Assembly (NCBI RefSeq): GCF_000820005.1
Contig: NZ_CDBL01000007.1
Coordinates: 62,001-126,000, forward strand
DNA length: 64,000 bases
Source of the DNA: Aeromonas piscicola
Lineage (GTDB): Bacteria > Pseudomonadota > Gammaproteobacteria > Enterobacterales > Aeromonadaceae
Reading direction: 5' to 3'
Every line of letters begins with the position of its first letter. Position 1 is the first letter of the stretch. This document shows positions 1-64,000 of the stretch, piece by piece. Below the pieces are notes generated by a model. The model did not search any database, was not told the origin of the DNA, and was given only the letters and a program-made list of their open reading frames with translations. A program made the position numbers and the translations under genes.

Positions 1-808
1 CTTGCGGGTCATCACTGCTGAAAGGTGCTGTATCGGGCTCCATGGCATCCACCACCCGGGCGTGAGGGCCGCTCAGCAGATAGCGTCCCCCTTGCAGTGT
101 GACCGGCAGGGGAACTCTGTCCTGATAGGCTGCATCCGCCAGTACCAGTTCGTCGTGCCAGACCAGGCTGGCGTCTTGCAGCTGGGTGCGGGGATCCGGG
201 TCGAATACTCGTGCTTCCACTTGGGTGTCGCCGGCGTCGGCTGTGCGGCTGGCCTGGGTGCTGGCCGCATCCATCCAGCGGCCCAGCTCCCGGCTGCCGT
301 CGCAACTGGCGAACAGCTGTACATAGGTAGCCTTGGCGTTGCCTGCCTGGTGTTCGCGCACCCGCTGGCGCAGGGCGGGTACCAGGGTGTCGCCGTCGCG
401 CCAGTACCAGACTTCGACTGCTCCCAGCGGGTCGATCTCGCTGCCCGCTGCCCGCAACTCTTCGATCAGAGGGGCCAGGTTGCCACCGGCATCACAGCCT
501 GGCTCACTGGTCTGCAGGGGGCGGCTGTTGTGATAGAGGCGCCAGGGCTTGCCGGTCTTGTCGACGCTGACGGCGGCCTGGATGGTGGCCACCGGCAGGC
601 CGTTGACCAGTTGGCGGAAGCTGTAGTGATGGCCGAGCAGGCTGGCCCTGTCGTAGTCGGAGGCGAGCGTCACGCCGAGGCGCTGTTCGAGCCACTGCTG
701 CGGCGTCGTGGTAATGGGTTTTTCATCGACAAACTGCAACTCGGCCGCCAGCAGGGGCTGTGAGAGCAAGGTTGCCGCCAGCCAGAGGGCCAGGGAAGAG
801 GGTTTCAT
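1..808 (-). CDS. Exported FTP-domain protein, possible metallopeptidase (3' end outside window)
   Basis: The reading frame starts at the ATG whose complement is 806-808, with GGAG about 8 bases upstream, and runs without a stop to the window edge (269 codons visible). The first 20 or so residues form a signal peptide (hydrophobic core LALWLAATLLSQPLLA), so the product is exported. Residues about 45-95 (HHYSFRQLVNGLPV, then VSVDKTGKPW) resemble the fungalysin/thermolysin propeptide (FTP) fold. A later stretch has VFDPDPRTQL, a motif I associate with bacterial fungalysin-like (M36) proteins. No HExxH zinc site lies in the visible part; it would be expected downstream of the edge. The gene is 38 bases after the S9 peptidase gene and is likely the third gene of the Fur-controlled operon. 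The exported nature is well supported; the metallopeptidase call is inference. Confidence 0.6.
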   Translation of the reverse strand, partial: MKPSSLALWLAATLLSQPLLAAELQFVDEKPITTTPQQWLEQRLGVTLASDYDRASLLGHHYSFRQLVNGLPVATIQAAVSVDKTGKPWRLYHNSRPLQTSEPGCDAGGNLAPLIEELRAAGSEIDPLGAVEVWYWRDGDTLVPALRQRVREHQAGNAKATYVQLFASCDGSRELGRWMDAASTQASRTADAGDTQVEARVFDPDPRTQLQDASLVWHDELVLADAAYQDRVPLPVTLQGGRYLLSGPHARVVDAMEPDTAPFSSDDPQ

Positions 809-846
809 GGTTTACTCCAACACAAAAATGAGAAAAGGATGCGCCA

Positions 847-2910
847 TCAGCGGGTAACGCCAGCCAGGGTGAGCAGGAAGGCATATTCTCGCGCTGCCTG
901 CTGCTGGGCCTTGCCGATACTGGCCTGGTGGCCGCTGTCGAGAGCCGTACTCAGCAGATAGGGGCCCGTGCCCGTGCTGTGCTCCCGCAGCCGGGCGACC
1001 CATTTGAGCGGCTCCCAGTAAGGCACCTGGCTGTCGTGCAGCCCGGCCGTCACATAAACCGGGGGATAGGGCTGCCGTTGCAGGCTGTCATAGGGGCTCA
1101 GGCGACGCATGGCAGCATAGTCGGCGGGAATGGCCGGATTGCCCCACTCGGCGTACTCCTGGCGGGTGAGCGGCAGTTCGGGATCGCTCATGGTGCCGAG
1201 CAGATCGACGAAGGGAACCTGCAACACGGCGCCGGCAAAGCGGGTTGGCGCCTGATTGAGTGCCGCCGCCACCAGCAGACCGCCGGCACTGCCGCCCATG
1301 GCGAACAGCCGGGCCGGATCGATGGCCGGATCCCGGGCCAGCGCCTCGGCCACGGTCAGGAAGTCGTCCACGCTGTGCTGTTTTTGCTGGCCGCGCCCAG
1401 CCAGATACCAGTCGTCTCCCAGCATGCCGCCGCCGCGCACGTGAGCGATGGCGTAGACAAAACCGCGATCCAGCAGGCTCAGCACCTGAGGCTGGTAGTA
1501 GGGGCGCATGGGGGTGCCATAGGCGCCGTAGCCGTAGAGCAGCAGCGCCTTGGGCTTGGTGATGTCGGTGCGCCACACCAGAGAGACGGGCACCTTGACC
1601 CCGTCCTTGCCCACCACCCAGCGTCGCTCGCTTCGGTAGGGGGAGGGGGTCTGCGCCTGGGCGCCAGCTTGCCACTGGCCGCTGGCCAGATTGAGCCAGC
1701 GCTGGTGCGGCGGCTCGGCCATCCCTTGCCGGCGGATCAGGATCTGCTGGCTGGCCGGGTCATGAGCGCCCTGGATCCAGGCCGTGCCAGCTCCCTCGGT
1801 GAGATGCACCCGCTGGCTGAGCTGGCCGCTTGAATCCAGCACATCGAGCCAGTCGTCCCCTGCCTTGCGGTATTGCAGGACCGTATGGTCGGCAAACAGG
1901 CGCCACTTCTCTAGGCTCCTGTCCTCGCCGGACCAGAGGGGTTGCCAGTGCCCCTCGGCCACCTGTGTCAGACTGGTCACCTGATAAAGGCCGAGGGCAC
2001 CATCTTTGTTGCTCTTGATGAGCACTCGCTCCCCCTGGGTATCCAGGTAGTACTCGACACCGGCCTGACGGGCCTTGAGCAGAGAGGGGGTCCCCTCGTC
2101 CAGCAGATATTGCTCCGAGCTGTCGTGGTTGTTGCTCTGCAGCAGCAGGTGGCGTTTGTCCGTGGTGCCATAGAGGCTGAGCAGCCAGGCCGGGTCGGCC
2201 TCTTGATGTACTAGCCGCTCCTTGCCATCCTGCCAGGTCCACAGCTGCCATGGGCGCAGGGTGCGGCGCTCGTTGGCAAGGGTGTAGAGGGTCTTGCCGT
2301 CCAGGCTCCAGAGCAGATCGGCGGCCCTGTGCGCCAGAGTGGTCAGGGTCTTGCCGCTATCCAGATCCAGCAGGGTGATGTGGTAGTCCAGATCGCCACG
2401 CAGATCTTCGGCCAGGGCCAGCCAGCGTCCGTTCGGGTGCAGTGCCCAGCCGGCGAGCTCGTAATAGCCGCTCGCCGGTTGACGCGGCGCCAGTCGCTGA
2501 CGGGGCTGCGCCTTGTCATCAGCCCGTTGCCACAGGCTGCCGTCTGCCTCCATCCTCCACTGGCTGCCCGCTTCAGTGTGCCACTCGGCGGGCATGGGCT
2601 CGCCGCGCGGCTGTGTCTGCCACTCGGCTTGCAGCGTCTGCTCCAGCGGCCGCTGGGCGGCGAGCTGCTGCTCGGTCCAGCGGTTCTGCTCGGCCAGCAT
2701 GGCCAGCAGGGCGGGATCCTGGCGGCTGTCGTCACGCCAGCCGCCATAGGGATCCCACCGCGCTACCTTGCCCTTCATCAGCAGGGGACGCTTGGCAATG
2801 GCTGGCGCGCTCTGTGGCGCCGTGGTGGTTGCCGTCATGCCCGCGGCCTCGGTGGGGGAGGCCGCCACCGGATTTGCCAGCAGAGCCGTCATTATCAATA
2901 GCGCGTGCAT
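847..2910 (-). CDS. Exported S9-family (prolyl oligopeptidase / oligopeptidase B-like) serine peptidase
   Basis: 687 aa. A short signal-like N-terminus (LLIMTALLANPVAA) precedes a beta-propeller region and a C-terminal alpha/beta hydrolase domain. The catalytic triad can be placed at Ser about 540 in GGSAGG, Asp about 625 in AGLHDSQVPYW and His about 661 in DSGHQAS. GYGAYG and HVRGGG are also typical of the oligopeptidase B/prolyl oligopeptidase branch. Most oligopeptidase B enzymes are cytosolic, so the apparent export signal is unusual and points to periplasmic or envelope peptide degradation. The start codon overlaps the stop of the upstream receptor gene (TGATG), so the two are translationally coupled. 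Context suggests that it processes peptides from hemoproteins or other imported ligands under iron control; that role is inferred. Confidence 0.85.
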   Translation of the reverse strand: MHALLIMTALLANPVAASPTEAAGMTATTTAPQSAPAIAKRPLLMKGKVARWDPYGGWRDDSRQDPALLAMLAEQNRWTEQQLAAQRPLEQTLQAEWQTQPRGEPMPAEWHTEAGSQWRMEADGSLWQRADDKAQPRQRLAPRQPASGYYELAGWALHPNGRWLALAEDLRGDLDYHITLLDLDSGKTLTTLAHRAADLLWSLDGKTLYTLANERRTLRPWQLWTWQDGKERLVHQEADPAWLLSLYGTTDKRHLLLQSNNHDSSEQYLLDEGTPSLLKARQAGVEYYLDTQGERVLIKSNKDGALGLYQVTSLTQVAEGHWQPLWSGEDRSLEKWRLFADHTVLQYRKAGDDWLDVLDSSGQLSQRVHLTEGAGTAWIQGAHDPASQQILIRRQGMAEPPHQRWLNLASGQWQAGAQAQTPSPYRSERRWVVGKDGVKVPVSLVWRTDITKPKALLLYGYGAYGTPMRPYYQPQVLSLLDRGFVYAIAHVRGGGMLGDDWYLAGRGQQKQHSVDDFLTVAEALARDPAIDPARLFAMGGSAGGLLVAAALNQAPTRFAGAVLQVPFVDLLGTMSDPELPLTRQEYAEWGNPAIPADYAAMRRLSPYDSLQRQPYPPVYVTAGLHDSQVPYWEPLKWVARLREHSTGTGPYLLSTALDSGHQASIGKAQQQAAREYAFLLTLAGVTR

Positions 2911-5075
2911 CAGATCCCCACGAAGGTGTAGCGCAGGCTGGCGCTCAGGTAGCGGCCCGTCTGGGTGTAGAGTCCCGCATCGCTGCCCGCTTCCTGCCCG
3001 GCTACATCCTGATAGCGGGTGTAACGGGTATCGAGCAGGTTATCGAGCTTGAGGTTGGCCTTGAGGGCGTCTGTGATCTGCCAGTCGGCGGTCAGGGCGA
3101 AGCTGAGCCAGCCGGCACTCTTCATGCACTCGCTCTGCTGCTGGGTCAGGCTGTTGCCGCAAGTGGGCACCCGGCTCATGGCGGCGGCATAATCGGCTTG
3201 CAGCCCCAGGCTCCAGTCGTTGGCCTGATAGCTGAGGCGGGTATTGCCCTCCAGCGGGGTCAGGTTGCGCGGTGACTCGCCCTGGCTGTCCTTGCCATCC
3301 ACCCAGCCGAACTTGGTGGCCAGTTCCCACTGCTGGGTCAGCCAGTAGCTGGCGGCGATCTCGGCGCCCCAGGTCTCGGACTTGGCCACGTTGCGGTATT
3401 GACGCAGCATGACGCCGTCCCGCAGACGGAAGCCCACCTGGCGCCAGTCGACGAAGTTGTAGTAGCGGTTGTAGAAGAGGGCCGGCTTGATGCTCCACTC
3501 ATCCCCTTCACCGCTCACACCCCACTCGAAGCTGTGGCTGGTCTCCTCCTTGAGGTCCGGGTTGGCGATGATCTCGAACGGTGGCAGGGCAAAGTAGTGG
3601 GGAATATTGCCGTACACCTTGTCGTAGGAGGGGGCACGAAAACCGTTGGCATAGCTGAGCCAGCTGCGCCACTGATCGTTGAAACGGTAGCTGGTGGCCA
3701 GACTCGGGGAGAGGTGCCAGCTGTGGTTGCTGGCACCCTTGCCATCTTGCGGGCTCAGCCACTGGTGATCCATGCGCAGTGTGGGGGTGAATTGCCACTG
3801 GCCAAGGCTCGCCACATCCCCCAGCCAGATGCCGGCGCGGTCCGTGCGGGCACTGCTGAAGGGGGCGGATTGGCCGGGCTGGGGAATGCCCGCCTCCAGC
3901 GTCAGCTTGTTGACCGGCCGCTCGTGGCTTGCGCGCTCCAGTTCGACACCATAGCTCAGCTGGTGTTCGATGGCGCCGGTTGTCAGATCGCGGCGAATGT
4001 CCAGCTCGCTGCCGATCAGATCCTCAGTGAAGGTGGCCAGCTCCCGTTCGCTGCGATAGCGGGGATAGCCGCTCAGCAGGTCATTTTGCAGCAGGCTGCG
4101 TTTGTTGGCGCTGTTCTTGGCATGATTGCCGTGCAGGCTCAAGGTGAACTGATCCGCCAGCAGATGGTCGAGGCTGCGCGCCTCCCAGCTCAGCTTGGCG
4201 CCCTGGGAGCGCTGGGTACTGTCCTCGCGATACTGGCGAACCTGCCATTTGCCATCGGGCTGGGGCATTTCGCGCGGCCCCTGATCCCGCTTGGCGTTGT
4301 CCTCGAAGTAGTCGAGTTCGAGGCGCAGCAGGTGGTGCTCGTTCAGGGCGAAGCGAGAACTGGTGGAGGCACTCAGGCCATCCAGATCCGCCGGGATGCG
4401 GCTCTCGTCATAGTTGGCGGTCTCGTGCCCCTGCCAGCCGGAGAGGCGCAGCAGGTGTTCTGTCTCTGCCCAGCGGGCGGCACCGGTGGCGCTCAACTTC
4501 TGCTTGCCGCTGCTGCCATCATGCAGGATCTTGCTGCTGAGGTAGGCATCCTGCCCCTGCAGATAATCCTCCGGCTGCTTGGTGGTGATGACCACTGTGC
4601 CGCCGATGGCGTCCGAGCCGTGCAGGGCGGAGCCAGCCCCCTTGGCCACCTCTATCTGCTTGACGTCATCCAGATCGAAGCTGAAACGGCCCACCTTGTC
4701 GTTGAGATCGTCGGCGCCGAAGCCATCGCTGACCCTGACCCCGTCCTTGATGATCAACACCCGGTTGCCGCCAATGCCGCGGATGCTGATGTTTTGCGGC
4801 CGCCCTGCCGAGCCGGTCACCGAGACGCCGGGTTCGTTCTTGAACACGTCGGTGAGTTCGGTGGCGACCTGGCGATCCAGGTCCTCTTCGGTGATGACTG
4901 TGATGGCGCCCGAGATATCGGACAGCTTCTGTTCGACCCGCTGGCCCTTGACCACTATGGTCTCGCGCGCCTTGAGGTGAGGAGGTATGCCAGTCCCATC
5001 GAGTTGGGTCTGATCGCTGGCGGCCAGGGCTGTGCCGGACAGCAGCATGGGCCAGTAGTGAAGCAGTGTTTTCAT
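2910..5075 (-). CDS. TonB-dependent outer-membrane receptor, heme/hemoprotein type
   Basis: 721 aa with an N-terminal signal peptide (LLSGTALAA), an early plug domain (SIRGIGGNRVLIIKDGVR, then GSGSALHGSDAIGG-like plug end) and a 22-strand-type barrel ending in the aromatic-containing C-terminus YTFVGI. The barrel carries FRAP at about residue 478 and NPDL at about 503 with a histidine (HYF) between them. This is the FRAP...H...NPNL signature of bacterial heme and hemoglobin receptors, here with Asp replacing the third-position Asn. The family binds heme or hemoproteins at the surface and imports heme using TonB energy. Two Fur-box-like inverted repeats precede the gene, so iron repression is very likely. 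It is the first gene of an operon with two exported peptidase-like genes. No heme ABC transporter genes are next to it. Confidence 0.9.
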   Translation of the reverse strand: MKTLLHYWPMLLSGTALAASDQTQLDGTGIPPHLKARETIVVKGQRVEQKLSDISGAITVITEEDLDRQVATELTDVFKNEPGVSVTGSAGRPQNISIRGIGGNRVLIIKDGVRVSDGFGADDLNDKVGRFSFDLDDVKQIEVAKGAGSALHGSDAIGGTVVITTKQPEDYLQGQDAYLSSKILHDGSSGKQKLSATGAARWAETEHLLRLSGWQGHETANYDESRIPADLDGLSASTSSRFALNEHHLLRLELDYFEDNAKRDQGPREMPQPDGKWQVRQYREDSTQRSQGAKLSWEARSLDHLLADQFTLSLHGNHAKNSANKRSLLQNDLLSGYPRYRSERELATFTEDLIGSELDIRRDLTTGAIEHQLSYGVELERASHERPVNKLTLEAGIPQPGQSAPFSSARTDRAGIWLGDVASLGQWQFTPTLRMDHQWLSPQDGKGASNHSWHLSPSLATSYRFNDQWRSWLSYANGFRAPSYDKVYGNIPHYFALPPFEIIANPDLKEETSHSFEWGVSGEGDEWSIKPALFYNRYYNFVDWRQVGFRLRDGVMLRQYRNVAKSETWGAEIAASYWLTQQWELATKFGWVDGKDSQGESPRNLTPLEGNTRLSYQANDWSLGLQADYAAAMSRVPTCGNSLTQQQSECMKSAGWLSFALTADWQITDALKANLKLDNLLDTRYTRYQDVAGQEAGSDAGLYTQTGRYLSASLRYTFVGI

Positions 5076-5077
5076 GT

Positions 5078-5092
5078 TGAGAATAATTATTA
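5078..5092 (-). promoter_or_regulatory. Putative Fur box proximal to the heme receptor
   Basis: TGAGAATAATTATTA matches the 7-1-7 Fur consensus TGATAATnATTATCA at 13 of 15 positions (mismatches at the fourth and fourteenth bases). It lies directly upstream of the receptor start codon at 5075, where bound Fur would block transcription or elongation. Confidence 0.6.
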
Positions 5093-5145
5093 TTTAAGCC
5101 TGAAGGCCGCGGATTATTGCAGAGTGGTCCAGCCAGATCAATAAT

Positions 5146-5160
5146 TGATAATAGTTATCA
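5146..5160 (-). promoter_or_regulatory. Putative Fur box, promoter-distal copy
   Basis: TGATAATAGTTATCA differs at one position from the 7-1-7 Fur consensus and is a perfect inverted repeat of TGATAA around TAG. It is about 70 bases upstream of the receptor start and probably overlaps the promoter. With the second box nearby it supports iron control of the three-gene operon. Confidence 0.75.
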
Positions 5161-5331
5161 TTTGATTTTTATGATCTTGATCAGGCTGGTGTTTTTGATA
5201 GAAAAATCAGCAATGGCAGGGTGAACGTTTGCGCTTGCCGGGGAGGCGATCTGGCGGGTCACTGGGGATGAAAGGCGCCGACTGGCTATGAGTGTCGAGG
5301 TGCTCTCTCCAGGCTGTACTGGCGGAGACGC

Positions 5332-5359
5332 AATAAAAAGCCCGCTGCGAGAGCGGGCT
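5332..5359 (-). terminator. Rho-independent terminator of yejL-yejM
   Basis: An 8-bp perfect stem (agcccgct / agcgggct) with a 5-base loop is followed on the minus strand by TTTTTATT. It lies 24 bases after the yejM stop. Confidence 0.85.
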
Positions 5360-5382
5360 GTTCATTGCGCGTGAGCTTGACC

Positions 5383-7233
5383 TCAGGGGGCGCGATAGAA
5401 GCGGTTCAGCTCGTTCATCACCTGGATCATGACACCCATGTCGGGGGTGCCGTGCTTGATGGGACGGTAGCTGTTGCGCTCCAGCAATTCGAAGTCACCC
5501 TGCTTGTTGAAGTGGGTGATGGTGTTGCCCTGATAGATGGCAAAGTCGCGCTGATCTCCCGCCAGCAGCCAGTTGCGCGGGCTGGTGTCGAACAGGTTGC
5601 GGCCTATGCTGTAGTCCCGCGCCGGATTGCGTACCCCCAGCATGCTCTGCATCAGGGTCGGCACCAGATCCAGGTGACTGCTCACCTGACTCTGCGGCAG
5701 GTTGTCGTTGCCCGGCCAGGCCAGCACGAAGGGCACCTGCACCTGATAGGGCGAGTAGTTGGTGCCATAGCCCCAGCTGTTGTTCTGGGTTTCGTTGAAC
5801 TCCTGACCGTGGTTGGAGGTAACCACGACTATGGTCTGCTCACTGAGCCCCTGCTGTTGCAGCTGGGTCAGCATCTGCTCCAACAACTGATCGGTATAGA
5901 AGACGGTGTTCTTGTAGCGATTCTCCAGCTTTTGCAGGTTCTCGGCCTGATAGGCGGTGGCCGGATTGAACTTGGTCAGCTCGGGCTGGAAGGGCCCCTT
6001 GATGTTGGCTGGCAGCTGGTAATCACCCGGGCTCGACAGATAGACCAGCGAGAACCAGGGTCTGTCCGGTGAACGCTTGGCGAGCCACTGCTGCCAGTCG
6101 CCGATCAGCTGGTTGTCATCTGTCTGCTCTGAGACGAACACCTGCTTGCGCAGGCCGGAGAGTATGCTCTGGCGATACTTCTGGGCATCTTCCAGCGCGC
6201 CGAACAGGCCGAACTGATAGTCCTGGCGCAGCATCTCGTCGAACAGTACCGGCGGCGTCTTGTCGTTGCGAATGTCGTCGTAATAGTGGCCGGGCAGGCC
6301 ATAGAAGAGGCTGAACATCCCCATCACGTCATCGTTGCCGCCACTCATGTGGTTGCGGAAATTGAGATGGCTGTCTGCATAACGCTGCAGATTGGGCATG
6401 TTGATGTTGTTGAGCATGTCGGCCCGCAGCGAGTCCACCACCACGATCAGCAGATTTTTGTGCTCGACGGGAGCATTGACGCTGAGCGGGCGCAGCGGGT
6501 AGCGCAAGCGGCTCGCGCTGTCGCCGTCCTGGGACTCGGCCTTCTTCTCGTACTGATCCAGATCCAGCCAACCGTGTTTGGCCAGGAAGCTCTTGGCGGT
6601 CATGGGGTAGGAGAGCGGGAAGTTGGCGCGCTGCATGGTGATGGGCTGATACAGGGTGGCATCGGCCCAGCTGTTGACCACGTGGGTCAGAATGAAGCAG
6701 ACCAGCAGGGACAGCCCCACCTGATTGCCATACTGGCGGCGTTTGCGCTTGTTGATCTTGCGCCACACATAGGCTGACAGCAGCAGTTGCAGCAGGAAGA
6801 TGGTCGGCACCGCCACGAAGATGATGCTCCAGATCGAGCCTTCCTCGGTCTGGGCCTGATCCAGCAGCAGCTGCCATACCTGGCCGTTCAAGTGGAACTT
6901 GAACAGCTGGAATACCTGGGTGTCGATGAGCAGCAGCACCAGCGCCAGGGTGGCTATGATGGCCGAAATGAAGCGCAGCGCCTTCTCTTTGGGCAGCACG
7001 AAGCTCAGCGGAAACACAGTCAACAGGTAGGTGACAAAGCTCAGAAACGAGAAGTGACCTATCCAGCTGATGATGAGATAGGTCACGCCGAGCGTGGTCG
7101 ACGGCCAGCTGATCGCCCCCAGATAGCGGGTGGCAATCAGCATGGCCAGTATGATGTTGAAGAAGGAGAACCAATGCCCCCAGGTGATCAGGCGAGAGAC
7201 ATTATCACGATAGGGGTTGCCGGTTTCGACCAT
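5383..7233 (-). CDS. yejM: Inner-membrane sulfatase-fold protein YejM/PbgA (LapC)
   Basis: 616 aa. The first 200 or so residues hold five predicted membrane segments (for example WFSFFNIILAMLIA, ALVLLLIDTQVFQLF and VAVPTIFLLQLLLSAYVW). The remainder is a periplasmic domain of the alkaline phosphatase/sulfatase superfamily (LLIVVVDSLRADM, VVVTSNHGQEFNET). Length and architecture match E. coli YejM/PbgA/LapC, which senses periplasmic LPS or lipid A and controls LpxC degradation through LapB and FtsH. The sulfatase fold in this family is considered catalytically degenerate. It lies downstream of yejL, as in E. coli, 43 bases after the yejL stop. Start chosen at the ATG with GGAT upstream. Confidence 0.93.
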   Translation of the reverse strand: MVETGNPYRDNVSRLITWGHWFSFFNIILAMLIATRYLGAISWPSTTLGVTYLIISWIGHFSFLSFVTYLLTVFPLSFVLPKEKALRFISAIIATLALVLLLIDTQVFQLFKFHLNGQVWQLLLDQAQTEEGSIWSIIFVAVPTIFLLQLLLSAYVWRKINKRKRRQYGNQVGLSLLVCFILTHVVNSWADATLYQPITMQRANFPLSYPMTAKSFLAKHGWLDLDQYEKKAESQDGDSASRLRYPLRPLSVNAPVEHKNLLIVVVDSLRADMLNNINMPNLQRYADSHLNFRNHMSGGNDDVMGMFSLFYGLPGHYYDDIRNDKTPPVLFDEMLRQDYQFGLFGALEDAQKYRQSILSGLRKQVFVSEQTDDNQLIGDWQQWLAKRSPDRPWFSLVYLSSPGDYQLPANIKGPFQPELTKFNPATAYQAENLQKLENRYKNTVFYTDQLLEQMLTQLQQQGLSEQTIVVVTSNHGQEFNETQNNSWGYGTNYSPYQVQVPFVLAWPGNDNLPQSQVSSHLDLVPTLMQSMLGVRNPARDYSIGRNLFDTSPRNWLLAGDQRDFAIYQGNTITHFNKQGDFELLERNSYRPIKHGTPDMGVMIQVMNELNRFYRAP

Positions 7234-7276
7234 AGTGATCCATCTGCTTTGAGAAACGTCAAAAAAAAGCGGCGAT

Positions 7277-7504
7277 TCAGTGTGCGTCGTGGCGATTGTC
7301 GACCGAGGAAGTCAGTGCCTGGACATATTTTTCAGTGATCGCCTGGCGTTGTGCCGGGGCCATGCTGTTGATGATATTGGTTGTCACGTTACCCAGCACC
7401 ATCAGGCTGAGGTCGACTGGCGCTTTGTGCTTCTCCAGTACTGTGATCAGGTCATTCATCAGGTCATCAAATTGCTGGTTTGTGTACTTTGATACGATGG
7501 GCAT
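7277..7504 (-). CDS. yejL: YejL family protein (DUF1414/UPF0352)
   Basis: 75 aa from the ATG at 7504. An in-frame TTG eight codons earlier is possible but unlikely, because the YejL family begins M-P-x-[IV]-S-x-Y and this protein begins [32 protein letters not shown] and APAQRQAI are the hallmark conserved stretches of the family. Function is unknown. It is immediately upstream of yejM and divergent from yejK, the same arrangement as in Enterobacterales. Confidence 0.9.
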
Positions 7505-7577
7505 AATCTTGGGTTCATCTCGGTTCAAAGCGCCTTATAATACTTCACCCTTTCGGCTAACACTATGGCTTTGTGAC

Positions 7578-8627
7578 ATGAGTCTCGATATCGACAAGAT
7601 CATTCTTCACTCCCTGCGCCAGGGCGGCGATGGTCAACCTCACGCCGACACCCGCAGCCAGACCCTGCCTGCCGATGAGGCGGTACAGGGGCTGATGGCG
7701 GAGCTGCATCGCATTTACAACGGCAAAGGTGGCAAGGGCTTCGGCTTCTTTGCCGACCCCGAAGCCGCCGTCGCCGAGCTGGCCGACGGTGAGGACGCCC
7801 CCAAGCAGCCTTCTCCCGCCTTTCGCATCGCCCTCGAGCAACTGCTCGGCGAGCAGACCGAATTCGTGCCCTTTTCGGTCAACATGACCCAGCTGCTGGT
7901 GAAAAACCTGGTGGATCACGCCCTCGATGAGCAGGGGGTGCTGCTGTTTGCCAAATACAACTACGTCGGGGTCGATTACCTGATGCTTGCTCTGCTGGAA
8001 GGCAAGGAGAGCGTCACCGTCAGCGAGGCGCTGGACTTGCGTCATATCCATTATCTGGATATCGGTAAACTCAATCTGGTGGCCCGCATCGATTTGACCG
8101 AATGGAAAACCCAGCCAGACTCCCGCCGTTATATCACCTTCAGCAAGGGGCGGGTCGGTCGGAAACTGGGCGACTTCTTCATGGATCTGCTGGGTGCCCG
8201 CGAGGGGATGGATGCCAAGGTGCAAAATAAGGGGTTGCTGCAGGCGGTGGACGATTATTGCGACAGCCGTCAGCTGGAGCCGGCCGAGCGCAACGACTAC
8301 AAGAAGCAGGTCTTCAAATATTGCACCGAGCAGGCCAGCGCCGGTGAAGAGATCGAAATCAAGGAGCTCTCCGCAGAATTGCCCGGTGACGGCGACCTCG
8401 ATTTTTACAGCTTCATCGGCCAGGAGTATGAGTTGGAGGATCGCTTCCCCGCCGATCGCTCCACCCTGCGGGGTCTGACCAAGTTCGTCGGATCCGGCGG
8501 TGGTCTGACCCTGAGCTTCGAGCAGAAGTTGCTGAACAGCCGGGTGTTTTACGATCCCCAGACCGACACCCTGACCATTCGCGGTGTGCCGCCCAATCTC
8601 AAGGATCAGCTGCTGCGCCAGTCGTAA
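7578..8627 (+). CDS. yejK: Nucleoid-associated protein YejK (NdpA)
   Basis: 349 aa from the ATG at 7578 (MSLDIDKIILHSL). The frame stays open far upstream but overlaps yejL there, and homologs start at MSLDI. The sequence shows the NdpA/YejK signature: EFVPFSVNMTQLLVKNLVDHA in the N-terminal third and RYITFSKGRVGRKLGDFF centrally. The family is a spermidine-nucleoid-associated cytosolic protein of ill-defined role. It is divergent from yejL-yejM and ends at a strong terminator. Confidence 0.93.
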   Translation: MSLDIDKIILHSLRQGGDGQPHADTRSQTLPADEAVQGLMAELHRIYNGKGGKGFGFFADPEAAVAELADGEDAPKQPSPAFRIALEQLLGEQTEFVPFSVNMTQLLVKNLVDHALDEQGVLLFAKYNYVGVDYLMLALLEGKESVTVSEALDLRHIHYLDIGKLNLVARIDLTEWKTQPDSRRYITFSKGRVGRKLGDFFMDLLGAREGMDAKVQNKGLLQAVDDYCDSRQLEPAERNDYKKQVFKYCTEQASAGEEIEIKELSAELPGDGDLDFYSFIGQEYELEDRFPADRSTLRGLTKFVGSGGGLTLSFEQKLLNSRVFYDPQTDTLTIRGVPPNLKDQLLRQS

Positions 8628-8651
8628 TGTGATCTGCTTTCCATTTTTGGC

Positions 8652-8687
8652 AAAAAGACACCGCACTCCACTGCGGTGTCTTTTTAT
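8652..8687 (+). terminator. Rho-independent terminator after yejK
   Basis: The stem agacaccgca / tgcggtgtct (10 bp, 6-base loop) is flanked by A5 on the left and TTTTTATTT on the right, so it can work in both directions. Confidence 0.88.
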
Positions 8688-8753
8688 TTAAGGGGGTAAG
8701 TCGCGTCGAAACCAACTCGGTGCTTTGTTAACAAATTAAACAGAATAACCACC

Positions 8754-8789
8754 ATGAAAGGGTTTTCAATGAGGTGAAAACCCTTTCAT
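8754..8789. repeat. Perfect 15-bp inverted repeat in the yejK-malE gap
   Basis: ATGAAAGGGTTTTCA (8754-8768) and its exact reverse complement (8775-8789) flank a 6-base loop. A T-rich run (gtttttttattt) begins 4 bases later. It could be a second terminator or a regulator site; it is not needed for yejK, which already has a terminator 65 bases upstream. Confidence 0.7.
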
Positions 8790-8927
8790 TCGTGTTTTTT
8801 TATTTCCATTTGGTAATTTAATTTCTATTTTTGGCGAGGAATATACCAATAAATGGCGATAACCCCCTGAAATAAGAAAATGTTTTCAAAACTTTCTGGA
8901 AGAAAATACGTAATTGCATTTCAAAAA

Positions 8928-8968
8928 TGCGAGTTACGTCATGTGAGGCGGTGACGGCTTGGGATAAT
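8928..8968 (+). promoter_or_regulatory. Putative CRP-type site and promoter for malE
   Basis: TGCGA-N6-TCATG (8928-8943) partly matches the CRP consensus TGTGA-N6-TCACA, and GATAAT (8963-8968) fits a -10 box. The spacing would place the CRP site near -40, as in a class II activated promoter. CRP control of mal genes is established in enterics; the site here is inferred. I could not identify convincing MalT boxes. The remaining AT-rich sequence of the 8690-9022 gap holds nothing else I can name. Confidence 0.4.
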
Positions 8969-9022
8969 ATTCATCTCGCACACAATGCTCTTACAGCGCG
9001 GAACTAATACAAGGAAAGGCTC

Positions 9023-10204
9023 ATGAAAAAGAAATTGCTGTCATCCCTGATCGGTCTGGCTACTCTGGGCGTGGCTTGCTCTGCCACCGCCGCCATTGAC
9101 GAAGGTCAACTGACCATCTGGATTAACGGTGACAAGGGATACAATGGTCTGGCTGAAGTCGGCAAGAAGTTTGAAGCCGAAACCGGCATCAAGGTGACGG
9201 TTGCTCACCCTGATCAGGTGGAAGTGAAATTCCAGCAAGCCGCTGCAACCGGCAACGGCCCGGACATCTTCTTCTGGGCTCACGACCGTTACGGTGAGTG
9301 GGTCAAGGCCGGTCTGCTGGTACCCGTCACCCCGAACGCAGCCACCAAAGCCAAGTTTGAACAGTTCGCCTGGGATGCCATGGCTGTCGATGGCAAGACC
9401 TACGGTTACCCGGTTGCGGTGGAAGCCGTCAGCCTGATTTACAACAAGGATCTGCTGCCTGAGCCGCCGAAGACCTTCGAAGAGATCGCCAAGATTGACG
9501 AGACGCTGAAGAAGAACGGCAAGCGTGCCATCATGTGGGCCTATGACACCCCCTATTTCAGCTATCCGCTGGTGGCTGCCAACGGTGGCTACGCCTTCAA
9601 GAAAACCGCTACCGGTTATGACGTGAAAGATACCGGCGTGGCCAACGCAGGCGCCAAAGCCGGTGTGGGCTACATCTCCGAGATGATCAAATCCGGTCAC
9701 CTGGAAAAAGGCATCGACTACGGTGTGATGGACGCCAAGTTCAACAAGGGCGAAGTGGCCATGATGATCAACGGTCCCTGGGCCTGGAGCAACCTGGACA
9801 AGAGCGGCATCAAGTACGGTGTAGCGCCGCTGCCGACCCTGAACGGCAAGCCGGCCAAAGCCTTCGTTGGCGTATTGGGTGCCACCATCAACGCCGCCAG
9901 CCCGAACAAGGATCTGGCCATCGAGTTCCTGGAAAACTACCTGCTGACCGACGCCGGTCTGGCACCGGTGAACGCCGACAAACCGCTGGGCGCCGTGGCA
10001 CTGAAGTCCTTCCAGAAGACTCTGGAATCCGATCCGCACATCAAGGCGACCATGCAAAACGCCCAGAATGGCGAGCCTATGCCGTCCGTGCCTGAGATGA
10101 GCCGTTTCTGGTCTTCCTTCGAAACTGCCCTCAAGAACGTAACTTCCGGCCGTCAGAGCGTTGACGAAGCCCTGGATACCGCTGCCAAGCGTATCGTTCA
10201 GTAA
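9023..10204 (+). CDS. malE: Maltose/maltodextrin-binding periplasmic protein MalE
   Basis: 393 aa. A signal peptide ([20 protein letters not shown]) is followed by the mature start [20 protein letters not shown], very close to E. coli MalE ([20 protein letters not shown]). Other conserved pieces are [38 protein letters not shown] and [17 protein letters not shown]. It delivers maltose and maltodextrins to MalFGK2. It starts 14 bases after an AAGGAAAGG-type ribosome binding site and is first of malE-malF-malG-malK, all on one strand. This differs from E. coli, where malK is divergent from malE. Confidence 0.97.
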
Positions 10205-10217
10205 GCATGCACTACCC

Positions 10218-10238
10218 GGGAGGCCGCAATGGCCTCCC
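10218..10238 (+). promoter_or_regulatory. malE-malF intercistronic stem-loop
   Basis: gggaggcc (10218-10225), loop gcaat and ggcctccc (10231-10238) form a perfect 8-bp stem between the malE stop and the malF start, with no T-run. By analogy with E. coli malE-malF it may protect malE mRNA or reduce transcription into malF so that binding protein exceeds permease. Confidence 0.65.
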
Positions 10239-10279
10239 ACTCTCTCAAATCTCTCTTGGCGTTATAAAGGTTAATTGGC

Positions 10280-11932
10280 ATGGAAGTAGTACCTTCTATT
10301 GAATCCTATGCCGGTCCGAAGGATAAGCATACCTGGCTTAAGTGGACCATCGCTGCTCTGGTAGCCATCCTCAACGGTTATGCGGCCGTGATGATGTACG
10401 CCAGCGGTGAGTGGGTATTCGCTCTGCTCGATCTGGTGGTGGTCTCCGTCGGTCTGTATGTCTTCATGAACAAGAAGACCTATGCCCACCGCTATATCTT
10501 CCCCGGTGTGGCTGGCATGGTTGTGTTTATCATCTTCCCTCTTGCCTACACGATCGGCATCGCCTTCACCAACTATTCGGGATCCAACTTGCTCTCCCTC
10601 GAGCAGGCACGGGATTACCATCTGAAAAAAAGCTACAAGGTGGCGGGCGGTGAGTTCGATTTCACCCTTTTGGGTGGTGAGAACAATCAGTTTCAGCTGC
10701 TGCTGAAACAGGACGACCAATCCTTTATCAGTCAACCTGTTTCCCTGATGAACAACAAGGCGCGTGAGCTGGCGGCCCGTGAGGGCAGAGTACAAAGCAC
10801 CCAGCAAGTGGTCGAACTGCAGCCCTTCACTGGCGAAGCGGCCAGCAAGGCCGCCCCGATCCGTGCCATCGTTGAGCATCGCACTCATCTGAGTGACCTG
10901 GATCTGGTCCTGCCGGATGGCGGCACCCACCTGACCCTGAGCAGCCTGCGCAAGTTTGCCGCCCAGAAACAGCAGTACACCCGTCTGATGGATGGCGCCG
11001 TGCTCAAGTCCGGCGTGGTGATCAAGGACAGCAACCTGCTGCGTGACACCCAGACCGGCGAGCTGATGCTGCCCAACGGCGACACCGGCTTCTATCAATA
11101 CATCGACGAGCAGGGACAGTTTGTCGGCAAGGGCATGGCCCCCGGTTTCGTGGTGAGCGTGGGCTGGAAAAACTTCGTGCGCATCATGACAGACCCGGGT
11201 ATCCAGGGTCCCTTCATGCAGATCTTCGTCTGGACCGTGATATTCTCCGCCGGTTCAGTGGCCTTCACCCTGGCCATCGGCATGGTGATGGCGTGTCTGG
11301 TGCAGTGGGAGCAGCTCAGAGGTCGCGGCTTCTACCGGGTCATGCTGATCCTGCCCTACGCGATACCGGCCTTCATCTCCATCTTGGTGTTCAAGGGCTT
11401 GTTCAACCAGAACTTCGGTGAGATCAACCTGTTCCTGGAAGCGGCGTTCGGCATCAAGCCGGACTGGTACACCACCCCCTTCCTGGCCAAGGTGATGATC
11501 CTCATCGTCAACACCTGGCTCGGCTATCCCTACATGATGATCCTCTGCATGGGCCTGCTCAAAGCCATCCCGGAAGATCTCTATGAGGCGTCCGCCATGG
11601 ACGGTGCGGGTCCGGTGCAGAACTTCTTCAAGATCACGGTTCCGCTCTTGATGAAGCCACTCACTCCGCTGCTGATCGCATCCTTTGCCTTCAACTTCAA
11701 CAACTTCGTACTCATACAGTTGTTGACCAACGGGGCACCGGACATCATAGGCGCCAGTACCCCGGCCGGGACCACGGATCTGTTGGTGAACTACACCTAC
11801 CGGATCGCGTTCCAGGGCTCGGGTGGTCAGGACTACGGTCTGGCCAGTGCCATCGCCACCGCCATCTTCCTGATCGTCGGCGCGCTTGCACTGCTCAACC
11901 TGAAATTGTCCAAAGCCGACAAGCAACAGTAA
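10280..11932 (+). CDS. malF: Maltose ABC transporter permease MalF
   Basis: 550 aa, somewhat longer than E. coli MalF (514). N-terminal membrane helices (WTIAALVAILNGYAAVMMYA, then FPGVAGMVVFIIFPLAYTIGIAFTNYS) precede the large periplasmic P2 loop (about residues 95-275) and the C-terminal transport domain. The EAA motif is EASAMDGAGPVQNFFKITVPLL, which contacts MalK. NTWLGYPYMMILCMGLLKAIP is nearly identical to E. coli. An AAGG ribosome binding site lies about 10 bases before the ATG. Twelve bases separate it from malG. Confidence 0.97.
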   Translation: MEVVPSIESYAGPKDKHTWLKWTIAALVAILNGYAAVMMYASGEWVFALLDLVVVSVGLYVFMNKKTYAHRYIFPGVAGMVVFIIFPLAYTIGIAFTNYSGSNLLSLEQARDYHLKKSYKVAGGEFDFTLLGGENNQFQLLLKQDDQSFISQPVSLMNNKARELAAREGRVQSTQQVVELQPFTGEAASKAAPIRAIVEHRTHLSDLDLVLPDGGTHLTLSSLRKFAAQKQQYTRLMDGAVLKSGVVIKDSNLLRDTQTGELMLPNGDTGFYQYIDEQGQFVGKGMAPGFVVSVGWKNFVRIMTDPGIQGPFMQIFVWTVIFSAGSVAFTLAIGMVMACLVQWEQLRGRGFYRVMLILPYAIPAFISILVFKGLFNQNFGEINLFLEAAFGIKPDWYTTPFLAKVMILIVNTWLGYPYMMILCMGLLKAIPEDLYEASAMDGAGPVQNFFKITVPLLMKPLTPLLIASFAFNFNNFVLIQLLTNGAPDIIGASTPAGTTDLLVNYTYRIAFQGSGGQDYGLASAIATAIFLIVGALALLNLKLSKADKQQ

Positions 11933-11944
11933 GGAGGCTTCTCA

Positions 11945-12835
11945 ATGGCTATCGTACAACCCAAATCAGTCAAATACCGGGTGTGGGCAACCCACCTGGT
12001 CATGTGGGCCTTCCTGGCGCTGATCATCTTCCCGGTGATCATGGTTATCGCCATCTCGTTTCGTAACGGCAACTTCTCGGTCGGGGAGGTCATCCCCTCC
12101 AATCCGACCCTGGATCACTGGAAGCTGGCGCTGGGCATGTCCATCACCAACGCCGATGGCAGCATAACGCCGCCGCCGTTCCCCGTGCTGACCTGGCTGT
12201 GGAACTCCATCAAGATTGCGGGTATCACTGCCCTGATGATAGTGACGCTGTCGACCACCTGTGCCTATGCGTTTGCCCGCCTGCGTTTTCGTGGCAAGCA
12301 GACCATATTGCAGGGCATGCTGATCTTCCAGATGTTCCCGGCCGTGCTGGCGCTGGTGGCCATCTATGCGCTGTTTAACAAGATAGGTGACTACATCCCC
12401 TGGCTGGGTCTCAACACCCACGGTGGCCTGATCCTGGCCTACATGGGCGGCATCGCGCTGCACGTCTGGACCATCAAGGGCTACTTCGAGACCATAGACT
12501 CTTCGCTTGAAGAAGCGGCGGCCATCGACGGTGCCACTCCCTGGCAGGCGTTCCGCCTGATCCTGTTGCCCCTGTCGGTGCCCATCCTGGCGGTGGTGTT
12601 CATTCTGGCCTTTATCGGCACCATCACAGAGGTGCCCGTGGCCTCCATCCTGCTGCAGGATGTGAACAACCTGACCCTGGCGGTCGGTGCCCAGCAATAC
12701 CTCTATCCGCAGAACTATCTGTGGGGTGACTTCGCCGCGGCCGCCGTGCTGTCGGGCCTGCCCATCACAGTGGTGTTCCTGATGGCGCAGCGCTGGCTGG
12801 TTGGCGGACTGACCGCTGGCGGCGTGAAGGGTTGA
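11945..12835 (+). CDS. malG: Maltose ABC transporter permease MalG
   Basis: 296 aa, matching E. coli MalG in length. It has six predicted membrane helices and the EAA loop [22 protein letters not shown]. The C-terminus [13 protein letters not shown] is typical of MalG. An AAGGAGG ribosome binding site precedes the ATG. The last 14 or so codons and stop are the first element of a 104-bp tandem repeat that continues into the malG-malK spacer, so the malG 3' end has been copied at least twice in full and once in part. Confidence 0.97.
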
Positions 12836-13146
12836 GTGTGTTGTCGCATGCGCTACACAGCCAACACCAAGGTGTTCCTGCTGGTCTATCGCAGGGCTGG
12901 CTGGTTGGCGGACTGACCGCTGGTGGCGTGAAAGGTTGAGTGTGTTGTCGCATGCACTACACCGCCAGCACCAAGGTGTTCCTGCTGGTCTATCGCAGGG
13001 CTGGCTGGTCGGCGGACTGACCGCTGGCGGCGTGAAAGGTTGAGTGTGTTGTCGCATGCGCTACACAGCCAGCACCAAGGTGTTCCTGCTGGTCTATCGC
13101 AGGGCTGGCTGGTCGGCGGCCTCACTGCTGGTGGTGTGAAAGGTTA
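12793..13146 (+). repeat. 104-bp tandem repeat (about 3.4 copies) covering the malG 3' end and the malG-malK spacer
   Basis: Units begin at 12793, 12897, 13001 and 13105 (CTGGCTGGTTGGCGG and variants), with an exact period of 104 each time and only scattered substitutions between copies; the last copy is partial. Each unit contains the malG terminal codons with the TGA stop and a central potential stem-loop built on CACC-AA-GGTG. Because 104 is not a multiple of three, the copies cannot extend MalG in frame. The array fills most of the 383-base malG-malK gap. It has no CRISPR-like spacers. Confidence 0.95.
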
Positions 13147-13218
13147 AGGTTTTAATGGCCGGGGGAGCTGACTCCCCCCGCCGTCACGATTTGCACAGAT
13201 TCAAGAGCGGAGCTCGTC

Positions 13219-14355
<1,137 letters not shown>

Positions 14356-14392
14356 TGGCGCCGAGGTTTTCCACTAAATTCAGTGCCTTTTT

Positions 14393-14417
14393 GCCGGTCG
14401 CAAGACCGGCTTTTTAT
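14393..14417 (+). terminator. Rho-independent terminator of the mal operon
   Basis: gccggtc (14393-14399), a 4-base loop and gaccggc (14404-14410) are followed by TTTTTATT. Confidence 0.88.
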
Positions 14418-14466
14418 TGCCTGCCGTTCGGGGCTCGTCCGGCAGGCCTGACTCCCTGGCCTCTGC

Positions 14467-15282
14467 TCAGGTCTCCAGTGCGGCCGTGATGTCGGGCACG
14501 AAGGTCTGGCTGGTCAGGGGCGGGCGCTCATAGCCCTCGGTCTTGATGGGGGGGAGTGTGATGGGCTCGTAGTGGATCGCCTCGTAGGGTACCTTGCTGA
14601 GCAGGTGGGCGATGCAGTTGAGGCGGGCCCGGCGCTTGTCGTCCGCCTCCACCACGAACCAAGGACTGTCTTGCGTGTCCGTGTAGGTGAACATGTCATC
14701 CTTGGCGCGGGAGTACTCCACCCAGCGCGAACGGGATTGCAGATCCATGGGGCTGAACTTCCAGCGTTTGATGGGGGTATTGATGCGCTCCTTGAAGCGT
14801 TTCTCCTGCTCCTCGTCCGACACCGAGAACCAGTACTTGATGAGGGTGATACCCGCGCGGATCAGCATGCGTTCGAACTCGGGGCAGGCGCGCAGGAACT
14901 CGCGGTATTCGGCATCGCTACAAAAGCCCATCACCCGCTCGACCCCGGCCCGGTTGTACCAGGAGCGGTCGAACAGCACCATCTCGCCGGCGGCGGGCAG
15001 GTGGGCGGCATAGCGCTGAAAATACCACTGGGAGCGCTCCCGATCCGAGGGGGCGGGCAGTGCCGTGACCCGGCAGACCCGGGGGTTGAGCGGTTCGGTG
15101 ATCGCCTTGATGACGCCCCCTTTACCGGCGGCGTCCCGTCCCTCGAACAGCACCACCACCTTCAGTCCTTCCTGCTTGACCCACTCCTGTAGCTTGACCA
15201 GCTCCTCCTGCAGGTGGGCGAGGTGGTGCTCGTAGCATTTCTTGTCCAGGCGCGAGCGTTTCTTGCTCTTTTCCTTTGGCAT
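14467..15282 (-). CDS. ppk2: Polyphosphate kinase 2 (PPK2 family)
   Basis: 271 aa. The P-loop is FEGRDAAGKGGVIK at about residue 47, followed by a Walker B-type segment MVLFDRSWYNRAGVERVMGF and lid residues KERINTPIKRWKFSPMD, all diagnostic of single-domain PPK2. The enzyme transfers phosphate between polyphosphate and nucleotides. Which nucleotide (ADP, GDP or AMP) cannot be assigned here. The N-terminal basic stretch (PKEKSKKRSRLDKK) is common in the family. AAGGAG lies seven bases before the ATG. It is monocistronic and divergent from the alpha/beta hydrolase gene. Confidence 0.93.
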   Translation of the reverse strand: MPKEKSKKRSRLDKKCYEHHLAHLQEELVKLQEWVKQEGLKVVVLFEGRDAAGKGGVIKAITEPLNPRVCRVTALPAPSDRERSQWYFQRYAAHLPAAGEMVLFDRSWYNRAGVERVMGFCSDAEYREFLRACPEFERMLIRAGITLIKYWFSVSDEEQEKRFKERINTPIKRWKFSPMDLQSRSRWVEYSRAKDDMFTYTDTQDSPWFVVEADDKRRARLNCIAHLLSKVPYEAIHYEPITLPPIKTEGYERPPLTSQTFVPDITAALET

Positions 15283-15380
15283 GACTTTCTCCTTTTTGTG
15301 TCCTTTCAGGGCGTCACCCCAGCTTGCACCAGGGAGGCGCCACTGCCAAGGAGTGCGTGTTACACTGCCGCCCCGTCGCT

Positions 15381-15554
15381 GGCAGCAACACAGAAGAAAA
15401 CATGAGGCGATTTATGGCGATTTACATTGCCACCTCATCAGCCGCTGGCAATAGAAAACACATGAAGCCATTTATGGCGATTTGCACTGTCGTCTCATCA
15501 TCAGTAGTTGGCAACAGGAGAAAACATGAAGCAATTTATGGAGATAGCGGGCCG
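15381..15554 (+). repeat. Three imperfect about 65-bp tandem copies of the alpha/beta hydrolase start region
   Basis: Copies begin at 15381, 15447 and 15510 (each GGCA...), with start-like ATGs at 15402, 15462 and 15526. Each ATG is followed by a variant of A(A/G)GC(A/C/G)ATTTATGG(C/A)GAT. Only the third is the true gene start, with the best ribosome binding site (ACAGGAGAAAAC). The first two ATGs are in frame with each other (60 bases) but not with the gene (64 bases). Confidence 0.88.
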
Positions 15555-16326
15555 CCAAATGGCCTATCTGGACGAGGGGCAGGGCCCGGTTCTGTTGTTT
15601 GGGCACAGCTACCTGTGGGACAGCGCAATGTGGGCACCGCAAGTCGCCGCGCTCAAGAGCCAGTACCGCTGCATAGTGCCCGAGCTGTGGGGCCACGGCG
15701 ATTCCGACCGGTTGCCGGAAGGCCCTTGCACCCTGGCGACCTTGGCGCGGGATCACCTGGCCCTGCTCGATGCCCTCGGCATCGACGAGTGCGTGCTGGT
15801 GGGCCTCTCCATCGGCGGCATGTGGGGGGTAGAGCTGGCCAGAATGGCGCCGGCCCGTCTCAAGGGGCTGGTGCTGATGGACAGCTTCGTTGGCCTGGAG
15901 CCGCAGATCACCTGCGAACGTTACCTCGGCATGCTGGGCATGATTGGGCAGCTCGGCACCATACCGGCTCCCATCGTCGAGCAGGTGGCGCCTCTGTTCT
16001 TTGCCAACCAGCCGGATGCGGCCCTGATGGCCGACTTCAAGGGGCGTCTCGCCACTTGGCCTGGGGAGAAGATCGCCGCCATGGTGGCGGTGGGGCGCAG
16101 CTTCGTGACCCGGGAAGATCGCATCGACTGGCTGGAAGAGATGGCCGTGCCAGCGCTGGTGATGACGGGGTGCGAGGACAAGGCGCGTCCCGTGCTGGAA
16201 GGCTACCTGATGGCCGAGGTGCTGGGCTGCCCGTTCAAGGAGATCCCGGCTGCGGGTCATATCTCGTCGCTGGAAAACCCCGCCTTCGTCAATCAGGCCC
16301 TGGCGGCGTTTCTGGCCGACCTCTGA
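15526..16326 (+). CDS. Alpha/beta hydrolase
   Basis: 266 aa from the ATG at 15526, chosen because CAGGAG lies 6 bases upstream; an in-frame TTG at 15508 is less likely. The fold signature includes LLFGHSYLWDS (oxyanion HG-type motif), the nucleophile elbow GLSIGGM (Ser about residue 95), acid Asp in GCEDKARP and His in AAGHISSLENP near the C-terminus. It resembles the BioH/enol-lactonase branch, but the substrate cannot be deduced. Two degenerate copies of its own start region lie upstream. It converges on the MipA/OmpV gene across a shared hairpin. Confidence 0.88.
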   Translation: MKQFMEIAGRQMAYLDEGQGPVLLFGHSYLWDSAMWAPQVAALKSQYRCIVPELWGHGDSDRLPEGPCTLATLARDHLALLDALGIDECVLVGLSIGGMWGVELARMAPARLKGLVLMDSFVGLEPQITCERYLGMLGMIGQLGTIPAPIVEQVAPLFFANQPDAALMADFKGRLATWPGEKIAAMVAVGRSFVTREDRIDWLEEMAVPALVMTGCEDKARPVLEGYLMAEVLGCPFKEIPAAGHISSLENPAFVNQALAAFLADL

Positions 16327-16352
16327 TACAGATACGGCCGCTTTGCCAGACC

Positions 16353-16379
16353 AAGAAGGGAGCCATGGGCTCCCTTCTT
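16353..16379. terminator. Bidirectional terminator between the hydrolase and MipA/OmpV genes
   Basis: aagaagggagcc and its complement ggctcccttctt form a long stem with a very short loop between two convergent genes. The U-tract is short (TTCTTGCTT), so termination strength is uncertain. Confidence 0.65.
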
Positions 16380-16404
16380 GCTTGTGATGGCGTGGCGGCG
16401 CGGT

Positions 16405-17211
16405 TTACCAGATATAGCCGATCCCGAAGCCGGCGTAGAGCTCTCCCTGGTGCTGGACCAGGGGGCTGTTGGCAACCTCCTCGTCATAGCGTTCGTAGTT
16501 GGCGGCAAACATACCGATCCAGTTGGGGGTGAAGCGGTAGCTGGTGACAATGGCCATCATGGGTGAAAGGGTTGCTCCCGTGTCCCATGCCGGTCGCTGC
16601 GCCGTGGCCTCGCTCTCGGAAACGCCGCCGAAGTAGTAGTTCGCCAGCTTGCTGCTGCGGATCATCATCCCCATGCCGGGCATGATGAGCAGCCGATCGC
16701 GGATGATGGGAAAGTCGGCCCACAGCAGCAGCTCCTGGCCCTGGCTGCGGCCGGTCACATCCGTGCTGAGACGGGTGCTGAGCAGGGCGTAGGGGGTGAT
16801 CAGGCTGGCTCCCATGCCCCCTTCCAGCTCCCACTTGCGCGGTTCCATGCCGTTGAACTGCACATATTCGTCGGGATCCAGGTTGCCAAAGCGCAGCCGG
16901 CCATAGCCGTAGGCGGCCAGGGTCTCATCCTTGTAGAAGTAGTAGCGGGCCCGATCGCCCAGGTACATGAACTGGTCACCAAAGTAGAGAAAGCCGGGAA
17001 TGACGTAGCCTGCGGCATCTTGCGCCTGATAGCGCGCATCGCCGCCGATGACCGCCGTCCCCAGCACCAGCCCCTTGGGGACAGGGCTCGTGGGGCTGTC
17101 GTGGGCGAACACGTCGAGGGAGCCCAGATCGATTTCGGCATGGGCCGCGGTACTGAGCAGGGTGAGGGCTGTGAGTGCGCTGGCAAGCCGGCGCGCGCTA
17201 GGTAGGATCAT
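16405..17211 (-). CDS. MipA/OmpV family outer-membrane protein
   Basis: 268 aa with a signal peptide (ALTALTLLSTAAHA). The body is a beta-barrel of the MipA/OmpV family: KGLVLGTAVIGGDARYQ, PGFLYFGDQFMYLGDRARYYFY and the terminal GIGYIW with a C-terminal aromatic residue. Members scaffold the peptidoglycan enzymes MltA and PBP1B (MipA) or act as small outer-membrane proteins (OmpV). The specific role here is unknown. It is transcribed alone. Confidence 0.85.
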   Translation of the reverse strand: MILPSARRLASALTALTLLSTAAHAEIDLGSLDVFAHDSPTSPVPKGLVLGTAVIGGDARYQAQDAAGYVIPGFLYFGDQFMYLGDRARYYFYKDETLAAYGYGRLRFGNLDPDEYVQFNGMEPRKWELEGGMGASLITPYALLSTRLSTDVTGRSQGQELLLWADFPIIRDRLLIMPGMGMMIRSSKLANYYFGGVSESEATAQRPAWDTGATLSPMMAIVTSYRFTPNWIGMFAANYERYDEEVANSPLVQHQGELYAGFGIGYIW

Positions 17212-17292
17212 TGTCGCTCGGGCTCCATGAACGTGAGGCGTCCATCCTGGTCGGTTGGCACTGTGAGGCTGGATATTAGCGCACTTTATCAG

Positions 17293-17358
17293 GGCGCTGA
17301 CAGCGCCAGTTAGCAGATGTTCAAGATGACACAGGGCATGTCCGAAGAGATGCCCTGT
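17293..17358. repeat. Two hairpins in the MipA-PerM gap
   Basis: ggcgct-gac-agcgcc (17293-17307) and acagggcat...atgccctgt (17331-17339 and 17350-17358) are perfect inverted repeats just downstream of the perM stop. Neither is followed by a T-run on the minus strand, so they may act as processing or weak termination structures. Confidence 0.5.
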
Positions 17359-17391
17359 GGGGATGAAGCGGGAGTGCGAGAAGGCGCCTCG

Positions 17392-18462
17392 TCAGGCTCC
17401 AGGCTGGGGGGCGTCATCGCGCTTGGGCCAGGCGTTGAGCACTGCCTTGACCAGGGTGGCGAGGGGAATGGCGAAGAAGACACCCCAGAATCCCCAGAGC
17501 CCGCCAAACACCAGCACGGCTATGATGATGGCCACCGGATGGAGGTTGAGCGCCTCGGAGAAGAGCACGGGCTCCAGCACGTTGCCGGTGAGCACCTGGA
17601 TCACCGTATGCACCACTATCAGCCAGGTGAATTCAGGGGTCAGCCCCCACTGGAACAGGGCTACCATGGCGACCGGTACCGTCACGGCGGCGGCCCCTAT
17701 GTAGGGAATGAGCACGGAGAAGCCGACCGCCACCGCCAGCAGCACAGAATAGCGCAGCCCCAGCATGGCAAAGGCGCCGTAGCTGATGACTCCGACGATG
17801 AGGATCTCGATCACCTTGCCGCGGATGTAGTTGAGGATCTGCTCGTTCATCTCCACCCAGACTCGGTTGACCAGGGTGCGGTTGCGCGGCAGGAAGCGGC
17901 GCAGGCTGCCCATCAGCACCTTTTTGTCCTTGAGCATGAAGAACGCCATCAAGGGGACCAGTATGAGGTAGATGAGGATGGCCACCACGTTGACCAGCGA
18001 GTTCAGGGAGGCGCTCACCAGCTGCTCGCCACCGGTCAGAATACGCTGGCGAATGTTGTCTATGATGGTCTCGACCAGAGTCACGTTGATAAGCTCTGGA
18101 TACTGCTCCGGCAGGGTGCGCACATAGTCCTGGGCATGGGCCAGCATGGAGGGGGACTCCTTGGCCAGGTTGATGCCCTGGCTCACCAGCGTCGGGATAA
18201 GGCCCAGGAATGCCATGACCGTCAGGGCGATGAACAGCAGCAGGATCAGGCTGGTGGCCAGGGTTCGGGAGAGGCCGAGGCGCTGCAGCCGGCTCACCGG
18301 CCACTCCAGCAGGTAGGCCATCACCAGCGCCACCAGCAGTGGTGCCAGCAGATCGCCAAACAGCCAGAGCACGGCAAAGCAGGCCACCAGCAACAGGAAG
18401 AGGGTGACCGCATCGGGGTCGGAGAAGCGGGTCTGATACCAGCGTTTGAGCACATCTAACAT
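17392..18462 (-). CDS. perM: PerM/AI-2E exporter family membrane protein
   Basis: 356 aa with about eight predicted membrane segments, including LFLLLVACFAVLWLFGDLLAPLLVALVMAYLL near the N-terminus, GVISYGAFAMLGL and IIIAVLVFGGLWGFWGVFFAIPLATL near the C-terminus. These are hallmarks of the UPF0118/AI-2E transporter family. The ligand is uncertain; some members export autoinducer-2 and others act as Na+/H+ antiporters. AAGGA lies 8 bases before the ATG, and the gene follows the TusA-like gene by 15 bases. This TusA-like/PerM/BepA neighbourhood is conserved in gammaproteobacteria. Confidence 0.88.
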   Translation of the reverse strand: MLDVLKRWYQTRFSDPDAVTLFLLLVACFAVLWLFGDLLAPLLVALVMAYLLEWPVSRLQRLGLSRTLATSLILLLFIALTVMAFLGLIPTLVSQGINLAKESPSMLAHAQDYVRTLPEQYPELINVTLVETIIDNIRQRILTGGEQLVSASLNSLVNVVAILIYLILVPLMAFFMLKDKKVLMGSLRRFLPRNRTLVNRVWVEMNEQILNYIRGKVIEILIVGVISYGAFAMLGLRYSVLLAVAVGFSVLIPYIGAAAVTVPVAMVALFQWGLTPEFTWLIVVHTVIQVLTGNVLEPVLFSEALNLHPVAIIIAVLVFGGLWGFWGVFFAIPLATLVKAVLNAWPKRDDAPQPGA

Positions 18463-18477
18463 GACAGCATCCTTTCG

Positions 18478-18720
18478 TTACCGAGGCTCATGATGATGCT
18501 GTGCCCCGACGACCAACTGCAAAGAGAGCGTATTGTCCTGCGCCTGCTGCACCGTGAAGGGATGACCCTGACGTTGCAGATAGGCCGGAATGTCCTGCCG
18601 GGAGCCGGCATCGGCCAGCCGAATGGTCACGGTTTGACCGCTTTTGGCCTCCCTTAGCCAGAGCTTGAGCCGGATCAGCGGCTCGGGGCAGCGCCAGGGG
18701 GTCAGATCGAGGTGTTCCAT
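18478..18720 (-). CDS. TusA/SirA-like sulfurtransferase family protein
   Basis: 80 aa from the ATG at 18720 with GGAG upstream; the open frame extends further but without a good start. The family CPxP motif is present as WRCPEPLIRLK (Cys about residue 11), the persulfide-carrying site in TusA. The partner is unknown. The C-terminus is His-rich (AQHHHEPR). It is in an operon with perM and divergent from bepA. Confidence 0.88.
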   Translation of the reverse strand: MEHLDLTPWRCPEPLIRLKLWLREAKSGQTVTIRLADAGSRQDIPAYLQRQGHPFTVQQAQDNTLSLQLVVGAQHHHEPR

Positions 18721-18841
18721 GAGGGCTCCAGCAGGCGTGAGGCGGCTATTATGGCCGTGATGAGAGCACGAAACAACGCTTGTAGCCCTTGAGGGGCAAG
18801 GGTATTCTGCCGAGGCCCCTTCTGATGGAGATAGAGATAAC

Positions 18842-20296
18842 GTGGCACGCTTTTCCCCCCTGATGGCATCGCTTCCCCTGCTGGCTTCCCTGATGGGTGC
18901 CACCTTCCATGCCCAGGCGAACAACCAGCTTCCCGACATAGGCACCGCCGGGGTAGCCGCCCTGCCCATCGAGCAGGAGGTGCGCTATGGCAACGCCTTC
19001 ATGCGTTTCGCCCGGGCCGGCCTGCCGATCATAGATGATCCCGTGCTGAGCCAGTACATAGACGATCTCGGTCAGCGGCTGCTCTCCAACGCCGATGGGG
19101 TACGTTTCCCGTTTACCTTCTTCCTCATCAACGATCCCAGCATCAACGCGGCCGCCTTCCTCGGCGGACGGGTCAAGGTGCACACGGGCCTCTTCCTCTA
19201 TGCCGACAGCGAGAGCGAGCTGGCCTCGGTGCTGGCGCACGAAATCACCCACGTGACCCAGCGCCACATAGCCCGCTATATGGAGGCGCAGGCCAGCAGC
19301 TCCGCCATGACCCTGGCCGGGCTGGTGGGCTCCATCGCGCTGGCGGTGATCAACCCCACCGCCGGTATCGCCGCTCTGCAGACCACGCTCGGCCTCTCCA
19401 TGCAGTCGGCCATCAACTACACCCGCGAGAACGAGTACGAAGCGGACCGGATCGGCATGAAAACCCTGTATGACGCAGGCTTCGATCCCATGGGCATGGC
19501 CAACTTTTTCCAGAAACTGGCGGCCGAGTATCGCTACGCCAGCAAGCCGCCCGAGATGCTGCTGACTCACCCGCTGCCCGAGACCCGGATCTCCGAGGCC
19601 CGTGGCCGCGCCTCCAGCTATGCTCGCCGCAACCTGCCCCCCAGCCTCGACTTCTGGCTGGCCAAGGTGCGCATCCAGGTGCGCTATGGCACCGAGAGCC
19701 CGCAGGCGCTGCTCAGCTATTTTGACAACCGCCTGCAGAAAGGGGATTACCCGCTCAAGGATGCAGCCACCTACGGCAAGGCGCTGGCGCTGCTGCAGCT
19801 CAAGCGCACCGACGAGGCCGATACCCTGATGCAGGAGCTGGCGAGCCGCCACCCGGAAGATCTGTTCGTGGTGGATGCTCTTACCGACATCGATCTCGCC
19901 AAGGGGCGCAGCGCCCAGGCCATCGCCCGGCTGGAGAAGTTCCGCACCCGGATGCCGGACAACGAAGTGGTGGTGGTCAACCTTGGCAACGCCTATCTGG
20001 AAGGGGGCAACTACAAGAAATCCATCGCCATCCTGGACCCTTACGCCCGCGAGCACGAAGAGAACAACCTGGCCTGGAGCCTGCTCTCCGATGCCTATCG
20101 CAAGGCGGGACGGATGACGGACTTGCACATGGCGCGGGCCGAGATGCTCTCCCTGCGCGGGGATTATCAGGCCGCCATCGACGAGCTGATCGTGGCCCGT
20201 GGCACCACCAGCGACAAGCTGACCCTGGCCCGACTGGAGGCGCGCATCACTGAGCTGGAGCGGGCGAAGAAGGATCTCGACAGTCTGAAGGGGTGA
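18842..20296 (+). CDS. bepA: Periplasmic M48 metalloprotease/chaperone BepA
   Basis: 484 aa starting at GTG 18842. A signal peptide (LPLLASLMGATFHAQA) is followed by an M48 peptidase domain with the zinc motif HEITH at about residue 133 and a third ligand region NEYEADRIGMKTL. The C-terminal half (about 290-484) consists of TPR helices (LEKFRTRMPDNEVVVVNLGNAYLEGG). BepA assists LptD assembly or degrades stalled LptD and BamA at the outer membrane. Length and domain order match E. coli BepA (YfgC, 487 aa). Confidence 0.93.
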   Translation: MARFSPLMASLPLLASLMGATFHAQANNQLPDIGTAGVAALPIEQEVRYGNAFMRFARAGLPIIDDPVLSQYIDDLGQRLLSNADGVRFPFTFFLINDPSINAAAFLGGRVKVHTGLFLYADSESELASVLAHEITHVTQRHIARYMEAQASSSAMTLAGLVGSIALAVINPTAGIAALQTTLGLSMQSAINYTRENEYEADRIGMKTLYDAGFDPMGMANFFQKLAAEYRYASKPPEMLLTHPLPETRISEARGRASSYARRNLPPSLDFWLAKVRIQVRYGTESPQALLSYFDNRLQKGDYPLKDAATYGKALALLQLKRTDEADTLMQELASRHPEDLFVVDALTDIDLAKGRSAQAIARLEKFRTRMPDNEVVVVNLGNAYLEGGNYKKSIAILDPYAREHEENNLAWSLLSDAYRKAGRMTDLHMARAEMLSLRGDYQAAIDELIVARGTTSDKLTLARLEARITELERAKKDLDSLKG

Positions 20297-20314
20297 TGCA
20301 TCAGAGGTGTGGTG

Positions 20315-20350
20315 AAACGGGGTGTGCCAGCAATGGGACACCCCGTTTCC
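20315..20350 (+). terminator. Terminator after bepA
   Basis: aaacggggtgt (20315-20325) and acaccccgttt (20338-20348) form an 11-bp stem followed by CCTTTTCC. The rest of the 20297-20441 gap shows nothing further. Confidence 0.75.
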
Positions 20351-20441
20351 TTTTCCACCGGTGTCATAGTGTCGTGCAGGTCAATCCCGTCGTCATGGGT
20401 GGGTGTGATGGGTCCCTTACTTGCCAAGGAGAGGGGACGCC

Positions 20442-20888
20442 CTAGCGAACCGCCGCCTGCTCCTTGAGGACGGCAATCTGCTGCGCATCGAGTTCGCCAA
20501 CGATCGTCTGTTGCAGCTTGCCCTCTGCGTCGAGCAGATAACTGGTGGGCAGCCCGGTGGGGTGGGGGAAGGGCAGGCTTGCCGCGTCATTGGCGATCAG
20601 CAGCGGCAGGCTGACCCGGTAGCGGCTCGCCAGTGCCGCCAGCTCGGCCGGGGTGGCCGGATCATAGTGGATAGCCACCACGGTGAGGGAGCCCTCCTGC
20701 GCCAGCGCCTCCAGCAGCGGCAACTCCCGCAGGCAGGGGGCGCACCAGGGGGCGAAGTAGTTGACCAAGAGCGGCTTGCCGGCAAATTGGGCCAGTGCCA
20801 CCGGCTGGCCCTGGCCGTTGGTGAACTCGGGCGCCGGGGAGCAGGCGCTCAGCAGAGTGGCCACAATCAGCCAACAAATTCGTTTCAT
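20442..20888 (-). CDS. TlpA-like thioredoxin-fold lipoprotein
   Basis: 148 aa from ATG 20888 (AAAGGA just upstream). A lipobox LLSAC at residues 11-15 predicts a lipid-anchored periplasmic protein. The thioredoxin-like domain has the redox motif NYFAPWCAPCLRELP and the cis-Pro loop GLPTSYLLD. It would reduce or oxidise disulfides of envelope proteins; the partner is unknown. The gene is divergent from the ArsC-like gene. Confidence 0.88.
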   Translation of the reverse strand: MKRICWLIVATLLSACSPAPEFTNGQGQPVALAQFAGKPLLVNYFAPWCAPCLRELPLLEALAQEGSLTVVAIHYDPATPAELAALASRYRVSLPLLIANDAASLPFPHPTGLPTSYLLDAEGKLQQTIVGELDAQQIAVLKEQAAVR

Positions 20889-20978
20889 TTCCTTTGCCCT
20901 GCCGCTTACCCTGACCATCCGTTTCCCCTACAATAGCGCCGTTTCTTGTCCCATCTTGCGATCAATCAGGGAGTTACC

Positions 20979-21329
20979 ATGAGCGAGACCCAAATTTACC
21001 ACAATCCGCGCTGCTCAAAGAGCCGTGAAACCCTGGCCCTGCTGGAGCAGCACGGGATCGCCCCTGATGTGGTGCTCTATCTGGAGCAGGCGCCGAGCGA
21101 GGAGCAAATCCGCACCCTGCTGAGCCAGCTTGGTTTCACCGATCCGCGCCAGCTGATGCGCACCAAGGAAGAGATCTACAAGGAGTTGGGGCTGGGCGAG
21201 GTGAAGGGCGATGCCCTGATTCACGCCATGCATCAGCACCCCAAGCTGATCGAACGCCCCATCGTCATCAGGAATGGTCAGGCCCGCATCGGCCGTCCGC
21301 CCGAGCAGGTGCTGGAGATCCTCAAGTGA
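20979..21329 (+). CDS. yfgD: ArsC/Spx-like family protein YfgD
   Basis: 116 aa from ATG 20979 (GGGAG upstream). It begins MSETQIYHNPRCSKSRETL with the CxxS variant of the ArsC active-site loop and continues PHPxLIERPIV-like (HQHPKLIERPIVIRNGQARIGRPPE), the ArsC signature. True glutaredoxin-linked arsenate reduction is possible, but chromosomal YfgD proteins with no ars neighbours are usually of unproven function. The stop overlaps the next start. Confidence 0.88.
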   Translation: MSETQIYHNPRCSKSRETLALLEQHGIAPDVVLYLEQAPSEEQIRTLLSQLGFTDPRQLMRTKEEIYKELGLGEVKGDALIHAMHQHPKLIERPIVIRNGQARIGRPPEQVLEILK

Positions 21330-21721
21330 GCACCCGCTTCGCCCGTCTGCTGACCCTGGTCGGCTTCTTTGGCCTGCTGGGCTGGGTCATTCTCTGGCAC
21401 CTGTGGCTCTCGCCCCACCCGGATCTCAACCCCTGGCTGCTGCCGGTGATCTGGACTGTGCCGCTGCTGTTCCCGCTCAAGGGAATCGCGCAGGGCAACC
21501 CCTACACCCACGCCTGGGGCAACTTCGTGCTGATGCCCTATTTCCTGCACGCCCTGACCCTGATCACCACGGACGAGGGAGAGCGCTGGTTGGCTGCGGT
21601 GGAGTTGGGGTTCACCATACTCGCCTTCGTCGGCACCATCTATTACGCCCGTCTGCGTGGCCGTGAGCTGGGGCTAAGCATTCGCAAGAAAAAGGGTGAG
21701 CCTGCACAGCAAGAGAAATAA
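21326..21721 (+). CDS. DUF2069 inner-membrane protein
   Basis: 131 aa starting at GTG 21326, overlapping the yfgD stop (GTGA). Four hydrophobic segments are visible: LLTLVGFFGLLGWVILWHLW, WLLPVIWTVPLLFP, NFVLMPYFLHALTLI and AAVELGFTILAFVGTIYYARL. The pattern HTWGNF-like (HAWGNFVLMPYF) is typical of DUF2069. Function is unknown. It is translationally coupled to yfgD. Confidence 0.82.
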   Translation: MSTRFARLLTLVGFFGLLGWVILWHLWLSPHPDLNPWLLPVIWTVPLLFPLKGIAQGNPYTHAWGNFVLMPYFLHALTLITTDEGERWLAAVELGFTILAFVGTIYYARLRGRELGLSIRKKKGEPAQQEK

Positions 21722-21748
21722 GGCCTGCGTCAGCGCACCTTTATCTGC

Positions 21749-21776
21749 AAACCGGATCCTGGGTCCGGTTTTTTTA
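21749..21776 (+). terminator. Terminator shared by DUF2069 and acpH
   Basis: aaccgga / tccggtt with a GG-containing loop is followed by TTTTTTTA. It overlaps the acpH stop on the other strand. Confidence 0.85.
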
Positions 21777-22394
21777 TGGCCGCAAGCCAGCGTGGCCGCC
21801 AGTCTCGCGATAGTGGGCGAGCTGCTGCTCGCTAAAGCGCATCAACTGGGGATAGAAGCGCAGAAATCCCTGCTCGCCATTGTGCCAGCTGGCGTCGTCC
21901 AGGGTGGCGAGGGCATCGCCCAGCAAGATGGGGCGGCGCAGCCGGTGGCCTATCCCGTTGAGGGCACGGCCCAGCCCTTCCCTGTGACGATAGGAGGCGA
22001 TCCAGTTCTGCTCCGCCATCCGTTTGAGCGCAACGGGCAAGCCATCCGGCAGGTGCTGGTGATCCGCCAGCAGCTGTCCATAACTCTGTTGCAGAAAGCG
22101 AGGCAGGGGTTCTTCGCCAAATCGCGGCCAGTGCAGGCTGAGCCAGTGGTCGTAGAGCATGTCCACCAGGATGCCGCCGAAGCGGCGCCAGGGCGCCTCG
22201 AAGCAGGCCACCGCCGCCCTGTGCTCGGGGTGGGCATCGGTGAAGGCATCGATTTTGCGATGCAGCCAGATCCCCTCATCGAAGGCGGAACCGAGCGTGC
22301 TTGGCAAAGGGCCCTTGACGAAATCCCCCAGCAGGTTGCCGGTGAGGGAGCTTCGGGTATAGGCGGCCAGATGCAGGTGAGCCAGATAGTTCAT
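21774..22394 (-). CDS. acpH: Acyl carrier protein phosphodiesterase AcpH
   Basis: 206 aa. It starts MNYLAHLHLA and has the family's conserved sequence NLLGDFVKG, WLHRKIDAFTDAHP and GGILVDMLYDHWLS (His/Asp-rich, consistent with an HD-like metal site). AcpH removes 4'-phosphopantetheine from ACP. Length matches E. coli AcpH (193 aa) with a short C-terminal extension. Monocistronic. Confidence 0.92.
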   Translation of the reverse strand: MNYLAHLHLAAYTRSSLTGNLLGDFVKGPLPSTLGSAFDEGIWLHRKIDAFTDAHPEHRAAVACFEAPWRRFGGILVDMLYDHWLSLHWPRFGEEPLPRFLQQSYGQLLADHQHLPDGLPVALKRMAEQNWIASYRHREGLGRALNGIGHRLRRPILLGDALATLDDASWHNGEQGFLRFYPQLMRFSEQQLAHYRETGGHAGLRP

Positions 22395-22572
22395 GACGGA
22401 GGATGTCGACCAGCAAACGGGAATTGCTGGTGAGCCTAGCCGATCCCCTCTCCCTTGCCTATGCCGATCATGGCAAACTGGTCAGCAGAAACTGCCGTTA
22501 CCGAGAGGCAAATGGTGGGTAAATAGCGATATCTCTCTTTTCCCCGTTGGGGATAGCTTGCAAGGAGTAGCC

Positions 22573-23706
22573 ATGATGTTGACCCTGATCGAGGGCGCCG
22601 AACTCTTCAGTCCCACCCACCTTGGCCAGCAGGATCTGCTGGTGGCCGATGGCCGTATCGCCTGGATTGGCAAGGGGTTGACGGTCCCCGCCGATTGGCC
22701 TTTGACGCGGGTCGATGGTCGCGGCCGCTATCTGGTTCCCGGGCTGGTGGATCCGCTGGCCCATATCACCGGGGGCGGCGGCGAGGGGGGCTTTGCTTTT
22801 CGCACGCCCGAACTCGCCGCGAGCGAGGCCCTCAAGGCGGGGGTGACCACGCTGGTGGCGGCGCTCGGTACCGACAGCCTGACTCGCACGCCGGCACAGG
22901 TGCTTGGCAAGGTGCGTGAATTTCGCGCCGCCGGGGTGAGTGCCTTCATGTATACCGGCTCCTACCATCTGCCCGTCAAGAGCATCACCGGCACGGTGGA
23001 GTCCGACATCGTGCTCATTCCCGAAGTGCTGGGGGTGGGGGAGCTGGCCATCAGCGATCACAGATCCAGCGCCCCCACCCATGACGAGCTGGCCCGGCTG
23101 GTGAGCGAGGCGCGTGTGGCCGGTCTGCTCGCTGGCAAGAGCGGCGTCAGCTTCTTCCATCTGGGGGATGGCCGCGGGGCGCTGGCACCGCTACGGGCCC
23201 TGCGCGATGAAACCGACATTCCGCTACGCCAGCTCTATCCTACCCACTGCAACCGCAACCCCTGGCTGTTTGCCGAGGCGATCGCCTGGGGCAAGGCGGG
23301 AGGCTGGGTCGATCTCACCACTTCCAGCTTTCCCGATCTGGTGGAGGATGGCGAGCGGCTTGCCGCCGATGGATTGATCGAGTTGCTGGCAGCCGGCGTG
23401 CCTGCCGATCGCATCACGTTCAGCTCCGATGCCAACGCCAGCCTGCCGCGCTTTGATGGTGAGGGACGCCTTATCGAGATGCGCTGCGGCCAGATTGCCA
23501 GTCTGTGGCAGGAGTGCGTGCGCGCCTGCCAGCTCGGGGTGTCGCTCGAGGTGGCGCTGGCTGTGGTAAGTACCCATCCGGCACAAGTGTTGGGATTGGC
23601 CGCAAAGGGGAGGATCGGAGTGGGGCAGGATGCGGATCTGCTGCTGGTCCATCCTCACTCTTTCGCCATCGAGCGGGTGATGAGCGGCGGCCAGTGGCGC
23701 GGATAG
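22573..23706 (+). CDS. iadA: IadA-like isoaspartyl dipeptidase with an altered metal site
   Basis: 377 aa from ATG 22573 (CAAGGAG upstream). It belongs to the amidohydrolase superfamily and aligns along its length with E. coli IadA (390 aa): GGGGEGGFAFRTPE, SDHRSSAPTHDEL, FHLGD, PTHCNRN and SSDANAS are all clear equivalents. The carbamylated Lys (GKSG) and the ligands His in FHLGD, His in PTHCNRN and Asp in SSDAN are kept. The family HxH motif, QHVH in E. coli, reads DPLAH here at about residue 59. The first metal-ligand His is therefore Leu. The enzyme may bind one metal or act on another substrate. Confidence 0.8.
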   Translation: MMLTLIEGAELFSPTHLGQQDLLVADGRIAWIGKGLTVPADWPLTRVDGRGRYLVPGLVDPLAHITGGGGEGGFAFRTPELAASEALKAGVTTLVAALGTDSLTRTPAQVLGKVREFRAAGVSAFMYTGSYHLPVKSITGTVESDIVLIPEVLGVGELAISDHRSSAPTHDELARLVSEARVAGLLAGKSGVSFFHLGDGRGALAPLRALRDETDIPLRQLYPTHCNRNPWLFAEAIAWGKAGGWVDLTTSSFPDLVEDGERLAADGLIELLAAGVPADRITFSSDANASLPRFDGEGRLIEMRCGQIASLWQECVRACQLGVSLEVALAVVSTHPAQVLGLAAKGRIGVGQDADLLLVHPHSFAIERVMSGGQWRG

Positions 23707-23787
23707 CGCGAAAGTGCGGCATATCCAGCTAAAAGAAGCCCGACAGCAATGTCGGGCTTCTTGGATTCTGCGGGCGACAAGTGTGGC

Positions 23788-24690
23788 CTAGATCGCCAGA
23801 AAGCCGAGGATCAGGATGGGGCCGAGCAGGCTCAGGATAAAGCCGGAGACGATGGCCACAGGTACCATCTGGATGCCACCGGATTTTTGAATGACCGGCA
23901 GGGTGAAGTCCAGCGCGGTGGCGCCGCCGTAGCCGATGGCGGCGGAAGGGTGGCGCCGCATCAGCATGGGAATGATGAGGATGGCGATAAGCTCGCGGCC
24001 CAGATCGTTGATAAAGGCGGCTGAGCCGAGCACGGGCCCCAGCTTGTCGGCCACCAGAATGCCCGATAGCGAATACCAGCCGAAGCTGGAGCTGAGTGCC
24101 AGGGCGTGGCTCAGCGGCATGCCCAGCAGCTGGGCCGCCAGCACGCTGCCCAGCCAGCTGCTGATGATGACGGTGAAGGCGATCTTCATGCCCCAGGGGT
24201 TGAGCAGGATCTGGCGCAGCCGCATGCCGGAGTTGCGCATCTGTATCCCGATGAGCAACAGCAGCAGCATCAGGGCCCACTCGCTCAATTTGTCGATGGG
24301 CAGGGCCTGCAGATCGACCAGCAACCCCAGCAGCACGCCCCCCAGCACCACGAAGCAGAGCTGGAGGGATTCCCACAGCAGGTGCAGCTTGCTCGGCATC
24401 TTGGCGTCGCTGGCCTCGTGGGTCGGCGGGCTGCGCCTGTCCAGCCACCAGAGTGCCAGCAGGTTGCAGAGGGTAATGGCGGCCAGCATCACACCGGCCA
24501 CCTTGAAAATCACCGCCAGATTGCTGCCGAGGTTTTCCACATAGGCCAGTCCCAGCCCCATCAGAAACAGGATGAGGTAGACCATCTTGCCAAGGGACTG
24601 ATTGACCAGCTTGATGAGCCGTGCGGAGGAGAGAGGGATCAGATAGCCGACGCCTAACGGCAGCAGGATCAGCAATACATTGAGCAACAT
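23788..24690 (-). CDS. lysO: LysO-family L-lysine exporter (DUF340)
   Basis: 300 aa from ATG 24690 with GAGG upstream; an in-frame earlier start is unsupported. About eight hydrophobic segments are present. The LysO/YbjE hallmarks FGWYSLSGIL and NDLGRELIAILIIP lie in the C-terminal half with acidic residues in the membrane. The family exports L-lysine. It is divergent from the basic amino acid ABC importer, which suits a basic amino acid theme. I could not identify a lysine riboswitch. Confidence 0.88.
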   Translation of the reverse strand: MLLNVLLILLPLGVGYLIPLSSARLIKLVNQSLGKMVYLILFLMGLGLAYVENLGSNLAVIFKVAGVMLAAITLCNLLALWWLDRRSPPTHEASDAKMPSKLHLLWESLQLCFVVLGGVLLGLLVDLQALPIDKLSEWALMLLLLLIGIQMRNSGMRLRQILLNPWGMKIAFTVIISSWLGSVLAAQLLGMPLSHALALSSSFGWYSLSGILVADKLGPVLGSAAFINDLGRELIAILIIPMLMRRHPSAAIGYGGATALDFTLPVIQKSGGIQMVPVAIVSGFILSLLGPILILGFLAI

Positions 24691-25232
24691 CGGGGCCTCG
24701 ATCACAAAAACTGATAAAAATAACACCTTATCACTACTTATTGGCTCTGTGTCACATTTCTATGAGTTTGGATGGCTCATCCGGGGCTTTTTATCAGGTT
24801 GTTATGTTTTTGGTGCAAGCAACTGCACTCATTTGGCTCAAAGGTCCACCTTGGTGCGGCAAGCGTGCCGCAATGAAATCAAGCTCATCGCCCATTTTTC
24901 AACAAGATGCAAACATAGATGAGGTGAATAAAGTCGCTTTCTCCATCTTCCTGTCATGATGTCTGAATTTTCTTGCCACCCTTGCGATCAGGGTATAAAA
25001 AGGCGATGTTGCTCGACTGGTTCAAACCGGGTTTTATGCAGACAAAGTGCTGAAAAATACCAGTGAGACCAATAAAAATACAGACAAAACACCAAAGACC
25101 TCGGTTCTGTATTGTTTTTTAACTATTCGAGTGATATTTTCGCTGAAGGTTGCCATCGGTTAACTTTTTGTTAAATCCATGATGGTGTGAGTCACGCCCC
25201 ACGGCGTCTAGGGACAGACAAGGTTGTAATGG
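24691..25232. promoter_or_regulatory. 542-bp divergent regulatory region between lysO and the hisP-like gene
   Basis: The region is AT-richer than its surroundings and has no supported gene. TTGCCA (24973-24978) and TATAAA (24994-24999), 15 bases apart, could be a promoter for the ABC operon. A perfect hairpin gcggca-agcg-tgccgc lies at 24856-24871. I saw no clear ARG box, sigma-54 site or riboswitch. Confidence 0.35.
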
Positions 25233-26003
25233 ATGAGTGACGTTGCCGCACTGGAAGTTCGTGAACTGCACAAGTATTTCGGCACCCACGAAGTGCTCAA
25301 GGGCATCGATATGACAGCCCACAAGGGAGATGTGATCTCCCTGATCGGCTCCTCCGGCTCGGGGAAGTCGACCTTTCTTCGTTGTATCAATCTGCTGGAA
25401 ACACCCTCTTCCGGCACAGTTTCACTCCATGGCGAGCTTATTCGCATGAAATCCAACCGGGCCGGTGAGCGGCTGCCGGAGGACATGCGTCAGGTGGAGC
25501 GTATGCGCAGCCGACTGGCCATGGTGTTTCAAAGTTTCAACCTCTGGTCGCACATGACCATCATGCAGAACATCATAGAGGTGCCTATCCAGGTGCTGAA
25601 GGTGCCCCGTGCCGAGGCCATCGCCAAGGCAGAACACCTGCTCAACCGGGTGGGACTGTGGGAGCGGCGCGATTACTATCCCGGTCACCTCTCCGGCGGC
25701 CAGCAGCAGCGGGCGGCTATCGCCCGTGCGCTGGCGGTGGAGCCCGAGGTGATGCTGTTTGACGAGCCTACCTCGGCGCTGGATCCCGAGCTGGTGGGGG
25801 AGGTGCTCGGCCTGATGCGCGAGCTGGCCGAAGAGGGGCGCACCATGCTGGTGGTGACCCACGAGATGTCGTTTGCCCGTGATGTGTCGAACAAGGTAAT
25901 GTTTCTGCATCAGGGGCGTGTGGAAGAGGAGGGCAATCCCAAGGAGATCTTCGCCCATCCCAAGTCTGAACGGTTCAAGCAATTCATCTCTTCCATCTAT
26001 TGA
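25233..26003 (+). CDS. Basic amino acid ABC transporter ATP-binding protein (HisP/AotP type)
   Basis: 256 aa. Walker A GSSGSGKST, Q-loop MVFQSFNLWSHMT, signature LSGGQQQRAAIARA, Walker B VMLFDEPTSALDPE and switch His VTHEM are all intact. VLKGIDMTAHKGDVISLIGSSGSGKSTFLRCINLLE is much closer to HisP than to ArtP. It energises uptake of histidine, lysine, arginine or ornithine. It is the first gene of the order P-J-Q-M. Confidence 0.92.
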   Translation: MSDVAALEVRELHKYFGTHEVLKGIDMTAHKGDVISLIGSSGSGKSTFLRCINLLETPSSGTVSLHGELIRMKSNRAGERLPEDMRQVERMRSRLAMVFQSFNLWSHMTIMQNIIEVPIQVLKVPRAEAIAKAEHLLNRVGLWERRDYYPGHLSGGQQQRAAIARALAVEPEVMLFDEPTSALDPELVGEVLGLMRELAEEGRTMLVVTHEMSFARDVSNKVMFLHQGRVEEEGNPKEIFAHPKSERFKQFISSIY

Positions 26004-26068
26004 TGGGCGGGATCTGTTTTCAACAAGCTGCAACTTCAACAGTCGACGATTTTATCAAGGAGAGATAC

Positions 26069-26842
26069 ATGAACAAGCTGATGCTGGCGACTGCCATAGT
26101 CACTGCCCTGTCTTCCGGCAGCCTGATGGCCAAGGAGTGGAAAGAGGTACGGATCGGGGTCGAAGGTGCTTACCCTCCCTTCTCCTGGACCGAGCCCAGT
26201 GGTGAGGTGAAAGGTTTCGATATCGACATCGCCAACGCCCTGTGCGAAGAGATGAAGGTGAAGTGTACCCTGGTCAAGCAGGACTGGGACGGCATCATTC
26301 CGGCGCTGCTGTCGCGCAAATATGACGCCATCATCGCCACCATGGACATTACTGAAGAGCGCAAGAAGAAGGTGGACTTCACCCAGAAGTACCAGCACAT
26401 TCCGGCCCGCTTCGCCGCCAAGAAGGGCACAGAGGTCAAGCTCGACAAGGCCTTCATGGACGGTAAAACCGTGGCGGTGCAACGCGCCACCTCCATGGAT
26501 ACCTACATCACCGACAACTTCCCCAACGCCACCATCAAGCGTTATGGCACCGCAGATGAAGCCTATCTCGATCTGAAATCCGGTCGGGTTGACTATGTGA
26601 TGGCCGACTCCGCCGCGATCAGCGACGGCCTGCTGAAGAAGGAAGGGGGCGATGCCTACGAGTTCGTCGGCCCGAAACTGACCGATCCCAAGTGGTTTGG
26701 CGAGGGTGCCGGCATAGCGGTACGCAAGGCTGACAAGGATCTGAAAGAGAAATTCAACACCGCCATCCTGGCCCTGCGCGCCAACGGCAAGTACAAGGAA
26801 ATCAACGACAAGTACTTCGACTTCGACGTCTACGGCGAGTAA
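26069..26842 (+). CDS. Periplasmic basic amino acid-binding protein (HisJ/ArgT/AotJ family)
   Basis: 257 aa from ATG 26069 with AAGGAGAG upstream. The signal peptide is LMLATAIVTALSSGSLMA. The mature protein shows the SBP family 3 pattern: VRIGVEGAYPPFSW, GFDIDIANALCEEMKVKC, VKQDWDGIIPALLSRKYDAI and FTQKY. A Cys pair (LCEEMKVKC) resembles HisJ/ArgT. It binds a basic amino acid; which one is not decidable from sequence. Confidence 0.92.
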   Translation: MNKLMLATAIVTALSSGSLMAKEWKEVRIGVEGAYPPFSWTEPSGEVKGFDIDIANALCEEMKVKCTLVKQDWDGIIPALLSRKYDAIIATMDITEERKKKVDFTQKYQHIPARFAAKKGTEVKLDKAFMDGKTVAVQRATSMDTYITDNFPNATIKRYGTADEAYLDLKSGRVDYVMADSAAISDGLLKKEGGDAYEFVGPKLTDPKWFGEGAGIAVRKADKDLKEKFNTAILALRANGKYKEINDKYFDFDVYGE

Positions 26843-26923
26843 CCTCCAGGCGCGCTACACAGGGTAGCAGCCGAAGGGATTGCGGCGAATCATCACGACA
26901 GGTTGACCCTTGTCTGTAGTCAT

Positions 26924-26960
26924 CGGGCCCGTTGTCTCTCGCAAGGGAGCGATGGGCCCG
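26924..26960 (+). promoter_or_regulatory. Intercistronic stem-loop between binding-protein and permease genes
   Basis: cgggccc (26924-26930) pairs with gggcccg (26954-26960), with further imperfect pairing inside and no T-run. Such structures after binding-protein genes commonly set higher binding-protein mRNA levels than those of downstream permease genes. Confidence 0.55.
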
Positions 26961-26965
26961 CTTAG

Positions 26966-27066
26966 TTGCAATGGAGCTGCATGTGTTTGGTTTGAAAGGA
27001 TATTGGGACGGGCTGGCCCGCTCAATGCGTTGCAATGGAGCCGCATATGTTTGATTTGAAAGGATA
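26966..27066 (+). repeat. 64-bp tandem duplication of the permease (HisQ-like) start region
   Basis: TTGCAATGGAGC-TGCATGTG at 26966 and TTGCAATGGAGC-CGCATATG at 27030 begin two copies that match over about 37 bases with four or five differences. The upstream copy keeps the GGAG ribosome binding site. Its start codon has become GTG (26983). Confidence 0.92.
26983..27054 (+). CDS. Possible 23-aa leader peptide overlapping the permease start
   Basis: In the upstream copy of the duplicated start region, GTG 26983 has GGAG six bases upstream, the same spacing as the real gene. The frame reads through FGLKGYWDGLARS and ends at TGA 27052-27054, six bases inside the permease gene whose ATG is at 27047. 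The overlap would suit translational coupling. Whether it is translated is unknown; an in-frame ATG at 26971 would lengthen it by four codons. Confidence 0.35.
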   Translation: MFGLKGYWDGLARSMRCNGAAYV

Positions 27067-27787
27067 CGAGGCCTCTCTGCTGGAGGGCGCCTGGATCACG
27101 CTGGAGGTGGCGCTGGCCTCGCTGCTGCTGGCGCTGCTGCTGGGTATGCTGGGGGCACTCGCCAAGCTCTCCCCCTACAAGTGGGCACGTGGCATCGCCA
27201 CCGTCTACACCACCGTCATTCGCGGTATTCCCGATCTGGTGCTGATGATGCTGCTGTTCTTCGGCGGCCAGGTGCTGATCAACAGCCTCTGCAGCTGGGT
27301 CAACGAGAGCTACAACAACTACCTGCTGGCGAGCAATCCCAACCAGGAGTGGGTCTCCCTGCTGCCTGACTACATCGACATCAGCCCGTTTGCGGCCGGG
27401 GTGGCCACCATAGGCTTCATCTTTGGCGCCTACATGACAGAGACCTTCCGCGGCGCCATTCTGGCGGTGGACAAGGGAGAGCTGGAAGCCGCTCGCGCCT
27501 TTGGCATGCGGGCGACCCAGGTGTTTGTGCGGATCCTCTTCCCCCAGATGATGCGCCACGCCCTGCCGGGCTTTGGCAACAACTGGCTGGTGCTGCTGAA
27601 AACCACGGCGTTGGTCTCCATCATCGGGCTCGATGACATGGTGCGCAAAGCATCCCTGGCGGCGGGGTCGACCCAGCAGCCATTCACCTTCTACATGGCG
27701 GTGGCCCTGATCTTCCTGATCTTCACTGCGGTCTCGACCTCGGCGCTCAAGTGGGCCGAACGTCACTATGCGATAAAGACGAGGTAA
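27047..27787 (+). CDS. Basic amino acid ABC transporter permease (HisQ type)
   Basis: 246 aa from ATG 27047, chosen over ATG 27035 because GGAG lies 6 bases before it. It has five predicted membrane helices. The EAA motif EAARAFGMRATQVFVRILFPQMMRHALPG and TVIRGIPDLVLMMLLFFGGQ follow HisQ closely. It forms a heterodimeric channel with the HisM-like protein. An insertion of about 20 residues (WVNESYNNYLLASNPNQEW) relative to HisQ lies in a periplasmic loop. Confidence 0.9.
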   Translation: MFDLKGYEASLLEGAWITLEVALASLLLALLLGMLGALAKLSPYKWARGIATVYTTVIRGIPDLVLMMLLFFGGQVLINSLCSWVNESYNNYLLASNPNQEWVSLLPDYIDISPFAAGVATIGFIFGAYMTETFRGAILAVDKGELEAARAFGMRATQVFVRILFPQMMRHALPGFGNNWLVLLKTTALVSIIGLDDMVRKASLAAGSTQQPFTFYMAVALIFLIFTAVSTSALKWAERHYAIKTR

Positions 27788-27790
27788 GCC

Positions 27791-28483
27791 ATGGATTTCT
27801 CAATCATTCTCAAAGAGTGGCCCACCTACTGGGAGGGGCTCTACACCACAGTGCTGCTGGTGGTGGCATCCCTGGTGCTCGGCCTGGCCCTGGCGGTGCC
27901 CATGGGGATACTGCGCAACAGCCGCAACTGGCTGATCAAGGGGCCGATCTGGGCCTACATCTACTTCTTCCGTGGCACCCCGCTGCTGGTGCAGCTGTTC
28001 ATCATCTACTACGGCGCCGCCCAGTGGGAGTGGCTGAAAAACAGCGCCGCCTGGGAGCTGTTCGCCCAGGCCTGGTTCTGCGCTCTGCTGGCGTTCACCC
28101 TCAATACGGGGGCTTATACCGCCGAGATAGTGCGCGGCGCCGTGCTCAACATGCCAAAGGGGCAGATTGAAGCGGCCAACGCCTTTGGCATGACCCGCTG
28201 GCAGACCCTGACCCGCATCATATTGCCCAACTCGTTTCGCCGTGCGCTGCCCGCCTACAGCAACGAGGTGATCTTCATGCTGCAGGGCTCGGCGGTGGCC
28301 GGCATCATCACCATAGTCGACCTGACCGGTGCGGCGCGGATCATCAACTCCCGCTACTACAGCCCGTTCGAGGCGTTTTTGACCGCAGGCCTGCTCTACA
28401 TGCTGCTGACCTTCGTCATCGTCTGGCTGTTCAAGAAGTGGGAAGCCCGCTGGCATGCCCACCTGCGCCCCCGCACGGTGTAA
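27791..28483 (+). CDS. Basic amino acid ABC transporter permease (HisM type)
   Basis: 230 aa, starting 3 bases after the HisQ-type gene. It has five predicted helices, YFFRGTPLLVQLFIIYYG and the EAA motif EAANAFGMTRWQTLTRIILPNSFRRALPAYSNE. It is the last gene of the operon. An IS1595-family element lies between its stop and the hairpin that probably served as the original terminator. Confidence 0.92.
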   Translation: MDFSIILKEWPTYWEGLYTTVLLVVASLVLGLALAVPMGILRNSRNWLIKGPIWAYIYFFRGTPLLVQLFIIYYGAAQWEWLKNSAAWELFAQAWFCALLAFTLNTGAYTAEIVRGAVLNMPKGQIEAANAFGMTRWQTLTRIILPNSFRRALPAYSNEVIFMLQGSAVAGIITIVDLTGAARIINSRYYSPFEAFLTAGLLYMLLTFVIVWLFKKWEARWHAHLRPRTV

Positions 28484-28496
28484 TCCCCATAAAAAA

Positions 28497-29537
28497 GGCG
28501 CTGTCCCAATTATGTGTTGAAAGGCTGATCTTGAAGTAGGTCATCACCTGAGGGCCTCCATCATGGATACACAAGCCTTTCAACACCTATTGCCTATCTT
28601 CCCATTACTTACCTTACGCCAGCCTTACGCCAGCGTGTGTGGCTCAGCGTGAGCTCACGGCACCACGCCCCATGACCTCCCTGGCTACTTAGTTACCCGC
28701 TTCCAGCTGCTGCCCCCACTGTCAAGCCAAGTTGGTCCACTTAACCCCCTGGGGTTGGATCCGAGGACTGCGTCGCTACCGCTGCAAATAGTGTTTGCGC
28801 ACCAGTTCTGTCCTCACCAACACCCCCTTGGCCAGATTGCGCAAGGCCGAGTGCAGGGAAGACCATGCCCAGACTCTCATTGATGGGCTCACCGTCCGTC
28901 AGGCGCCATTCGCTGCGGAGTCTGCAAGAACACCGCCTTCTTGTGGCGCCACCGCTTCTTGAAGTCCATGGCCACTTATCAGGCGACACGAGAGAAGGGG
29001 ATTGTGGAAGTAGATGAAACCTTCTTCCTCGAATCGTTCAAGGGACAGCGGGGTTTACCCCGCCCGGCAGGGCATCGTGGTGGTAAAGGACGAGCCCGTA
29101 GAACCGGCCCCGATTACATCCCGGTGATGGTGGTGCAAGACCAGGCGGGCCACCTGGCGGACTTCCAACTGGATAAGATGGATGCCCAAGCGGTCAGGGC
29201 GGTATTAGCACCCCCTCATCGCCCCAGATGCGGTGATCTGTAGTGATGGCGCTGGGGTATATGCCAGTTTCAGCACATTACAGGGTGTAACTCACCAGAT
29301 AGTGCGTAATCGTCAAGGTGAACGCGTAATTGGGGCATAGCACATCCAGCACGTGAACGGATATCACAGTCGGCTGAAAGAGTGGATGGAGCGGTTCCAT
29401 GGCGTGGCGACCCATTACCTGAGGAATTACCTGGGTTGGCGCAGGATGCTGGAGCGCTACGGTAAGAGAGTGGGAATCAGGGATTGTTTGCATGAGGCGC
29501 TGGGGCGCCCCATGCAACACGTAATTGGGACATAGCC
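28497..29537 (+). mobile_element. Decayed IS1595-family insertion sequence
   Basis: The left end GGCGCTGTCCCAATTATGTGTTG (28497-28519) and the reverse complement of 29515-29537 (GGCTATGTCCCAATTACGTG...) agree at 20 of 23 positions, giving clear terminal inverted repeats for a 1041-bp element. Inside is a broken transposase with an IS1595-type zinc ribbon and DDE-like motifs. I could not find a convincing 8-bp target duplication; both flanks are A-rich. Confidence 0.85.
28563..29535 (+). pseudogene. IS1595-family transposase, inactivated
   Basis: The start MDTQAFQHLLPIFPLL at 28563 soon hits a frame change. A zinc-ribbon piece CCPHC...RRYRCK (about 28710-28785) has TAG where the second CxxC should continue. 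The catalytic part is open from about 28941 ([22 protein letters not shown] with the first Asp). It shifts frame near 29205-29215, then continues with ICSDGAG (second Asp) and [18 protein letters not shown]. At least three frame changes or stops rule out a functional protein. Confidence 0.85.
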
Positions 29538-29539
29538 TA

Positions 29540-29567
29540 AAAACAGCCCGCAATCGCGGGCTGTTTT
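29540..29567. terminator. Bidirectional terminator next to the IS1595 element
   Basis: aaaacagcccgc / gcgggctgtttt is a long perfect stem with A-rich and T-rich sides. It serves the CbiM-like gene on the minus strand and was probably also the terminator of the amino acid transporter operon before the insertion separated them. Confidence 0.85.
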
Positions 29568-29581
29568 ATGTTTCAAGCGGT

Positions 29582-30223
29582 TCAGCGCCCCAGGTATTGC
29601 CGATCGAAGAAGGTGTTGACCCAGTGGGGACGATAGATGGCGAGCAGCGTCATTGTCATGCCGTTGAGCAGGGCTTCGGGGAAGAGCAGCAGAGGCCAGA
29701 TGGAGAGGTAGTCGGCGCTGATGGTGTGCCACGGATAGGTGCCACTCATGCCCATCAGCAGGGCGCTGGCGATCACCTTGACCGAGATGCTCAGCGCCCC
29801 GCCACCGAAGGCGACCACGAACAGGTAGACGAACAGGTGGCGGGGCATCCAGGCCCAGCTGGCCAGAAACAGCAACCAGCTGGTTGCCACGGGCAGAGCG
29901 ACGCCGATCAGCGCCTGCCAGCCGATGTCGGCGAGTTCGATGACATCGAAGTAGCCGAGCACCAGCAGTGTCAGGCAGGGGGCGAGCAGGGCGAGGCGCC
30001 ACCCCAGCAGCAGGGTCAGGCTGGTGAGGCCGAGAAAGTGCACCTCCAGCCCCTCGTGCAGGCCGGCACGCAAGACCCAGAGTGGTATCAGCGCGATGGC
30101 GCCGCCAAGGCAGAGGTGCTGATAGAGTGGCTGGGCAAGCAGGGTTCGCAGCAGGGTGCCGCGCAGGCTGAATATAAGCAGCAATAGCCAGAGCAGGAGG
30201 GCTGCGGCTTGTCCTTCACTCAT
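29582..30223 (-). CDS. CbiM-like (energy-coupling factor permease family) membrane protein
   Basis: 213 aa with six or seven hydrophobic segments. The motif LHEGLEVHFLGLTSLTLLLGWRLALLAP resembles the core of CbiM-type S-components (H-x5-TxxxLLxGPxxA-like), but the usual N-terminal MHIPDGFL metal-binding start is absent. No CbiN, CbiQ or CbiO genes are nearby. A role in cobalt/nickel or other micronutrient uptake is only suggested by family resemblance. AAGGA precedes the ATG. Confidence 0.6.
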   Translation of the reverse strand: MSEGQAAALLLWLLLLIFSLRGTLLRTLLAQPLYQHLCLGGAIALIPLWVLRAGLHEGLEVHFLGLTSLTLLLGWRLALLAPCLTLLVLGYFDVIELADIGWQALIGVALPVATSWLLFLASWAWMPRHLFVYLFVVAFGGGALSISVKVIASALLMGMSGTYPWHTISADYLSIWPLLLFPEALLNGMTMTLLAIYRPHWVNTFFDRQYLGR

Positions 30224-30279
30224 GGCATGTCCTTGTCATGTGATGGCGTACTGAGCGAGCAGGGGTGACGGATAACAAT

Positions 30280-30312
30280 AACAAGGGCTGGCGTCTTCCC
30301 TGCCAGCCCTGC
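30280..30312 (-). terminator. Terminator after pflA
   Basis: On the minus strand AGGGCTGGC and GCCAGCCCT (positions 30302-30310 and 30284-30292) form a 9-bp stem followed by TGTTATTGTTATC, directly after the pflA stop. Confidence 0.75.
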
Positions 30313-30320
30313 TTTAAAAA

Positions 30321-31127
30321 TCAGTATTTGACGAGTTTGTGATACTTGCTGAGGATGCCCTGGACGCGGTCCATGGTCTCCTTGCTGGGGGGCTTGATCC
30401 CGGTCAGATCGTAGTTTTCACCCAGTACGTCCCACTTGTGCTTGCCCAGTTCGTGGTAGGGCAGCAGCTCCACCTTCTCGACGCAATCACCCAGCTCGGC
30501 GATGAACTGACCCAGCCCTTCGGCGCTCTCGTCATCGTCTGACCAGGTTGGCACCACCACGTAGCGGATCCACATGGTCTTGCCCTTGGCGGCCAGATAG
30601 CGGGCGAACTCCAAGGTGTACTTGTTGCTGACGTGGGTGAGCGGTATGTGCTTCTCGTCATTGATCTGCTTGATGTCGAGCAGCACCAGATCCGTGTTGT
30701 CGAGCACCTTGTCGAGCTGTTCGTCGTAGTGACGCACGAAGCCGTTGGTATCGAGACAGGTGTGTATGCCTTTCTCTTTGCAGGCGGCGAACAGTTCGGC
30801 GATGAAGTTTTGTTGCAACATGGCTTCGCCACCCGAGGCAGTCACACCACCGCCGGAGGCATTCATGAAGTGGCGATAGCTGGTGATGTCGCTCATCAAC
30901 TCCGGCACCGTCACTTCGCGGCCACCCTGGGTGTCCCAGGTGTCCCGGTTGTGACAGTACTTGCAGCGCATCAGGCAGCCTTGCATGAACACGATAAACC
31001 GTATCCCGGGGCCATCGACAGTGCCGCAGGTTTCAACGGAATGGATCCGGCCAATGATCCCGGACGCGCTGGTTTCAGCGACCGCACCGCTGGTTTCGAC
31101 AGCAGGGATCCGATTAATGACAGACAT
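30321..31127 (-). CDS. pflA: Pyruvate formate-lyase activating enzyme PflA (radical SAM)
   Basis: 268 aa from ATG 31127 (GGAG seven bases upstream). The radical SAM cluster motif [19 protein letters not shown] is intact, and [14 protein letters not shown] and [14 protein letters not shown] follow. It generates the glycyl radical on pyruvate formate-lyase under anaerobiosis. It is about 22 residues longer than E. coli PflA (246 aa). The extra residues are a repeat: [13 protein letters not shown] precedes the genuine [14 protein letters not shown], 21 codons apart. No pflB is in the window, so the partner gene must lie elsewhere. Confidence 0.95.
31017..31121 (-). repeat. 63-bp in-frame duplication in the pflA 5' end
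   Basis: Codons 3-16 (from 31121) and codons 24-37 (from 31058) are imperfect copies sharing ATT-nnn-CGGATCC, GAAACC and the surrounding bases. A third GAAACCAGC piece lies between them, so the region also looks like 21-bp subrepeats. The duplication adds 21 codons without breaking the frame. Confidence 0.82.
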
Positions 31128-31192
31128 AGACAACTCCAACGATTCGAGCAGGTCGTTATTTTATTACATAAAGCCCTATAAATCCTACATGT

Positions 31193-34132
31193 TTAGCCCG
31201 GTTGGGGCGAACCCAGCAGGCTCTCCAGGGCCCTGACAGTGAGTGGTCGACTGGTCAGGAAGCCTTGATAATGCTGGCATCCCAGCGCTTTGAGGATGGC
31301 GAGCTGCTCTTCATCCTCCACCCCTTCGGCGGTGACGGTAAAGCGGAAAACCTTGGCCAGATCCAGGATCGCCTTGACGATGGCCTTGTCCTGTTCGCTG
31401 TGCACCAGGGTCTGAATGAAACTTCTGTCGAGCTTCACTTCGTCCGCCGGCAGATCCCGCAGGTAGGCGAGCGACGAGTAGCCGGTGCCGAAGTCATCGA
31501 TGGAGAGCAAGATGCCGAGATCCTTGAGTTGCCGCATGCGGGCTATGCTCTCCAGCCGGTTCTCCAGCACCACGGATTCGGTCACCTCCAGCAGCAGGCG
31601 GGAGGGGGGCACGCCTGTGTCGCGCAATATGTACTCCACCTGCTGCACGAACCCCGCGGTGTGGAACTGGCGGGCGCTGACGTTGACCGACAGGTGGGGA
31701 ATGGCAAAGCCGCGGTTGAGCCAGAAGCTGTACTGGGCGCAGGCGGTCTTCATCACCCAGTAGCCTATGTCCTGGATGAGGCTGGTCTCCTCGGCGATGG
31801 GGATGAAGTCTCCCGGCGGCACCATGGTGCCGTCGCTGCGCTGCCAGCGCAGCAGCGCCTCTATCCCTGACAAACTGCCGTTGTCGACCCTGTATTGCGG
31901 CTGGTAGTAAAGTTGCAGCTCGTGGTTGCGCAGGGCATCGCGCAGCTGGTTGTTGAGGGCCAGCTTGTTCTTCTCCTTATCCGCCATGGCCTCGCTGAAG
32001 AACACATAGTTGCCCTGACCGGCGCGCTTGGCCATGTGCGTGGCGGTATCGGCCTGCTGCATCAGCACCAGATGATCCTGATCCTCGTTGGAGAAGAGGC
32101 TGATCCCCACAGAGGCGCTGCAATGCAGCTTGTGATCCTCGATGTCAAACGGGGTGCGAAACAGTCCCATCAGCTCGCGGGCGAAGTGCTCGGCCAGGAT
32201 CTTGGCGGTGACATAGCCTTGACCCAGGGCGGTGAACAGCAGGGCGAACTCGTCCCCCGAGATGCGGGCCAGCACCAGGTTGTCCTGGGGCAGTCCCTTG
32301 AGCCGCTCCACCACGGCTTGCAGCAGCAGATCGCCGCAGGCGTGGCCGAGGGAGTCGTTGATCGACTTGAAGTTGTCCAGATCCACCAGCAACAGGGCGC
32401 CCCACTGGCCACTGGGCGCCTGCAGGGTGCGCTGCATGATGTCGTTGAGGCTGCGCCTGTTGTAGAGGCCGCACAGATCGTCGTAATAAGCGAGCTGCTC
32501 TATGTGGCGGGCGGCGTCTTTCTCTCGGGTGATATCGTAAAAGCTGCAGACGTAATGGCTGAGTTCGCCGTGTTCATCCTTGACGCCGCTCACCATGAGA
32601 CGCACCGGGAACAGATGACCATCCTGGTGCAGGCAACGCTCCTCGCCCATCCAGAACTCCTGCTCATCGACCGCCCGTCTGACATCCTCTTTCAGGTGAT
32701 CGCCGTAATAGGTGGGCCGCAGCTTGACGATATGCTGGCCGATCATCTCATCATCGCCAAAGCCGGTGATGCGGCCAAAGGAGCGGTTGACCTTGAGGAT
32801 GATCCCCTGGTGATCCATGACCAGCAGGCCATCGTGGGTGTTGAAGGCCACCTCTGCCAGGCGCAGGGCATCGTCGGCGGCGAGTCGCTGCAGCTCGATG
32901 GCAGCCCGCTCATGCTGGCTGCTGAGGGCATCGAGCAGCGGCATGGGGTCGGCCAGCGGCTCGTCGAGCAGCAGGGTGAGCTGGCCCATGGGGGCGCCGC
33001 TCGGCCCGTGCAGCGGTATGCCGACATAGGCCCTGGCGTTGAGGGCCAGCAGCTGGGCCGCCTGGGGGTAGCGCAGGGGCAGGTCTTCCACATAGACAGC
33101 CTGACCGTGCTGGAACAGCTCCTGGCCGGGGCCTGGATCCATCTGTATGGGCTTGAGGACGGAGAAGGTCTCCCCCTCCAGCACGCAGCGCGGAATGATC
33201 CAGAGATCCTGGCCGCGCGGCTGGTACTCACCGACCCAGCCGATGCGGGCGCCACAGGCTGTCATGGCCCAGTGCACCAGGGCGCGGCAATAGGCGATGC
33301 CGGTCAGCAGGGTCAGCTCGGTCGGCAGGGTCAGCCCGGGGCTGAGCAGGGGTTCGGGTTCCGGCTGCCAGTGGCCGAGCAACTGGGCGCTGTGGCGCAC
33401 CAGCTGGAGCATCTCCTCGCTGAGCGGAGTGGCGTTGAGGTATTCGAGGCTCAGCACGCCGATGAGTTTTTCCTGCTCCAGCAGCGCGCCGTCGAGGCGC
33501 GAGCTTATCCCCGCGCTGGCCAGGTAGTAGTGCTGGCTCAGCATGGGTTGGTGGGCGGCTTCGGAAAAACTCAAGGATTTGCGGGTGCGCAGGGCGCGTA
33601 TGTAGCGGCTGTCACCCCGGATGGCCGAGAGCCCCTCGGCGCCGAGGGCAAAGACAGGGGTCAGCTGCTCGCTGCCGAGCGAGCCGTTGGCCTGATAGTG
33701 CCAAAGAATGAGGCGATCAGCCCCCAGGCTCTCCTTGAGGGCTTCCAGCATGGCGGCAAACTGCTGCTGGCTGGCCATCTGGCTCAGCCGTGGCAGCTGC
33801 AACGCCAGATCGGCGATGGGCTCCTGGCGCAGGGTCTGCAGGCAGATGAGCCAGAAGGCATCCTGCTCGTGAGAGAGGGCTATGTGCCACTGCTGGCCGG
33901 CGAAGCGCAGTACCAGCTTGCCTCCCAGACCGCTGGCAAGGGCTTGCTCTATGGGCAGGCGCAGGGCATCGGGCAACTGGGCGGGCCAGGCGCTTCTCGG
34001 TTCATCCAGCCAGTAGAGCGGGGTTTGCATCACATCGGTCAGGGCGACCAGCCGTTGGCTGCGCACATCCAGACGAAAGAACAGGGGGGTCTGGCTGGCA
34101 GGGGGAAGGTGACTGAGCGCGGTAGACGACAT
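31193..34132 (-). CDS. GAF-PAS-GGDEF-EAL cyclic-di-GMP signalling protein
   Basis: 979 aa from ATG 34132; a start 13 codons earlier is possible. No membrane segment is visible, so it is probably cytosolic. Domains in order are GAF-like regions at about 105-245 and 275-420, PAS at about 435-555 (FNTHDGLLVMDHQGIILKVN), GGDEF at about 560-725 and EAL at about 735-979. The GGDEF signature reads ARISGDEFALLF (SGDEF). The EAL site is intact (GIEALLRW, DDFGTGYSSLAYL, KLDRSFI). It probably hydrolyses c-di-GMP, with the cyclase either weak or regulatory. Confidence 0.9.
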   Translation of the reverse strand: MSSTALSHLPPASQTPLFFRLDVRSQRLVALTDVMQTPLYWLDEPRSAWPAQLPDALRLPIEQALASGLGGKLVLRFAGQQWHIALSHEQDAFWLICLQTLRQEPIADLALQLPRLSQMASQQQFAAMLEALKESLGADRLILWHYQANGSLGSEQLTPVFALGAEGLSAIRGDSRYIRALRTRKSLSFSEAAHQPMLSQHYYLASAGISSRLDGALLEQEKLIGVLSLEYLNATPLSEEMLQLVRHSAQLLGHWQPEPEPLLSPGLTLPTELTLLTGIAYCRALVHWAMTACGARIGWVGEYQPRGQDLWIIPRCVLEGETFSVLKPIQMDPGPGQELFQHGQAVYVEDLPLRYPQAAQLLALNARAYVGIPLHGPSGAPMGQLTLLLDEPLADPMPLLDALSSQHERAAIELQRLAADDALRLAEVAFNTHDGLLVMDHQGIILKVNRSFGRITGFGDDEMIGQHIVKLRPTYYGDHLKEDVRRAVDEQEFWMGEERCLHQDGHLFPVRLMVSGVKDEHGELSHYVCSFYDITREKDAARHIEQLAYYDDLCGLYNRRSLNDIMQRTLQAPSGQWGALLLVDLDNFKSINDSLGHACGDLLLQAVVERLKGLPQDNLVLARISGDEFALLFTALGQGYVTAKILAEHFARELMGLFRTPFDIEDHKLHCSASVGISLFSNEDQDHLVLMQQADTATHMAKRAGQGNYVFFSEAMADKEKNKLALNNQLRDALRNHELQLYYQPQYRVDNGSLSGIEALLRWQRSDGTMVPPGDFIPIAEETSLIQDIGYWVMKTACAQYSFWLNRGFAIPHLSVNVSARQFHTAGFVQQVEYILRDTGVPPSRLLLEVTESVVLENRLESIARMRQLKDLGILLSIDDFGTGYSSLAYLRDLPADEVKLDRSFIQTLVHSEQDKAIVKAILDLAKVFRFTVTAEGVEDEEQLAILKALGCQHYQGFLTSRPLTVRALESLLGSPQPG

Positions 34133-34266
34133 GAACTGATAACATCCTGTTGAACAACTGTCGGGTGGCAAGAATACTGCAAAATCGATGCAAACAAAAT
34201 TTCATTGAAATCTAAATTAGAAGTTACTAATGTAATGGCAATCTGTAGTTAACCGGAGTCTTGCTG

Positions 34267-35937
34267 ATGAAACGGATCCTGATTGTAGGCGGTGTGGCAG
34301 GTGGTGCCTCTGCGGCGGCCAGAGCCCGCCGCCTGAGCGAAACGGCCGAGATAGTGATGTTCGAGCGGGGCGAGTTTGTCAGCTTCGCCAACTGTGGCCT
34401 GCCTTATCATATCGGCGGCGATATTCAGGACCGTTCGGCCCTGCTGCTGCAGACGCCGCAAAGCTTCAAGCGCCGTTTCAACGTTGATGTGCGGGTCTTT
34501 CACGATGTGATCGACATCGACAAAGCTGGCAAGACGCTCCTGGTGCGCAACCTGCTCACCGGTGAAGAGCGGTGCGAATCTTATGATCAGCTGTTGCTGA
34601 GCCCGGGGGCGGCCCCCATTCGCCCGCCTTTCCCCGGCATCGACAGCCCGGGCGTGCATACCCTGCGCAACATTCCGGACATGGACCGCATACTGGCGGC
34701 CCTGCAGCGCGATGATCCGCGCCATGTCACCGTGGTGGGGGGCGGCTTCATCGGGCTGGAGATGATGGAGGCACTGCACCAGCGCAAGCTGGATGTCACC
34801 CTGCTGGAGCTCTCCGATCAGGTGATGGCACCGGTGGACAGAGAGATGGCCAACATGCTCCATGCCCGCATCCGCGAAGAGGGGATCGACCTGCGGCTGC
34901 GCACCGGCCTCTCGGCCATCGAGCGCCAGGACGGGCAGCCGGCGCAAGCGGCCAGCACCGGCTTGCGGCTGACCCTGAGCGACGGCACCCGGCTCGACAC
35001 CGACCTGCTGATCCTGGCCATCGGCGTCAAGCCCGAGACCCTGCTCGCCGCCAAGGCGGGGCTTGAGCTGGGGCCGCGCGGCGGCATCAAGGTGGATGCC
35101 GGCATGCGTACCTCGGATCCCTTCATCTATGCGGTGGGGGATGCGGTGGAAGAGACCGACTTCGTCACCGGCGAGTCCGTGCTGATCCCGCTGGCGGGGC
35201 CTGCCAACCGGCAGGGGCGGATCGCCGCTGACAACATGCTGGGCCGAGCTGAAACCTACAAGAAGACCCAGGGTACCGCCATCTGCAAGCTGTTCGACCT
35301 GGCGGTGGCCAGCACGGGCCTCAACGAGAAACGGCTGCTGCAACTGGGCCTGCCGTTCGAGAAGGCCTATGTGCATCCGGGCAGTCATGCCGGTTACTAC
35401 CCGGGCGCCCACCCGGTCAGCCTCAAGCTGCTGTTTGCCCCCGATGGCAAGATCTACGGCGCCCAGGCCATCGGCAAGGACGGGGTCGACAAGCGTATCG
35501 ACGTGCTGGCGGTGGCCCAGCGCGCCGGGCTGACGGTGTTTGACTTGCAGGATCTGGAGCTCACCTATGCGCCGCCGTTCGGCTCGGCCAAGGATGTGAT
35601 CAACATGGCGGGTTTCGTGGCGAGCAACCACTTGAAAGGGGATACCCTGATCTGTCACGCCGCCGAGGTGCAGGCCCGTCATCCCCATCAACAGGTGCTG
35701 GATGTACGCAATGGCCCCGAGCTCGACAAGCTGGGTCGCATCCCGGATGCCCTGCACATCCCCCTCGATGAGCTGCGTGGCCGGCTGGATGAACTGCCCA
35801 GGGATAAAGAGCTGCTCATCAGCTGTCAGGTGGGCTTGCGCGGCCACGTGGCTTGCCGCTTGCTTAGCCAACACGGCTTCAAGGTGAAGAACCTCTCCGG
35901 CGGTTTCAAAACCTGGCAGATGGCGGTGATGGAATAA
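34267..35937 (+). CDS. CoA-disulfide reductase-like flavoprotein with C-terminal rhodanese domain
   Basis: 556 aa from ATG 34267 (GGAG upstream). Residues 1-450 are an FAD/NAD(P)H pyridine nucleotide-disulfide oxidoreductase: ILIVGGVAGGASAAARARR, active-site Cys in SFANCGLPYHIGG at about 43, and VTVVGGGFIGLEMMEAL for the nicotinamide nucleotide. Residues about 465-556 are a rhodanese domain with its active Cys in ISCQVGLRGH. CoADR-rhodanese fusions act as NADH-dependent persulfide or CoA-polysulfide reductases. A single-gene unit with its own terminator. Confidence 0.92.
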   Translation: MKRILIVGGVAGGASAAARARRLSETAEIVMFERGEFVSFANCGLPYHIGGDIQDRSALLLQTPQSFKRRFNVDVRVFHDVIDIDKAGKTLLVRNLLTGEERCESYDQLLLSPGAAPIRPPFPGIDSPGVHTLRNIPDMDRILAALQRDDPRHVTVVGGGFIGLEMMEALHQRKLDVTLLELSDQVMAPVDREMANMLHARIREEGIDLRLRTGLSAIERQDGQPAQAASTGLRLTLSDGTRLDTDLLILAIGVKPETLLAAKAGLELGPRGGIKVDAGMRTSDPFIYAVGDAVEETDFVTGESVLIPLAGPANRQGRIAADNMLGRAETYKKTQGTAICKLFDLAVASTGLNEKRLLQLGLPFEKAYVHPGSHAGYYPGAHPVSLKLLFAPDGKIYGAQAIGKDGVDKRIDVLAVAQRAGLTVFDLQDLELTYAPPFGSAKDVINMAGFVASNHLKGDTLICHAAEVQARHPHQQVLDVRNGPELDKLGRIPDALHIPLDELRGRLDELPRDKELLISCQVGLRGHVACRLLSQHGFKVKNLSGGFKTWQMAVME

Positions 35938-35959
35938 GGGCCTCACCGACACACCAAAC

Positions 35960-35983
35960 GCCGACCTCAGGGTCGGCTTTTTG
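35960..35983 (+). terminator. Terminator after the CoADR-rhodanese gene
   Basis: gccgacc-tcag-ggtcggc is followed by TTTTTG. Confidence 0.85.
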
Positions 35984-36106
35984 TTATCTGTCTGGTGGCA
36001 ATCTGTGCTCGACATTTTGCAATGAGTTTTGTGTCAAGCGAGTCGGATGTCTTATCCTGTTGCCTATCGCGCTGCTGTGGCAGCGATCCAATCCGGGATG
36101 GAACCT

Positions 36107-39100
36107 ATGCGCCCTTTTGACCCTTGCCCTGCTGCCCACCACTTTGCTCCCCTGCGGCTTGCGCCGTGCCGCCATCGCTGGTCTGCCTTGTTGTTGACCG
36201 GGCTGGCCTGTCTGCTCTTGGCCGGTTGTGGTCAGGACAAGCCGGCAACCGCCGATCAGGCGCCAGCGGCCCAGCAAGAGGCTGGTGTCCCCACGGCCGT
36301 GGTGCAGGCCAATGCCCGCCAATATAGAGACGCGCCGGCGCTGGCGCTGGTCTTCTCCGGCCCGCTGGCGCCCAGAGCGAACTGGCAGAGCTGGCTGGCG
36401 GTGAGCCAGGGGGGCAAGCAGGTGCAGGGGGAGTGGATCCTGGCCGAGGATGGCCGCACCCTCTACTTCCCGCAGGTCGCACCCGACAAAAGCTATGAGG
36501 TGATCCTCAAATCGGGGCTGGGCCCTGAGCCCCAGCGCTGGACCCTCAAGACCCGGCCGCTGGAGGCAGGGGCGTCGTTTACTGCCAGCGGCATGGTGTT
36601 GCCGCTGCGCCAGGAGCTGCGCTTGCCCATCAGCGCGGTCAACGTGGATGAGGTCAATATCGACTTCTTCCGGGTCGATGCCGAGTATCTGCCGCGCTTT
36701 TTGGCCGAGTACAGACCCGGCGCCGGCATGGGCAACTGGGAGCTGGAGCAGATCACCAGCCGCGCCAAACGGGTGTTCAGCGGCCGCTACGCCCTGGCGC
36801 TGGATGCCAACCGCCGCGAAACCCGCCTTATCAACGTCAAGGAGCCGCAGCTGGCCGAGGCCGGTGTCTACTTCGCCGTCATGTCACCCCTTGGCAACTA
36901 CGACTGGCGCAAGGAGACCACCTATTTCGCGGTGAGCGACATGGGGCTCAGTGCCCGCCGTTATCGGGATCAGCTAGAGGTGTTTGTCAGCTCGCTGGCG
37001 AGTGCGGATCCCCTCAAGGAGGTACAGCTCTCCCTGCTCGACGAGAAGGGCAACCGGCTGCAGGTGCAGACCAGTGACAATCAGGGTCACCGCCGCTTCG
37101 ACCAGGTGCAGGGCGCACGCCTGCTGCTGGCCGAGCAGGGCAAGCATCTGGCTGTGCTGCGCCTCGATGGCGCCGCGCTGGATCTCGCTGCCTTCGATCT
37201 CGGCACCCAGCCTTGGCAGGCCCAGCAGCTTTATCTGTTCAGCGGGCGGGATCTTTACCGCCCCGGCGAGCGGCTCGACAGCGAGATCCTGCTCAAGGGG
37301 CAGGATGGCCAGCTGCTGCCGGGAATGGCGGTGGAGCTGGAGGTGAAACAGCCGGACGGTCAGCTGCTCGAACAGAAACGGCTGCTGCCGGACAGCCTGG
37401 GGGCCGCCCACTACGGTCTGCGCCTGCCGGATGACGCGCCGCTCGGGCGCTGGACCATCAACCTGAAAACCGCCGCCGGCAGCCGCTTCGAGTGGCCCTT
37501 CCTGGTGGAGGAGTTCCTGCCGGAGCGGCTCAAGCTGCAACTCGGCAAGGGGCCTGATGGCGAATTGCTGACCCCGCAACAGGCGCTCACCCTGCCGTTG
37601 CAGGGGGATTATCTCTACGGCGCTCCCGCCAGCAACACCAAGGCGAAGGCTGACGTGAAAATAAGCCGCGCGGCCATGCCCTTCACCCAGTGGCAGGCGT
37701 TCACCTTGGGGGACGTGTTGCTGACCGAGCAGGCCAAGGAGCTTGAGCCCCTCAACCTCACCCTGAATCAGCAGGGGCAGGGGATATTTTCGCTGGCAGA
37801 TGAGCTGGATGGCGTGAGTGCCCTCGGGCCGCTGGAGGTAGCCTATCGGGTGTCGCTCTCCGAGCCCGGCGGTCGCGCCGTCAATCGCAGTCGCACCCAG
37901 TACGGCTGGCCGGTGGGCAGCCAGTGGCCGGCGCTGAGGGCCGATTTCGTCGCGGACAGGGTGGAAGGGGGCAAGCCGCTACCCTTCCAGATCCTCAACC
38001 TGGATGACAAGGGCCAGCCGGTGGCGGGCGAGGTGAAGGTGCGGCTGGTCAACGAATACCGCGACTACTACTGGCACTACGCCGATGGCGAGGGGTGGAA
38101 GTACGAGTTCAACAGCCAGCCCTATCTTGAGCTGGAGCAGAGCTTGCAACTCGATGGCAAGGGGCCGACCGCCCTCAGTTTGCAACTGGCGGCGGGCTGG
38201 TACCGATTGGAGGTGGAGAACAGCCAGGGCCATCAATCCAGCCTGCGGGTCGAGATCGGCAGTTACGCCTGGGGTGGCGGTGGTGAGCAGGCGCGGCCTG
38301 ACAAGATTGCCATCAGCCTCGACAAGCGCGCCTATCAGGCTGGCGACAAGGCGAAGGTGACCCTGGTTGCCCCCCGTGCTGGCAAGGGGCTGCTGCTGGT
38401 GGAAGATGGCGACAGCCTGCGCTGGTGGCAGCGTATCGAGCTGCGAGCCGAAGGTGGTGGCTCAGCAGAGGCCCGCGGCGAGTTCGAGATCCCCGTCAGC
38501 CCGGAGTGGCAGCGTCACGATCTGCATATTTCGGCGCAGATCGCCGCCCCCGACAGCGAGTCAAAGCCGGTGAGCCAAAAGAGTGTGCAGAGTCTGCGCT
38601 CGGTCGGTCTGGTGCCGCTCACCCTGGACAGAGAAGCTCGCCGTCTGCCGCTCAGCTTGAGTGCGCCGGACAAGGCGGTGCCGCTCACCCGGCTCGAGGT
38701 CACCGCCACCTCCACCCCCAACAGTCAGGGGCGAGTGGTACTGGCGGCGGTGGATCGGGGCGTGCTCAATATCAGCGATTACCAGCCCCTCTCACCGTTC
38801 GAGATCTTCTTTGGTCGCAAGCGCTTCGCACAAGACTTGTTCGACAACTACGGTCAGGTGATTCCGCCGCAGGATGGCAAGCTGGCCCGCCTCAACTACG
38901 GCGGCGATGCCCCGGCGCTGAAGAAGGGCGGTGCGCTGGAGAGCCGGGTCGAGATCGCCGCGCTCTGGAGCGGTGAGGTGAGTTTTGACGAGAGTGGCAA
39001 GGCGGTGATACCGCTTGATCTGCCCAACTTCAACGGCGAGCTGGCGCTGATGGCGTTGGCCTGGAACGAGCAGCAGGTGGGAGAGGCCGAGCGCGCCGTC

Positions 39101-40990
39101 AAAGTCGTTGCGCCGCTGGTGGCCGAGATTGGCTGGCCGCGCTTTGGGGCCAGAGGGGATCAGACCCGCGCCCTGGTGCAACTGCGCAATATGAGCGGCG
39201 AGGATCAAAATCTTTCGCTTGAATGGACCCTGGCCGGCGGCTTGCAGGCGGGCGGCGAACTACCCGAGACGCTGACGCTTAAAAATGGCGAGGAGCGCTG
39301 GCTGACCCTGCCGCTCACAGTGACCGGGGCGAGCGGGGTGGCAAGCCTGCAACTGGCGGCGAGCGGCAAGGGCTTTGCGATAAGTCGCGACTGGTATCTG
39401 CCGCTGCGCTCCCCCTGGCCTGCCCAGACGCGCCAGCGCTACCAGATGCTGACCCCAGGTCAGCAGATGAGCTTTGCCCAGAGCGAACTGGCCGGGCTGG
39501 ATCCCGCCAATCTACAGGGGCTGCTCAGCCTCTCAGGCACGCCCCCCTGGGATCCGGCCGCCCAGTGGCAGGCGCTGGCCGATTACCCCTACGCCTGTCT
39601 GGAGCAGACCTTGTCCCGCGCCTGGCCTTACTTGCTGACCACGGCGGATGAGCGTGCGGCCTGGTCCAAACCTGCGCTGGGAAGCAAGCCGGTGAGCGAG
39701 GCGGATCTGCAGCGCGCCCTGCTGCAGCGGCTGCAACGGTTGCAACTGCCGAGCGGCGGTTTTGGCCTCTGGGATGGTCGCTCCGATGAGGAGCAGTGGC
39801 TCACTGCCTATGCGGCCGACTACCTGCTGACCCGCAAGGAGGTCGGCGACGCCGTGCCCGAGGCCATGTTGAGTCAGGCCCTCAATCGCTTGCAGAGCTA
39901 TCTCACCGACAGTCAGTACGGCGAGCGCTGGAGCAGTGCCCCCGAGCACAGTCGGCTGGCCTATCAGGCCTACAGCGCCTATGTGCTGGCGCGGGTGGGC
40001 AAGGCGCCGCTCGCCACCCTGCGTCTCATCTGGGAGCAGCAGGCGGATCATGCCCGCTCTGGTTTGCCGCTCTTGCACCTCTCGCTGGCGCTTTCCGCCA
40101 TGGGGGATGAGCAGACTGCCGCCAAGGCTCTTGCCCGGACGCTGGCAACCCCGCGCGGCGAGGATTATCTGGCCGATTACGGTTCGCCCCTGCGCGATGG
40201 GGCGTTGGAGCTCGCTCTGCTGCGCCAGCACAAGCTGGCCGAGGATCGCTGGTCTGAGCTCAGCGCCAAGGTGGCCGATACTCTGGCCCATCGCCAGTGG
40301 CTAAGCACCCAGGAGCGCCTCGCCCTGTTGCGGTTGGCACAGGTCGATCCTGCTGCTGACTGGCAGGCAAGGCTAGTGTCAATCAATGGCGATCATCCCG
40401 TTGCCGGTAAAAACAGTGCGCAGATCGGTGTTCCCGAGGCCCTGGCGGCGACTGGCGTGACCAACGAGGGCAAGGGATCCCTCTATGTGCAGCGCACCTT
40501 GATCGGCTATCCCGAGCAGGCCCCCGTACGTATCAGCCAGGGCATGAGCGTGACCCGCAGCTGGTTCAATGCCGATGGTAAGCCGCTCGATCCCGCCAAG
40601 GTCAAGGTGGGCGATTTGGTGGTGGTGCGGCTCAATGTGAGCAGCGAGCAGACGGTGCCCGATGCCTTGCTGGTGGAGATGCTGCCGGCGGGATTTGAGC
40701 TGGAAAACCCGGCCCTTGGCACCAGCATCAAGCTCGAGGAGCTCAGCATAGAGGGCAAACCGGCGTGGCAGAGCGAGTGGAACGACTACCTCAAGCATCA
40801 GGAGTTTCGTGACGATCGCTACACAGCGGCGCTGGATCTGAGCGAAGGAGGCAACCAGCAGCTGGTCTACCTGATGCGGGCCGTGACCCCGGGTCGTTAT
40901 CAGGTGCCGCCGACCCAGGTGGAGGATATGTACCGGCCCGAGCTGCGGGCAGTGGGGCAGGATATTCACGAGGTGATGATCTCTGAGTAA
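36107..40990 (+). CDS. yfhM: Bacterial alpha-2-macroglobulin lipoprotein (YfhM/ECAM type)
   Basis: 1627 aa from ATG 36107; a nearby in-frame ATG at 36098 is the alternative. The N-terminus is a lipoprotein signal with lipobox LLLAGC, anchoring it in the periplasm. MG-type beta domains follow, then the complement-like thioester domain carrying CLEQ at about residue 1163 (DYPYACLEQTLSRAWPYL). The thioester class traps proteases that breach the outer membrane. It lies 7 bases upstream of pbpC, the usual pairing that joins protease defence with cell wall repair. Confidence 0.95.
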   Translation: MRPFDPCPAAHHFAPLRLAPCRHRWSALLLTGLACLLLAGCGQDKPATADQAPAAQQEAGVPTAVVQANARQYRDAPALALVFSGPLAPRANWQSWLAVSQGGKQVQGEWILAEDGRTLYFPQVAPDKSYEVILKSGLGPEPQRWTLKTRPLEAGASFTASGMVLPLRQELRLPISAVNVDEVNIDFFRVDAEYLPRFLAEYRPGAGMGNWELEQITSRAKRVFSGRYALALDANRRETRLINVKEPQLAEAGVYFAVMSPLGNYDWRKETTYFAVSDMGLSARRYRDQLEVFVSSLASADPLKEVQLSLLDEKGNRLQVQTSDNQGHRRFDQVQGARLLLAEQGKHLAVLRLDGAALDLAAFDLGTQPWQAQQLYLFSGRDLYRPGERLDSEILLKGQDGQLLPGMAVELEVKQPDGQLLEQKRLLPDSLGAAHYGLRLPDDAPLGRWTINLKTAAGSRFEWPFLVEEFLPERLKLQLGKGPDGELLTPQQALTLPLQGDYLYGAPASNTKAKADVKISRAAMPFTQWQAFTLGDVLLTEQAKELEPLNLTLNQQGQGIFSLADELDGVSALGPLEVAYRVSLSEPGGRAVNRSRTQYGWPVGSQWPALRADFVADRVEGGKPLPFQILNLDDKGQPVAGEVKVRLVNEYRDYYWHYADGEGWKYEFNSQPYLELEQSLQLDGKGPTALSLQLAAGWYRLEVENSQGHQSSLRVEIGSYAWGGGGEQARPDKIAISLDKRAYQAGDKAKVTLVAPRAGKGLLLVEDGDSLRWWQRIELRAEGGGSAEARGEFEIPVSPEWQRHDLHISAQIAAPDSESKPVSQKSVQSLRSVGLVPLTLDREARRLPLSLSAPDKAVPLTRLEVTATSTPNSQGRVVLAAVDRGVLNISDYQPLSPFEIFFGRKRFAQDLFDNYGQVIPPQDGKLARLNYGGDAPALKKGGALESRVEIAALWSGEVSFDESGKAVIPLDLPNFNGELALMALAWNEQQVGEAERAVKVVAPLVAEIGWPRFGARGDQTRALVQLRNMSGEDQNLSLEWTLAGGLQAGGELPETLTLKNGEERWLTLPLTVTGASGVASLQLAASGKGFAISRDWYLPLRSPWPAQTRQRYQMLTPGQQMSFAQSELAGLDPANLQGLLSLSGTPPWDPAAQWQALADYPYACLEQTLSRAWPYLLTTADERAAWSKPALGSKPVSEADLQRALLQRLQRLQLPSGGFGLWDGRSDEEQWLTAYAADYLLTRKEVGDAVPEAMLSQALNRLQSYLTDSQYGERWSSAPEHSRLAYQAYSAYVLARVGKAPLATLRLIWEQQADHARSGLPLLHLSLALSAMGDEQTAAKALARTLATPRGEDYLADYGSPLRDGALELALLRQHKLAEDRWSELSAKVADTLAHRQWLSTQERLALLRLAQVDPAADWQARLVSINGDHPVAGKNSAQIGVPEALAATGVTNEGKGSLYVQRTLIGYPEQAPVRISQGMSVTRSWFNADGKPLDPAKVKVGDLVVVRLNVSSEQTVPDALLVEMLPAGFELENPALGTSIKLEELSIEGKPAWQSEWNDYLKHQEFRDDRYTAALDLSEGGNQQLVYLMRAVTPGRYQVPPTQVEDMYRPELRAVGQDIHEVMISE

Positions 40991-40997
40991 CGCCCCC

Positions 40998-43352
40998 TTG
41001 CTGGAGACGCTTCTCCCGGCCACGTTCTGGCAACGTGGCCGTTTGTGGTTGCGCCAGGCTTGGCTTGCGCTGCGGCATCTACCTCGCTGGCTGCGTCTGA
41101 CGGCGCTGCTATTGGCTGGCGTGATCCTGTTGTTGCTGGTGCTGGATCGCACCTTCCCGCCGCCACCGCTGGATCCCGCCTTCGCGCGGGTTGTACTCGA
41201 CATCAAGGGGCGGCCGCTGCGGGCCTTCGCCGATACCAGCGGGGTGTGGCGTTATCCCGTGACGCTGGAGCAGGTCTCCCCCCGCTATATAGAGGCGTTG
41301 CTGGGCTACGAGGATCGCTATTTCTGGCGCCATCCTGGGGTCAACCCGGTGGCCATGGTGCGCGGGGTCTGGCAATGGCTGCGTTACGGGCGGGCCGTCT
41401 CGGGCGGCTCGACCCTCACCATGCAGGTGGCCCGCCTCATCGAGCCCTATCACAGGAGCGTGCCCGGCAAGCTGCGCCAGATGGTGCGGGCGCTGCAGCT
41501 GGAGTGGCACTACGACAAGCGTACCCTGCTCACCGTCTATCTCAATCGGGCACCGTTTGGCGGCAACCTTGAAGGGGTACAGGCGGCCAGCTTTGCCTAT
41601 CTGGGCAAGAGTGCGGCCAAACTCACACATGCCGAGGCCGCCCTGCTGGCGGTGCTGCCGCAGGCACCCAGCCGTTATCGGCCGGACAGGCACCCGGATC
41701 GCGCCCGCGCCGCCCGTGACAAGGTGATGCAGCGGCTGGTCAGGCAGGGGGCTTGGTCGGAGGCAGTCTGGACGGAGGGGCGCATCGAGCCGGTACTGGC
41801 CCGCGGTCACTTCACACCGATGGAGGCGCCGCTGTTTGCCCGTTTGGCCGCCGACAGTCAGCCGGGCGCACTGGTGCATACCACCATAGACGGGGATCTG
41901 CAGCGCTGGCTGGAGGCGCGGGTGGAGAGCTATATCCGCCGTTTCCCGGAGCAGACCTCCGCCGCCCTGCTGCTGGTGGACAACCAGACCATGGCGGTGC
42001 GCGCCTACGTGGGCAGCGCCGAGTACGGCAACTTGAGGCGCCACGGCTACCTCGACATGGTGCAGGCGATCCGCTCCCCCGGCTCCACCCTCAAGCCGTT
42101 TATCTACGGTCTGGCGCTCGATGCCGGGTTGGTTCACTCCGCCTCCCTGCTCTCCGATGCACCCAGATTGGGATCGGACTATCGACCCGCCAACTTTACC
42201 GGTGCCTTTCAGGGGCCCGTGACCATGACCCGGGCGCTGCAGCAATCCCTCAACGTGCCGGCCGTACAGGTACTGGAGGCACTCGGGCCCGATACCCTGG
42301 TCAATCGACTGGACAACGCCGGGGTCAGACTGGCGCTCTCCGACAAGCCCAACCCCGCCATCGCGCTCGGGGCGGCGGGCATTCGGCTGGAACAGCTGGT
42401 GGCGCTCTATAGCTCCCTCACCCGGCAGGGACAGGTGGCGATGCCGGTCTGGCTGGCGGGACAAAAGGCGGTCTCGCGCCCCTTGCTGAGCCCTGGAGCC
42501 GCCTGGATCATCTGGCAGATTTTGAGTTCGCAGGGGCGGGCGGATCAGCCCTTTGCCAGCGAGGCGACCGGCCGGGTCAACCGGCTGGCCTGGAAGACGG
42601 GCACCAGCTACGGCTACCGGGACAGCTGGGCGCTGGGGGTTTCGGGCCGCTGGACCCTGGGTGTCTGGCTGGGGCGGCCCGACGGCACCCCCTTGCCCGG
42701 TTTTTACGGTCAGAGCGCGGCTGTGCCACTGCTGCTCTCCGTCTATTCGCGGCTGGGTGACAACAGCCCCCTGCCGGCGCAGCCCAATACGGTGAGCGAG
42801 AGCGACATCTGCTGGCCGCTGGGGCGGCGGGTGGGTGCCACCCTGCCAGAAGCCTGCCTGCAACAACAGAGCGCCTGGCTGCTGGATGAACGGGATCCCC
42901 CCACCTTGCCCGATCCCATGGACTGGCCCTCACCGCTGCGTCAGGTTGCGCTGACCGAGCAGGGAACCCCCACCCTGGCGCGCTGCAGTGATGCGACCCA
43001 CTCAAGCTGGCGAGCACTCTGGCCGCTCTCGCTGGAACCCTGGCGGGCGCCGGGGGAACGGCGCACGGCGCTGCTGGCAAGCCATTGCGCGGGGGAAGCG
43101 AAGCGCGCCGATCTGCAGGCGCCCATTCGCATCGTCGCGCTGGGGGAGGGCAACCTTATTCGCAGCCAGCGCTATCGCCTGCAACCCAGGGTGCTGGGTG
43201 GCGTGGGCAAGCCGTTCTGGTTTCTCAACGGCCAGCGGTTACGCTGGGACGGGGATCAGGTATTGAGCGAGGCGGGGCGCTACCAGCTGGTGGTGGTGGA
43301 TGAGGCGGGCAACAGCGACAGAGTCGAATTTCGGCTGGAAAACCCCTCCTGA
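40998..43352 (+). CDS. pbpC: Penicillin-binding protein 1C (bifunctional transglycosylase/transpeptidase)
   Basis: 784 aa. No ATG is available near the N-terminus. TTG 40998 is taken as the start, but CTG 40983 or a slightly later TTG is also possible. One membrane anchor (LRLTALLLAGVILLLLVLD) precedes a GT51 domain (EDRYFWRHPGV, GGSTLTMQVARL) and a transpeptidase domain with SxxK in SPGSTLKPF (Ser about residue 364), SLN (SLNVPAVQ) and KTGTS. The C-terminal 100 residues or so fit the BiPBP_C domain. It pairs with the alpha-2-macroglobulin gene upstream. Confidence 0.93.
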   Translation: MLETLLPATFWQRGRLWLRQAWLALRHLPRWLRLTALLLAGVILLLLVLDRTFPPPPLDPAFARVVLDIKGRPLRAFADTSGVWRYPVTLEQVSPRYIEALLGYEDRYFWRHPGVNPVAMVRGVWQWLRYGRAVSGGSTLTMQVARLIEPYHRSVPGKLRQMVRALQLEWHYDKRTLLTVYLNRAPFGGNLEGVQAASFAYLGKSAAKLTHAEAALLAVLPQAPSRYRPDRHPDRARAARDKVMQRLVRQGAWSEAVWTEGRIEPVLARGHFTPMEAPLFARLAADSQPGALVHTTIDGDLQRWLEARVESYIRRFPEQTSAALLLVDNQTMAVRAYVGSAEYGNLRRHGYLDMVQAIRSPGSTLKPFIYGLALDAGLVHSASLLSDAPRLGSDYRPANFTGAFQGPVTMTRALQQSLNVPAVQVLEALGPDTLVNRLDNAGVRLALSDKPNPAIALGAAGIRLEQLVALYSSLTRQGQVAMPVWLAGQKAVSRPLLSPGAAWIIWQILSSQGRADQPFASEATGRVNRLAWKTGTSYGYRDSWALGVSGRWTLGVWLGRPDGTPLPGFYGQSAAVPLLLSVYSRLGDNSPLPAQPNTVSESDICWPLGRRVGATLPEACLQQQSAWLLDERDPPTLPDPMDWPSPLRQVALTEQGTPTLARCSDATHSSWRALWPLSLEPWRAPGERRTALLASHCAGEAKRADLQAPIRIVALGEGNLIRSQRYRLQPRVLGGVGKPFWFLNGQRLRWDGDQVLSEAGRYQLVVVDEAGNSDRVEFRLENPS

Positions 43353-43412
43353 GGGGCTCCTGGTTTGCACTGACCGGGCGCCAGAATATTGACGGCGCGT
43401 CATGTCACCAAG

Positions 43413-43440
43413 ACGGGATCAGGCTGTGAGCTGATCCCGT
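43413..43440. repeat. Inverted repeat between pbpC and the DUF6236-like gene
   Basis: acgggatcag and ctgatcccgt form a 10-bp stem with an 8-base loop between two convergent genes. No T-run follows on either strand, so its terminator role is uncertain. Confidence 0.55.
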
Positions 43441-43465
43441 TGGACCATATTGGCGGCCGGCTGGC

Positions 43466-44425
43466 TCAGGGTTTGACTTGCCCCAGCCGGGTGAAGAAGT
43501 GCTGGCTCTTGCGCTGGTGGAAATGACTCTTCTTGATGGGATGGAAGATGAGGCGGCTCTTTGGGTGGCTCGCCTTGAGCTGATGGATCATCGTCATGGC
43601 GGGCAGGCCTGTGCTGACCAGTGTGGTGAGCGGCAGGCTGCGGGTCTCTGGCCCCAGCAGCTGATTGAGCCCTTGCTGCGCCAGCTCGAAACGGGTCAGG
43701 GCCGTTGGCTCGGCATAGCCACTGCCGAGCATGGCCAGCAGGGCATCGAGGGCCTGATGAAACTCGGCCAATTGCTGGCGAAAGCCGCTGCGGGCGCGCA
43801 GGGCAATCAGCTCGGCAAACGGGATCTCGCTCAGGTGAGTGGGGACTTGCAATGGTATCTCGAGGTGGAAGCAATCCTGGCCGCCCCGGTTGTGGTAGCG
43901 GGATTCGAGCAGGTGCAGCAGCCGGTCCAGATAGTCGTGATCCGTGATGAGGGCACCCTCATTAGCGAGTGCCCACTCACGGGCGAGGCGCATGGAGAGC
44001 AGATTGGCAAAGCGCCGCGCCATCCTGATCCCCCCCTCATCTTGCGTAGCAAAGCCGTGAGTCAGGCAAAAACCGTGCAGCCGCTCGAGACCGGCCTGGG
44101 TCGGGCAGAAGCAGTCGTGGTTGGCGCCTTGGCGCCAGCGAGTGATCAGCTCCTTGTTGCCGAACACCTTGTGGCGAGTGAAGTCAGGGGCGATAAGGCC
44201 GCCGAGCTGGCTCTCCAGCTGCGGGGTGATGTCTGCAAAGAAGCCAGGCTCAGGACGCTCTGCCAGCAGATCAGTCTGCTCTTCCAGGGTATGGAGCAGG
44301 GCGGTGAGGCCGCTCTTTTCACTGACGGTAAAGACGAAGGCGAGTCGCTCCAGATAGAGCAGGGCAAACTTGAGCCAGAGCTCGTCGCGTACCTCCATGC
44401 CGGGGTAGTAGATATAGGTCTTCAT
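43466..44425 (-). CDS. Uncharacterised protein, DUF6236-like
   Basis: 319 aa, no signal peptide or membrane segment. The start MKTYIYYPGMEVRDELWLKFALLYLERL resembles the DUF6236 pattern (YYP-x-EIRDE-WLK-ALLY), proteins of unknown function often found in accessory DNA. The C-terminus is basic and His-rich (IFHPIKKSHFHQRKSQHFF). It is divergent from thiI and not in an operon. I do not assign a function. Confidence 0.6.
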   Translation of the reverse strand: MKTYIYYPGMEVRDELWLKFALLYLERLAFVFTVSEKSGLTALLHTLEEQTDLLAERPEPGFFADITPQLESQLGGLIAPDFTRHKVFGNKELITRWRQGANHDCFCPTQAGLERLHGFCLTHGFATQDEGGIRMARRFANLLSMRLAREWALANEGALITDHDYLDRLLHLLESRYHNRGGQDCFHLEIPLQVPTHLSEIPFAELIALRARSGFRQQLAEFHQALDALLAMLGSGYAEPTALTRFELAQQGLNQLLGPETRSLPLTTLVSTGLPAMTMIHQLKASHPKSRLIFHPIKKSHFHQRKSQHFFTRLGQVKP

Positions 44426-44602
44426 CGGATCAGTCTGTTGTCAAGGGATTGCTAGGGCGCAGGCTTGGGAATATACGCAAGATTGCCGTCGCGTCGCAAA
44501 CGTTGCGTGGGGGAATGTGAGCAAACGCGCATCCAGTAGGCGCCGGCCAGAAAGTTCTGATATAATTCGCGCCCTTAAATCAAGGCCACCCGAGTCAAAA
44601 CC

Positions 44603-46051
44603 ATGAAGTTCATTATCAAGCTGTTCCCGGAAATCACCATCAAGAGCAAGTCAGTTCGTCAGCGCTTCACCAAGATGTTGCAGGGCAACATTCGCAACGT
44701 GTTGCGCCGCTTCGACGAAGACGCCCGCGTACGGATGGATTGGGACAAGCTGGTAGTGAGCTCCCGCAACGATCAGTTCCACGCCCAGTATCTGGAGACG
44801 CTGGCCTGCATCCCGGGCATCCAGTATTTCCTCGAAGTGAAGCTGAGCAATTTTACCGACCTGCACGACATCTTCGAGCAGACCCGCGCCGTCTGGGGCG
44901 ATCGCCTGAAATGCAAGACCTTCTGCGTGCGTGCCCGCCGCGTCGGCAAGCACGATTTTAGCTCGCTGGAGCTGGAGCGCTATGTGGGCGGTGGCCTCAA
45001 TCAGCATTGCGAAACCGCCGGCGTGCGTCTGAAGAAGCCCGATATCCAGGTCAATCTGGAAGTGGAAAATGACGAGCTCTACATCATCAGCGCTGTTCAC
45101 CATGGCATGGGCGGCTTCCCCATGGCGACCCAGGAAGATGTGCTGAGCCTGCTCTCCGGCGGGTTTGACTCGGGCGTTGCCTCCTACCAGTTCATCAAGC
45201 GCGGCTGCCGCGTGCACTATTGCTTCTTCAATCTCGGCGGCGCAGCCCACGAGATCGGGGTCAAGCAGGTTGCCTATTATCTGTGGAGCAAGTTTGGCGC
45301 CTCCCACAAGGTGCGTTTCACTGCCATAGACTTTGAACCCGTGGTGGCCGAGATCCTCGAGAAGATCGACAACGGCCAGATGGGTGTGGTGCTCAAGCGG
45401 ATGATGATGCGTGCCGCCGGTCAGGTGGCCGACTACTTCCAGATCCCGGCGCTGGTGACAGGGGAGTGCGTGGGCCAGGTCTCCAGCCAGACCCTCACCA
45501 ACCTGAATGTCATCGATCGGGTGACCGACAAGGTGATCCTGCGCCCGCTCATCACCTGGGACAAGCCGGACATCATCAGCGAAGCCCGCCGCATCGGCAC
45601 TCTGGAGTTTGCCGAGACCATGCCGGAGTATTGCGGCGTCATCTCCAAGAAGCCGACCATCAAGGCTGTGCTGTCCAACATCGAGGCGGAGGAGGCCAAC
45701 TTCGACTTCGCCATCCTGGACAAGGTAGTCTCCGAGGCCCGTTACCTCGACATCCGCCGCATCGGTGAAGAGACCGCCGCCGAGGTACAGGAGGTGGAGA
45801 CTACGCAAGTGCTGGCCGCCGATGAGGTGATCCTGGATATCCGCTCCAGTGATGAGCGCGACGAGAAGCCGCTGGTGGTGGAAGGACGTGAGGTGCTGCA
45901 CCTTCCCTTCTTCAAGCTGGCCACCGCCTTTGGCGATCTGCCCAAGGAGAAGACCTATCTGCTCTACTGCGATCGCGGTGTGATGAGCAAGCTGCAGGCG
46001 CTCTATCTGAAAGAGAAGGGCTTTGACAACGTCAAGGTGTACCGCCCGTAA
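44603..46051 (+). CDS. thiI: tRNA 4-thiouridine synthase / thiazole sulfurtransferase ThiI
   Basis: 482 aa, equal to E. coli ThiI. Domains are a ferredoxin-like N-terminus, THUMP (about 60-165), a PP-loop ATPase ([15 protein letters not shown]) and a C-terminal rhodanese domain with persulfide Cys in [10 protein letters not shown] (about 456). The resolving Cys lies in MPEYCGVIS (about 344). It makes s4U at tRNA position 8 and supplies sulfur for the thiamine thiazole. An AT-rich promoter-like stretch (tataattcgc) lies 30 bases upstream. Confidence 0.96.
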
Positions 46052-46067
46052 CGGCATGCGCTTCCCA

Positions 46068-46098
46068 TAAAAAATCCGGCCAATGTGCCGGATTTTTT
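46068..46098 (+). terminator. Terminator after thiI
   Basis: aaaaatccggc / gccggattttt with a 6-base loop and a following TTTTTTATTTC; the A-rich left side makes it bidirectional. Confidence 0.88.
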
Positions 46099-46134
46099 AT
46101 TTCACTCTGATTGCATCCTGATGTCGCGCGCGGC

Positions 46135-46527
46135 TCAGGGGCAGGGGACGGGTGTAAAGGTCGATTGCCCCTGACAGCGCCAGCCCATTTCGGCTTGCCG
46201 CATCTGCCACAGGTTGTTGCTGCGAAACAGGGTCAGGATGTAGATCATGTCGCTCTTGTTGCCATCGAGGGCCACCGAGAGTACCAGATCGTTGTCCAGC
46301 TGTTGTGCCTGGATACGACTGGGTATGTCGCTGTGGCCGACAAAACGCAACGCCACTTCACGATAATCATTGACCCAGGTTTGCTGGGCAGTGCTTGCCT
46401 GGCGGATCTGCTGGTTGAATTGCTGTACCGGGGTAGAAGCCAGTCGTCCGAACAGTACCTGTGCATCGGCTTGCGCCGTTGCCACATTCATCAGTAACAG
46501 GGAAGTGATGAGCCCAAGTTTTTGCAT
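46135..46527 (-). CDS. Small exported protein of unknown function
   Basis: 130 aa from ATG 46527. A signal peptide is visible (LGLITSLLLMNVATAQA). The mature part of about 110 residues has two Cys near its C-terminus (WRCQGQSTFTPVPC) that could form a disulfide, and alternating hydrophobic strands (DLVLSVALDG, DMIYILTLFRS). I do not recognise the family. It follows the UPF0126 gene on the same strand by about 100 bases but is probably separate. Confidence 0.65.
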   Translation of the reverse strand: MQKLGLITSLLLMNVATAQADAQVLFGRLASTPVQQFNQQIRQASTAQQTWVNDYREVALRFVGHSDIPSRIQAQQLDNDLVLSVALDGNKSDMIYILTLFRSNNLWQMRQAEMGWRCQGQSTFTPVPCP

Positions 46528-46631
46528 GAGGGATTCCGGCTTACAACGACTGGATTCTATGACAACAGAAAAGCCTGCTTGGTTCAATGTAACGAGGCCG
46601 GGAGTGCGACATGGCGCTCCCGGCCTGGATA

Positions 46632-47264
46632 TCAATGGCGTTGCAACGAGAAGGTGGGCAGTGACAGGTGCCAGTAGATAGCGGCAACCCGCAAACCGAA
46701 CACGGCCGTCATGCAGATAAGCATGGCGGTAACCCTGTCCATATTGACCTCAAGCGCCAGGGTATAGAGGATGCCGCCCAGGATGCAGGCGGTGGCATAG
46801 ATCTCCTTTTGCAGCACCATGGGCACTTCCCGGGCCAAGACATCCCGGATCATGCCGCCAGCCACCCCTGTCATGGTCCCCATGATCACGGCAATCAGGC
46901 CGGGGGAACCAAAGTTGAGGGCTTTCTGGGTACCGATCACGGTAAAGAGGGCCAGTCCGAAGGCATCAGCCACCGGCAGCACATACCAGGGCATGCGACG
47001 GGGCAGCTTGACCATCCACATGCCGATCAACGCCGTGGCGATGACGACCCAGATATAGAGAGGGTCGCGCACCCAGAACACAGGGGTGGCCCCCAGGATC
47101 ATGTCACGTATGGTGCCGCCACCAATGGCGGTGACGGCTGCCAGCACCATGACGCCGAAGCCATCCATCCTGAGCCGCCCCGCAACCAGCACGCCCGAAA
47201 ACGCGAATACCGCAGTACCAAACATGTCGCTGATGTAAACAATCTGCTCAACCAGTGTCTGCAT
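46632..47264 (-). CDS. UPF0126/TRIC-like membrane protein (YadS/YicG family)
   Basis: 210 aa from ATG 47264; an earlier in-frame TTG is less likely. Seven membrane helices are arranged as two repeats: [39 protein letters not shown] and [17 protein letters not shown]...[20 protein letters not shown]. The glycine-rich GGGTIRD/GGMIRD motifs are diagnostic. Related proteins are trimeric cation channels or amino acid (glycine) transporters. Monocistronic. Confidence 0.9.
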
Positions 47265-47512
47265 GGAGAACAACTCACGTCCAATTGTTGATGGGGCCGC
47301 GATTTTAGGGGCTGGGCCTGCATCTGACCAATGGCTGCCTGCAAAAGTGGGAGCCAGACCAAGTTTTTGCAGGCGGGATGCGGGCTGAGCAGAGGGGAAG
47401 TGGCCGCTGGCTTGAGGTGGGAGCCGAAGCTGGCAAGGGGGCGGGGCTTCTCATGGTCCCTCCGTCTGTGCTTGCATCCCGCTGATAAGGGGCACTTTTT
47501 GAATTTTTTCTC

Positions 47513-47539
47513 TTAAGTCCTGCGAGAATGTGCCGATAA
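47513..47539 (+). promoter_or_regulatory. Sigma-28 (FliA) promoter of flaA
   Basis: TTAAGTCC, an 11-base spacer and GCCGATAA match the sigma-28 consensus TAAAGTTT-N11-GCCGATAA, with a perfect -10 element. It lies about 150 bases before the flaA start, leaving a long 5' leader. The rest of the 47274-47687 gap holds nothing else I can name. Confidence 0.85.
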
Positions 47540-47687
47540 ATAGGGTAAGCGGCGTTAATGCGATGAAGCGTTAAAAATAATGCTAAAGACATCGAAAAAG
47601 AGGCCGTTAAATAAGACGCATCGAACATGAAAGACAATAAAGTTCGAGCAAATTAGATAGTAAATTTAATAGCTTAGGAGAATGGTC

Positions 47688-48599
47688 ATGGGTCTTTATA
47701 TCAATACGAACGTTTCATCACTCAACGCTCAGCGTAACCTGATGAACACCAACAAATCTCTGGATACTTCCTACACCCGCCTGGCATCTGGTCTGCGCAT
47801 CAACAGCGCAAAAGATGATGCCGCCGGTCTGCAAATATCCAACCGTTTGACCTCCCAGATCAATGGTCTGGATCAAGGTAACCGCAATGCCAACGATGGT
47901 ATTTCCGTTGCCCAGACCGCTGAAGGCGCCATGGATGAAGTGACCTCCATGCTGCAACGGATGCGTACCCTGGCTCAGCAATCCGCCAACGGCTCAAACA
48001 ACACGGATGACCGTACCGCGTTGCAGCAAGAGTACTCTCAGCTGATGACTGAAATCGACCGTGTGGCCAAAGATACCACCTTCGGTGGCCAGAACCTGCT
48101 CAAGGGCGGTTATGTGGGCTCCTTCCAGGTCGGTGCCGATGCCAGTCAGACCATTACGTTCCGAATGACCACTGCCTTTACCATCTCGGGCATGGCTTCA
48201 GCGACCAGCGGCAGTGCGACTGTGGCGACCACCACCTCAGGTGAGCCTTATAAAATTACCAAGACGACGGGAACCCCGGTCAGCTCCACCAGCATGTCGA
48301 CCATTACTGCGGCAAGCTCCGCCCAGTCGGCCATGGCCAACCTGGATTACATGATCAAGGTGGTGGACAGCAAGCGTGCCGAGTTGGGTGCGGTACAAAA
48401 CCGGTTCGACTCGACCATTCGCAACCAGGCGAACGTCTCTGAAAACGTCAGTGCCGCCCGCTCACGGATCCGTGATGCAGATTTCGCGACAGAAACCGCT
48501 AACATGACCAAGCAGAACATTCTGCAACAGGCTGCATCGACCATACTGTCACAGGCAAACCAGCGTCCTCAGTCTGCACTCTCGCTGCTGAAAGGCTAA
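47688..48599 (+). CDS. flaA: Polar flagellin FlaA
   Basis: 303 aa from ATG 47688 (MGLYINTN), chosen because AGGAG lies 7 bases upstream and flagellins start M-[AG]-x-Y-[IV]-N-T-N. Conserved D0/D1 termini are SLNAQRNLMNTNKSLDTSYTRLASGLRINSAKDDAAGLQISNRL and the C-terminal NILQQAASTILSQANQRPQSALSLL. The central 165-240 region is short and Ser/Thr-rich (SATSGSATVATTTSG), the expected site of O-linked pseudaminic acid. It is a secreted structural subunit of the filament and close to FlaB. Confidence 0.95.
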   Translation: MGLYINTNVSSLNAQRNLMNTNKSLDTSYTRLASGLRINSAKDDAAGLQISNRLTSQINGLDQGNRNANDGISVAQTAEGAMDEVTSMLQRMRTLAQQSANGSNNTDDRTALQQEYSQLMTEIDRVAKDTTFGGQNLLKGGYVGSFQVGADASQTITFRMTTAFTISGMASATSGSATVATTTSGEPYKITKTTGTPVSSTSMSTITAASSAQSAMANLDYMIKVVDSKRAELGAVQNRFDSTIRNQANVSENVSAARSRIRDADFATETANMTKQNILQQAASTILSQANQRPQSALSLLKG

Positions 48600-48609
48600 C
48601 AAAAGAAAA

Positions 48610-48634
48610 CAGGGCGGTTGTTCAGGCCGCCCTG
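48610..48634 (+). terminator. Hairpin after flaA
   Basis: cagggcgg / ccgccctg stem with a 9-base loop lies 10 bases after the flaA stop, without a T-run. It probably protects the 3' end or weakly terminates; a stronger terminator follows at 48779. Confidence 0.6.
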
Positions 48635-48652
48635 GTCAAGAGATGGAACAAA

Positions 48653-48701
48653 GGGGTGTTCGGGTTTGCACTCTGTTCTATCGGGAGAGAATCAATTCTC
48701 T
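48653..48701 (+). repeat. Partial second copy of the flaB leader
   Basis: GGGGTGTTCGG...GTTTGCACT (48653-48672) recurs at 49018-49045 in the flaB leader with a 9-base difference in spacing. A small perfect inverted repeat AGAGAAT-CA-ATTCTCT is at 48686-48701. It may be the remnant of duplicated flagellin DNA. Confidence 0.55.
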
Positions 48702-48778
48702 ATTAGTAATGCCAAGTGTTGTCCAGCTGTTCAGTTCTGTCACCCTTGGTCGTATTCTCCTGAGCATATGCTCATTTT

Positions 48779-48804
48779 AGGCCGGTTTTCCGGCCTCTTT
48801 TTTT
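48779..48804 (+). terminator. Terminator in the flaA-flaB gap
   Basis: gccgg-tttt-ccggc followed by CTCTTTTTTT. It isolates flaA transcription from flaB. Confidence 0.78.
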
Positions 48805-48972
48805 GTGCCGTCAAATTGACGCCACTCGATCATAGCAAAGCACAAACCGTGCCAAAACCAACCTTTCCTATGTCCCCCTTGTCATGGTGCCTGAGGTCAC
48901 ATGGCGAGTCTTCTGATGCCTGCGATTTGCCGCTTGCCGGATAAAACTTGCCGCCTTCGGCAATTATTTTCC

Positions 48973-48999
48973 TAAAGCTTGTGTCCATGCGGCCGTTAA
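48973..48999 (+). promoter_or_regulatory. Sigma-28 (FliA) promoter of flaB
   Basis: TAAAGCTT, an 11-base spacer and GCCGTTAA differ from the sigma-28 consensus at two positions. It is about 180 bases upstream of flaB, a similar leader length to flaA. Confidence 0.82.
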
Positions 49000-49176
49000 A
49001 TAAAGTGAAGCAATCGAGGGGTGTTCGGAATCCAACGTTTGCACTACTGCGGGTGGCCTGTTCGTTCAAACAGACACCCGCCAGAAGACACAGGATTGTT
49101 CAACCTGTTCTTCTAACGGTGGGACGTCGCTTTGGCGGCGCAACCCGCAGTCGCATGTTCTTCGGGAGAATATTTT

Positions 49177-50085
49177 ATGGCCATGTACATCAACACGAAT
49201 ACTTCATCACTGAACGCCCAGCGTAACCTGATGAACACCAACAAGTCCCTGGATACGTCATATACCAGATTGGCCTCCGGTCTGCGTATCAACACCGCCA
49301 AGGATGACGCCGCCGGTCTGCAGATCTCCAACCGTTTGACTTCACAAGTTAATGGCCTGGATCAAGGTAACCGCAACGCCAACGATGGCATCTCTGTTGC
49401 TCAGACTGCGGAAGGCGCCATGGATGAAGTCACCTCCATGCTGCAGCGTATGCGTACCCTGGCCCAGCAATCGGCCAACGGTTCCAACAACACTGACGAC
49501 CGTACTGCGTTGCAGCAGGAGTTCGATCAGCTGACCACAGAGATCGACCGTATCTCCACCGATACTTCCTTTGGTGGTCAAAAACTGCTGGATGGCAAGT
49601 ACAAAGGCTCCTTCCAGGTCGGTGCCGATGCTGGCCAGACCATCACCTTCAAGATGACATCCGCCTTCACGATCAGCGGTATTGCGTCATCGACCAAGGG
49701 CAGTGCTACCGTTGCGACCAGTGCTTCCGGGGAACCCTACACCGTGACCAAGGGAACCACTGCGGTGACTTCCACCAGTGTCAGCAGTATCAAAACTGCG
49801 AGTTCCGCCCAACTTGCCATGGCCAACCTTGATTTCATGATCAAGGCCGTTGACAGCAAACGGGCAGAGCTGGGTGCGGTACAGAACCGCTTTGACTCGA
49901 CCATTCGCAACCAGTCCAACGTTTCCGAGAACCTGAGTGCAGCCCGCTCTCGTATTCGTGACGCAGACTTTGCGACTGAAACGGCCAACATGACCAAGCA
50001 AAACATCCTGCAACAGGCTGCCTCCAGTATCCTGGCGCAAGCCAACCAGAGACCGCAATCAGCTCTGTCCCTGTTGGGCAGATAA
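49177..50085 (+). CDS. flaB: Polar flagellin FlaB
   Basis: 302 aa from ATG 49177 (MAMYINTN; GGGAGAA upstream). It is near-identical to FlaA over the N- and C-terminal regions and differs mainly in the centre (ASSTKGSATVATSASG, TSTSVSSIKTASS). The paralog pair, each with its own sigma-28 promoter, is the known Aeromonas polar flagellin arrangement. The central Ser/Thr-rich region is the likely glycosylation target. It lies 27 bases before flaG. Confidence 0.95.
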   Translation: MAMYINTNTSSLNAQRNLMNTNKSLDTSYTRLASGLRINTAKDDAAGLQISNRLTSQVNGLDQGNRNANDGISVAQTAEGAMDEVTSMLQRMRTLAQQSANGSNNTDDRTALQQEFDQLTTEIDRISTDTSFGGQKLLDGKYKGSFQVGADAGQTITFKMTSAFTISGIASSTKGSATVATSASGEPYTVTKGTTAVTSTSVSSIKTASSAQLAMANLDFMIKAVDSKRAELGAVQNRFDSTIRNQSNVSENLSAARSRIRDADFATETANMTKQNILQQAASSILAQANQRPQSALSLLGR

Positions 50086-50112
50086 TGACTGAAATGAAAG
50101 AGGAGCGACGAT

Positions 50113-50550
50113 ATGGCCAATGAAATTGGGATCCCGTCATCGGTCACTCCTTCTTCTCTTCAGCAAAGTAGCAAGAGCGGCCAATCGGCCGCTCAAGTGC
50201 TATCTGGTACGGCGGAAGAGCAGCGGGTGACATCACAGGGACCGATAGTCAGTCAGGGAACTAATCCTGCTGAAAAATCAAGCAAGCAGAAACCTAATGC
50301 GGCTGAAATTGAAAAAGAGGTCCAAAACTTGCAGAAATTTAGTGAGTTGCAAGGTTGGACGGTCAACTTCAGCGTTGAAAAAGATTCTGATCAGGTAGTC
50401 ATCAAAGTGATGGACGCTCAGAGTAAATCCGTGATTCGTCAAATTCCTTCTGAAGAATTTCTTGCAATCAGCAAGAGGATAAAGGAATGGCAAGATGGTG
50501 ATTTAGCTGGTGGGTCTCGTACAGGATTGCTATTTGATAACGAAATCTGA
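50113..50550 (+). CDS. flaG: Flagellar protein FlaG
   Basis: 145 aa with GAGGAG upstream. The N-terminal half is low complexity and Ser/Gln-rich. The C-terminal domain (about 75-130) carries the FlaG signature LQGWTVNFSVEKDSDQVVIKVMD and VIRQIPSEEFLAI. FlaG influences filament length and acts with FliD. It follows flaB. Confidence 0.9.
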   Translation: MANEIGIPSSVTPSSLQQSSKSGQSAAQVLSGTAEEQRVTSQGPIVSQGTNPAEKSSKQKPNAAEIEKEVQNLQKFSELQGWTVNFSVEKDSDQVVIKVMDAQSKSVIRQIPSEEFLAISKRIKEWQDGDLAGGSRTGLLFDNEI

Positions 50551-50565
50551 TGGGAAAAACTTAAG

Positions 50566-50700
50566 AGGAGAGTGAGTATGTCTACCATTACGTCTGCCTG
50601 TGCCGGCTCGCGCGTCGGGCTGTTACTCGATAAAGAGATTTAATACGCAAGCATTACGAGGAGAGTGAGAATGGTCAATATTACGAATGCTGGTGCGGGC
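50566..50700 (+). repeat. 93-bp tandem duplication of the flaH start region
   Basis: AGGAGAGTGAGTATG...ATTACG (from 50566) and AGGAGAGTGAGAATG...ATTACG (from 50659) are two copies covering ribosome binding site, start codon and about 12 codons, 93 bases apart. The second is the genuine flaH start. Confidence 0.9.
50578..50643 (+). CDS. Possible 21-aa mini-ORF upstream of flaH
   Basis: ATG 50578 has a strong GAGGAGAG ribosome binding site. It encodes MSTITSACAGSRVGLLLDKEI before TAA; the first 10 or so residues mirror the FlaH N-terminus MVNITNAGAGSGLD. It stops 27 bases before the flaH ATG. Translation is plausible from the ribosome binding site but unproven; it may be only a remnant. Confidence 0.4.
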   Translation: MSTITSACAGSRVGLLLDKEI

Positions 50701-52080
50701 TCTGGATTGGATTTGGAGTCTGTCATTGCTGCGAGCGTCAATGCCAAGAAGGCACAGCTGATGCAGCCTATCACCACCAAAAAGACCAATGCCCAGATCA
50801 CTCTCTCAGGGGTTGGACAGTTGAAATCGGCCATTGCCTCTTTTGTGACGACACTCCAGGCCATGTCCAAGGATGATGCGTTCAACAAACGATCGATCAA
50901 CATTACCCAGGACAAGGACAAACCCGTTCTCAAGGTGGAGAGCAAGGCGGGTGCTTCCAATGGGCAATATGATATCAGCGTCGAACAATTGGCGAAGACC
51001 AGCAAATTTGACGGTACCTTCGACTCATCGACGACTCCGCTCATCACTCAGGACGGGAAACTGACCTTCAAGGCTGGCGACAAGACCTTTGATGTCGATG
51101 TTAAGGCGGGGGATTCGCTACAGTCCATTCGTAAACGCATCAACAATGACGCAGACAATTTCGGTCTGAGCGTCAACATCGTCAATACCTCCGATGGTAA
51201 ATCCAAGCTGATGATCGATTCCGGGGTCAGCGGCAGCGGCAAGGATCTGCAGATCACCGGCAGCACGACGGACCTGACCGATAACCTGGTGTCCAAGCTT
51301 ACCAAGCGCCAAGATGCTCAAGATGCCAAGATCACTGTTGATGGAAATACTCTTACCAGTTCGTCCAATACTTTCGACGGCACTATTGTCGGACTCAAAC
51401 TGACTGTGTTACGGGAGTCGGATAGCACAACCTCTACCGATACCAGTGGTAATCCAGTCAAGACCTACAGCTCGAACAAGGTTGATGTGACCACCGATAA
51501 AGCCGGCATCAAGGACATGGTCAAAAGCTTTGTCGACGGCTACAACACGCTGGTGAAGAAAAGCAATGAGCTCGGCAAGCGCAACTCGATCGTGGCAGGG
51601 AAGAGCCAGAATGATGGCGGTGCTCTGGCGGGCGATGCAACGACCCGTGCCGTGGTCAATATGATGAATGGCATCATTACCGAGCCCTCGCAAAAGTCCT
51701 CCACTTACTCAACGATTTTCCAGATGGGTATAAAGATGGATAACAAGGGGGTATTGTCTATCGACGATACCAAGTTCAGCGAGGCTATCGACAAGAATTT
51801 CGATCAGGTAGTGGCGGTTTTTGGCGGCAAGGATGGGGTTGCAGGTCAGCTGGCCAACCAGCTGGAAACCTACTCCAAGACCGGTGGTTTACTTGCTAAA
51901 CGGGAAGACTCGCTGAATTCCGATCTGCGCGAAGTGAGCCGCAAGGAGTCTGATGTTACCTCCCAGCTGACCAAGTATCAGGAGACCCTGCGTGCCCGCT
52001 ATGGGAGTCTGGATACCATGCTGGCCAAGATGAACAAGTCGGCCTCATATTTGAATCTGCTCAACACCAAGAGCAGCTAA
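50671..52080 (+). CDS. flaH: Flagellar filament cap protein FlaH (FliD)
   Basis: 469 aa from ATG 50671 (GAGGAGAG upstream). FliD features are GSGLDLESVIAASVNAKKAQLMQPITTK at the N-terminus and a C-terminal coiled coil (REVSRKESDVTSQLTKYQETLRARYGSLDTMLAKMN) needed for cap assembly. It forms the pentameric cap under which flagellin polymerises. It lies between flaG and fliS, as usual in Aeromonas. Confidence 0.94.
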   Translation: MVNITNAGAGSGLDLESVIAASVNAKKAQLMQPITTKKTNAQITLSGVGQLKSAIASFVTTLQAMSKDDAFNKRSINITQDKDKPVLKVESKAGASNGQYDISVEQLAKTSKFDGTFDSSTTPLITQDGKLTFKAGDKTFDVDVKAGDSLQSIRKRINNDADNFGLSVNIVNTSDGKSKLMIDSGVSGSGKDLQITGSTTDLTDNLVSKLTKRQDAQDAKITVDGNTLTSSSNTFDGTIVGLKLTVLRESDSTTSTDTSGNPVKTYSSNKVDVTTDKAGIKDMVKSFVDGYNTLVKKSNELGKRNSIVAGKSQNDGGALAGDATTRAVVNMMNGIITEPSQKSSTYSTIFQMGIKMDNKGVLSIDDTKFSEAIDKNFDQVVAVFGGKDGVAGQLANQLETYSKTGGLLAKREDSLNSDLREVSRKESDVTSQLTKYQETLRARYGSLDTMLAKMNKSASYLNLLNTKSS

Positions 52081-52105
52081 TTTGTAGTCAGGATCGGTGT
52101 TTCAT

Positions 52106-52528
52106 ATGTATCGGAAAAATATCAAAGCTTATACCACCCAGAGTCTGCAATCCGAGCTGGCTGTAGCAGACCCTTATCGCGTCATCCAGCTGCTGATGCA
52201 GGGGTGTCTCGAACGCCTTGCTCAGGCGCGTGGTGCGATTGAACGCCGTGATTTTGAACAAAAATCGCAGGATATTTCTAAAACTTTGGCCATCATCAAC
52301 GGGTTGCAGGACTCGCTGGATCTCTCCTATGGCAAGGTGCCAGAAGATCTCTTTGCGCTTTATGACTATATGAAGGTGCGGATGATGGATGCCAGCCGCG
52401 ACATGGATATCGCCATCGTTGACGAAGTGATGGCCCTGATGTTGACCGTGAAAAGCGGGTGGGATGCGATTCCTGTTGAAGAGCGTGACAAGGCGCTAGC
52501 TCAGCAAAAAGTGGGCCGGCCGGAATGA
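52106..52528 (+). CDS. flaJ: Flagellin export chaperone FlaJ (FliS)
   Basis: 140 aa from ATG 52106 (MYRKNIKAYTTQSLQSELAVADPYRVIQLLMQG). The FliS family start Y-x2-N-x-[VI]-x-[ST] and LYDYMKVRMMDASRDMD are present; AGGA is about 12 bases upstream. It binds the flagellin C-terminus in the cytosol and prevents premature polymerisation. The stop overlaps the next start (ATGA). Confidence 0.93.
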   Translation: MYRKNIKAYTTQSLQSELAVADPYRVIQLLMQGCLERLAQARGAIERRDFEQKSQDISKTLAIINGLQDSLDLSYGKVPEDLFALYDYMKVRMMDASRDMDIAIVDEVMALMLTVKSGWDAIPVEERDKALAQQKVGRPE

Positions 52529-52824
52529 GCAATGTCCCGCTATCCGGGCTGATTGAGCATGGTAACCAGCTGTTGGCCCTGCTGGAGCAGGGCGACATGC
52601 TTGCGTCAGACAAGCTGACGGCACATTACTTGAGCGCACTTGATGGTGTGTTTCAACACATTGAACTTGGAACTGCATTGAATGTGGAACAGCAACAAGC
52701 ATTGCTGCAGTTTCAAACCATCCACGACTGGGTAGAAAAAGCGAAGCATCTGACAGAACAAGAGTTGCTGCAGTTTTCCAAGGCTGGTCGAGCCTCTGAT
52801 CTTTACAAGCTGAATGCAGGTTAG
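52525..52824 (+). CDS. FliT-like flagellar chaperone
   Basis: 99 aa, entirely helical by appearance, overlapping the fliS stop. Its position after fliS and its length match FliT, the FliD chaperone and FlhDC-type regulator, though sequence similarity is low as usual for this family (LLALLEQGDMLASDKLTAHYLSALDGVF). The assignment rests mainly on context. Confidence 0.65.
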   Translation: MSNVPLSGLIEHGNQLLALLEQGDMLASDKLTAHYLSALDGVFQHIELGTALNVEQQQALLQFQTIHDWVEKAKHLTEQELLQFSKAGRASDLYKLNAG

Positions 52825-52833
52825 GCATATATA

Positions 52834-54918
52834 ATGGATTTTAATAAAAATATTACTCATGTCGAGAATGAATTATCCCGCCTCGAACTGCAAAAAAGGC
52901 AGGAAGCCGCCATGCTGGATGTGCTGCCAGCTCGTTATGAACGCAATATGGCGGCCTTCGAAAAATACATGCCTGGCATTCATGAATTTTTCAAAGATTA
53001 CCAGCCTGTCAGGCCATTTCGCTTCTTCTGCAATGAGAATGGCATTCCCAACGTCTTGTGGCTTGATGAACAAGTGTCACTCTATGGGGAAGACCCACTT
53101 GTCGAGGTTCAAGCACAGATAACTGAGGTGATTGAACAGAGTGTGCTGCAATGTATCGATTTTACCCCTCAGTGGTATTTCGATGATCAAATCCATATAA
53201 AATATAATAACGCCATTTCCCAGCTGAAGGTATCCTCTAATCTAGAGGGGTTACCTCTGAGAGATTTGCTTACGGTAGATATACCTCTCTCGCTTATGTA
53301 TGGGGTGGGATTAGGATACCAGCTTGGCTATCTTTATGAGCGCTGCACTGTACGAAACTTATTTGCATTCGAACCTGATGTCGATATCTTCTATGCATCT
53401 CTGTTTTGTTTCGATTGGCATTCTCTACTCGCTTACATGGATCAGGAATCACTTAGTCTACACCTTTTTGTCGGCGTCGATGAAAAACTGTTGGTTTCCG
53501 ATATGATGGAGGCCTTACATCGTAAAGGGGCATTTTGGTCTGCCGCCTATTTTTCCTTTTGCCACTATCACTCTCCCAAGGTTCATGCCCTTATCGAACA
53601 AGTCGAACGCGAGTTTTATCTACTCAGAACTGGTTGGGGCTTTTTCGACGACAATATATTTGCACTGGCTCACAGCCATACTCATTTACAAGATGGTACG
53701 CCTTTTCTTAAAAAACATCGCGACACAGCTAGATTTTCCTCTACGCCGGTATTCATTGTTGGAAATGGGCCGTCATTGGATCAGAGTATCGAGTTCATCC
53801 GTCAGCATCAAAGTCAGGCTTTGATTATCGCTTGTGGCACTGCAGTGAGTGCCTTGTACAAGGCCAATATCAGGCCAGATATATATGTTGCCGTCGAACG
53901 AACTAAGAGTTCTGCGGATTTTTTGCGTATTCTTAATGCCAATGAGTTTCTCAAGGAGGCAGTTTTTCTTAGTGTCGACGTTATTCATCCTGAGTGCAAA
54001 GAGTTTTTTCGTAAGACTGGTATAGCATTTAAGCCTAATGAACCTATGTATCAGTTGCTCGGAACTTATTTTGGTCGTGCATTCGAATATGATGCCATCG
54101 AGTTCTCTAATCCATTTGTGGGAAATACAGGGCTGAACTACGCAGCTTTGTTAGGGCTCAAAGAAATGTATCTTTTTGGCATCGACAATGGTTATAAATC
54201 TGCTGATCAACATCACTCCAAGTTAAGCCTTTACTATAATGACAAGCAGGAAGCAAAATACCAGCAAGATCTGACGGAGACTTTTCCTGGCCGTGGTAAT
54301 TTTGGTGGTGAGGTTAGAATTAACCATCTATTTGGACTGTCCATACACAATATGGAGCGTCTCTTGCAAGCCTATCCGGATGTACATTGTACCAATACCA
54401 GTGATGGATCTTATATCGAAGGTGCTGTGCCTAGTCCCATAGAAGCCATTGTGTCTGATTGGCCTGAATTGGATAAACGTAGTGTAATTGATGAGATCAT
54501 GGCGCAATGCTTCCAGCCTTTCGATGTGTCTAGCATCGACTTCAAGGCGGCCATCAATGTACCTCTATGTCATGAGTTACTCGAAAAACTACATGATGAC
54601 TGGATATTTGTACCGAAAACACATAACGATGTGTTGGCACTAATGCAGAAGCACCATGATTATCTTCTTTATGTTTTTATGAGTAATGAACGTCATCTCT
54701 ATCGTGTTCTCATTGGTTCCATTAACTATTTTTATGCTAATATAATAAGTGTAATGATGTGCTCAACTAGATGTAAAAATGAATTGGAACAAAAAATTGA
54801 ATCAGCTGTTACTATTCTGGAACAGTTTTTCATTGATGCAAAAAACATCTACGCTGACGCACTTGAACGCCATGATGAACTATATTTCACAGGGCTTGAT
54901 GTTTTTAAAATAAATTAA
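52834..54918 (+). CDS. maf1: Motility accessory factor Maf-1 (flagellin glycosyltransferase)
   Basis: 694 aa, cytosolic. The central MAF_flag10 (DUF115) domain at about 210-480 carries FIVGNGPSLDQSIEFI, IACGTAVSALYKANIRPDIYVAVERT, FVGNTGLNYAALLGLKEMYLFGIDNGY and SDGSYIEGAVP. Maf proteins transfer pseudaminic acid to Ser/Thr of flagellin before export. It lies directly after the FliT-like gene, the known Aeromonas position. The gene is clearly AT-richer than its neighbours and uses A/T-ending codons, a sign of transfer or different selection. A hairpin terminator follows. Confidence 0.93.
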   Translation: MDFNKNITHVENELSRLELQKRQEAAMLDVLPARYERNMAAFEKYMPGIHEFFKDYQPVRPFRFFCNENGIPNVLWLDEQVSLYGEDPLVEVQAQITEVIEQSVLQCIDFTPQWYFDDQIHIKYNNAISQLKVSSNLEGLPLRDLLTVDIPLSLMYGVGLGYQLGYLYERCTVRNLFAFEPDVDIFYASLFCFDWHSLLAYMDQESLSLHLFVGVDEKLLVSDMMEALHRKGAFWSAAYFSFCHYHSPKVHALIEQVEREFYLLRTGWGFFDDNIFALAHSHTHLQDGTPFLKKHRDTARFSSTPVFIVGNGPSLDQSIEFIRQHQSQALIIACGTAVSALYKANIRPDIYVAVERTKSSADFLRILNANEFLKEAVFLSVDVIHPECKEFFRKTGIAFKPNEPMYQLLGTYFGRAFEYDAIEFSNPFVGNTGLNYAALLGLKEMYLFGIDNGYKSADQHHSKLSLYYNDKQEAKYQQDLTETFPGRGNFGGEVRINHLFGLSIHNMERLLQAYPDVHCTNTSDGSYIEGAVPSPIEAIVSDWPELDKRSVIDEIMAQCFQPFDVSSIDFKAAINVPLCHELLEKLHDDWIFVPKTHNDVLALMQKHHDYLLYVFMSNERHLYRVLIGSINYFYANIISVMMCSTRCKNELEQKIESAVTILEQFFIDAKNIYADALERHDELYFTGLDVFKIN

Positions 54919-54924
54919 CGTCAT

Positions 54925-54965
54925 AAGTAGAGGTGTAATTTATGCCTCTACTTAGTTTATTTATA
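54925..54965 (+). terminator. Terminator after maf1
   Basis: aagtagagg / cctctactt (54925-54933 and 54945-54953) with an AT loop, followed by AGTTTATTTATACTT. Confidence 0.75.
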
Positions 54966-54984
54966 CTTGTCTGTGTAGTGGTCA

Positions 54985-55780
<796 letters not shown>

Positions 55781-55940
55781 GAACATCGAAAGCACAGCAG
55801 ACCGGGGGCCTGCTCCCTTAATCGGTCTATCAGCACGTACGTGTGAATTCGTCCGCCATCAAGAGAGCGGTAACGTTTTTTAGAATGTCCTTTTCGCGAT
55901 CTAGCCGGTTGATGCAGGCTTCCAGCTCCTAGATTGTCTG

Positions 55941-56138
55941 CTACTCCGGAGTCAGTGCTTTGCGGATTGAGGTTGTGCTACTGCGTTCGGATTGAAGCTG
56001 CTGAACCCAGCGGTGAAGTACTGTTTCACCAACATCCAGTGAACGGCTGGCTTCGGGGACAGAATATCTCTGGTCAAGTACCAGGGATGCGGCTTCGAAT
56101 TTGAATTCAGCAGTAAATGAGCGACGTAATCTTGTCAT
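55941..56138 (-). pseudogene. IS3-family OrfA, truncated by stop codons
   Basis: It begins MTRLRRSFTAEFKFEAASLVLDQ with a helix-turn-helix (SVPEASRSLDVGETVLHRWVQQL) and stops at TAG after ALTPE, with a second TAG five codons on. The leucine-zipper part (ELEACINRLDREKDILKNVTALL) follows out of translation at about 55925-55860. Confidence 0.8.
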
Positions 56139-56206
56139 TGAACACCTCTGATTATGGTGGCGACTGTACCACCTAAAATGGTGTCCGGGATGATTAGACC
56201 ACTACA

Positions 56207-56352
56207 CTGTTATATTGCGTGATTCTAGCATCGCTATAAATATATTCCCCACCAAACTTTCCACCTGACATAGGTTTTAAACAAGAGTCTTGTTTATGAC
56301 ACGTTTAAAATGTACACCCTTCGACATCAAAATTAGACTCTTCCTGAATATG
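56207..56352. other. AT-rich spacer after the IS3 element
   Basis: No gene is supported. A short palindrome AAACAAG-AGT-CTTGTTT at 56279-56295 could be a weak terminator for the minus-strand pse operon. Confidence 0.4.
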
Positions 56353-56631
56353 TTATAAGGTGCATTTTCCTTCATCATCAGCTTCTACGAAGCTGGGGGA
56401 CTGAAGCAATGCTGTGAGCTCTCCTTCCAGCCAGTCGGCTAGCCCTAACCAGTCGTGGCGTTCCTGACAGGCCAGCAAGGCGCTGATTATGGTGACCACC
56501 TCATTATGATGCTCTGAGGGGATGGCTTGCAGCGCCTGTTCAATCAAAGTTGGCAGGAGCAGGGCACTCTCAACGTGATGACCAAGGCGAAAGTTGTGGG
56601 CAAGCGCTTTACACTCTTCTCTAATCTTCAT
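56353..56631 (-). CDS. Small helical protein of unknown function, partner of the Maf-like gene
   Basis: 92 aa, overlapping the Maf-like stop by ATGA, so translationally coupled. It has no signal or membrane segment and is predicted helical (VESALLLPTLIEQALQAIP, EVVTIISALLACQERHDWLGLADWLEGELTALLQS), ending in an acidic tail with a Cys (ADDEGKCTL). I do not recognise the family. Coupling suggests an accessory subunit or chaperone of the transferase. It is the last gene of the pse operon. Confidence 0.6.
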   Translation of the reverse strand: MKIREECKALAHNFRLGHHVESALLLPTLIEQALQAIPSEHHNEVVTIISALLACQERHDWLGLADWLEGELTALLQSPSFVEADDEGKCTL

Positions 56632-57920
56632 TCTACGAACTCCGGGTGATTGCTGCAGCCAAGCAGTGCTGCACCGTCTCGGCTGCAGTTCCAGAACCGC
56701 ACACCTGGATGCGCTGCGATATAACGCTCAAGTTCGATCTGGTAGGTAGTAAAATTGGGATTGGTGCTGACTCGTTTGCCATGTCCATCTAGCACCCAAG
56801 TCAGTGCTTGACTGGCAATAGGGCCGAGCGCTCCATCCTGCCAACCAGTGTGGGTTTGGTCACCGGGGAAAGCGAAATCACAGCCAAGCAAGATGACCTC
56901 TAGGCTACCCATCTTCACTGCTAAATCAACAGTTGGATGGATGACGCTTCCTCCCTGATGTAGTACCCCTCTGGGGTGGGATTGTCGTAACTTGGTATAT
57001 ATAGGGCTAGGAGAATAGGTTACAAGGCGGGGGCCAGGCCAGCTGGATAGAGTGTCATTGGGTACCATGGGAGCATAGACGAGAGGCACATTACCTATTT
57101 CCTGGCTGGCCATCTTGTCCGGGGTTAGAGCATCGTCAATACAGACCACTACATGGGGAGTGATACCATGCCGCCGAAGGGGGGCGAGTGCAGTGTCGAC
57201 ACTGAGTACGAGCCAGTCCGGATGGCGAGCGAGTTGCTTAGCCAGGGTTGGCAGATGCTGTGCCAGAGTTGGGCCACTGGCAATGACCAGAGCGGTAGAG
57301 TCAACTTGTGTTTTAAACAGGCTGGCGACATCCCCATCATGGTGAATATAAGGCAGGTTCTGCTCCAACCGTTCCTTGATCCGGGGTGAGTCCGGATTAA
57401 AGCGTTGACGAACATAACCGGCCATCACTTCGCTCACTAGACGGCCACGGATGCGATATGCGGTATCTTCAGCCAACTCCAGCTCGCTAGGTAGGGCAAA
57501 AAAGGGGAGGGAGATCTCTTGTTCATCCCCCGCCAGCTCCAGATGTACTCTAGGATCTTGCAGCCAGTCATCGTGCTCAAGCAGAGCAAGCACCAGAACA
57601 AAAAGAGAGCGATGCATAATATGTACATGTAGCCTTTTCAGATGCGGACGGGCGAGCAGGACACGCTGTAAGTCCCCGAGCCCAGTACCGTATATGTGCA
57701 ATGTTTGCACTTCGGGAAGGCTCGCTGCCTGTAAATTGGCCTCCGCTACACGGTCATGACGGCTGGTCAGTTGTATGCCGTTAACCAGCAAGGTACTGCC
57801 AGTTCCCTCGCACAACTCCACCTGTAGATCGCCCAATTGCACCTCGGTAAGGATCGCCGCCAAGGCTGGCCAGCGCTGTTCAATTAGCGCTAGGTGATGG
57901 CGTAGCCGCTCTTCATTCAT
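56628..57920 (-). CDS. Second Maf-like (DUF115) putative glycosyltransferase
   Basis: 430 aa from ATG 57920, overlapping the pseI stop. The MAF core is recognisable: TALVIASGPTLAQHLPTLAKQL, VLSVDTALAPLRRHGITPHVVVCIDD, GGSVIHPTVDLAVKMGSLEVILLGCDFAFPG and a late CSRDGAALLG. It is much shorter than Maf-1 (694 aa), lacking the long C-terminal region, with only low similarity. It probably transfers or handles a nonulosonic acid on flagellin or another acceptor. The gene is slightly AT-richer than pseI. Confidence 0.8.
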   Translation of the reverse strand: MNEERLRHHLALIEQRWPALAAILTEVQLGDLQVELCEGTGSTLLVNGIQLTSRHDRVAEANLQAASLPEVQTLHIYGTGLGDLQRVLLARPHLKRLHVHIMHRSLFVLVLALLEHDDWLQDPRVHLELAGDEQEISLPFFALPSELELAEDTAYRIRGRLVSEVMAGYVRQRFNPDSPRIKERLEQNLPYIHHDGDVASLFKTQVDSTALVIASGPTLAQHLPTLAKQLARHPDWLVLSVDTALAPLRRHGITPHVVVCIDDALTPDKMASQEIGNVPLVYAPMVPNDTLSSWPGPRLVTYSPSPIYTKLRQSHPRGVLHQGGSVIHPTVDLAVKMGSLEVILLGCDFAFPGDQTHTGWQDGALGPIASQALTWVLDGHGKRVSTNPNFTTYQIELERYIAAHPGVRFWNCSRDGAALLGCSNHPEFVE

Positions 57921-58959
57921 CTTGTTCAATCCACTCCCAGCTCAGCGGCTGATTGGCTGCCATGTCGCGACTGACCCGCTTGCCGATGATTCGATCGTAA
58001 TCGGCGGGAGGCAGGCCAAGAGCGGGGCGCACCGATTTGATGTGATCTGCGGTGAGCGCCTCTCCGGCCGCAATATCTTTGACCAGATAGAGGGAGCGAC
58101 GAAAGGCGCGGTTGCCCTGCTCGCTCTGGGTGAGCTGATAGTCGGCCACCCCGAGCGCCGCATGGGCGGTGTTGACCGAGGCAATGAGCTCGGTGAGCTC
58201 GACAGGCTCCATGGAGAAGGCGCAATCCGGTCCGCCGTCGGCGCGGGCTAGGGTGAAGTGCTTCTCGATGAGGGTCGCCCCGAGTGCTGTGGCGGCGATG
58301 GCGGTCGCCGACCCCAGAGTGTGATCGGAGAGCCCGACCTCGACGCCAAAGCGCTGGCGCAGCATGGGGATGGTGCGCAGGTTGTATTCGGCCGCGGGCG
58401 CCGGATAGCCGCTGACGCAGTGCAGCAGCGCCAGCTGGCCGCTGCCATGCTTGAGCGCCATCTCGACGGCGGCGGCGATCTCGGCCTCGTTGGCCATGCC
58501 GGTGGACATGATGAGCGGCTTGCCGGTCTGGGCGGCGTAGCGAATGAGGGGCAGATCCACCAGCTCGAAGGAGGCAATCTTGTAGGCCGGGCAGTCGAGA
58601 GATTCCAGCAGGTCCACTGCGCTGAAGTCGAACGGGCTGCTGAACACCGTCAGCCCCAGCTCGCGCCCCTTGGCAAACAGGGCCTGATGCCATTCCCACG
58701 GCGTGTGCGCCCACTCATAGAGGTCATACAGGCTGTGACCATCCCACAGGCCGCCGTGGATCTGGAACTCGGGCCTGTCGCTTTTGAGGGTGATGGTGTC
58801 GGGTCTGTAGGTCTGCAGTTTGACCGCACTGGCCCCGGCCGCCTTGGCGGCGGTCATGATGGCCAGCGCGCGTTCCAGGTTGCCGTTGTGGTTGGCCGAG
58901 AGCTCGGCGATCACGTAGGGCGCCTGCGCCGGGCCTATGGATTGATGGGCGATCTGCAT
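57913..58959 (-). CDS. pseI: Pseudaminic acid synthase PseI (NeuB family)
   Basis: 348 aa. The NeuB TIM barrel shows YVIAELSANHNGNLERAL, AVKLQTYRPDTITLKSD, FSSPFDFSAVDLLESL and GLSDHTLG. A C-terminal SAF (antifreeze-like) domain begins near residue 285 (RSLYLVKDIAAGEALTADHIKSVRP). FSSPFD and the AELSANHNG start favour PseI over sialic or legionaminic synthases. It condenses 2,4-diacetamido-2,4,6-trideoxy-altrose with phosphoenolpyruvate. It follows pseG by 6 bases. Confidence 0.92.
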   Translation of the reverse strand: MQIAHQSIGPAQAPYVIAELSANHNGNLERALAIMTAAKAAGASAVKLQTYRPDTITLKSDRPEFQIHGGLWDGHSLYDLYEWAHTPWEWHQALFAKGRELGLTVFSSPFDFSAVDLLESLDCPAYKIASFELVDLPLIRYAAQTGKPLIMSTGMANEAEIAAAVEMALKHGSGQLALLHCVSGYPAPAAEYNLRTIPMLRQRFGVEVGLSDHTLGSATAIAATALGATLIEKHFTLARADGGPDCAFSMEPVELTELIASVNTAHAALGVADYQLTQSEQGNRAFRRSLYLVKDIAAGEALTADHIKSVRPALGLPPADYDRIIGKRVSRDMAANQPLSWEWIEQDE

Positions 58960-58965
58960 CTGTGG

Positions 58966-60222
58966 TCAGGCTCCTGTGCCAAGTTGCCAGCCTTGCGGCG
59001 CCGGCTGCCAGGGGGCAGGGGGCGCTATCTTGGGTGGCTCGGCAAGATAGAGGGGAAATTGGGAGAAAATTATTTGCAAGCGATGTGCCAGCTCTTGCCA
59101 TTGCTGTGGCGTGAGTGACGGATGAGCCTGCCATACCAGCTGCGGGCCGCACAGGGTCAGGGTAAGCAGATGTTTGTCATCTTGGTGGAACTGCCACTGC
59201 TGGCCGTCAGGTTGTAGCTGGTAATCGGCTTGGGGCAGCAGCCAGGCGGTGAGGCGATCCAGCCCCAGCCCATCCACCTGTTGCTGGCCGCGCTGGCGAT
59301 AGTCATCAGCCTGTCGCTCCAGCCGCTGCAAGGCCTGCATGAGCCGCGCCGGCTCGGCCAGCTCGTCCAGCGTCAGCCGCTCGGCCAGCTGGAAGCGGGC
59401 TATCACTACATCGTTGAACTGCTGGTTGTCGACTATGGGCACTGCCAGGGTCGGCAGACCGAGACAGGCCCGCTCCCAGGTCATGCCGCCGGCGGCGCCG
59501 ATGGTGAAGTCGTGCTGATTCATCAACTGCGCCATCTGATCGCTCTGGCGCAGCAGCGTGATCTTGAGTTCGGGCAACTCGGCCACCCTCTGCTCCAGCT
59601 CGGGCCAGAAGGGGTTGGCGCCGCCTGCCACCAGGGTCCACTGGATGGTTCGCGGCCAGGGCAAGCAGGCCAGACTGTTGAGGGTGGTGAGGCAGGCGCC
59701 GGCCGGGTCGGCGCCGCCGAAGCAGATGAGCCCTCCCTGCCACTGGCTGGTTTGTTGACGTGCCAGTTGGCGATAGGCGGGCCGCAGCAGGGCATAGTCG
59801 GTGCCAAGCAATAGTCGGCAATCGGCCGGGATCAGCGGTTGGTAATCGGCGGCTGTGCGCAGTGGTCCCTGATCCAGCAGCAACTGGCAGTAGTGCGGGC
59901 GATCGGCCAGATCGTCGATCACCAGCAGCTGGTCACAGTGGACCGCCAGTTCTTGTTCGACCACGTGGTCAATTTGGTAGTGATCGAACACCAGCCAATC
60001 GGGCTGCAAGCTGGGCAGCGGGCCGGCGTCGTCCTGTGTGGTCAGAGAGTGGTGGTGATGGGCATGCAGCAGCGGCAGCAGATGCGCGGGCAAGTCGTGG
60101 CAGAGGAAGTGGCACTCGGCCCCCGCCGCCCGTAGCCGATCGGCGATGGCCAGGCAGCGCATCAGGTGGCCCAGCCCGATTTCGGCGCCGGCATCGAGCC
60201 GGAAGGCGACGTTAAACGCCAT
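58966..60222 (-). CDS. pseG: PseG UDP-sugar hydrolase with C-terminal extension
   Basis: 418 aa. The GT-B PseG core has FRLDAGAEIGLGHLMRCLAIADRLR at the start, LVFDHYQID, LVIDDLADRPH, LICFGGADPAG and IGAAGGMTWERACLGLPTL. It releases UDP from UDP-2,4-diacetamido-2,4,6-trideoxy-L-altrose. The last 85 residues or so, after the usual end (LLPQADYQLQPDGQQ...), form a Trp/Gln/Pro-rich tail. It overlaps the pseF stop by 11 bases. Confidence 0.9.
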   Translation of the reverse strand: MAFNVAFRLDAGAEIGLGHLMRCLAIADRLRAAGAECHFLCHDLPAHLLPLLHAHHHHSLTTQDDAGPLPSLQPDWLVFDHYQIDHVVEQELAVHCDQLLVIDDLADRPHYCQLLLDQGPLRTAADYQPLIPADCRLLLGTDYALLRPAYRQLARQQTSQWQGGLICFGGADPAGACLTTLNSLACLPWPRTIQWTLVAGGANPFWPELEQRVAELPELKITLLRQSDQMAQLMNQHDFTIGAAGGMTWERACLGLPTLAVPIVDNQQFNDVVIARFQLAERLTLDELAEPARLMQALQRLERQADDYRQRGQQQVDGLGLDRLTAWLLPQADYQLQPDGQQWQFHQDDKHLLTLTLCGPQLVWQAHPSLTPQQWQELAHRLQIIFSQFPLYLAEPPKIAPPAPWQPAPQGWQLGTGA

Positions 60223-60907
60223 CCTGGCTCAGCACCCGATAGAGCAGTTCGGCCAGGTGCCAGTCTTCCGGCGTATCTATGTCGACCACCCTGTGCCTTG
60301 GCAGAATATGGCCGATCCCTTCCCCACCCACCGGGCTGATCCCCCCCAGCCAGGCTGCGCGGCTGCCCCAGTAGAACTGGCCGGCATCCTGGTAGGCGGG
60401 CTCCAGATCCTGAGAGCGTTGCGCCATCTGCTCCGGCCAGAAGGGGCTGACTCTGCCCTGTGCGTCCATGCGCACCGCCCGCTGGATGGGGAAGCCGAAT
60501 TCGGCCACCGTGTAGACGAAGGGCGCCTGGCTGGCGAGCAGGCGGTCGTGGGCGGCGCTCAGATCGCTGGCCTGAATGAGTGGCACTGTGGCATAGATGC
60601 AGCAGTAGTATTCCGCCTGAATGCCGAGATCGTCGAGTTGCCGGATTGCATCGATCACCACCGGGGTTGTGCCGGTATGATCGTCGGCCAGGCTGGCGGG
60701 GCGCAGGAAGGGCACCTCGGCGCCGAGTTGGCGGGCCAGGTCGGCGATCTCCTCATCATCGGTGGAGACCACAATTCGGCTGAAGCAGCCTGCCGCTCTG
60801 GCCGCTTGAATGGCGTAGGCGAGCATGGGCTGGCCGCAGAAGGGGCGGATATTCTTGCGGGGAATGCGCTTGCTGCTGCCCCGGGCCGGAATGATGGCGA
60901 TGGCCAT
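60212..60907 (-). CDS. pseF: CMP-pseudaminic acid cytidylyltransferase PseF
   Basis: 231 aa. The nucleotidyltransferase signature IAIIPARGSSKRIPRKNI is at the N-terminus; QPMLAYAIQAAR, VSTDDEEIADLARQLGAEVPFLRP and ATVPLIQASDL follow NeuA/PseF. It activates pseudaminic acid with CTP for transfer by Maf. GGGAGAG precedes the ATG. First gene of the minus-strand operon. Confidence 0.93.
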   Translation of the reverse strand: MAIAIIPARGSSKRIPRKNIRPFCGQPMLAYAIQAARAAGCFSRIVVSTDDEEIADLARQLGAEVPFLRPASLADDHTGTTPVVIDAIRQLDDLGIQAEYYCCIYATVPLIQASDLSAAHDRLLASQAPFVYTVAEFGFPIQRAVRMDAQGRVSPFWPEQMAQRSQDLEPAYQDAGQFYWGSRAAWLGGISPVGGEGIGHILPRHRVVDIDTPEDWHLAELLYRVLSQDGV

Positions 60908-61084
60908 GGTGCTCTCTCCCTGAGGGACCCGGCATGGTTACCGGTATGATAATTGATGACAACTATTTGATTATTTTTGATATTATACTGTTTTGCCCTC
61001 TTATATTATCGCTTTTTTTACTACGGAATTATTCCTTGGTGGTCGATAACATGGGCAAGTGATGGGAAGTGGGTGGTATTGAGC
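60908..61084. promoter_or_regulatory. Divergent AT-rich promoter region between pseF and the GNAT gene
   Basis: A strongly AT-rich block (about 60940-61025) stands out from the GC-rich genes and is likely to hold both promoters. I could not define -35/-10 pairs with confidence, nor any sigma-28 site. Confidence 0.5.
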
Positions 61085-61609
61085 ATGAGTTATGGTGTCG
61101 AGCTGCGCCCGGTTCAGCCGTGGGACTTGCCCACACTGAGGCGCTGGCGCAATCAGGATGAGGTACGGCTGCAGATGGTCGAACAGGCGCTCATCTCTCC
61201 CCGCCAGCAGCGGCAGTGGTTTGCCAGCAGCCGTGAGCGGCCGGATCAGCAGCACTGGGTGCTCTGGTGTCGGGGTCAGCGGGCAGGCTACGTCAATCTG
61301 AAGGGGGAAGCGCGCCAGCCATTGCAAGGTCAGCCGGTGGCCGATGCGGGCCTCTATCTGGGCACCTCCAGCGTGCGCCATCCCATGCTGGCCGTTGCCG
61401 CCGCCCTGTCCCAGCTCGATCAGGGTTTCGATACCTTCGAGCTCGGCTGCATCCGCACCCTGGTGCGCACGGGCAACGGCGCCGCCCTGCGCCTGAACGA
61501 GCAGCTGGGTTATCGCCAACATGGGCAGGAGGGCGACTTTCTCGCCCTTGAACTGCAACCCGCCGATTATTATGCCGCCCGTGAACGGCTACGGAGATTT
61601 TTCAGATGA
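61085..61609 (+). CDS. GNAT-family N-acetyltransferase (PseH-like)
   Basis: 174 aa from ATG 61085 (MSYGVELRPVQPWDLPTLRRWRNQDEVRLQM). The start PVQPWDLPTLRRWRN resembles PseH and other amino-sugar acetyltransferases. The C-terminal motif is VRTGNGAALRLNEQLGYRQHG. PseH acetylates the 4-amino group of the UDP-sugar precursor. Next to pse genes that role is likely, but the carrier-protein neighbours raise the possibility that it uses acyl-ACP. The stop overlaps the ACP start (ATGA). Confidence 0.75.
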   Translation: MSYGVELRPVQPWDLPTLRRWRNQDEVRLQMVEQALISPRQQRQWFASSRERPDQQHWVLWCRGQRAGYVNLKGEARQPLQGQPVADAGLYLGTSSVRHPMLAVAAALSQLDQGFDTFELGCIRTLVRTGNGAALRLNEQLGYRQHGQEGDFLALELQPADYYAARERLRRFFR

Positions 61610-61839
61610 CTACAGCGTTGGAACAGGTTTTTGCCGATGCCCTCGGCATAGACGTTGGCACCGTCAGCGACGGGCTGGCTTACAACAGCATTCCCCAGTG
61701 GGACTCCGTCGCCCACATGGGCCTGATCGCCCAGCTGGAGGATTGCTACTGCGTCCTGCTCGATACCGATGACATCATCGACATGAGCTCGGTCGCCAAG
61801 GCGCGGGAGATCCTCGCCAAATACGGGGTCGCCCTCTGA
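61606..61839 (+). CDS. Acyl carrier protein
   Basis: 77 aa. A helical ACP with the phosphopantetheine attachment Ser in QWDSVAHMGLI (Ser about residue 35). The acidic second half is SVAKAREILAK-like. It is specialised, not the fatty acid AcpP, as judged by the WDS motif. It is coupled to the genes on both sides by one-to-four-base overlaps, so it is an integral part of this operon. Confidence 0.9.
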   Translation: MTTALEQVFADALGIDVGTVSDGLAYNSIPQWDSVAHMGLIAQLEDCYCVLLDTDDIIDMSSVAKAREILAKYGVAL

Positions 61840-62588
61840 TGCAGGGGCTGCTGCAGGGCAAGCGGGTACTGATCACGGGGGCCGGGCGCGGCATTGGCCT
61901 CGCCATCGCCCGCCAGTTTGCCGCGCAGGGGGCTGAGCTGTGGCTGGGGGGCCGCGATGAAGCGGCCATGAGTCAGCTGGCGGCCGCCCTCGGCGCCGAG
62001 TTCGGTGTCCCCTGCCAGCCGCTCTGTTTCGATGTGGCCGAGCCGCAGGCGGTCAAGCAGGCCTTTCAGCAGCTGTTTGCCCAGACCCGTCAGCTGGATG
62101 TGCTGGTCAACAATGCCGGTGTGCTGGAAGAGGCCCTGCTTGGCATGGTCAATCAGACGCAGTTGGAGATGACCTTCAGCCACAATACTTTCAGCGTTGT
62201 CTATTGCAGCCAGTATGCCGCCCGCCTGATGCATCGCAGCGGTGGTGGCAGCATCATCAATCTCGCTTCCCTGATGGGACGGGTGGGCGCCGCCGGGCTC
62301 AGCAGCTATGCCGGCAGCAAGGCGGCGGTGATCGGCATCACCCAGTCACTGGCCAAAGAGCTGGCAGCCAGCCAGATCCGGGTCAACGCCATCGCCCCCG
62401 GCTTCATCGATACCGAAATGGCGCGTGCCATCCCGGACCAGAAGTTCGCCGAGCGTCTCGCCAGCATCGCCATGGGGCGGATCGGCACGCCGGACGAGGT
62501 GGCCAAGGTAGCGCTGTTCCTCGCCTCCGACCTGTCGAGTTACGTGACCGGTCAGGTCATAGGTGTGGATGGAGGCATGTTGGTCTGA
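61839..62588 (+). CDS. Short-chain dehydrogenase, FabG-like 3-oxoacyl-ACP reductase
   Basis: 249 aa. The NAD(P)-binding GAGRGIGLAIARQF, NNAG at about 90, Ser in NLASLMGRVG and YxxxK in SYAGSKAAV form a complete SDR active site. C-terminal SYVTGQVIGVDGGM matches FabG. It probably reduces an acyl group held on the adjacent ACP. It overlaps both neighbours. Confidence 0.88.
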   Translation: MQGLLQGKRVLITGAGRGIGLAIARQFAAQGAELWLGGRDEAAMSQLAAALGAEFGVPCQPLCFDVAEPQAVKQAFQQLFAQTRQLDVLVNNAGVLEEALLGMVNQTQLEMTFSHNTFSVVYCSQYAARLMHRSGGGSIINLASLMGRVGAAGLSSYAGSKAAVIGITQSLAKELAASQIRVNAIAPGFIDTEMARAIPDQKFAERLASIAMGRIGTPDEVAKVALFLASDLSSYVTGQVIGVDGGMLV

Positions 62589-63958
62589 TGAAGCAACTTC
62601 ATCCTCTACTCGCTCATCTGCATGAGGATAACCCGGCGCCGGCCTGGCGGGATCTGCTGGATGGCTGGCTCTCCTACGGCGAGCTGGCACATCGGGTGAC
62701 ACAAGTGGCGGCGACTTACCCGAGTGAGCGCAGCCTCGTCTATCTGCCCTTCTTCACCCGTACCACCCATCTGCTGCATTATCTGGCCGCCCTCAGGCTG
62801 GGACATGCAGTTATGCTGGCGGATCCCGCCCTGCCATTGGTCCAGCATCAGACCTGCTGCCAGCAGTTCGCCGTGACCTGCCGGGTAAATGAAGAAGGAG
62901 AGTTGATCCGTCTCAGGGATACCAGCCCGCTGTTGCACCCCGAGCTGGCGGTGTTGCTGCCTACCTCGGGCAGCACGGGCAGTGCCAAGTGGGTGCGCCT
63001 CTCGGGCCGCAATCTGGCGGCCAACGCTGCTTCCATCGCCGACTATCTGGCGCTGACGACGACTGAACGAGCCATCACCAGCCTGCCGCTGTTCTACTCC
63101 TATGGCCTCTCGGTGCTCAACAGTCATCTGCTGGTGGGCGCCTCCCTGGTGCAAAGCGAGGGGAGCGTGCTGGATCGCACCTTCTGGCAGCAGGTCGAGC
63201 AGCATGGCGTGAGCAGTTTTGCCGGGGTGCCCTTTACCTATCAGATGCTGGCCCGGCTGCGCTTTGACTGGGCCCGGTATCCCTCCCTGCAGACCCTGAC
63301 CCAGGCAGGGGGACGACTCGAACCCGTGCTGGCGCAGCAGTTTGCCGAACAGGCCCTGCGGCTGGGGCGCCGTTTCTTCGTCATGTATGGCCAGACAGAG
63401 GCGACGGCGCGCATGGCCTGGCTGGCGGCGCACGAGGTGGTCACCCATCCGGATGCCATCGGCCGGGCCATTCCCGGCGGCCACTTCTCCCTGCGCGAGC
63501 TGGAGGGTGGCAAACCCGGGGAGGGTGAGCTGGTCTATCGCGGTGACAACGTCATGCTGGGCTATGCCAGTGCCGCCGAGGATTTGGCGCAGGGAGCCCT
63601 GTTGCAAGAGCTGGCCACCGGCGATCTGGCCCGCAGTGACGAGGCGGGCCGTTACTACATCTGCGGTCGTCTCAGTCGTTTTCTCAAGTTGTTTGGCAAG
63701 CGTGTCAGTCTGGCGGAGGTCGAGAGCCAGCTTCATCGCTGGGGCTGGTCGGGAGCCTGCGGTGGGCGTGATGACTGCCTGCTGGTGGTCGTCGAACCCC
63801 ATGGCGAACTGACGGCTGACGGGTTGCAGCGCGAGCTTGCGCAGTGGCTGCAGGCACCGCCACGAGCGGTGCGGGTGATGCAGATGGCACAGCTGCCGCG
63901 TACCGTCAACCACAAGATTGACTATGCTGCCCTGACCAGACTGGCGGAGGAGGCGTGA
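62588..63958 (+). CDS. AMP-forming acyl ligase (ANL superfamily)
   Basis: 456 aa from ATG 62588; overlaps the SDR stop (TGATG). Adenylate-forming motifs are LLPTSGSTGSAKWVRLS (P-loop), YGQTEATARM (A5) and ATGDLARSDEAG plus GRLSRFLKLFGKRVSL (A7/A8). The C-terminal subdomain ends TVNHKIDYAALTRL with the catalytic Lys region. It would load a carboxylic acid onto the ACP or CoA. Homologs occur in nonulosonic acid and flagellar glycosylation clusters. Confidence 0.85.
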   Translation: MKQLHPLLAHLHEDNPAPAWRDLLDGWLSYGELAHRVTQVAATYPSERSLVYLPFFTRTTHLLHYLAALRLGHAVMLADPALPLVQHQTCCQQFAVTCRVNEEGELIRLRDTSPLLHPELAVLLPTSGSTGSAKWVRLSGRNLAANAASIADYLALTTTERAITSLPLFYSYGLSVLNSHLLVGASLVQSEGSVLDRTFWQQVEQHGVSSFAGVPFTYQMLARLRFDWARYPSLQTLTQAGGRLEPVLAQQFAEQALRLGRRFFVMYGQTEATARMAWLAAHEVVTHPDAIGRAIPGGHFSLRELEGGKPGEGELVYRGDNVMLGYASAAEDLAQGALLQELATGDLARSDEAGRYYICGRLSRFLKLFGKRVSLAEVESQLHRWGWSGACGGRDDCLLVVVEPHGELTADGLQRELAQWLQAPPRAVRVMQMAQLPRTVNHKIDYAALTRLAEEA

Positions 63959-64000
63959 TGGAAAGTTTGCTCGCCGCCCCCATCTTCGACCTGCCCCAGG
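63958..64000 (+). CDS. Next gene of the acyl module, 5' end only (possibly LuxE-like)
   Basis: ATG 63958 overlaps the ligase stop (TGATG). The 14 visible residues MESLLAAPIFDLPQ are too few to identify it. A LuxE-like acyl-protein synthetase is common at this position in related clusters, which is only an expectation. Confidence 0.4.
   Translation, partial: MESLLAAPIFDLPQ

Follow-up and report, generated by a model that had tools for sequence, protein, structure and literature searches.

A carrier-protein operon in a flagellar glycosylation island of Aeromonas piscicola and its possible role in the acylation of pseudaminic acid

At the right end of the window, the 64,000-nucleotide stretch of Aeromonas piscicola DNA analysed here, pseudaminic acid genes diverge from an operon of overlapping reading frames in the order GNAT-ACP-SDR-ligase-LuxE-LuxC, with luxC just beyond the window edge. 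The catalytic residues of its products are intact, the last five genes recur as a module in other bacteria, and within Aeromonas model PseH is absent alongside this module. We see about an even chance that the operon suffices by itself to provide a short hydroxyacyl group, which the GNAT would attach to pseudaminic acid. Taken singly, a short acyl group other than acetyl on N-7 is probable, C4H6O3 as the identity of this group has somewhat less than an even chance, and the route by carboxyl reduction described below is proposed tentatively. The gene set itself has already been catalogued as Flagellar Glycosylation Island (FGI) Group II of Aeromonas, in work that proposed fatty-acid chemistry and a 'liposugar' for it (PMC7874193); new here is the evidence on function. 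If the proposal is true, one acyl group and one module would explain a 376 Da sugar, a 102 Da moiety and the lux-like genes of the island, and bacteria would be seen to make uncommon N-acyl sugars for their surfaces by a route that is widespread. The same proposal did not appear among the literature matches listed.

On the minus strand, an ORF of 92 aa with no Pfam family over cut-off (56353-56631) is followed by a maf-2-like gene (56628-57929) for a 433 aa protein with an MptE-like domain (PF01973, 110 bits), which scored 34 bits with the FlagModPseD model, far under the cut-off of that model. Next to it are pseI for pseudaminic acid synthase (57913-58959; TIGR03586, 500 bits versus a cut-off of 340), pseG for the UDP-sugar hydrolase (58966-60222; TIGR03590, 295 bits) and pseF for CMP-pseudaminic acid synthetase (60212-60907; TIGR03584, 329 bits). 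The TIGR03590 match spans residues 4-271 of the 418 residues of PseG, which has a C-terminal extension. The divergent intergenic region (60908-61084) has a G+C content of 41%, and between 60850 and 61150 a single weak sigma-70-like match was found, where 0.4 were expected.

All genes of the operon lie on the plus strand. A PseH-like GNAT of 174 aa (61085-61609), the putative acyl-ACP:amino-sugar N-acyltransferase, is followed by an acyl carrier protein of 77 aa with its attachment site Ser34 in the motif WDSxxHM (61606-61839), a FabG-like SDR of 249 aa with the residues S144-Y157-K161 (61839-62588) and a short AMP-forming ligase of 456 aa with catalytic Lys443, a candidate acid:ACP ligase (62588-63958). 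The luxE-like gene for an acyl-protein synthetase of 353 aa with acyl-acceptor Cys348 (63955-65016; PF04443, 135 bits) crosses the window edge at 64000, and the luxC-like reductase gene (64995-66200; PF05893, 85 bits) lies beyond it. GNAT and ACP overlap by 4 bases, ACP and SDR by 1 base, SDR and ligase by 1 base, and ligase and luxE by 4 bases with a GTG start or 1 base with an ATG start. For the GNAT, ATG 61085 is most likely the start and not TTG 60977, because relatives align from there and because, among the 14 closest copies in Aeromonas, 5 have internal stop codons once the match is extended to the upstream start.

The divergent arrangement, the joins of a few bases and a further gene coupled to the ligase had all been read from the sequence in a preliminary description; ORFs and family searches confirmed the arrangement, the joins measured 4, 1 and 1 bases, and the coupled gene proved to be luxE. 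Extending the sequence rightwards, as had been suggested there, yielded the end of luxE, luxC and pseC. The latter had correctly been placed outside the window; it lies 18 kb past it on the minus strand (82290-83417; TIGR03588, 534 bits). The gene adjoining pseC, cut by the end of the stretch that was read, is putatively pseB, judged from its ORF and place.

This layout has the same kinds of genes in the same order as FGI Group II, known from A. piscicola AH-3 and A. hydrophila ATCC 7966, in which pse genes at both ends enclose the island and maf-2 follows pseI, with pseH, ACP, reductase, AMP synthetase, luxE, luxC and fgi-1 in this order (PMC7874193). As in that group, pseC and the putative pseB are found at one end and pseFGI at the other, the place of pseH being held by the divergent GNAT, and the genes for ACP, 3-oxoacyl-ACP reductase, AMP synthetase, LuxE and LuxC are followed by fgi-1, which was assigned here from its place, length and mass. 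The features of subgroup IIA are likewise present, with maf-2 after pseI and with maf-1 of polar flagellum region 2 as the neighbour of the island. Fgi-1 has 327 aa as in AH-3, with 37.49 kDa and pI 5.03 here versus 37.44 kDa and 4.98 in AH-3, which is another strain; a flagellin peptide differs in one residue between the two.

In the proposed scheme, in which each reaction, the substrate and the site of attachment to the sugar are inferred, LuxE would adenylate one carboxyl of a small diacid, with malate as the best guess, and take the acyl group on its own cysteine. LuxC would reduce this thioester to the aldehyde and the SDR the aldehyde to the alcohol, after which the AMP ligase would charge the ACP with the hydroxy acid so formed (dihydroxybutyrate, acyl C4H6O3). 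The GNAT would then pass the acyl group on from this carrier to the 4-amino group of UDP-4-amino-4,6-dideoxy-L-AltNAc, and PseG, PseI and PseF would complete the sugar as Pse5Ac7(C4H6O3). The four genes from the GNAT to the ligase had been considered enough to make and transfer a hydroxyacyl group; these genes are present, but without LuxE and LuxC the module is incomplete, and the latter two point to carboxylate reduction rather than plain 3-oxoacyl reduction.

We compared the island GNAT with PseH, with which it shares the place in the pathway, the GNAT fold and the best profile match. With the PseH model TIGR03585 it scored 43.5 bits (43.8 in the genome search), under the cut-off of 93.1; two other GNATs of the same genome scored higher (58.5 and 58.0 bits), and no PseH over cut-off was found elsewhere in this genome. 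A loop glycine (RGxG or LG), read by eye on the alignment, is absent in 33 module GNATs and present in 11 canonical Aeromonas PseH proteins. In the tree, module GNATs and canonical PseH fall on opposite sides of one branch with a support of 90/100, not starred; the branches are long, the bootstrap had not settled, this deciding branch is below 95, and all rows of canonical PseH are from Aeromonas. Profile search of solved structures gave Campylobacter jejuni PseH (4xpk, 4ri1) as best match and FdhC (5ktc) as second (1.7e-13). FdhC likewise has the GNAT fold and, by the title of its structure entry, a hydroxybutanoyl product on an amino sugar, although the sugar is another one. Loss of the loop glycine was rejected as proof of ACP use, because FdhC also lacks the glycine in the alignment and its structure entry holds CoA. 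We know of no carrier-protein module for FdhC. Structure was rejected as an arbiter between PseH and FdhC too, since the Z values tie: SpeG matched with Z 21.2 (rmsd 2.0, 156 residues aligned), FdhC with 20.9 (2.2, 167) and PseH (4ri1) with 20.8 (2.1, 161).

Across the genus, PseH over cut-off was found in 11 of 37 Aeromonas genomes, none of which has LuxE, while LuxE occurs in 16 of the 26 others (Fisher p 0.0006, with genomes counted as independent despite their kinship). Thus PseH over cut-off is missing wherever the module occurs; in two of the 16 LuxE genomes (G021 and G023) the GNAT scored 92.4 and 85 bits, just below the cut-off.

Flagellin glycans of the close relative AH-3, which has the same island, contain a pseudaminic acid of 376.14 Da instead of 316.13 Da, and the polar flagellin glycan totals 1491.5 including a moiety of 102 Da. 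In the fgi-1 mutant of AH-3 the 376 Da sugar remains alone and the 102 Da are lost with the distal glycan; the extra 60 Da should therefore sit on pseudaminic acid itself. Both values, 376 and 102 Da, stem from a single group of authors and are repeated in PMC4284686; a related paper by this group has been retracted because of problems with images, in a notice that also names overlap with PMC4284686. In the portions of the literature consulted, both masses stand without an assigned identity. By our calculation, Pse5Ac7Ac has 316.127 Da and replacement of one acetyl by C4H6O3 (102.032) gives 376.148, while the full glycan of Pse derivative, hexoses, HexNAc, phosphate and C4H6O3 amounts to 1491.490. 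A. caviae Sch3, which presumably lacks the module, carries Pse5Ac7Ac (m/z 317.1). The preliminary description had suggested that the flagellar nonulosonic acid carries a non-acetyl group delivered by a carrier protein; the failure of the GNAT with the PseH model, the mutual exclusion of PseH over cut-off and LuxE and the 376.14 Da sugar of the relative support this indirectly, and its interpretation as a whole is partly supported.

Since the moiety of 102 Da matches C4H6O3 and disappears with the distal glycan, the module might serve a distal sugar, with the GNAT as an ordinary acetyltransferase and the 376 Da sugar owing to another modification. A. hydrophila AH-1 has a pseudaminic acid-like sugar of 403 Da; its pse genes enclose no glycosyltransferase genes, so that it presumably has no Group II island and no module, and odd pseudaminic acid masses hence also arise otherwise. 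Nevertheless we regard this explanation as unlikely: the operon begins with the GNAT, the genome has no PseH over cut-off elsewhere, and loss of fgi-1 leaves the 376 Da sugar in place by itself.

The mass cannot tell which acyl group is present, because 376.148 is obtained equally with O-methylglyceroyl or with two hydroxypropionyl or lactoyl groups. The same machinery might accordingly acylate both N-5 and N-7 with a C3 hydroxyacyl (3-hydroxypropionyl or lactoyl), or attach O-methylglyceroyl made with the help of a methyltransferase, and SAM methyltransferases are indeed encoded further along the island. Such variants appear quite improbable. The N-5 of pseudaminic acid comes from UDP-GlcNAc, and a second exchange would be required for its substitution; by the family search, no methyltransferase is encoded among the six genes of the operon. 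A single C4H6O3 group on N-7 stays our preferred reading.

Next to the GNAT, the other proteins were assessed by family scores and by alignment. The ACP scored 14.3 bits with the PP-binding family, under the Pfam cut-off of 20.8, and its attachment serine is kept in 64 of 64 rows, as are the S/Y/K residues of the SDR. In the 25 best rows shown, the SDR stayed below the cut-off of every FabG equivalog. The lysine of the ligase is kept in 63 of 64 rows with one X. LuxE has the P-loop and the C-terminal acceptor cysteine of acyl-protein synthetases, with Cys348 kept in all 64 rows, and LuxC has the Pfam LuxC domain and the active-site cysteine of an acyl thioester reductase, Cys246 being kept in 62 of 62 rows with two gaps. 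With the luminescence models both fell far below cut-off (LuxE 57.6 versus 550 bits, NF052244; LuxC 39.5 versus 750 bits, NF052251).

Among the best 80 loci, which were taken as the best LuxE matches and so contain LuxE by construction, ACP, SDR, ligase, LuxE and LuxC occur together in 63, from proteobacteria to clostridia, when all five are required on the strand of LuxE with midpoints within 4.5 kb. The order ACP-SDR-ligase-LuxE-LuxC was found in 51 of these 63; gene gaps were taken from longest reading frames, so that overlap may be overstated. At least six loci have no nearby SDR, and the stretches L070-L089, many from the same contigs, were excluded from the locus counts. When 12 stretches were picked by LuxC score instead (85-100 bits), LuxE was beside LuxC in all 12 and the five genes were present in 9, two of the 12 being, judged by length, contigs already in the LuxE set. 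Fusions of ligase and LuxE (two loci of one genus) and of LuxE and LuxC (one locus) tie these steps together. Of the best 80 loci, 61 have a GNAT or hexapeptide sugar N-acyltransferase no more than 8 kb away, as found with queries taken from the loci themselves; the other 19, several on short contigs, showed none. With the same queries at E 1e-5, the 64 kb window gave no match outside this locus. In loci without PseI, a scan of 20 neighbours gave 10 hexapeptide transferases, 1 GNAT and 1 DegT aminotransferase. These data may point to a portable five-gene pathway that converts small diacids to omega-hydroxyacyl-ACP for an adjacent amino-sugar N-acyltransferase, with one C4H6O3 group behind both the 376 and the 102 Da, a generalization that we hold more loosely than the reduction route.

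In luminous bacteria the acids on which LuxE and LuxC act are long-chain ones, as the family names imply, and this counts against a short acyl group. The LuxE and LuxC families are parts of fatty acid reductase, and a role in channelling fatty acids to fatty aldehyde or to a lipid part of the glycan has been published for Aeromonas and for Enterobacteriaceae. We judge it very unlikely, as the module often neighbours amino-sugar N-acyltransferases and the 1491.5 of the AH-3 glycan is fully accounted for by its Pse derivative, hexoses, HexNAc, phosphate and the 102 Da, which leaves no space for a long acyl chain. In a search of solved structures at E 0.1, the fatty acid reductase LuxC-LuxE (7xc6) was the only match of LuxC and the better of two matches of LuxE, and its acyl-acceptor and active-site cysteines are kept here; its LuxC has 477 aa versus 401 aa in the island, where the genes accompany ACP, ligase, SDR and sugar genes. 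That LuxE and LuxC form a side branch unrelated to the ACP-borne group, making an aldehyde or turning an aldehyde into a thioester, is hardly credible given the gene order recurring across phyla and the fusions, even if no biochemistry for module members appeared among the literature matches listed.

A precedent for the preferred short hydroxyacyl supply is the tetronate pathway of Vibrio cholerae O1 (rfbKLMNO/wbe), in which perosamine of the O antigen, and not pseudaminic acid as proposed here, is acylated with 3-deoxy-L-glycero-tetronate (C4H6O3). In V. cholerae, a carrier and a short AMP ligase, RfbL/WbeL with 471 aa, are assigned to the delivery of C4H6O3 to an amino sugar, as would be the case here. 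RfbN is LuxC-like, RfbM an iron alcohol dehydrogenase and RfbO the transferase. These kinds of genes, a set taken partly from general knowledge, are found here with the SDR as dehydrogenase, and LuxE is extra. No O1-type locus was found among 16 stretches inspected from searches with the LuxC family in 394 genomes of the order and with the ligase in 227 genomes of one genus, and the parallel therefore rests on the literature and on background knowledge. The ligase matched at 1e-20 in 19 of the 227 genomes; three of the four strongest matches lie by LuxE and LuxC, and L219 by neither. LuxC without LuxE was seen in none of the 16 stretches; those chosen by LuxC score had 85-100 bits, against 298 bits and more for the ten strongest LuxC-family matches of the search.

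Other flagellar systems were considered as well. The sfm cluster of Shewanella oneidensis was set aside, since the available part of its description gives a different gene set and a Pse of 274 Da that has a single N-acetyl and bears a substituent of 236-264 Da (PMC3765264). The parts of PMC7371886 and PMC13317340 at hand contain nothing on such a module, and the part for Yersinia ruckeri lists a legionaminic acid cluster with no acyl module seen (PMC5552943).

Within FGI Group II the genes from fgi-1 to pseC vary. Here this interval includes a phosphoramidate-like gene set, and no title on phosphoramidate in Aeromonas flagella was among the literature matches listed. Additionally, the island is separated from maf-1 by ORFs that look transposase-like by eye.

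The genes named in the preliminary description are all present and family searches bore out their families: the minus strand carries maf-2-like, pseI, pseG and pseF, the plus strand GNAT (61085-61609), ACP, SDR and AMP ligase. The gene coupled to the ligase gene at the window edge is real and encodes a LuxE-like protein. Extension of the sequence to the right, as had been advised, revealed a LuxC-like gene, a gene for a 327 aa protein at the fgi-1 position, more glycan genes, and pseC at 82290-83417, outside the window as had been stated; the genes scanned past fgi-1 include one for a GLF plus glycosyltransferase protein and methyltransferase genes. G+C content was 61-64% in the pse genes and the adjoining module (ACP, SDR, ligase, LuxE, LuxC) and 32-47% between fgi-1 and pseC, which suggests that the module lies outside the recently changing section of the island. 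Among the matches listed, from which records very near the window's genome were possibly excluded, the nearest named match of the window LuxE was from Aeromonas bestiarum CECT 4227 (96%).

The same gene order was described by Forn-Cuni et al. 2021 (PMC7874193) as Flagellar Glycosylation Island (FGI) Group II in 98 Aeromonas strains, where, in the available text, orf1-3, luxE, luxC and fgi-1 follow pseH and maf-2 follows pseI; the authors tie the five genes to fatty aldehyde/fatty acid chemistry and suggest a liposugar. For Enterobacteriaceae islands, the accessible parts of De Maayer and Cowan 2016 (PMC4875605) report equivalent gene kinds, e.g. LuxE in 73 strains, and make the same suggestion. 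Because islands with this gene set are already published for both groups, the set itself is known; the function put forward here can be tested.

Bacterial and archaeal genomes were searched with LuxE, and the best matches kept gave 80 loci. In 63 of these, ACP, SDR, ligase and LuxC were all encoded on the LuxE strand with midpoints within 4.5 kb; the gene order of the window recurred in 51 of the 63, and the ligase-LuxE and LuxE-LuxC joins were mostly overlapping or abutting, as judged from the longest frames. Catalytic residues were conserved almost without exception (63 loci and the window). Ligase and LuxE are fused to a single protein in two genomes of one genus (877 and 935 aa; loci L224 and L231), LuxE and LuxC in one locus (773 aa; L226). 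According to record titles, the 80 loci come from proteobacteria (gamma, alpha, beta and epsilon), from clostridia and Sporosarcina, and from a Desulfocapsa bin; the module is portable. When LuxC was used as bait, 12 stretches were taken from matches of 85-100 bits (two of them, judging by length, on contigs of the LuxE set); LuxE adjoined LuxC in all 12 and all five genes were found in nine.

A PseI-like gene (>100 bits) was present in the stretches of 44 of the 80 loci, 35 of them with a GNAT. Twenty neighbour proteins scanned in PseI-less loci comprised 10 hexapeptide acyltransferases (PF00132, some with PglD_N), one GNAT, one DegT aminotransferase, two transketolase subunits, a thioesterase, a sugar transferase, a methyltransferase, an integrase, an Lcl_C protein and one protein without a family. 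By phmmer, a GNAT or hexapeptide transferase was encoded within 8 kb of LuxE in 61 loci and neither in 19, and a DegT or NeuB protein in 54 loci; elsewhere in the 64 kb window the same queries had no match. In three loci (L126, L169, L222), parts of the module lie close to a divergent NeuB (phmmer) and to a roughly 600-aa ORF resembling, by eye, a ThDP-dependent enzyme, reminiscent of the Shewanella oneidensis sfm cluster, for which the available text gives a mono-N-acetyl Pse bearing a 236-264 Da substituent. Genes for transketolase subunits (pyrimidine-binding plus C-terminal domains) lie near the module in two clostridial bins (L158, L165), and Maf-like proteins of about 1170-1210 aa, versus the 694-aa Maf-1 in the window, adjoin module genes in L225, L230 and L234.

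Among solved structures 7xc6, with chains named LuxE and long-chain acyl-protein thioester reductase, was the sole match of LuxC and the top match of LuxE. The ligase matched oxalate-CoA ligase best (1.6e-21), with feruloyl-CoA synthetase and many more close, and in the 25 best rows listed the SDR stayed under the FabG equivalog cut-offs. Each of these enzyme classes catalyses a step of the following kind in known systems, and in V. cholerae O1 RfbN is LuxC-like and RfbM a dehydrogenase. Based on the enzyme families and this parallel, the module most likely works in this order: LuxE and LuxC would convert a free carboxyl group to an aldehyde, the SDR would reduce the aldehyde, ligase and ACP would take up the resulting hydroxy acid, and the GNAT would pass the hydroxyacyl group onward. 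The sum would be an omega-hydroxyacyl group, with malate as start a dihydroxybutyryl group. The acceptor position, N-7 of pseudaminic acid, is taken from the pathway place of PseH, for which it is established; for this GNAT we infer it.

With the curated PseH model (TIGR03585, cut-off 93.1 bits) the window GNAT reached 43.5 bits, less than two further GNATs of the same genome (58.5 and 58.0 bits, also far under the cut-off), and by this model it is not a PseH. LuxE orthologues were found in 16 of 37 Aeromonas genomes, a 17th match (G009, 22 bits) being left out of this count. A protein at least 58% identical to the window GNAT occurred in 14 genomes, all within these 16. PseH above the cut-off was present in 11 of the 37 genomes, none with LuxE (Fisher p 0.0006, uncorrected for kinship). 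The remaining two LuxE genomes (G021, G023) have at this place GNATs of 24-28% identity scoring 92.4 and 85 bits, slightly below the cut-off, which weakens the contrast between module and PseH; in tree and loop these two (L099, L092) group with the module GNATs. One branch separates module GNATs from canonical PseH (support 90/100, seen in 92% of 200 bootstrap trees), and in an alignment judged by eye a loop glycine (RGxG or LG) was absent in 33 module-linked GNATs and present in 11 canonical Aeromonas PseH. This loop binds CoA in GNATs. The structure of the window GNAT was predicted confidently (pLDDT 94.4), and its closest solved relatives in a profile search were C. jejuni PseH (2.9e-19) and FdhC (1.7e-13). 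As structural neighbours of the model, SpeG (Z 21.2, rmsd 2.0, 156 aligned), FdhC (Z 20.9, rmsd 2.2, 167 aligned) and H. pylori PseH (Z 20.8, rmsd 2.1, 161 aligned) are tied; the FdhC structure entry holds a hydroxybutanoylamino sugar product plus CoA.

The gene observation behind the earlier claim of a flagellar sugar with a non-acetyl acyl group is confirmed, and the claim itself is in part supported, and extended. According to the available text of PMC7874193, polar flagellin of A. piscicola AH-3 carries a 376.14 Da pseudaminic acid derivative, otherwise two hexoses, three HexNAc (one phosphorylated) and a 102 Da moiety, 1491.5 Da in total, and an fgi-1 mutant retains the 376 Da sugar alone. 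According to the same excerpts AH-3 is a Group II strain with an Fgi-1 as long as that of the window (327 aa); it is another strain than that of the window. By computation, replacing one acetyl of Pse5Ac7Ac (316.127) by C4H6O3 (102.032) gives 376.148, and with C4H6O3 as the 102 Da moiety the full glycan sums to 1491.490. C4H6O3 corresponds to dihydroxybutyryl. The 2,4-isomer, tetronate, is carried by V. cholerae O1 perosamine, with a dedicated ligase RfbL/WbeL (471 aa) and carrier RfbK (PMC3441752, PMC12208996, in the parts available). A. caviae Sch3, presumed to be without the module because it is described as having a simple system (available text of PMC7874193 and PMC9290775), has plain Pse5Ac7Ac, m/z 317.1 (PMC9290775).

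Against the mass argument, isomers of the C4H6O3 replacement fit the AH-3 mass equally, and AH-1, for which the accessible part of PMC7874193 gives glycosyltransferase genes as absent between the pse genes, shows 403 Da (excerpts of PMC4691044). The AH-3 masses come from a single set of authors, the 2012 measurement via its citation and the 2021 spectra as described in the available text. A related paper by these authors was retracted over image concerns; the notice (PMC12063808) is silent on mass spectra, but it does point to overlapping images in PMC4284686, where the 376 and 102 Da values are given again.

Directly before pseC, a gene set inside the island (77202-82258 in window coordinates; 7202-12258 of the fetched stretch L003) encodes an APS-kinase-like protein (NF004041, 180 bits, above cut-off), a methyltransferase, a PRK05849-type PEP-synthase-like protein (954 bits, cut-off 501), an amidotransferase resembling gamma-glutamyl-CDP-amidate hydrolase (98.6 bits, under the cut-off of 250) and a nucleotidyltransferase. 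Genes of these kinds make up the Campylobacter O-methyl phosphoramidate pathway. The PEP-synthase-like protein had relatives in five of the 37 Aeromonas genomes (100, 90, 57, 37 and 37% identity), always sharing a contig with LuxE, at distances of about 6 to 21 kb. The +80 increment reported for the AH-3 HexNAc (PMC7874193, available text) fits phosphate, not phosphoramidate.

Between maf-1 and the island, ORFs at 54982-56138 resemble transposases by eye. A 92-aa ORF (56353-56631) overlaps maf-2 with no family over the Pfam cut-off; its relatives are 26 ORFs in fetched loci, counting itself and duplicates, and the places listed adjoin maf-2 in module islands. PseG (58966-60222) comprises 418 aa; its match to the PseG model extends to residue 271 and its last Pfam domain to residue 313. 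Relatives of the part beyond the model (residues 272-418) turned up in 27 ORFs of fetched loci, counting itself and twice-fetched genomes, and the 20 listed are all in module-bearing Aeromonas islands. Chimeric PseG-PseH proteins are mentioned in the available text of PMC7874193, and residues 272-418 may represent a decayed transferase domain.
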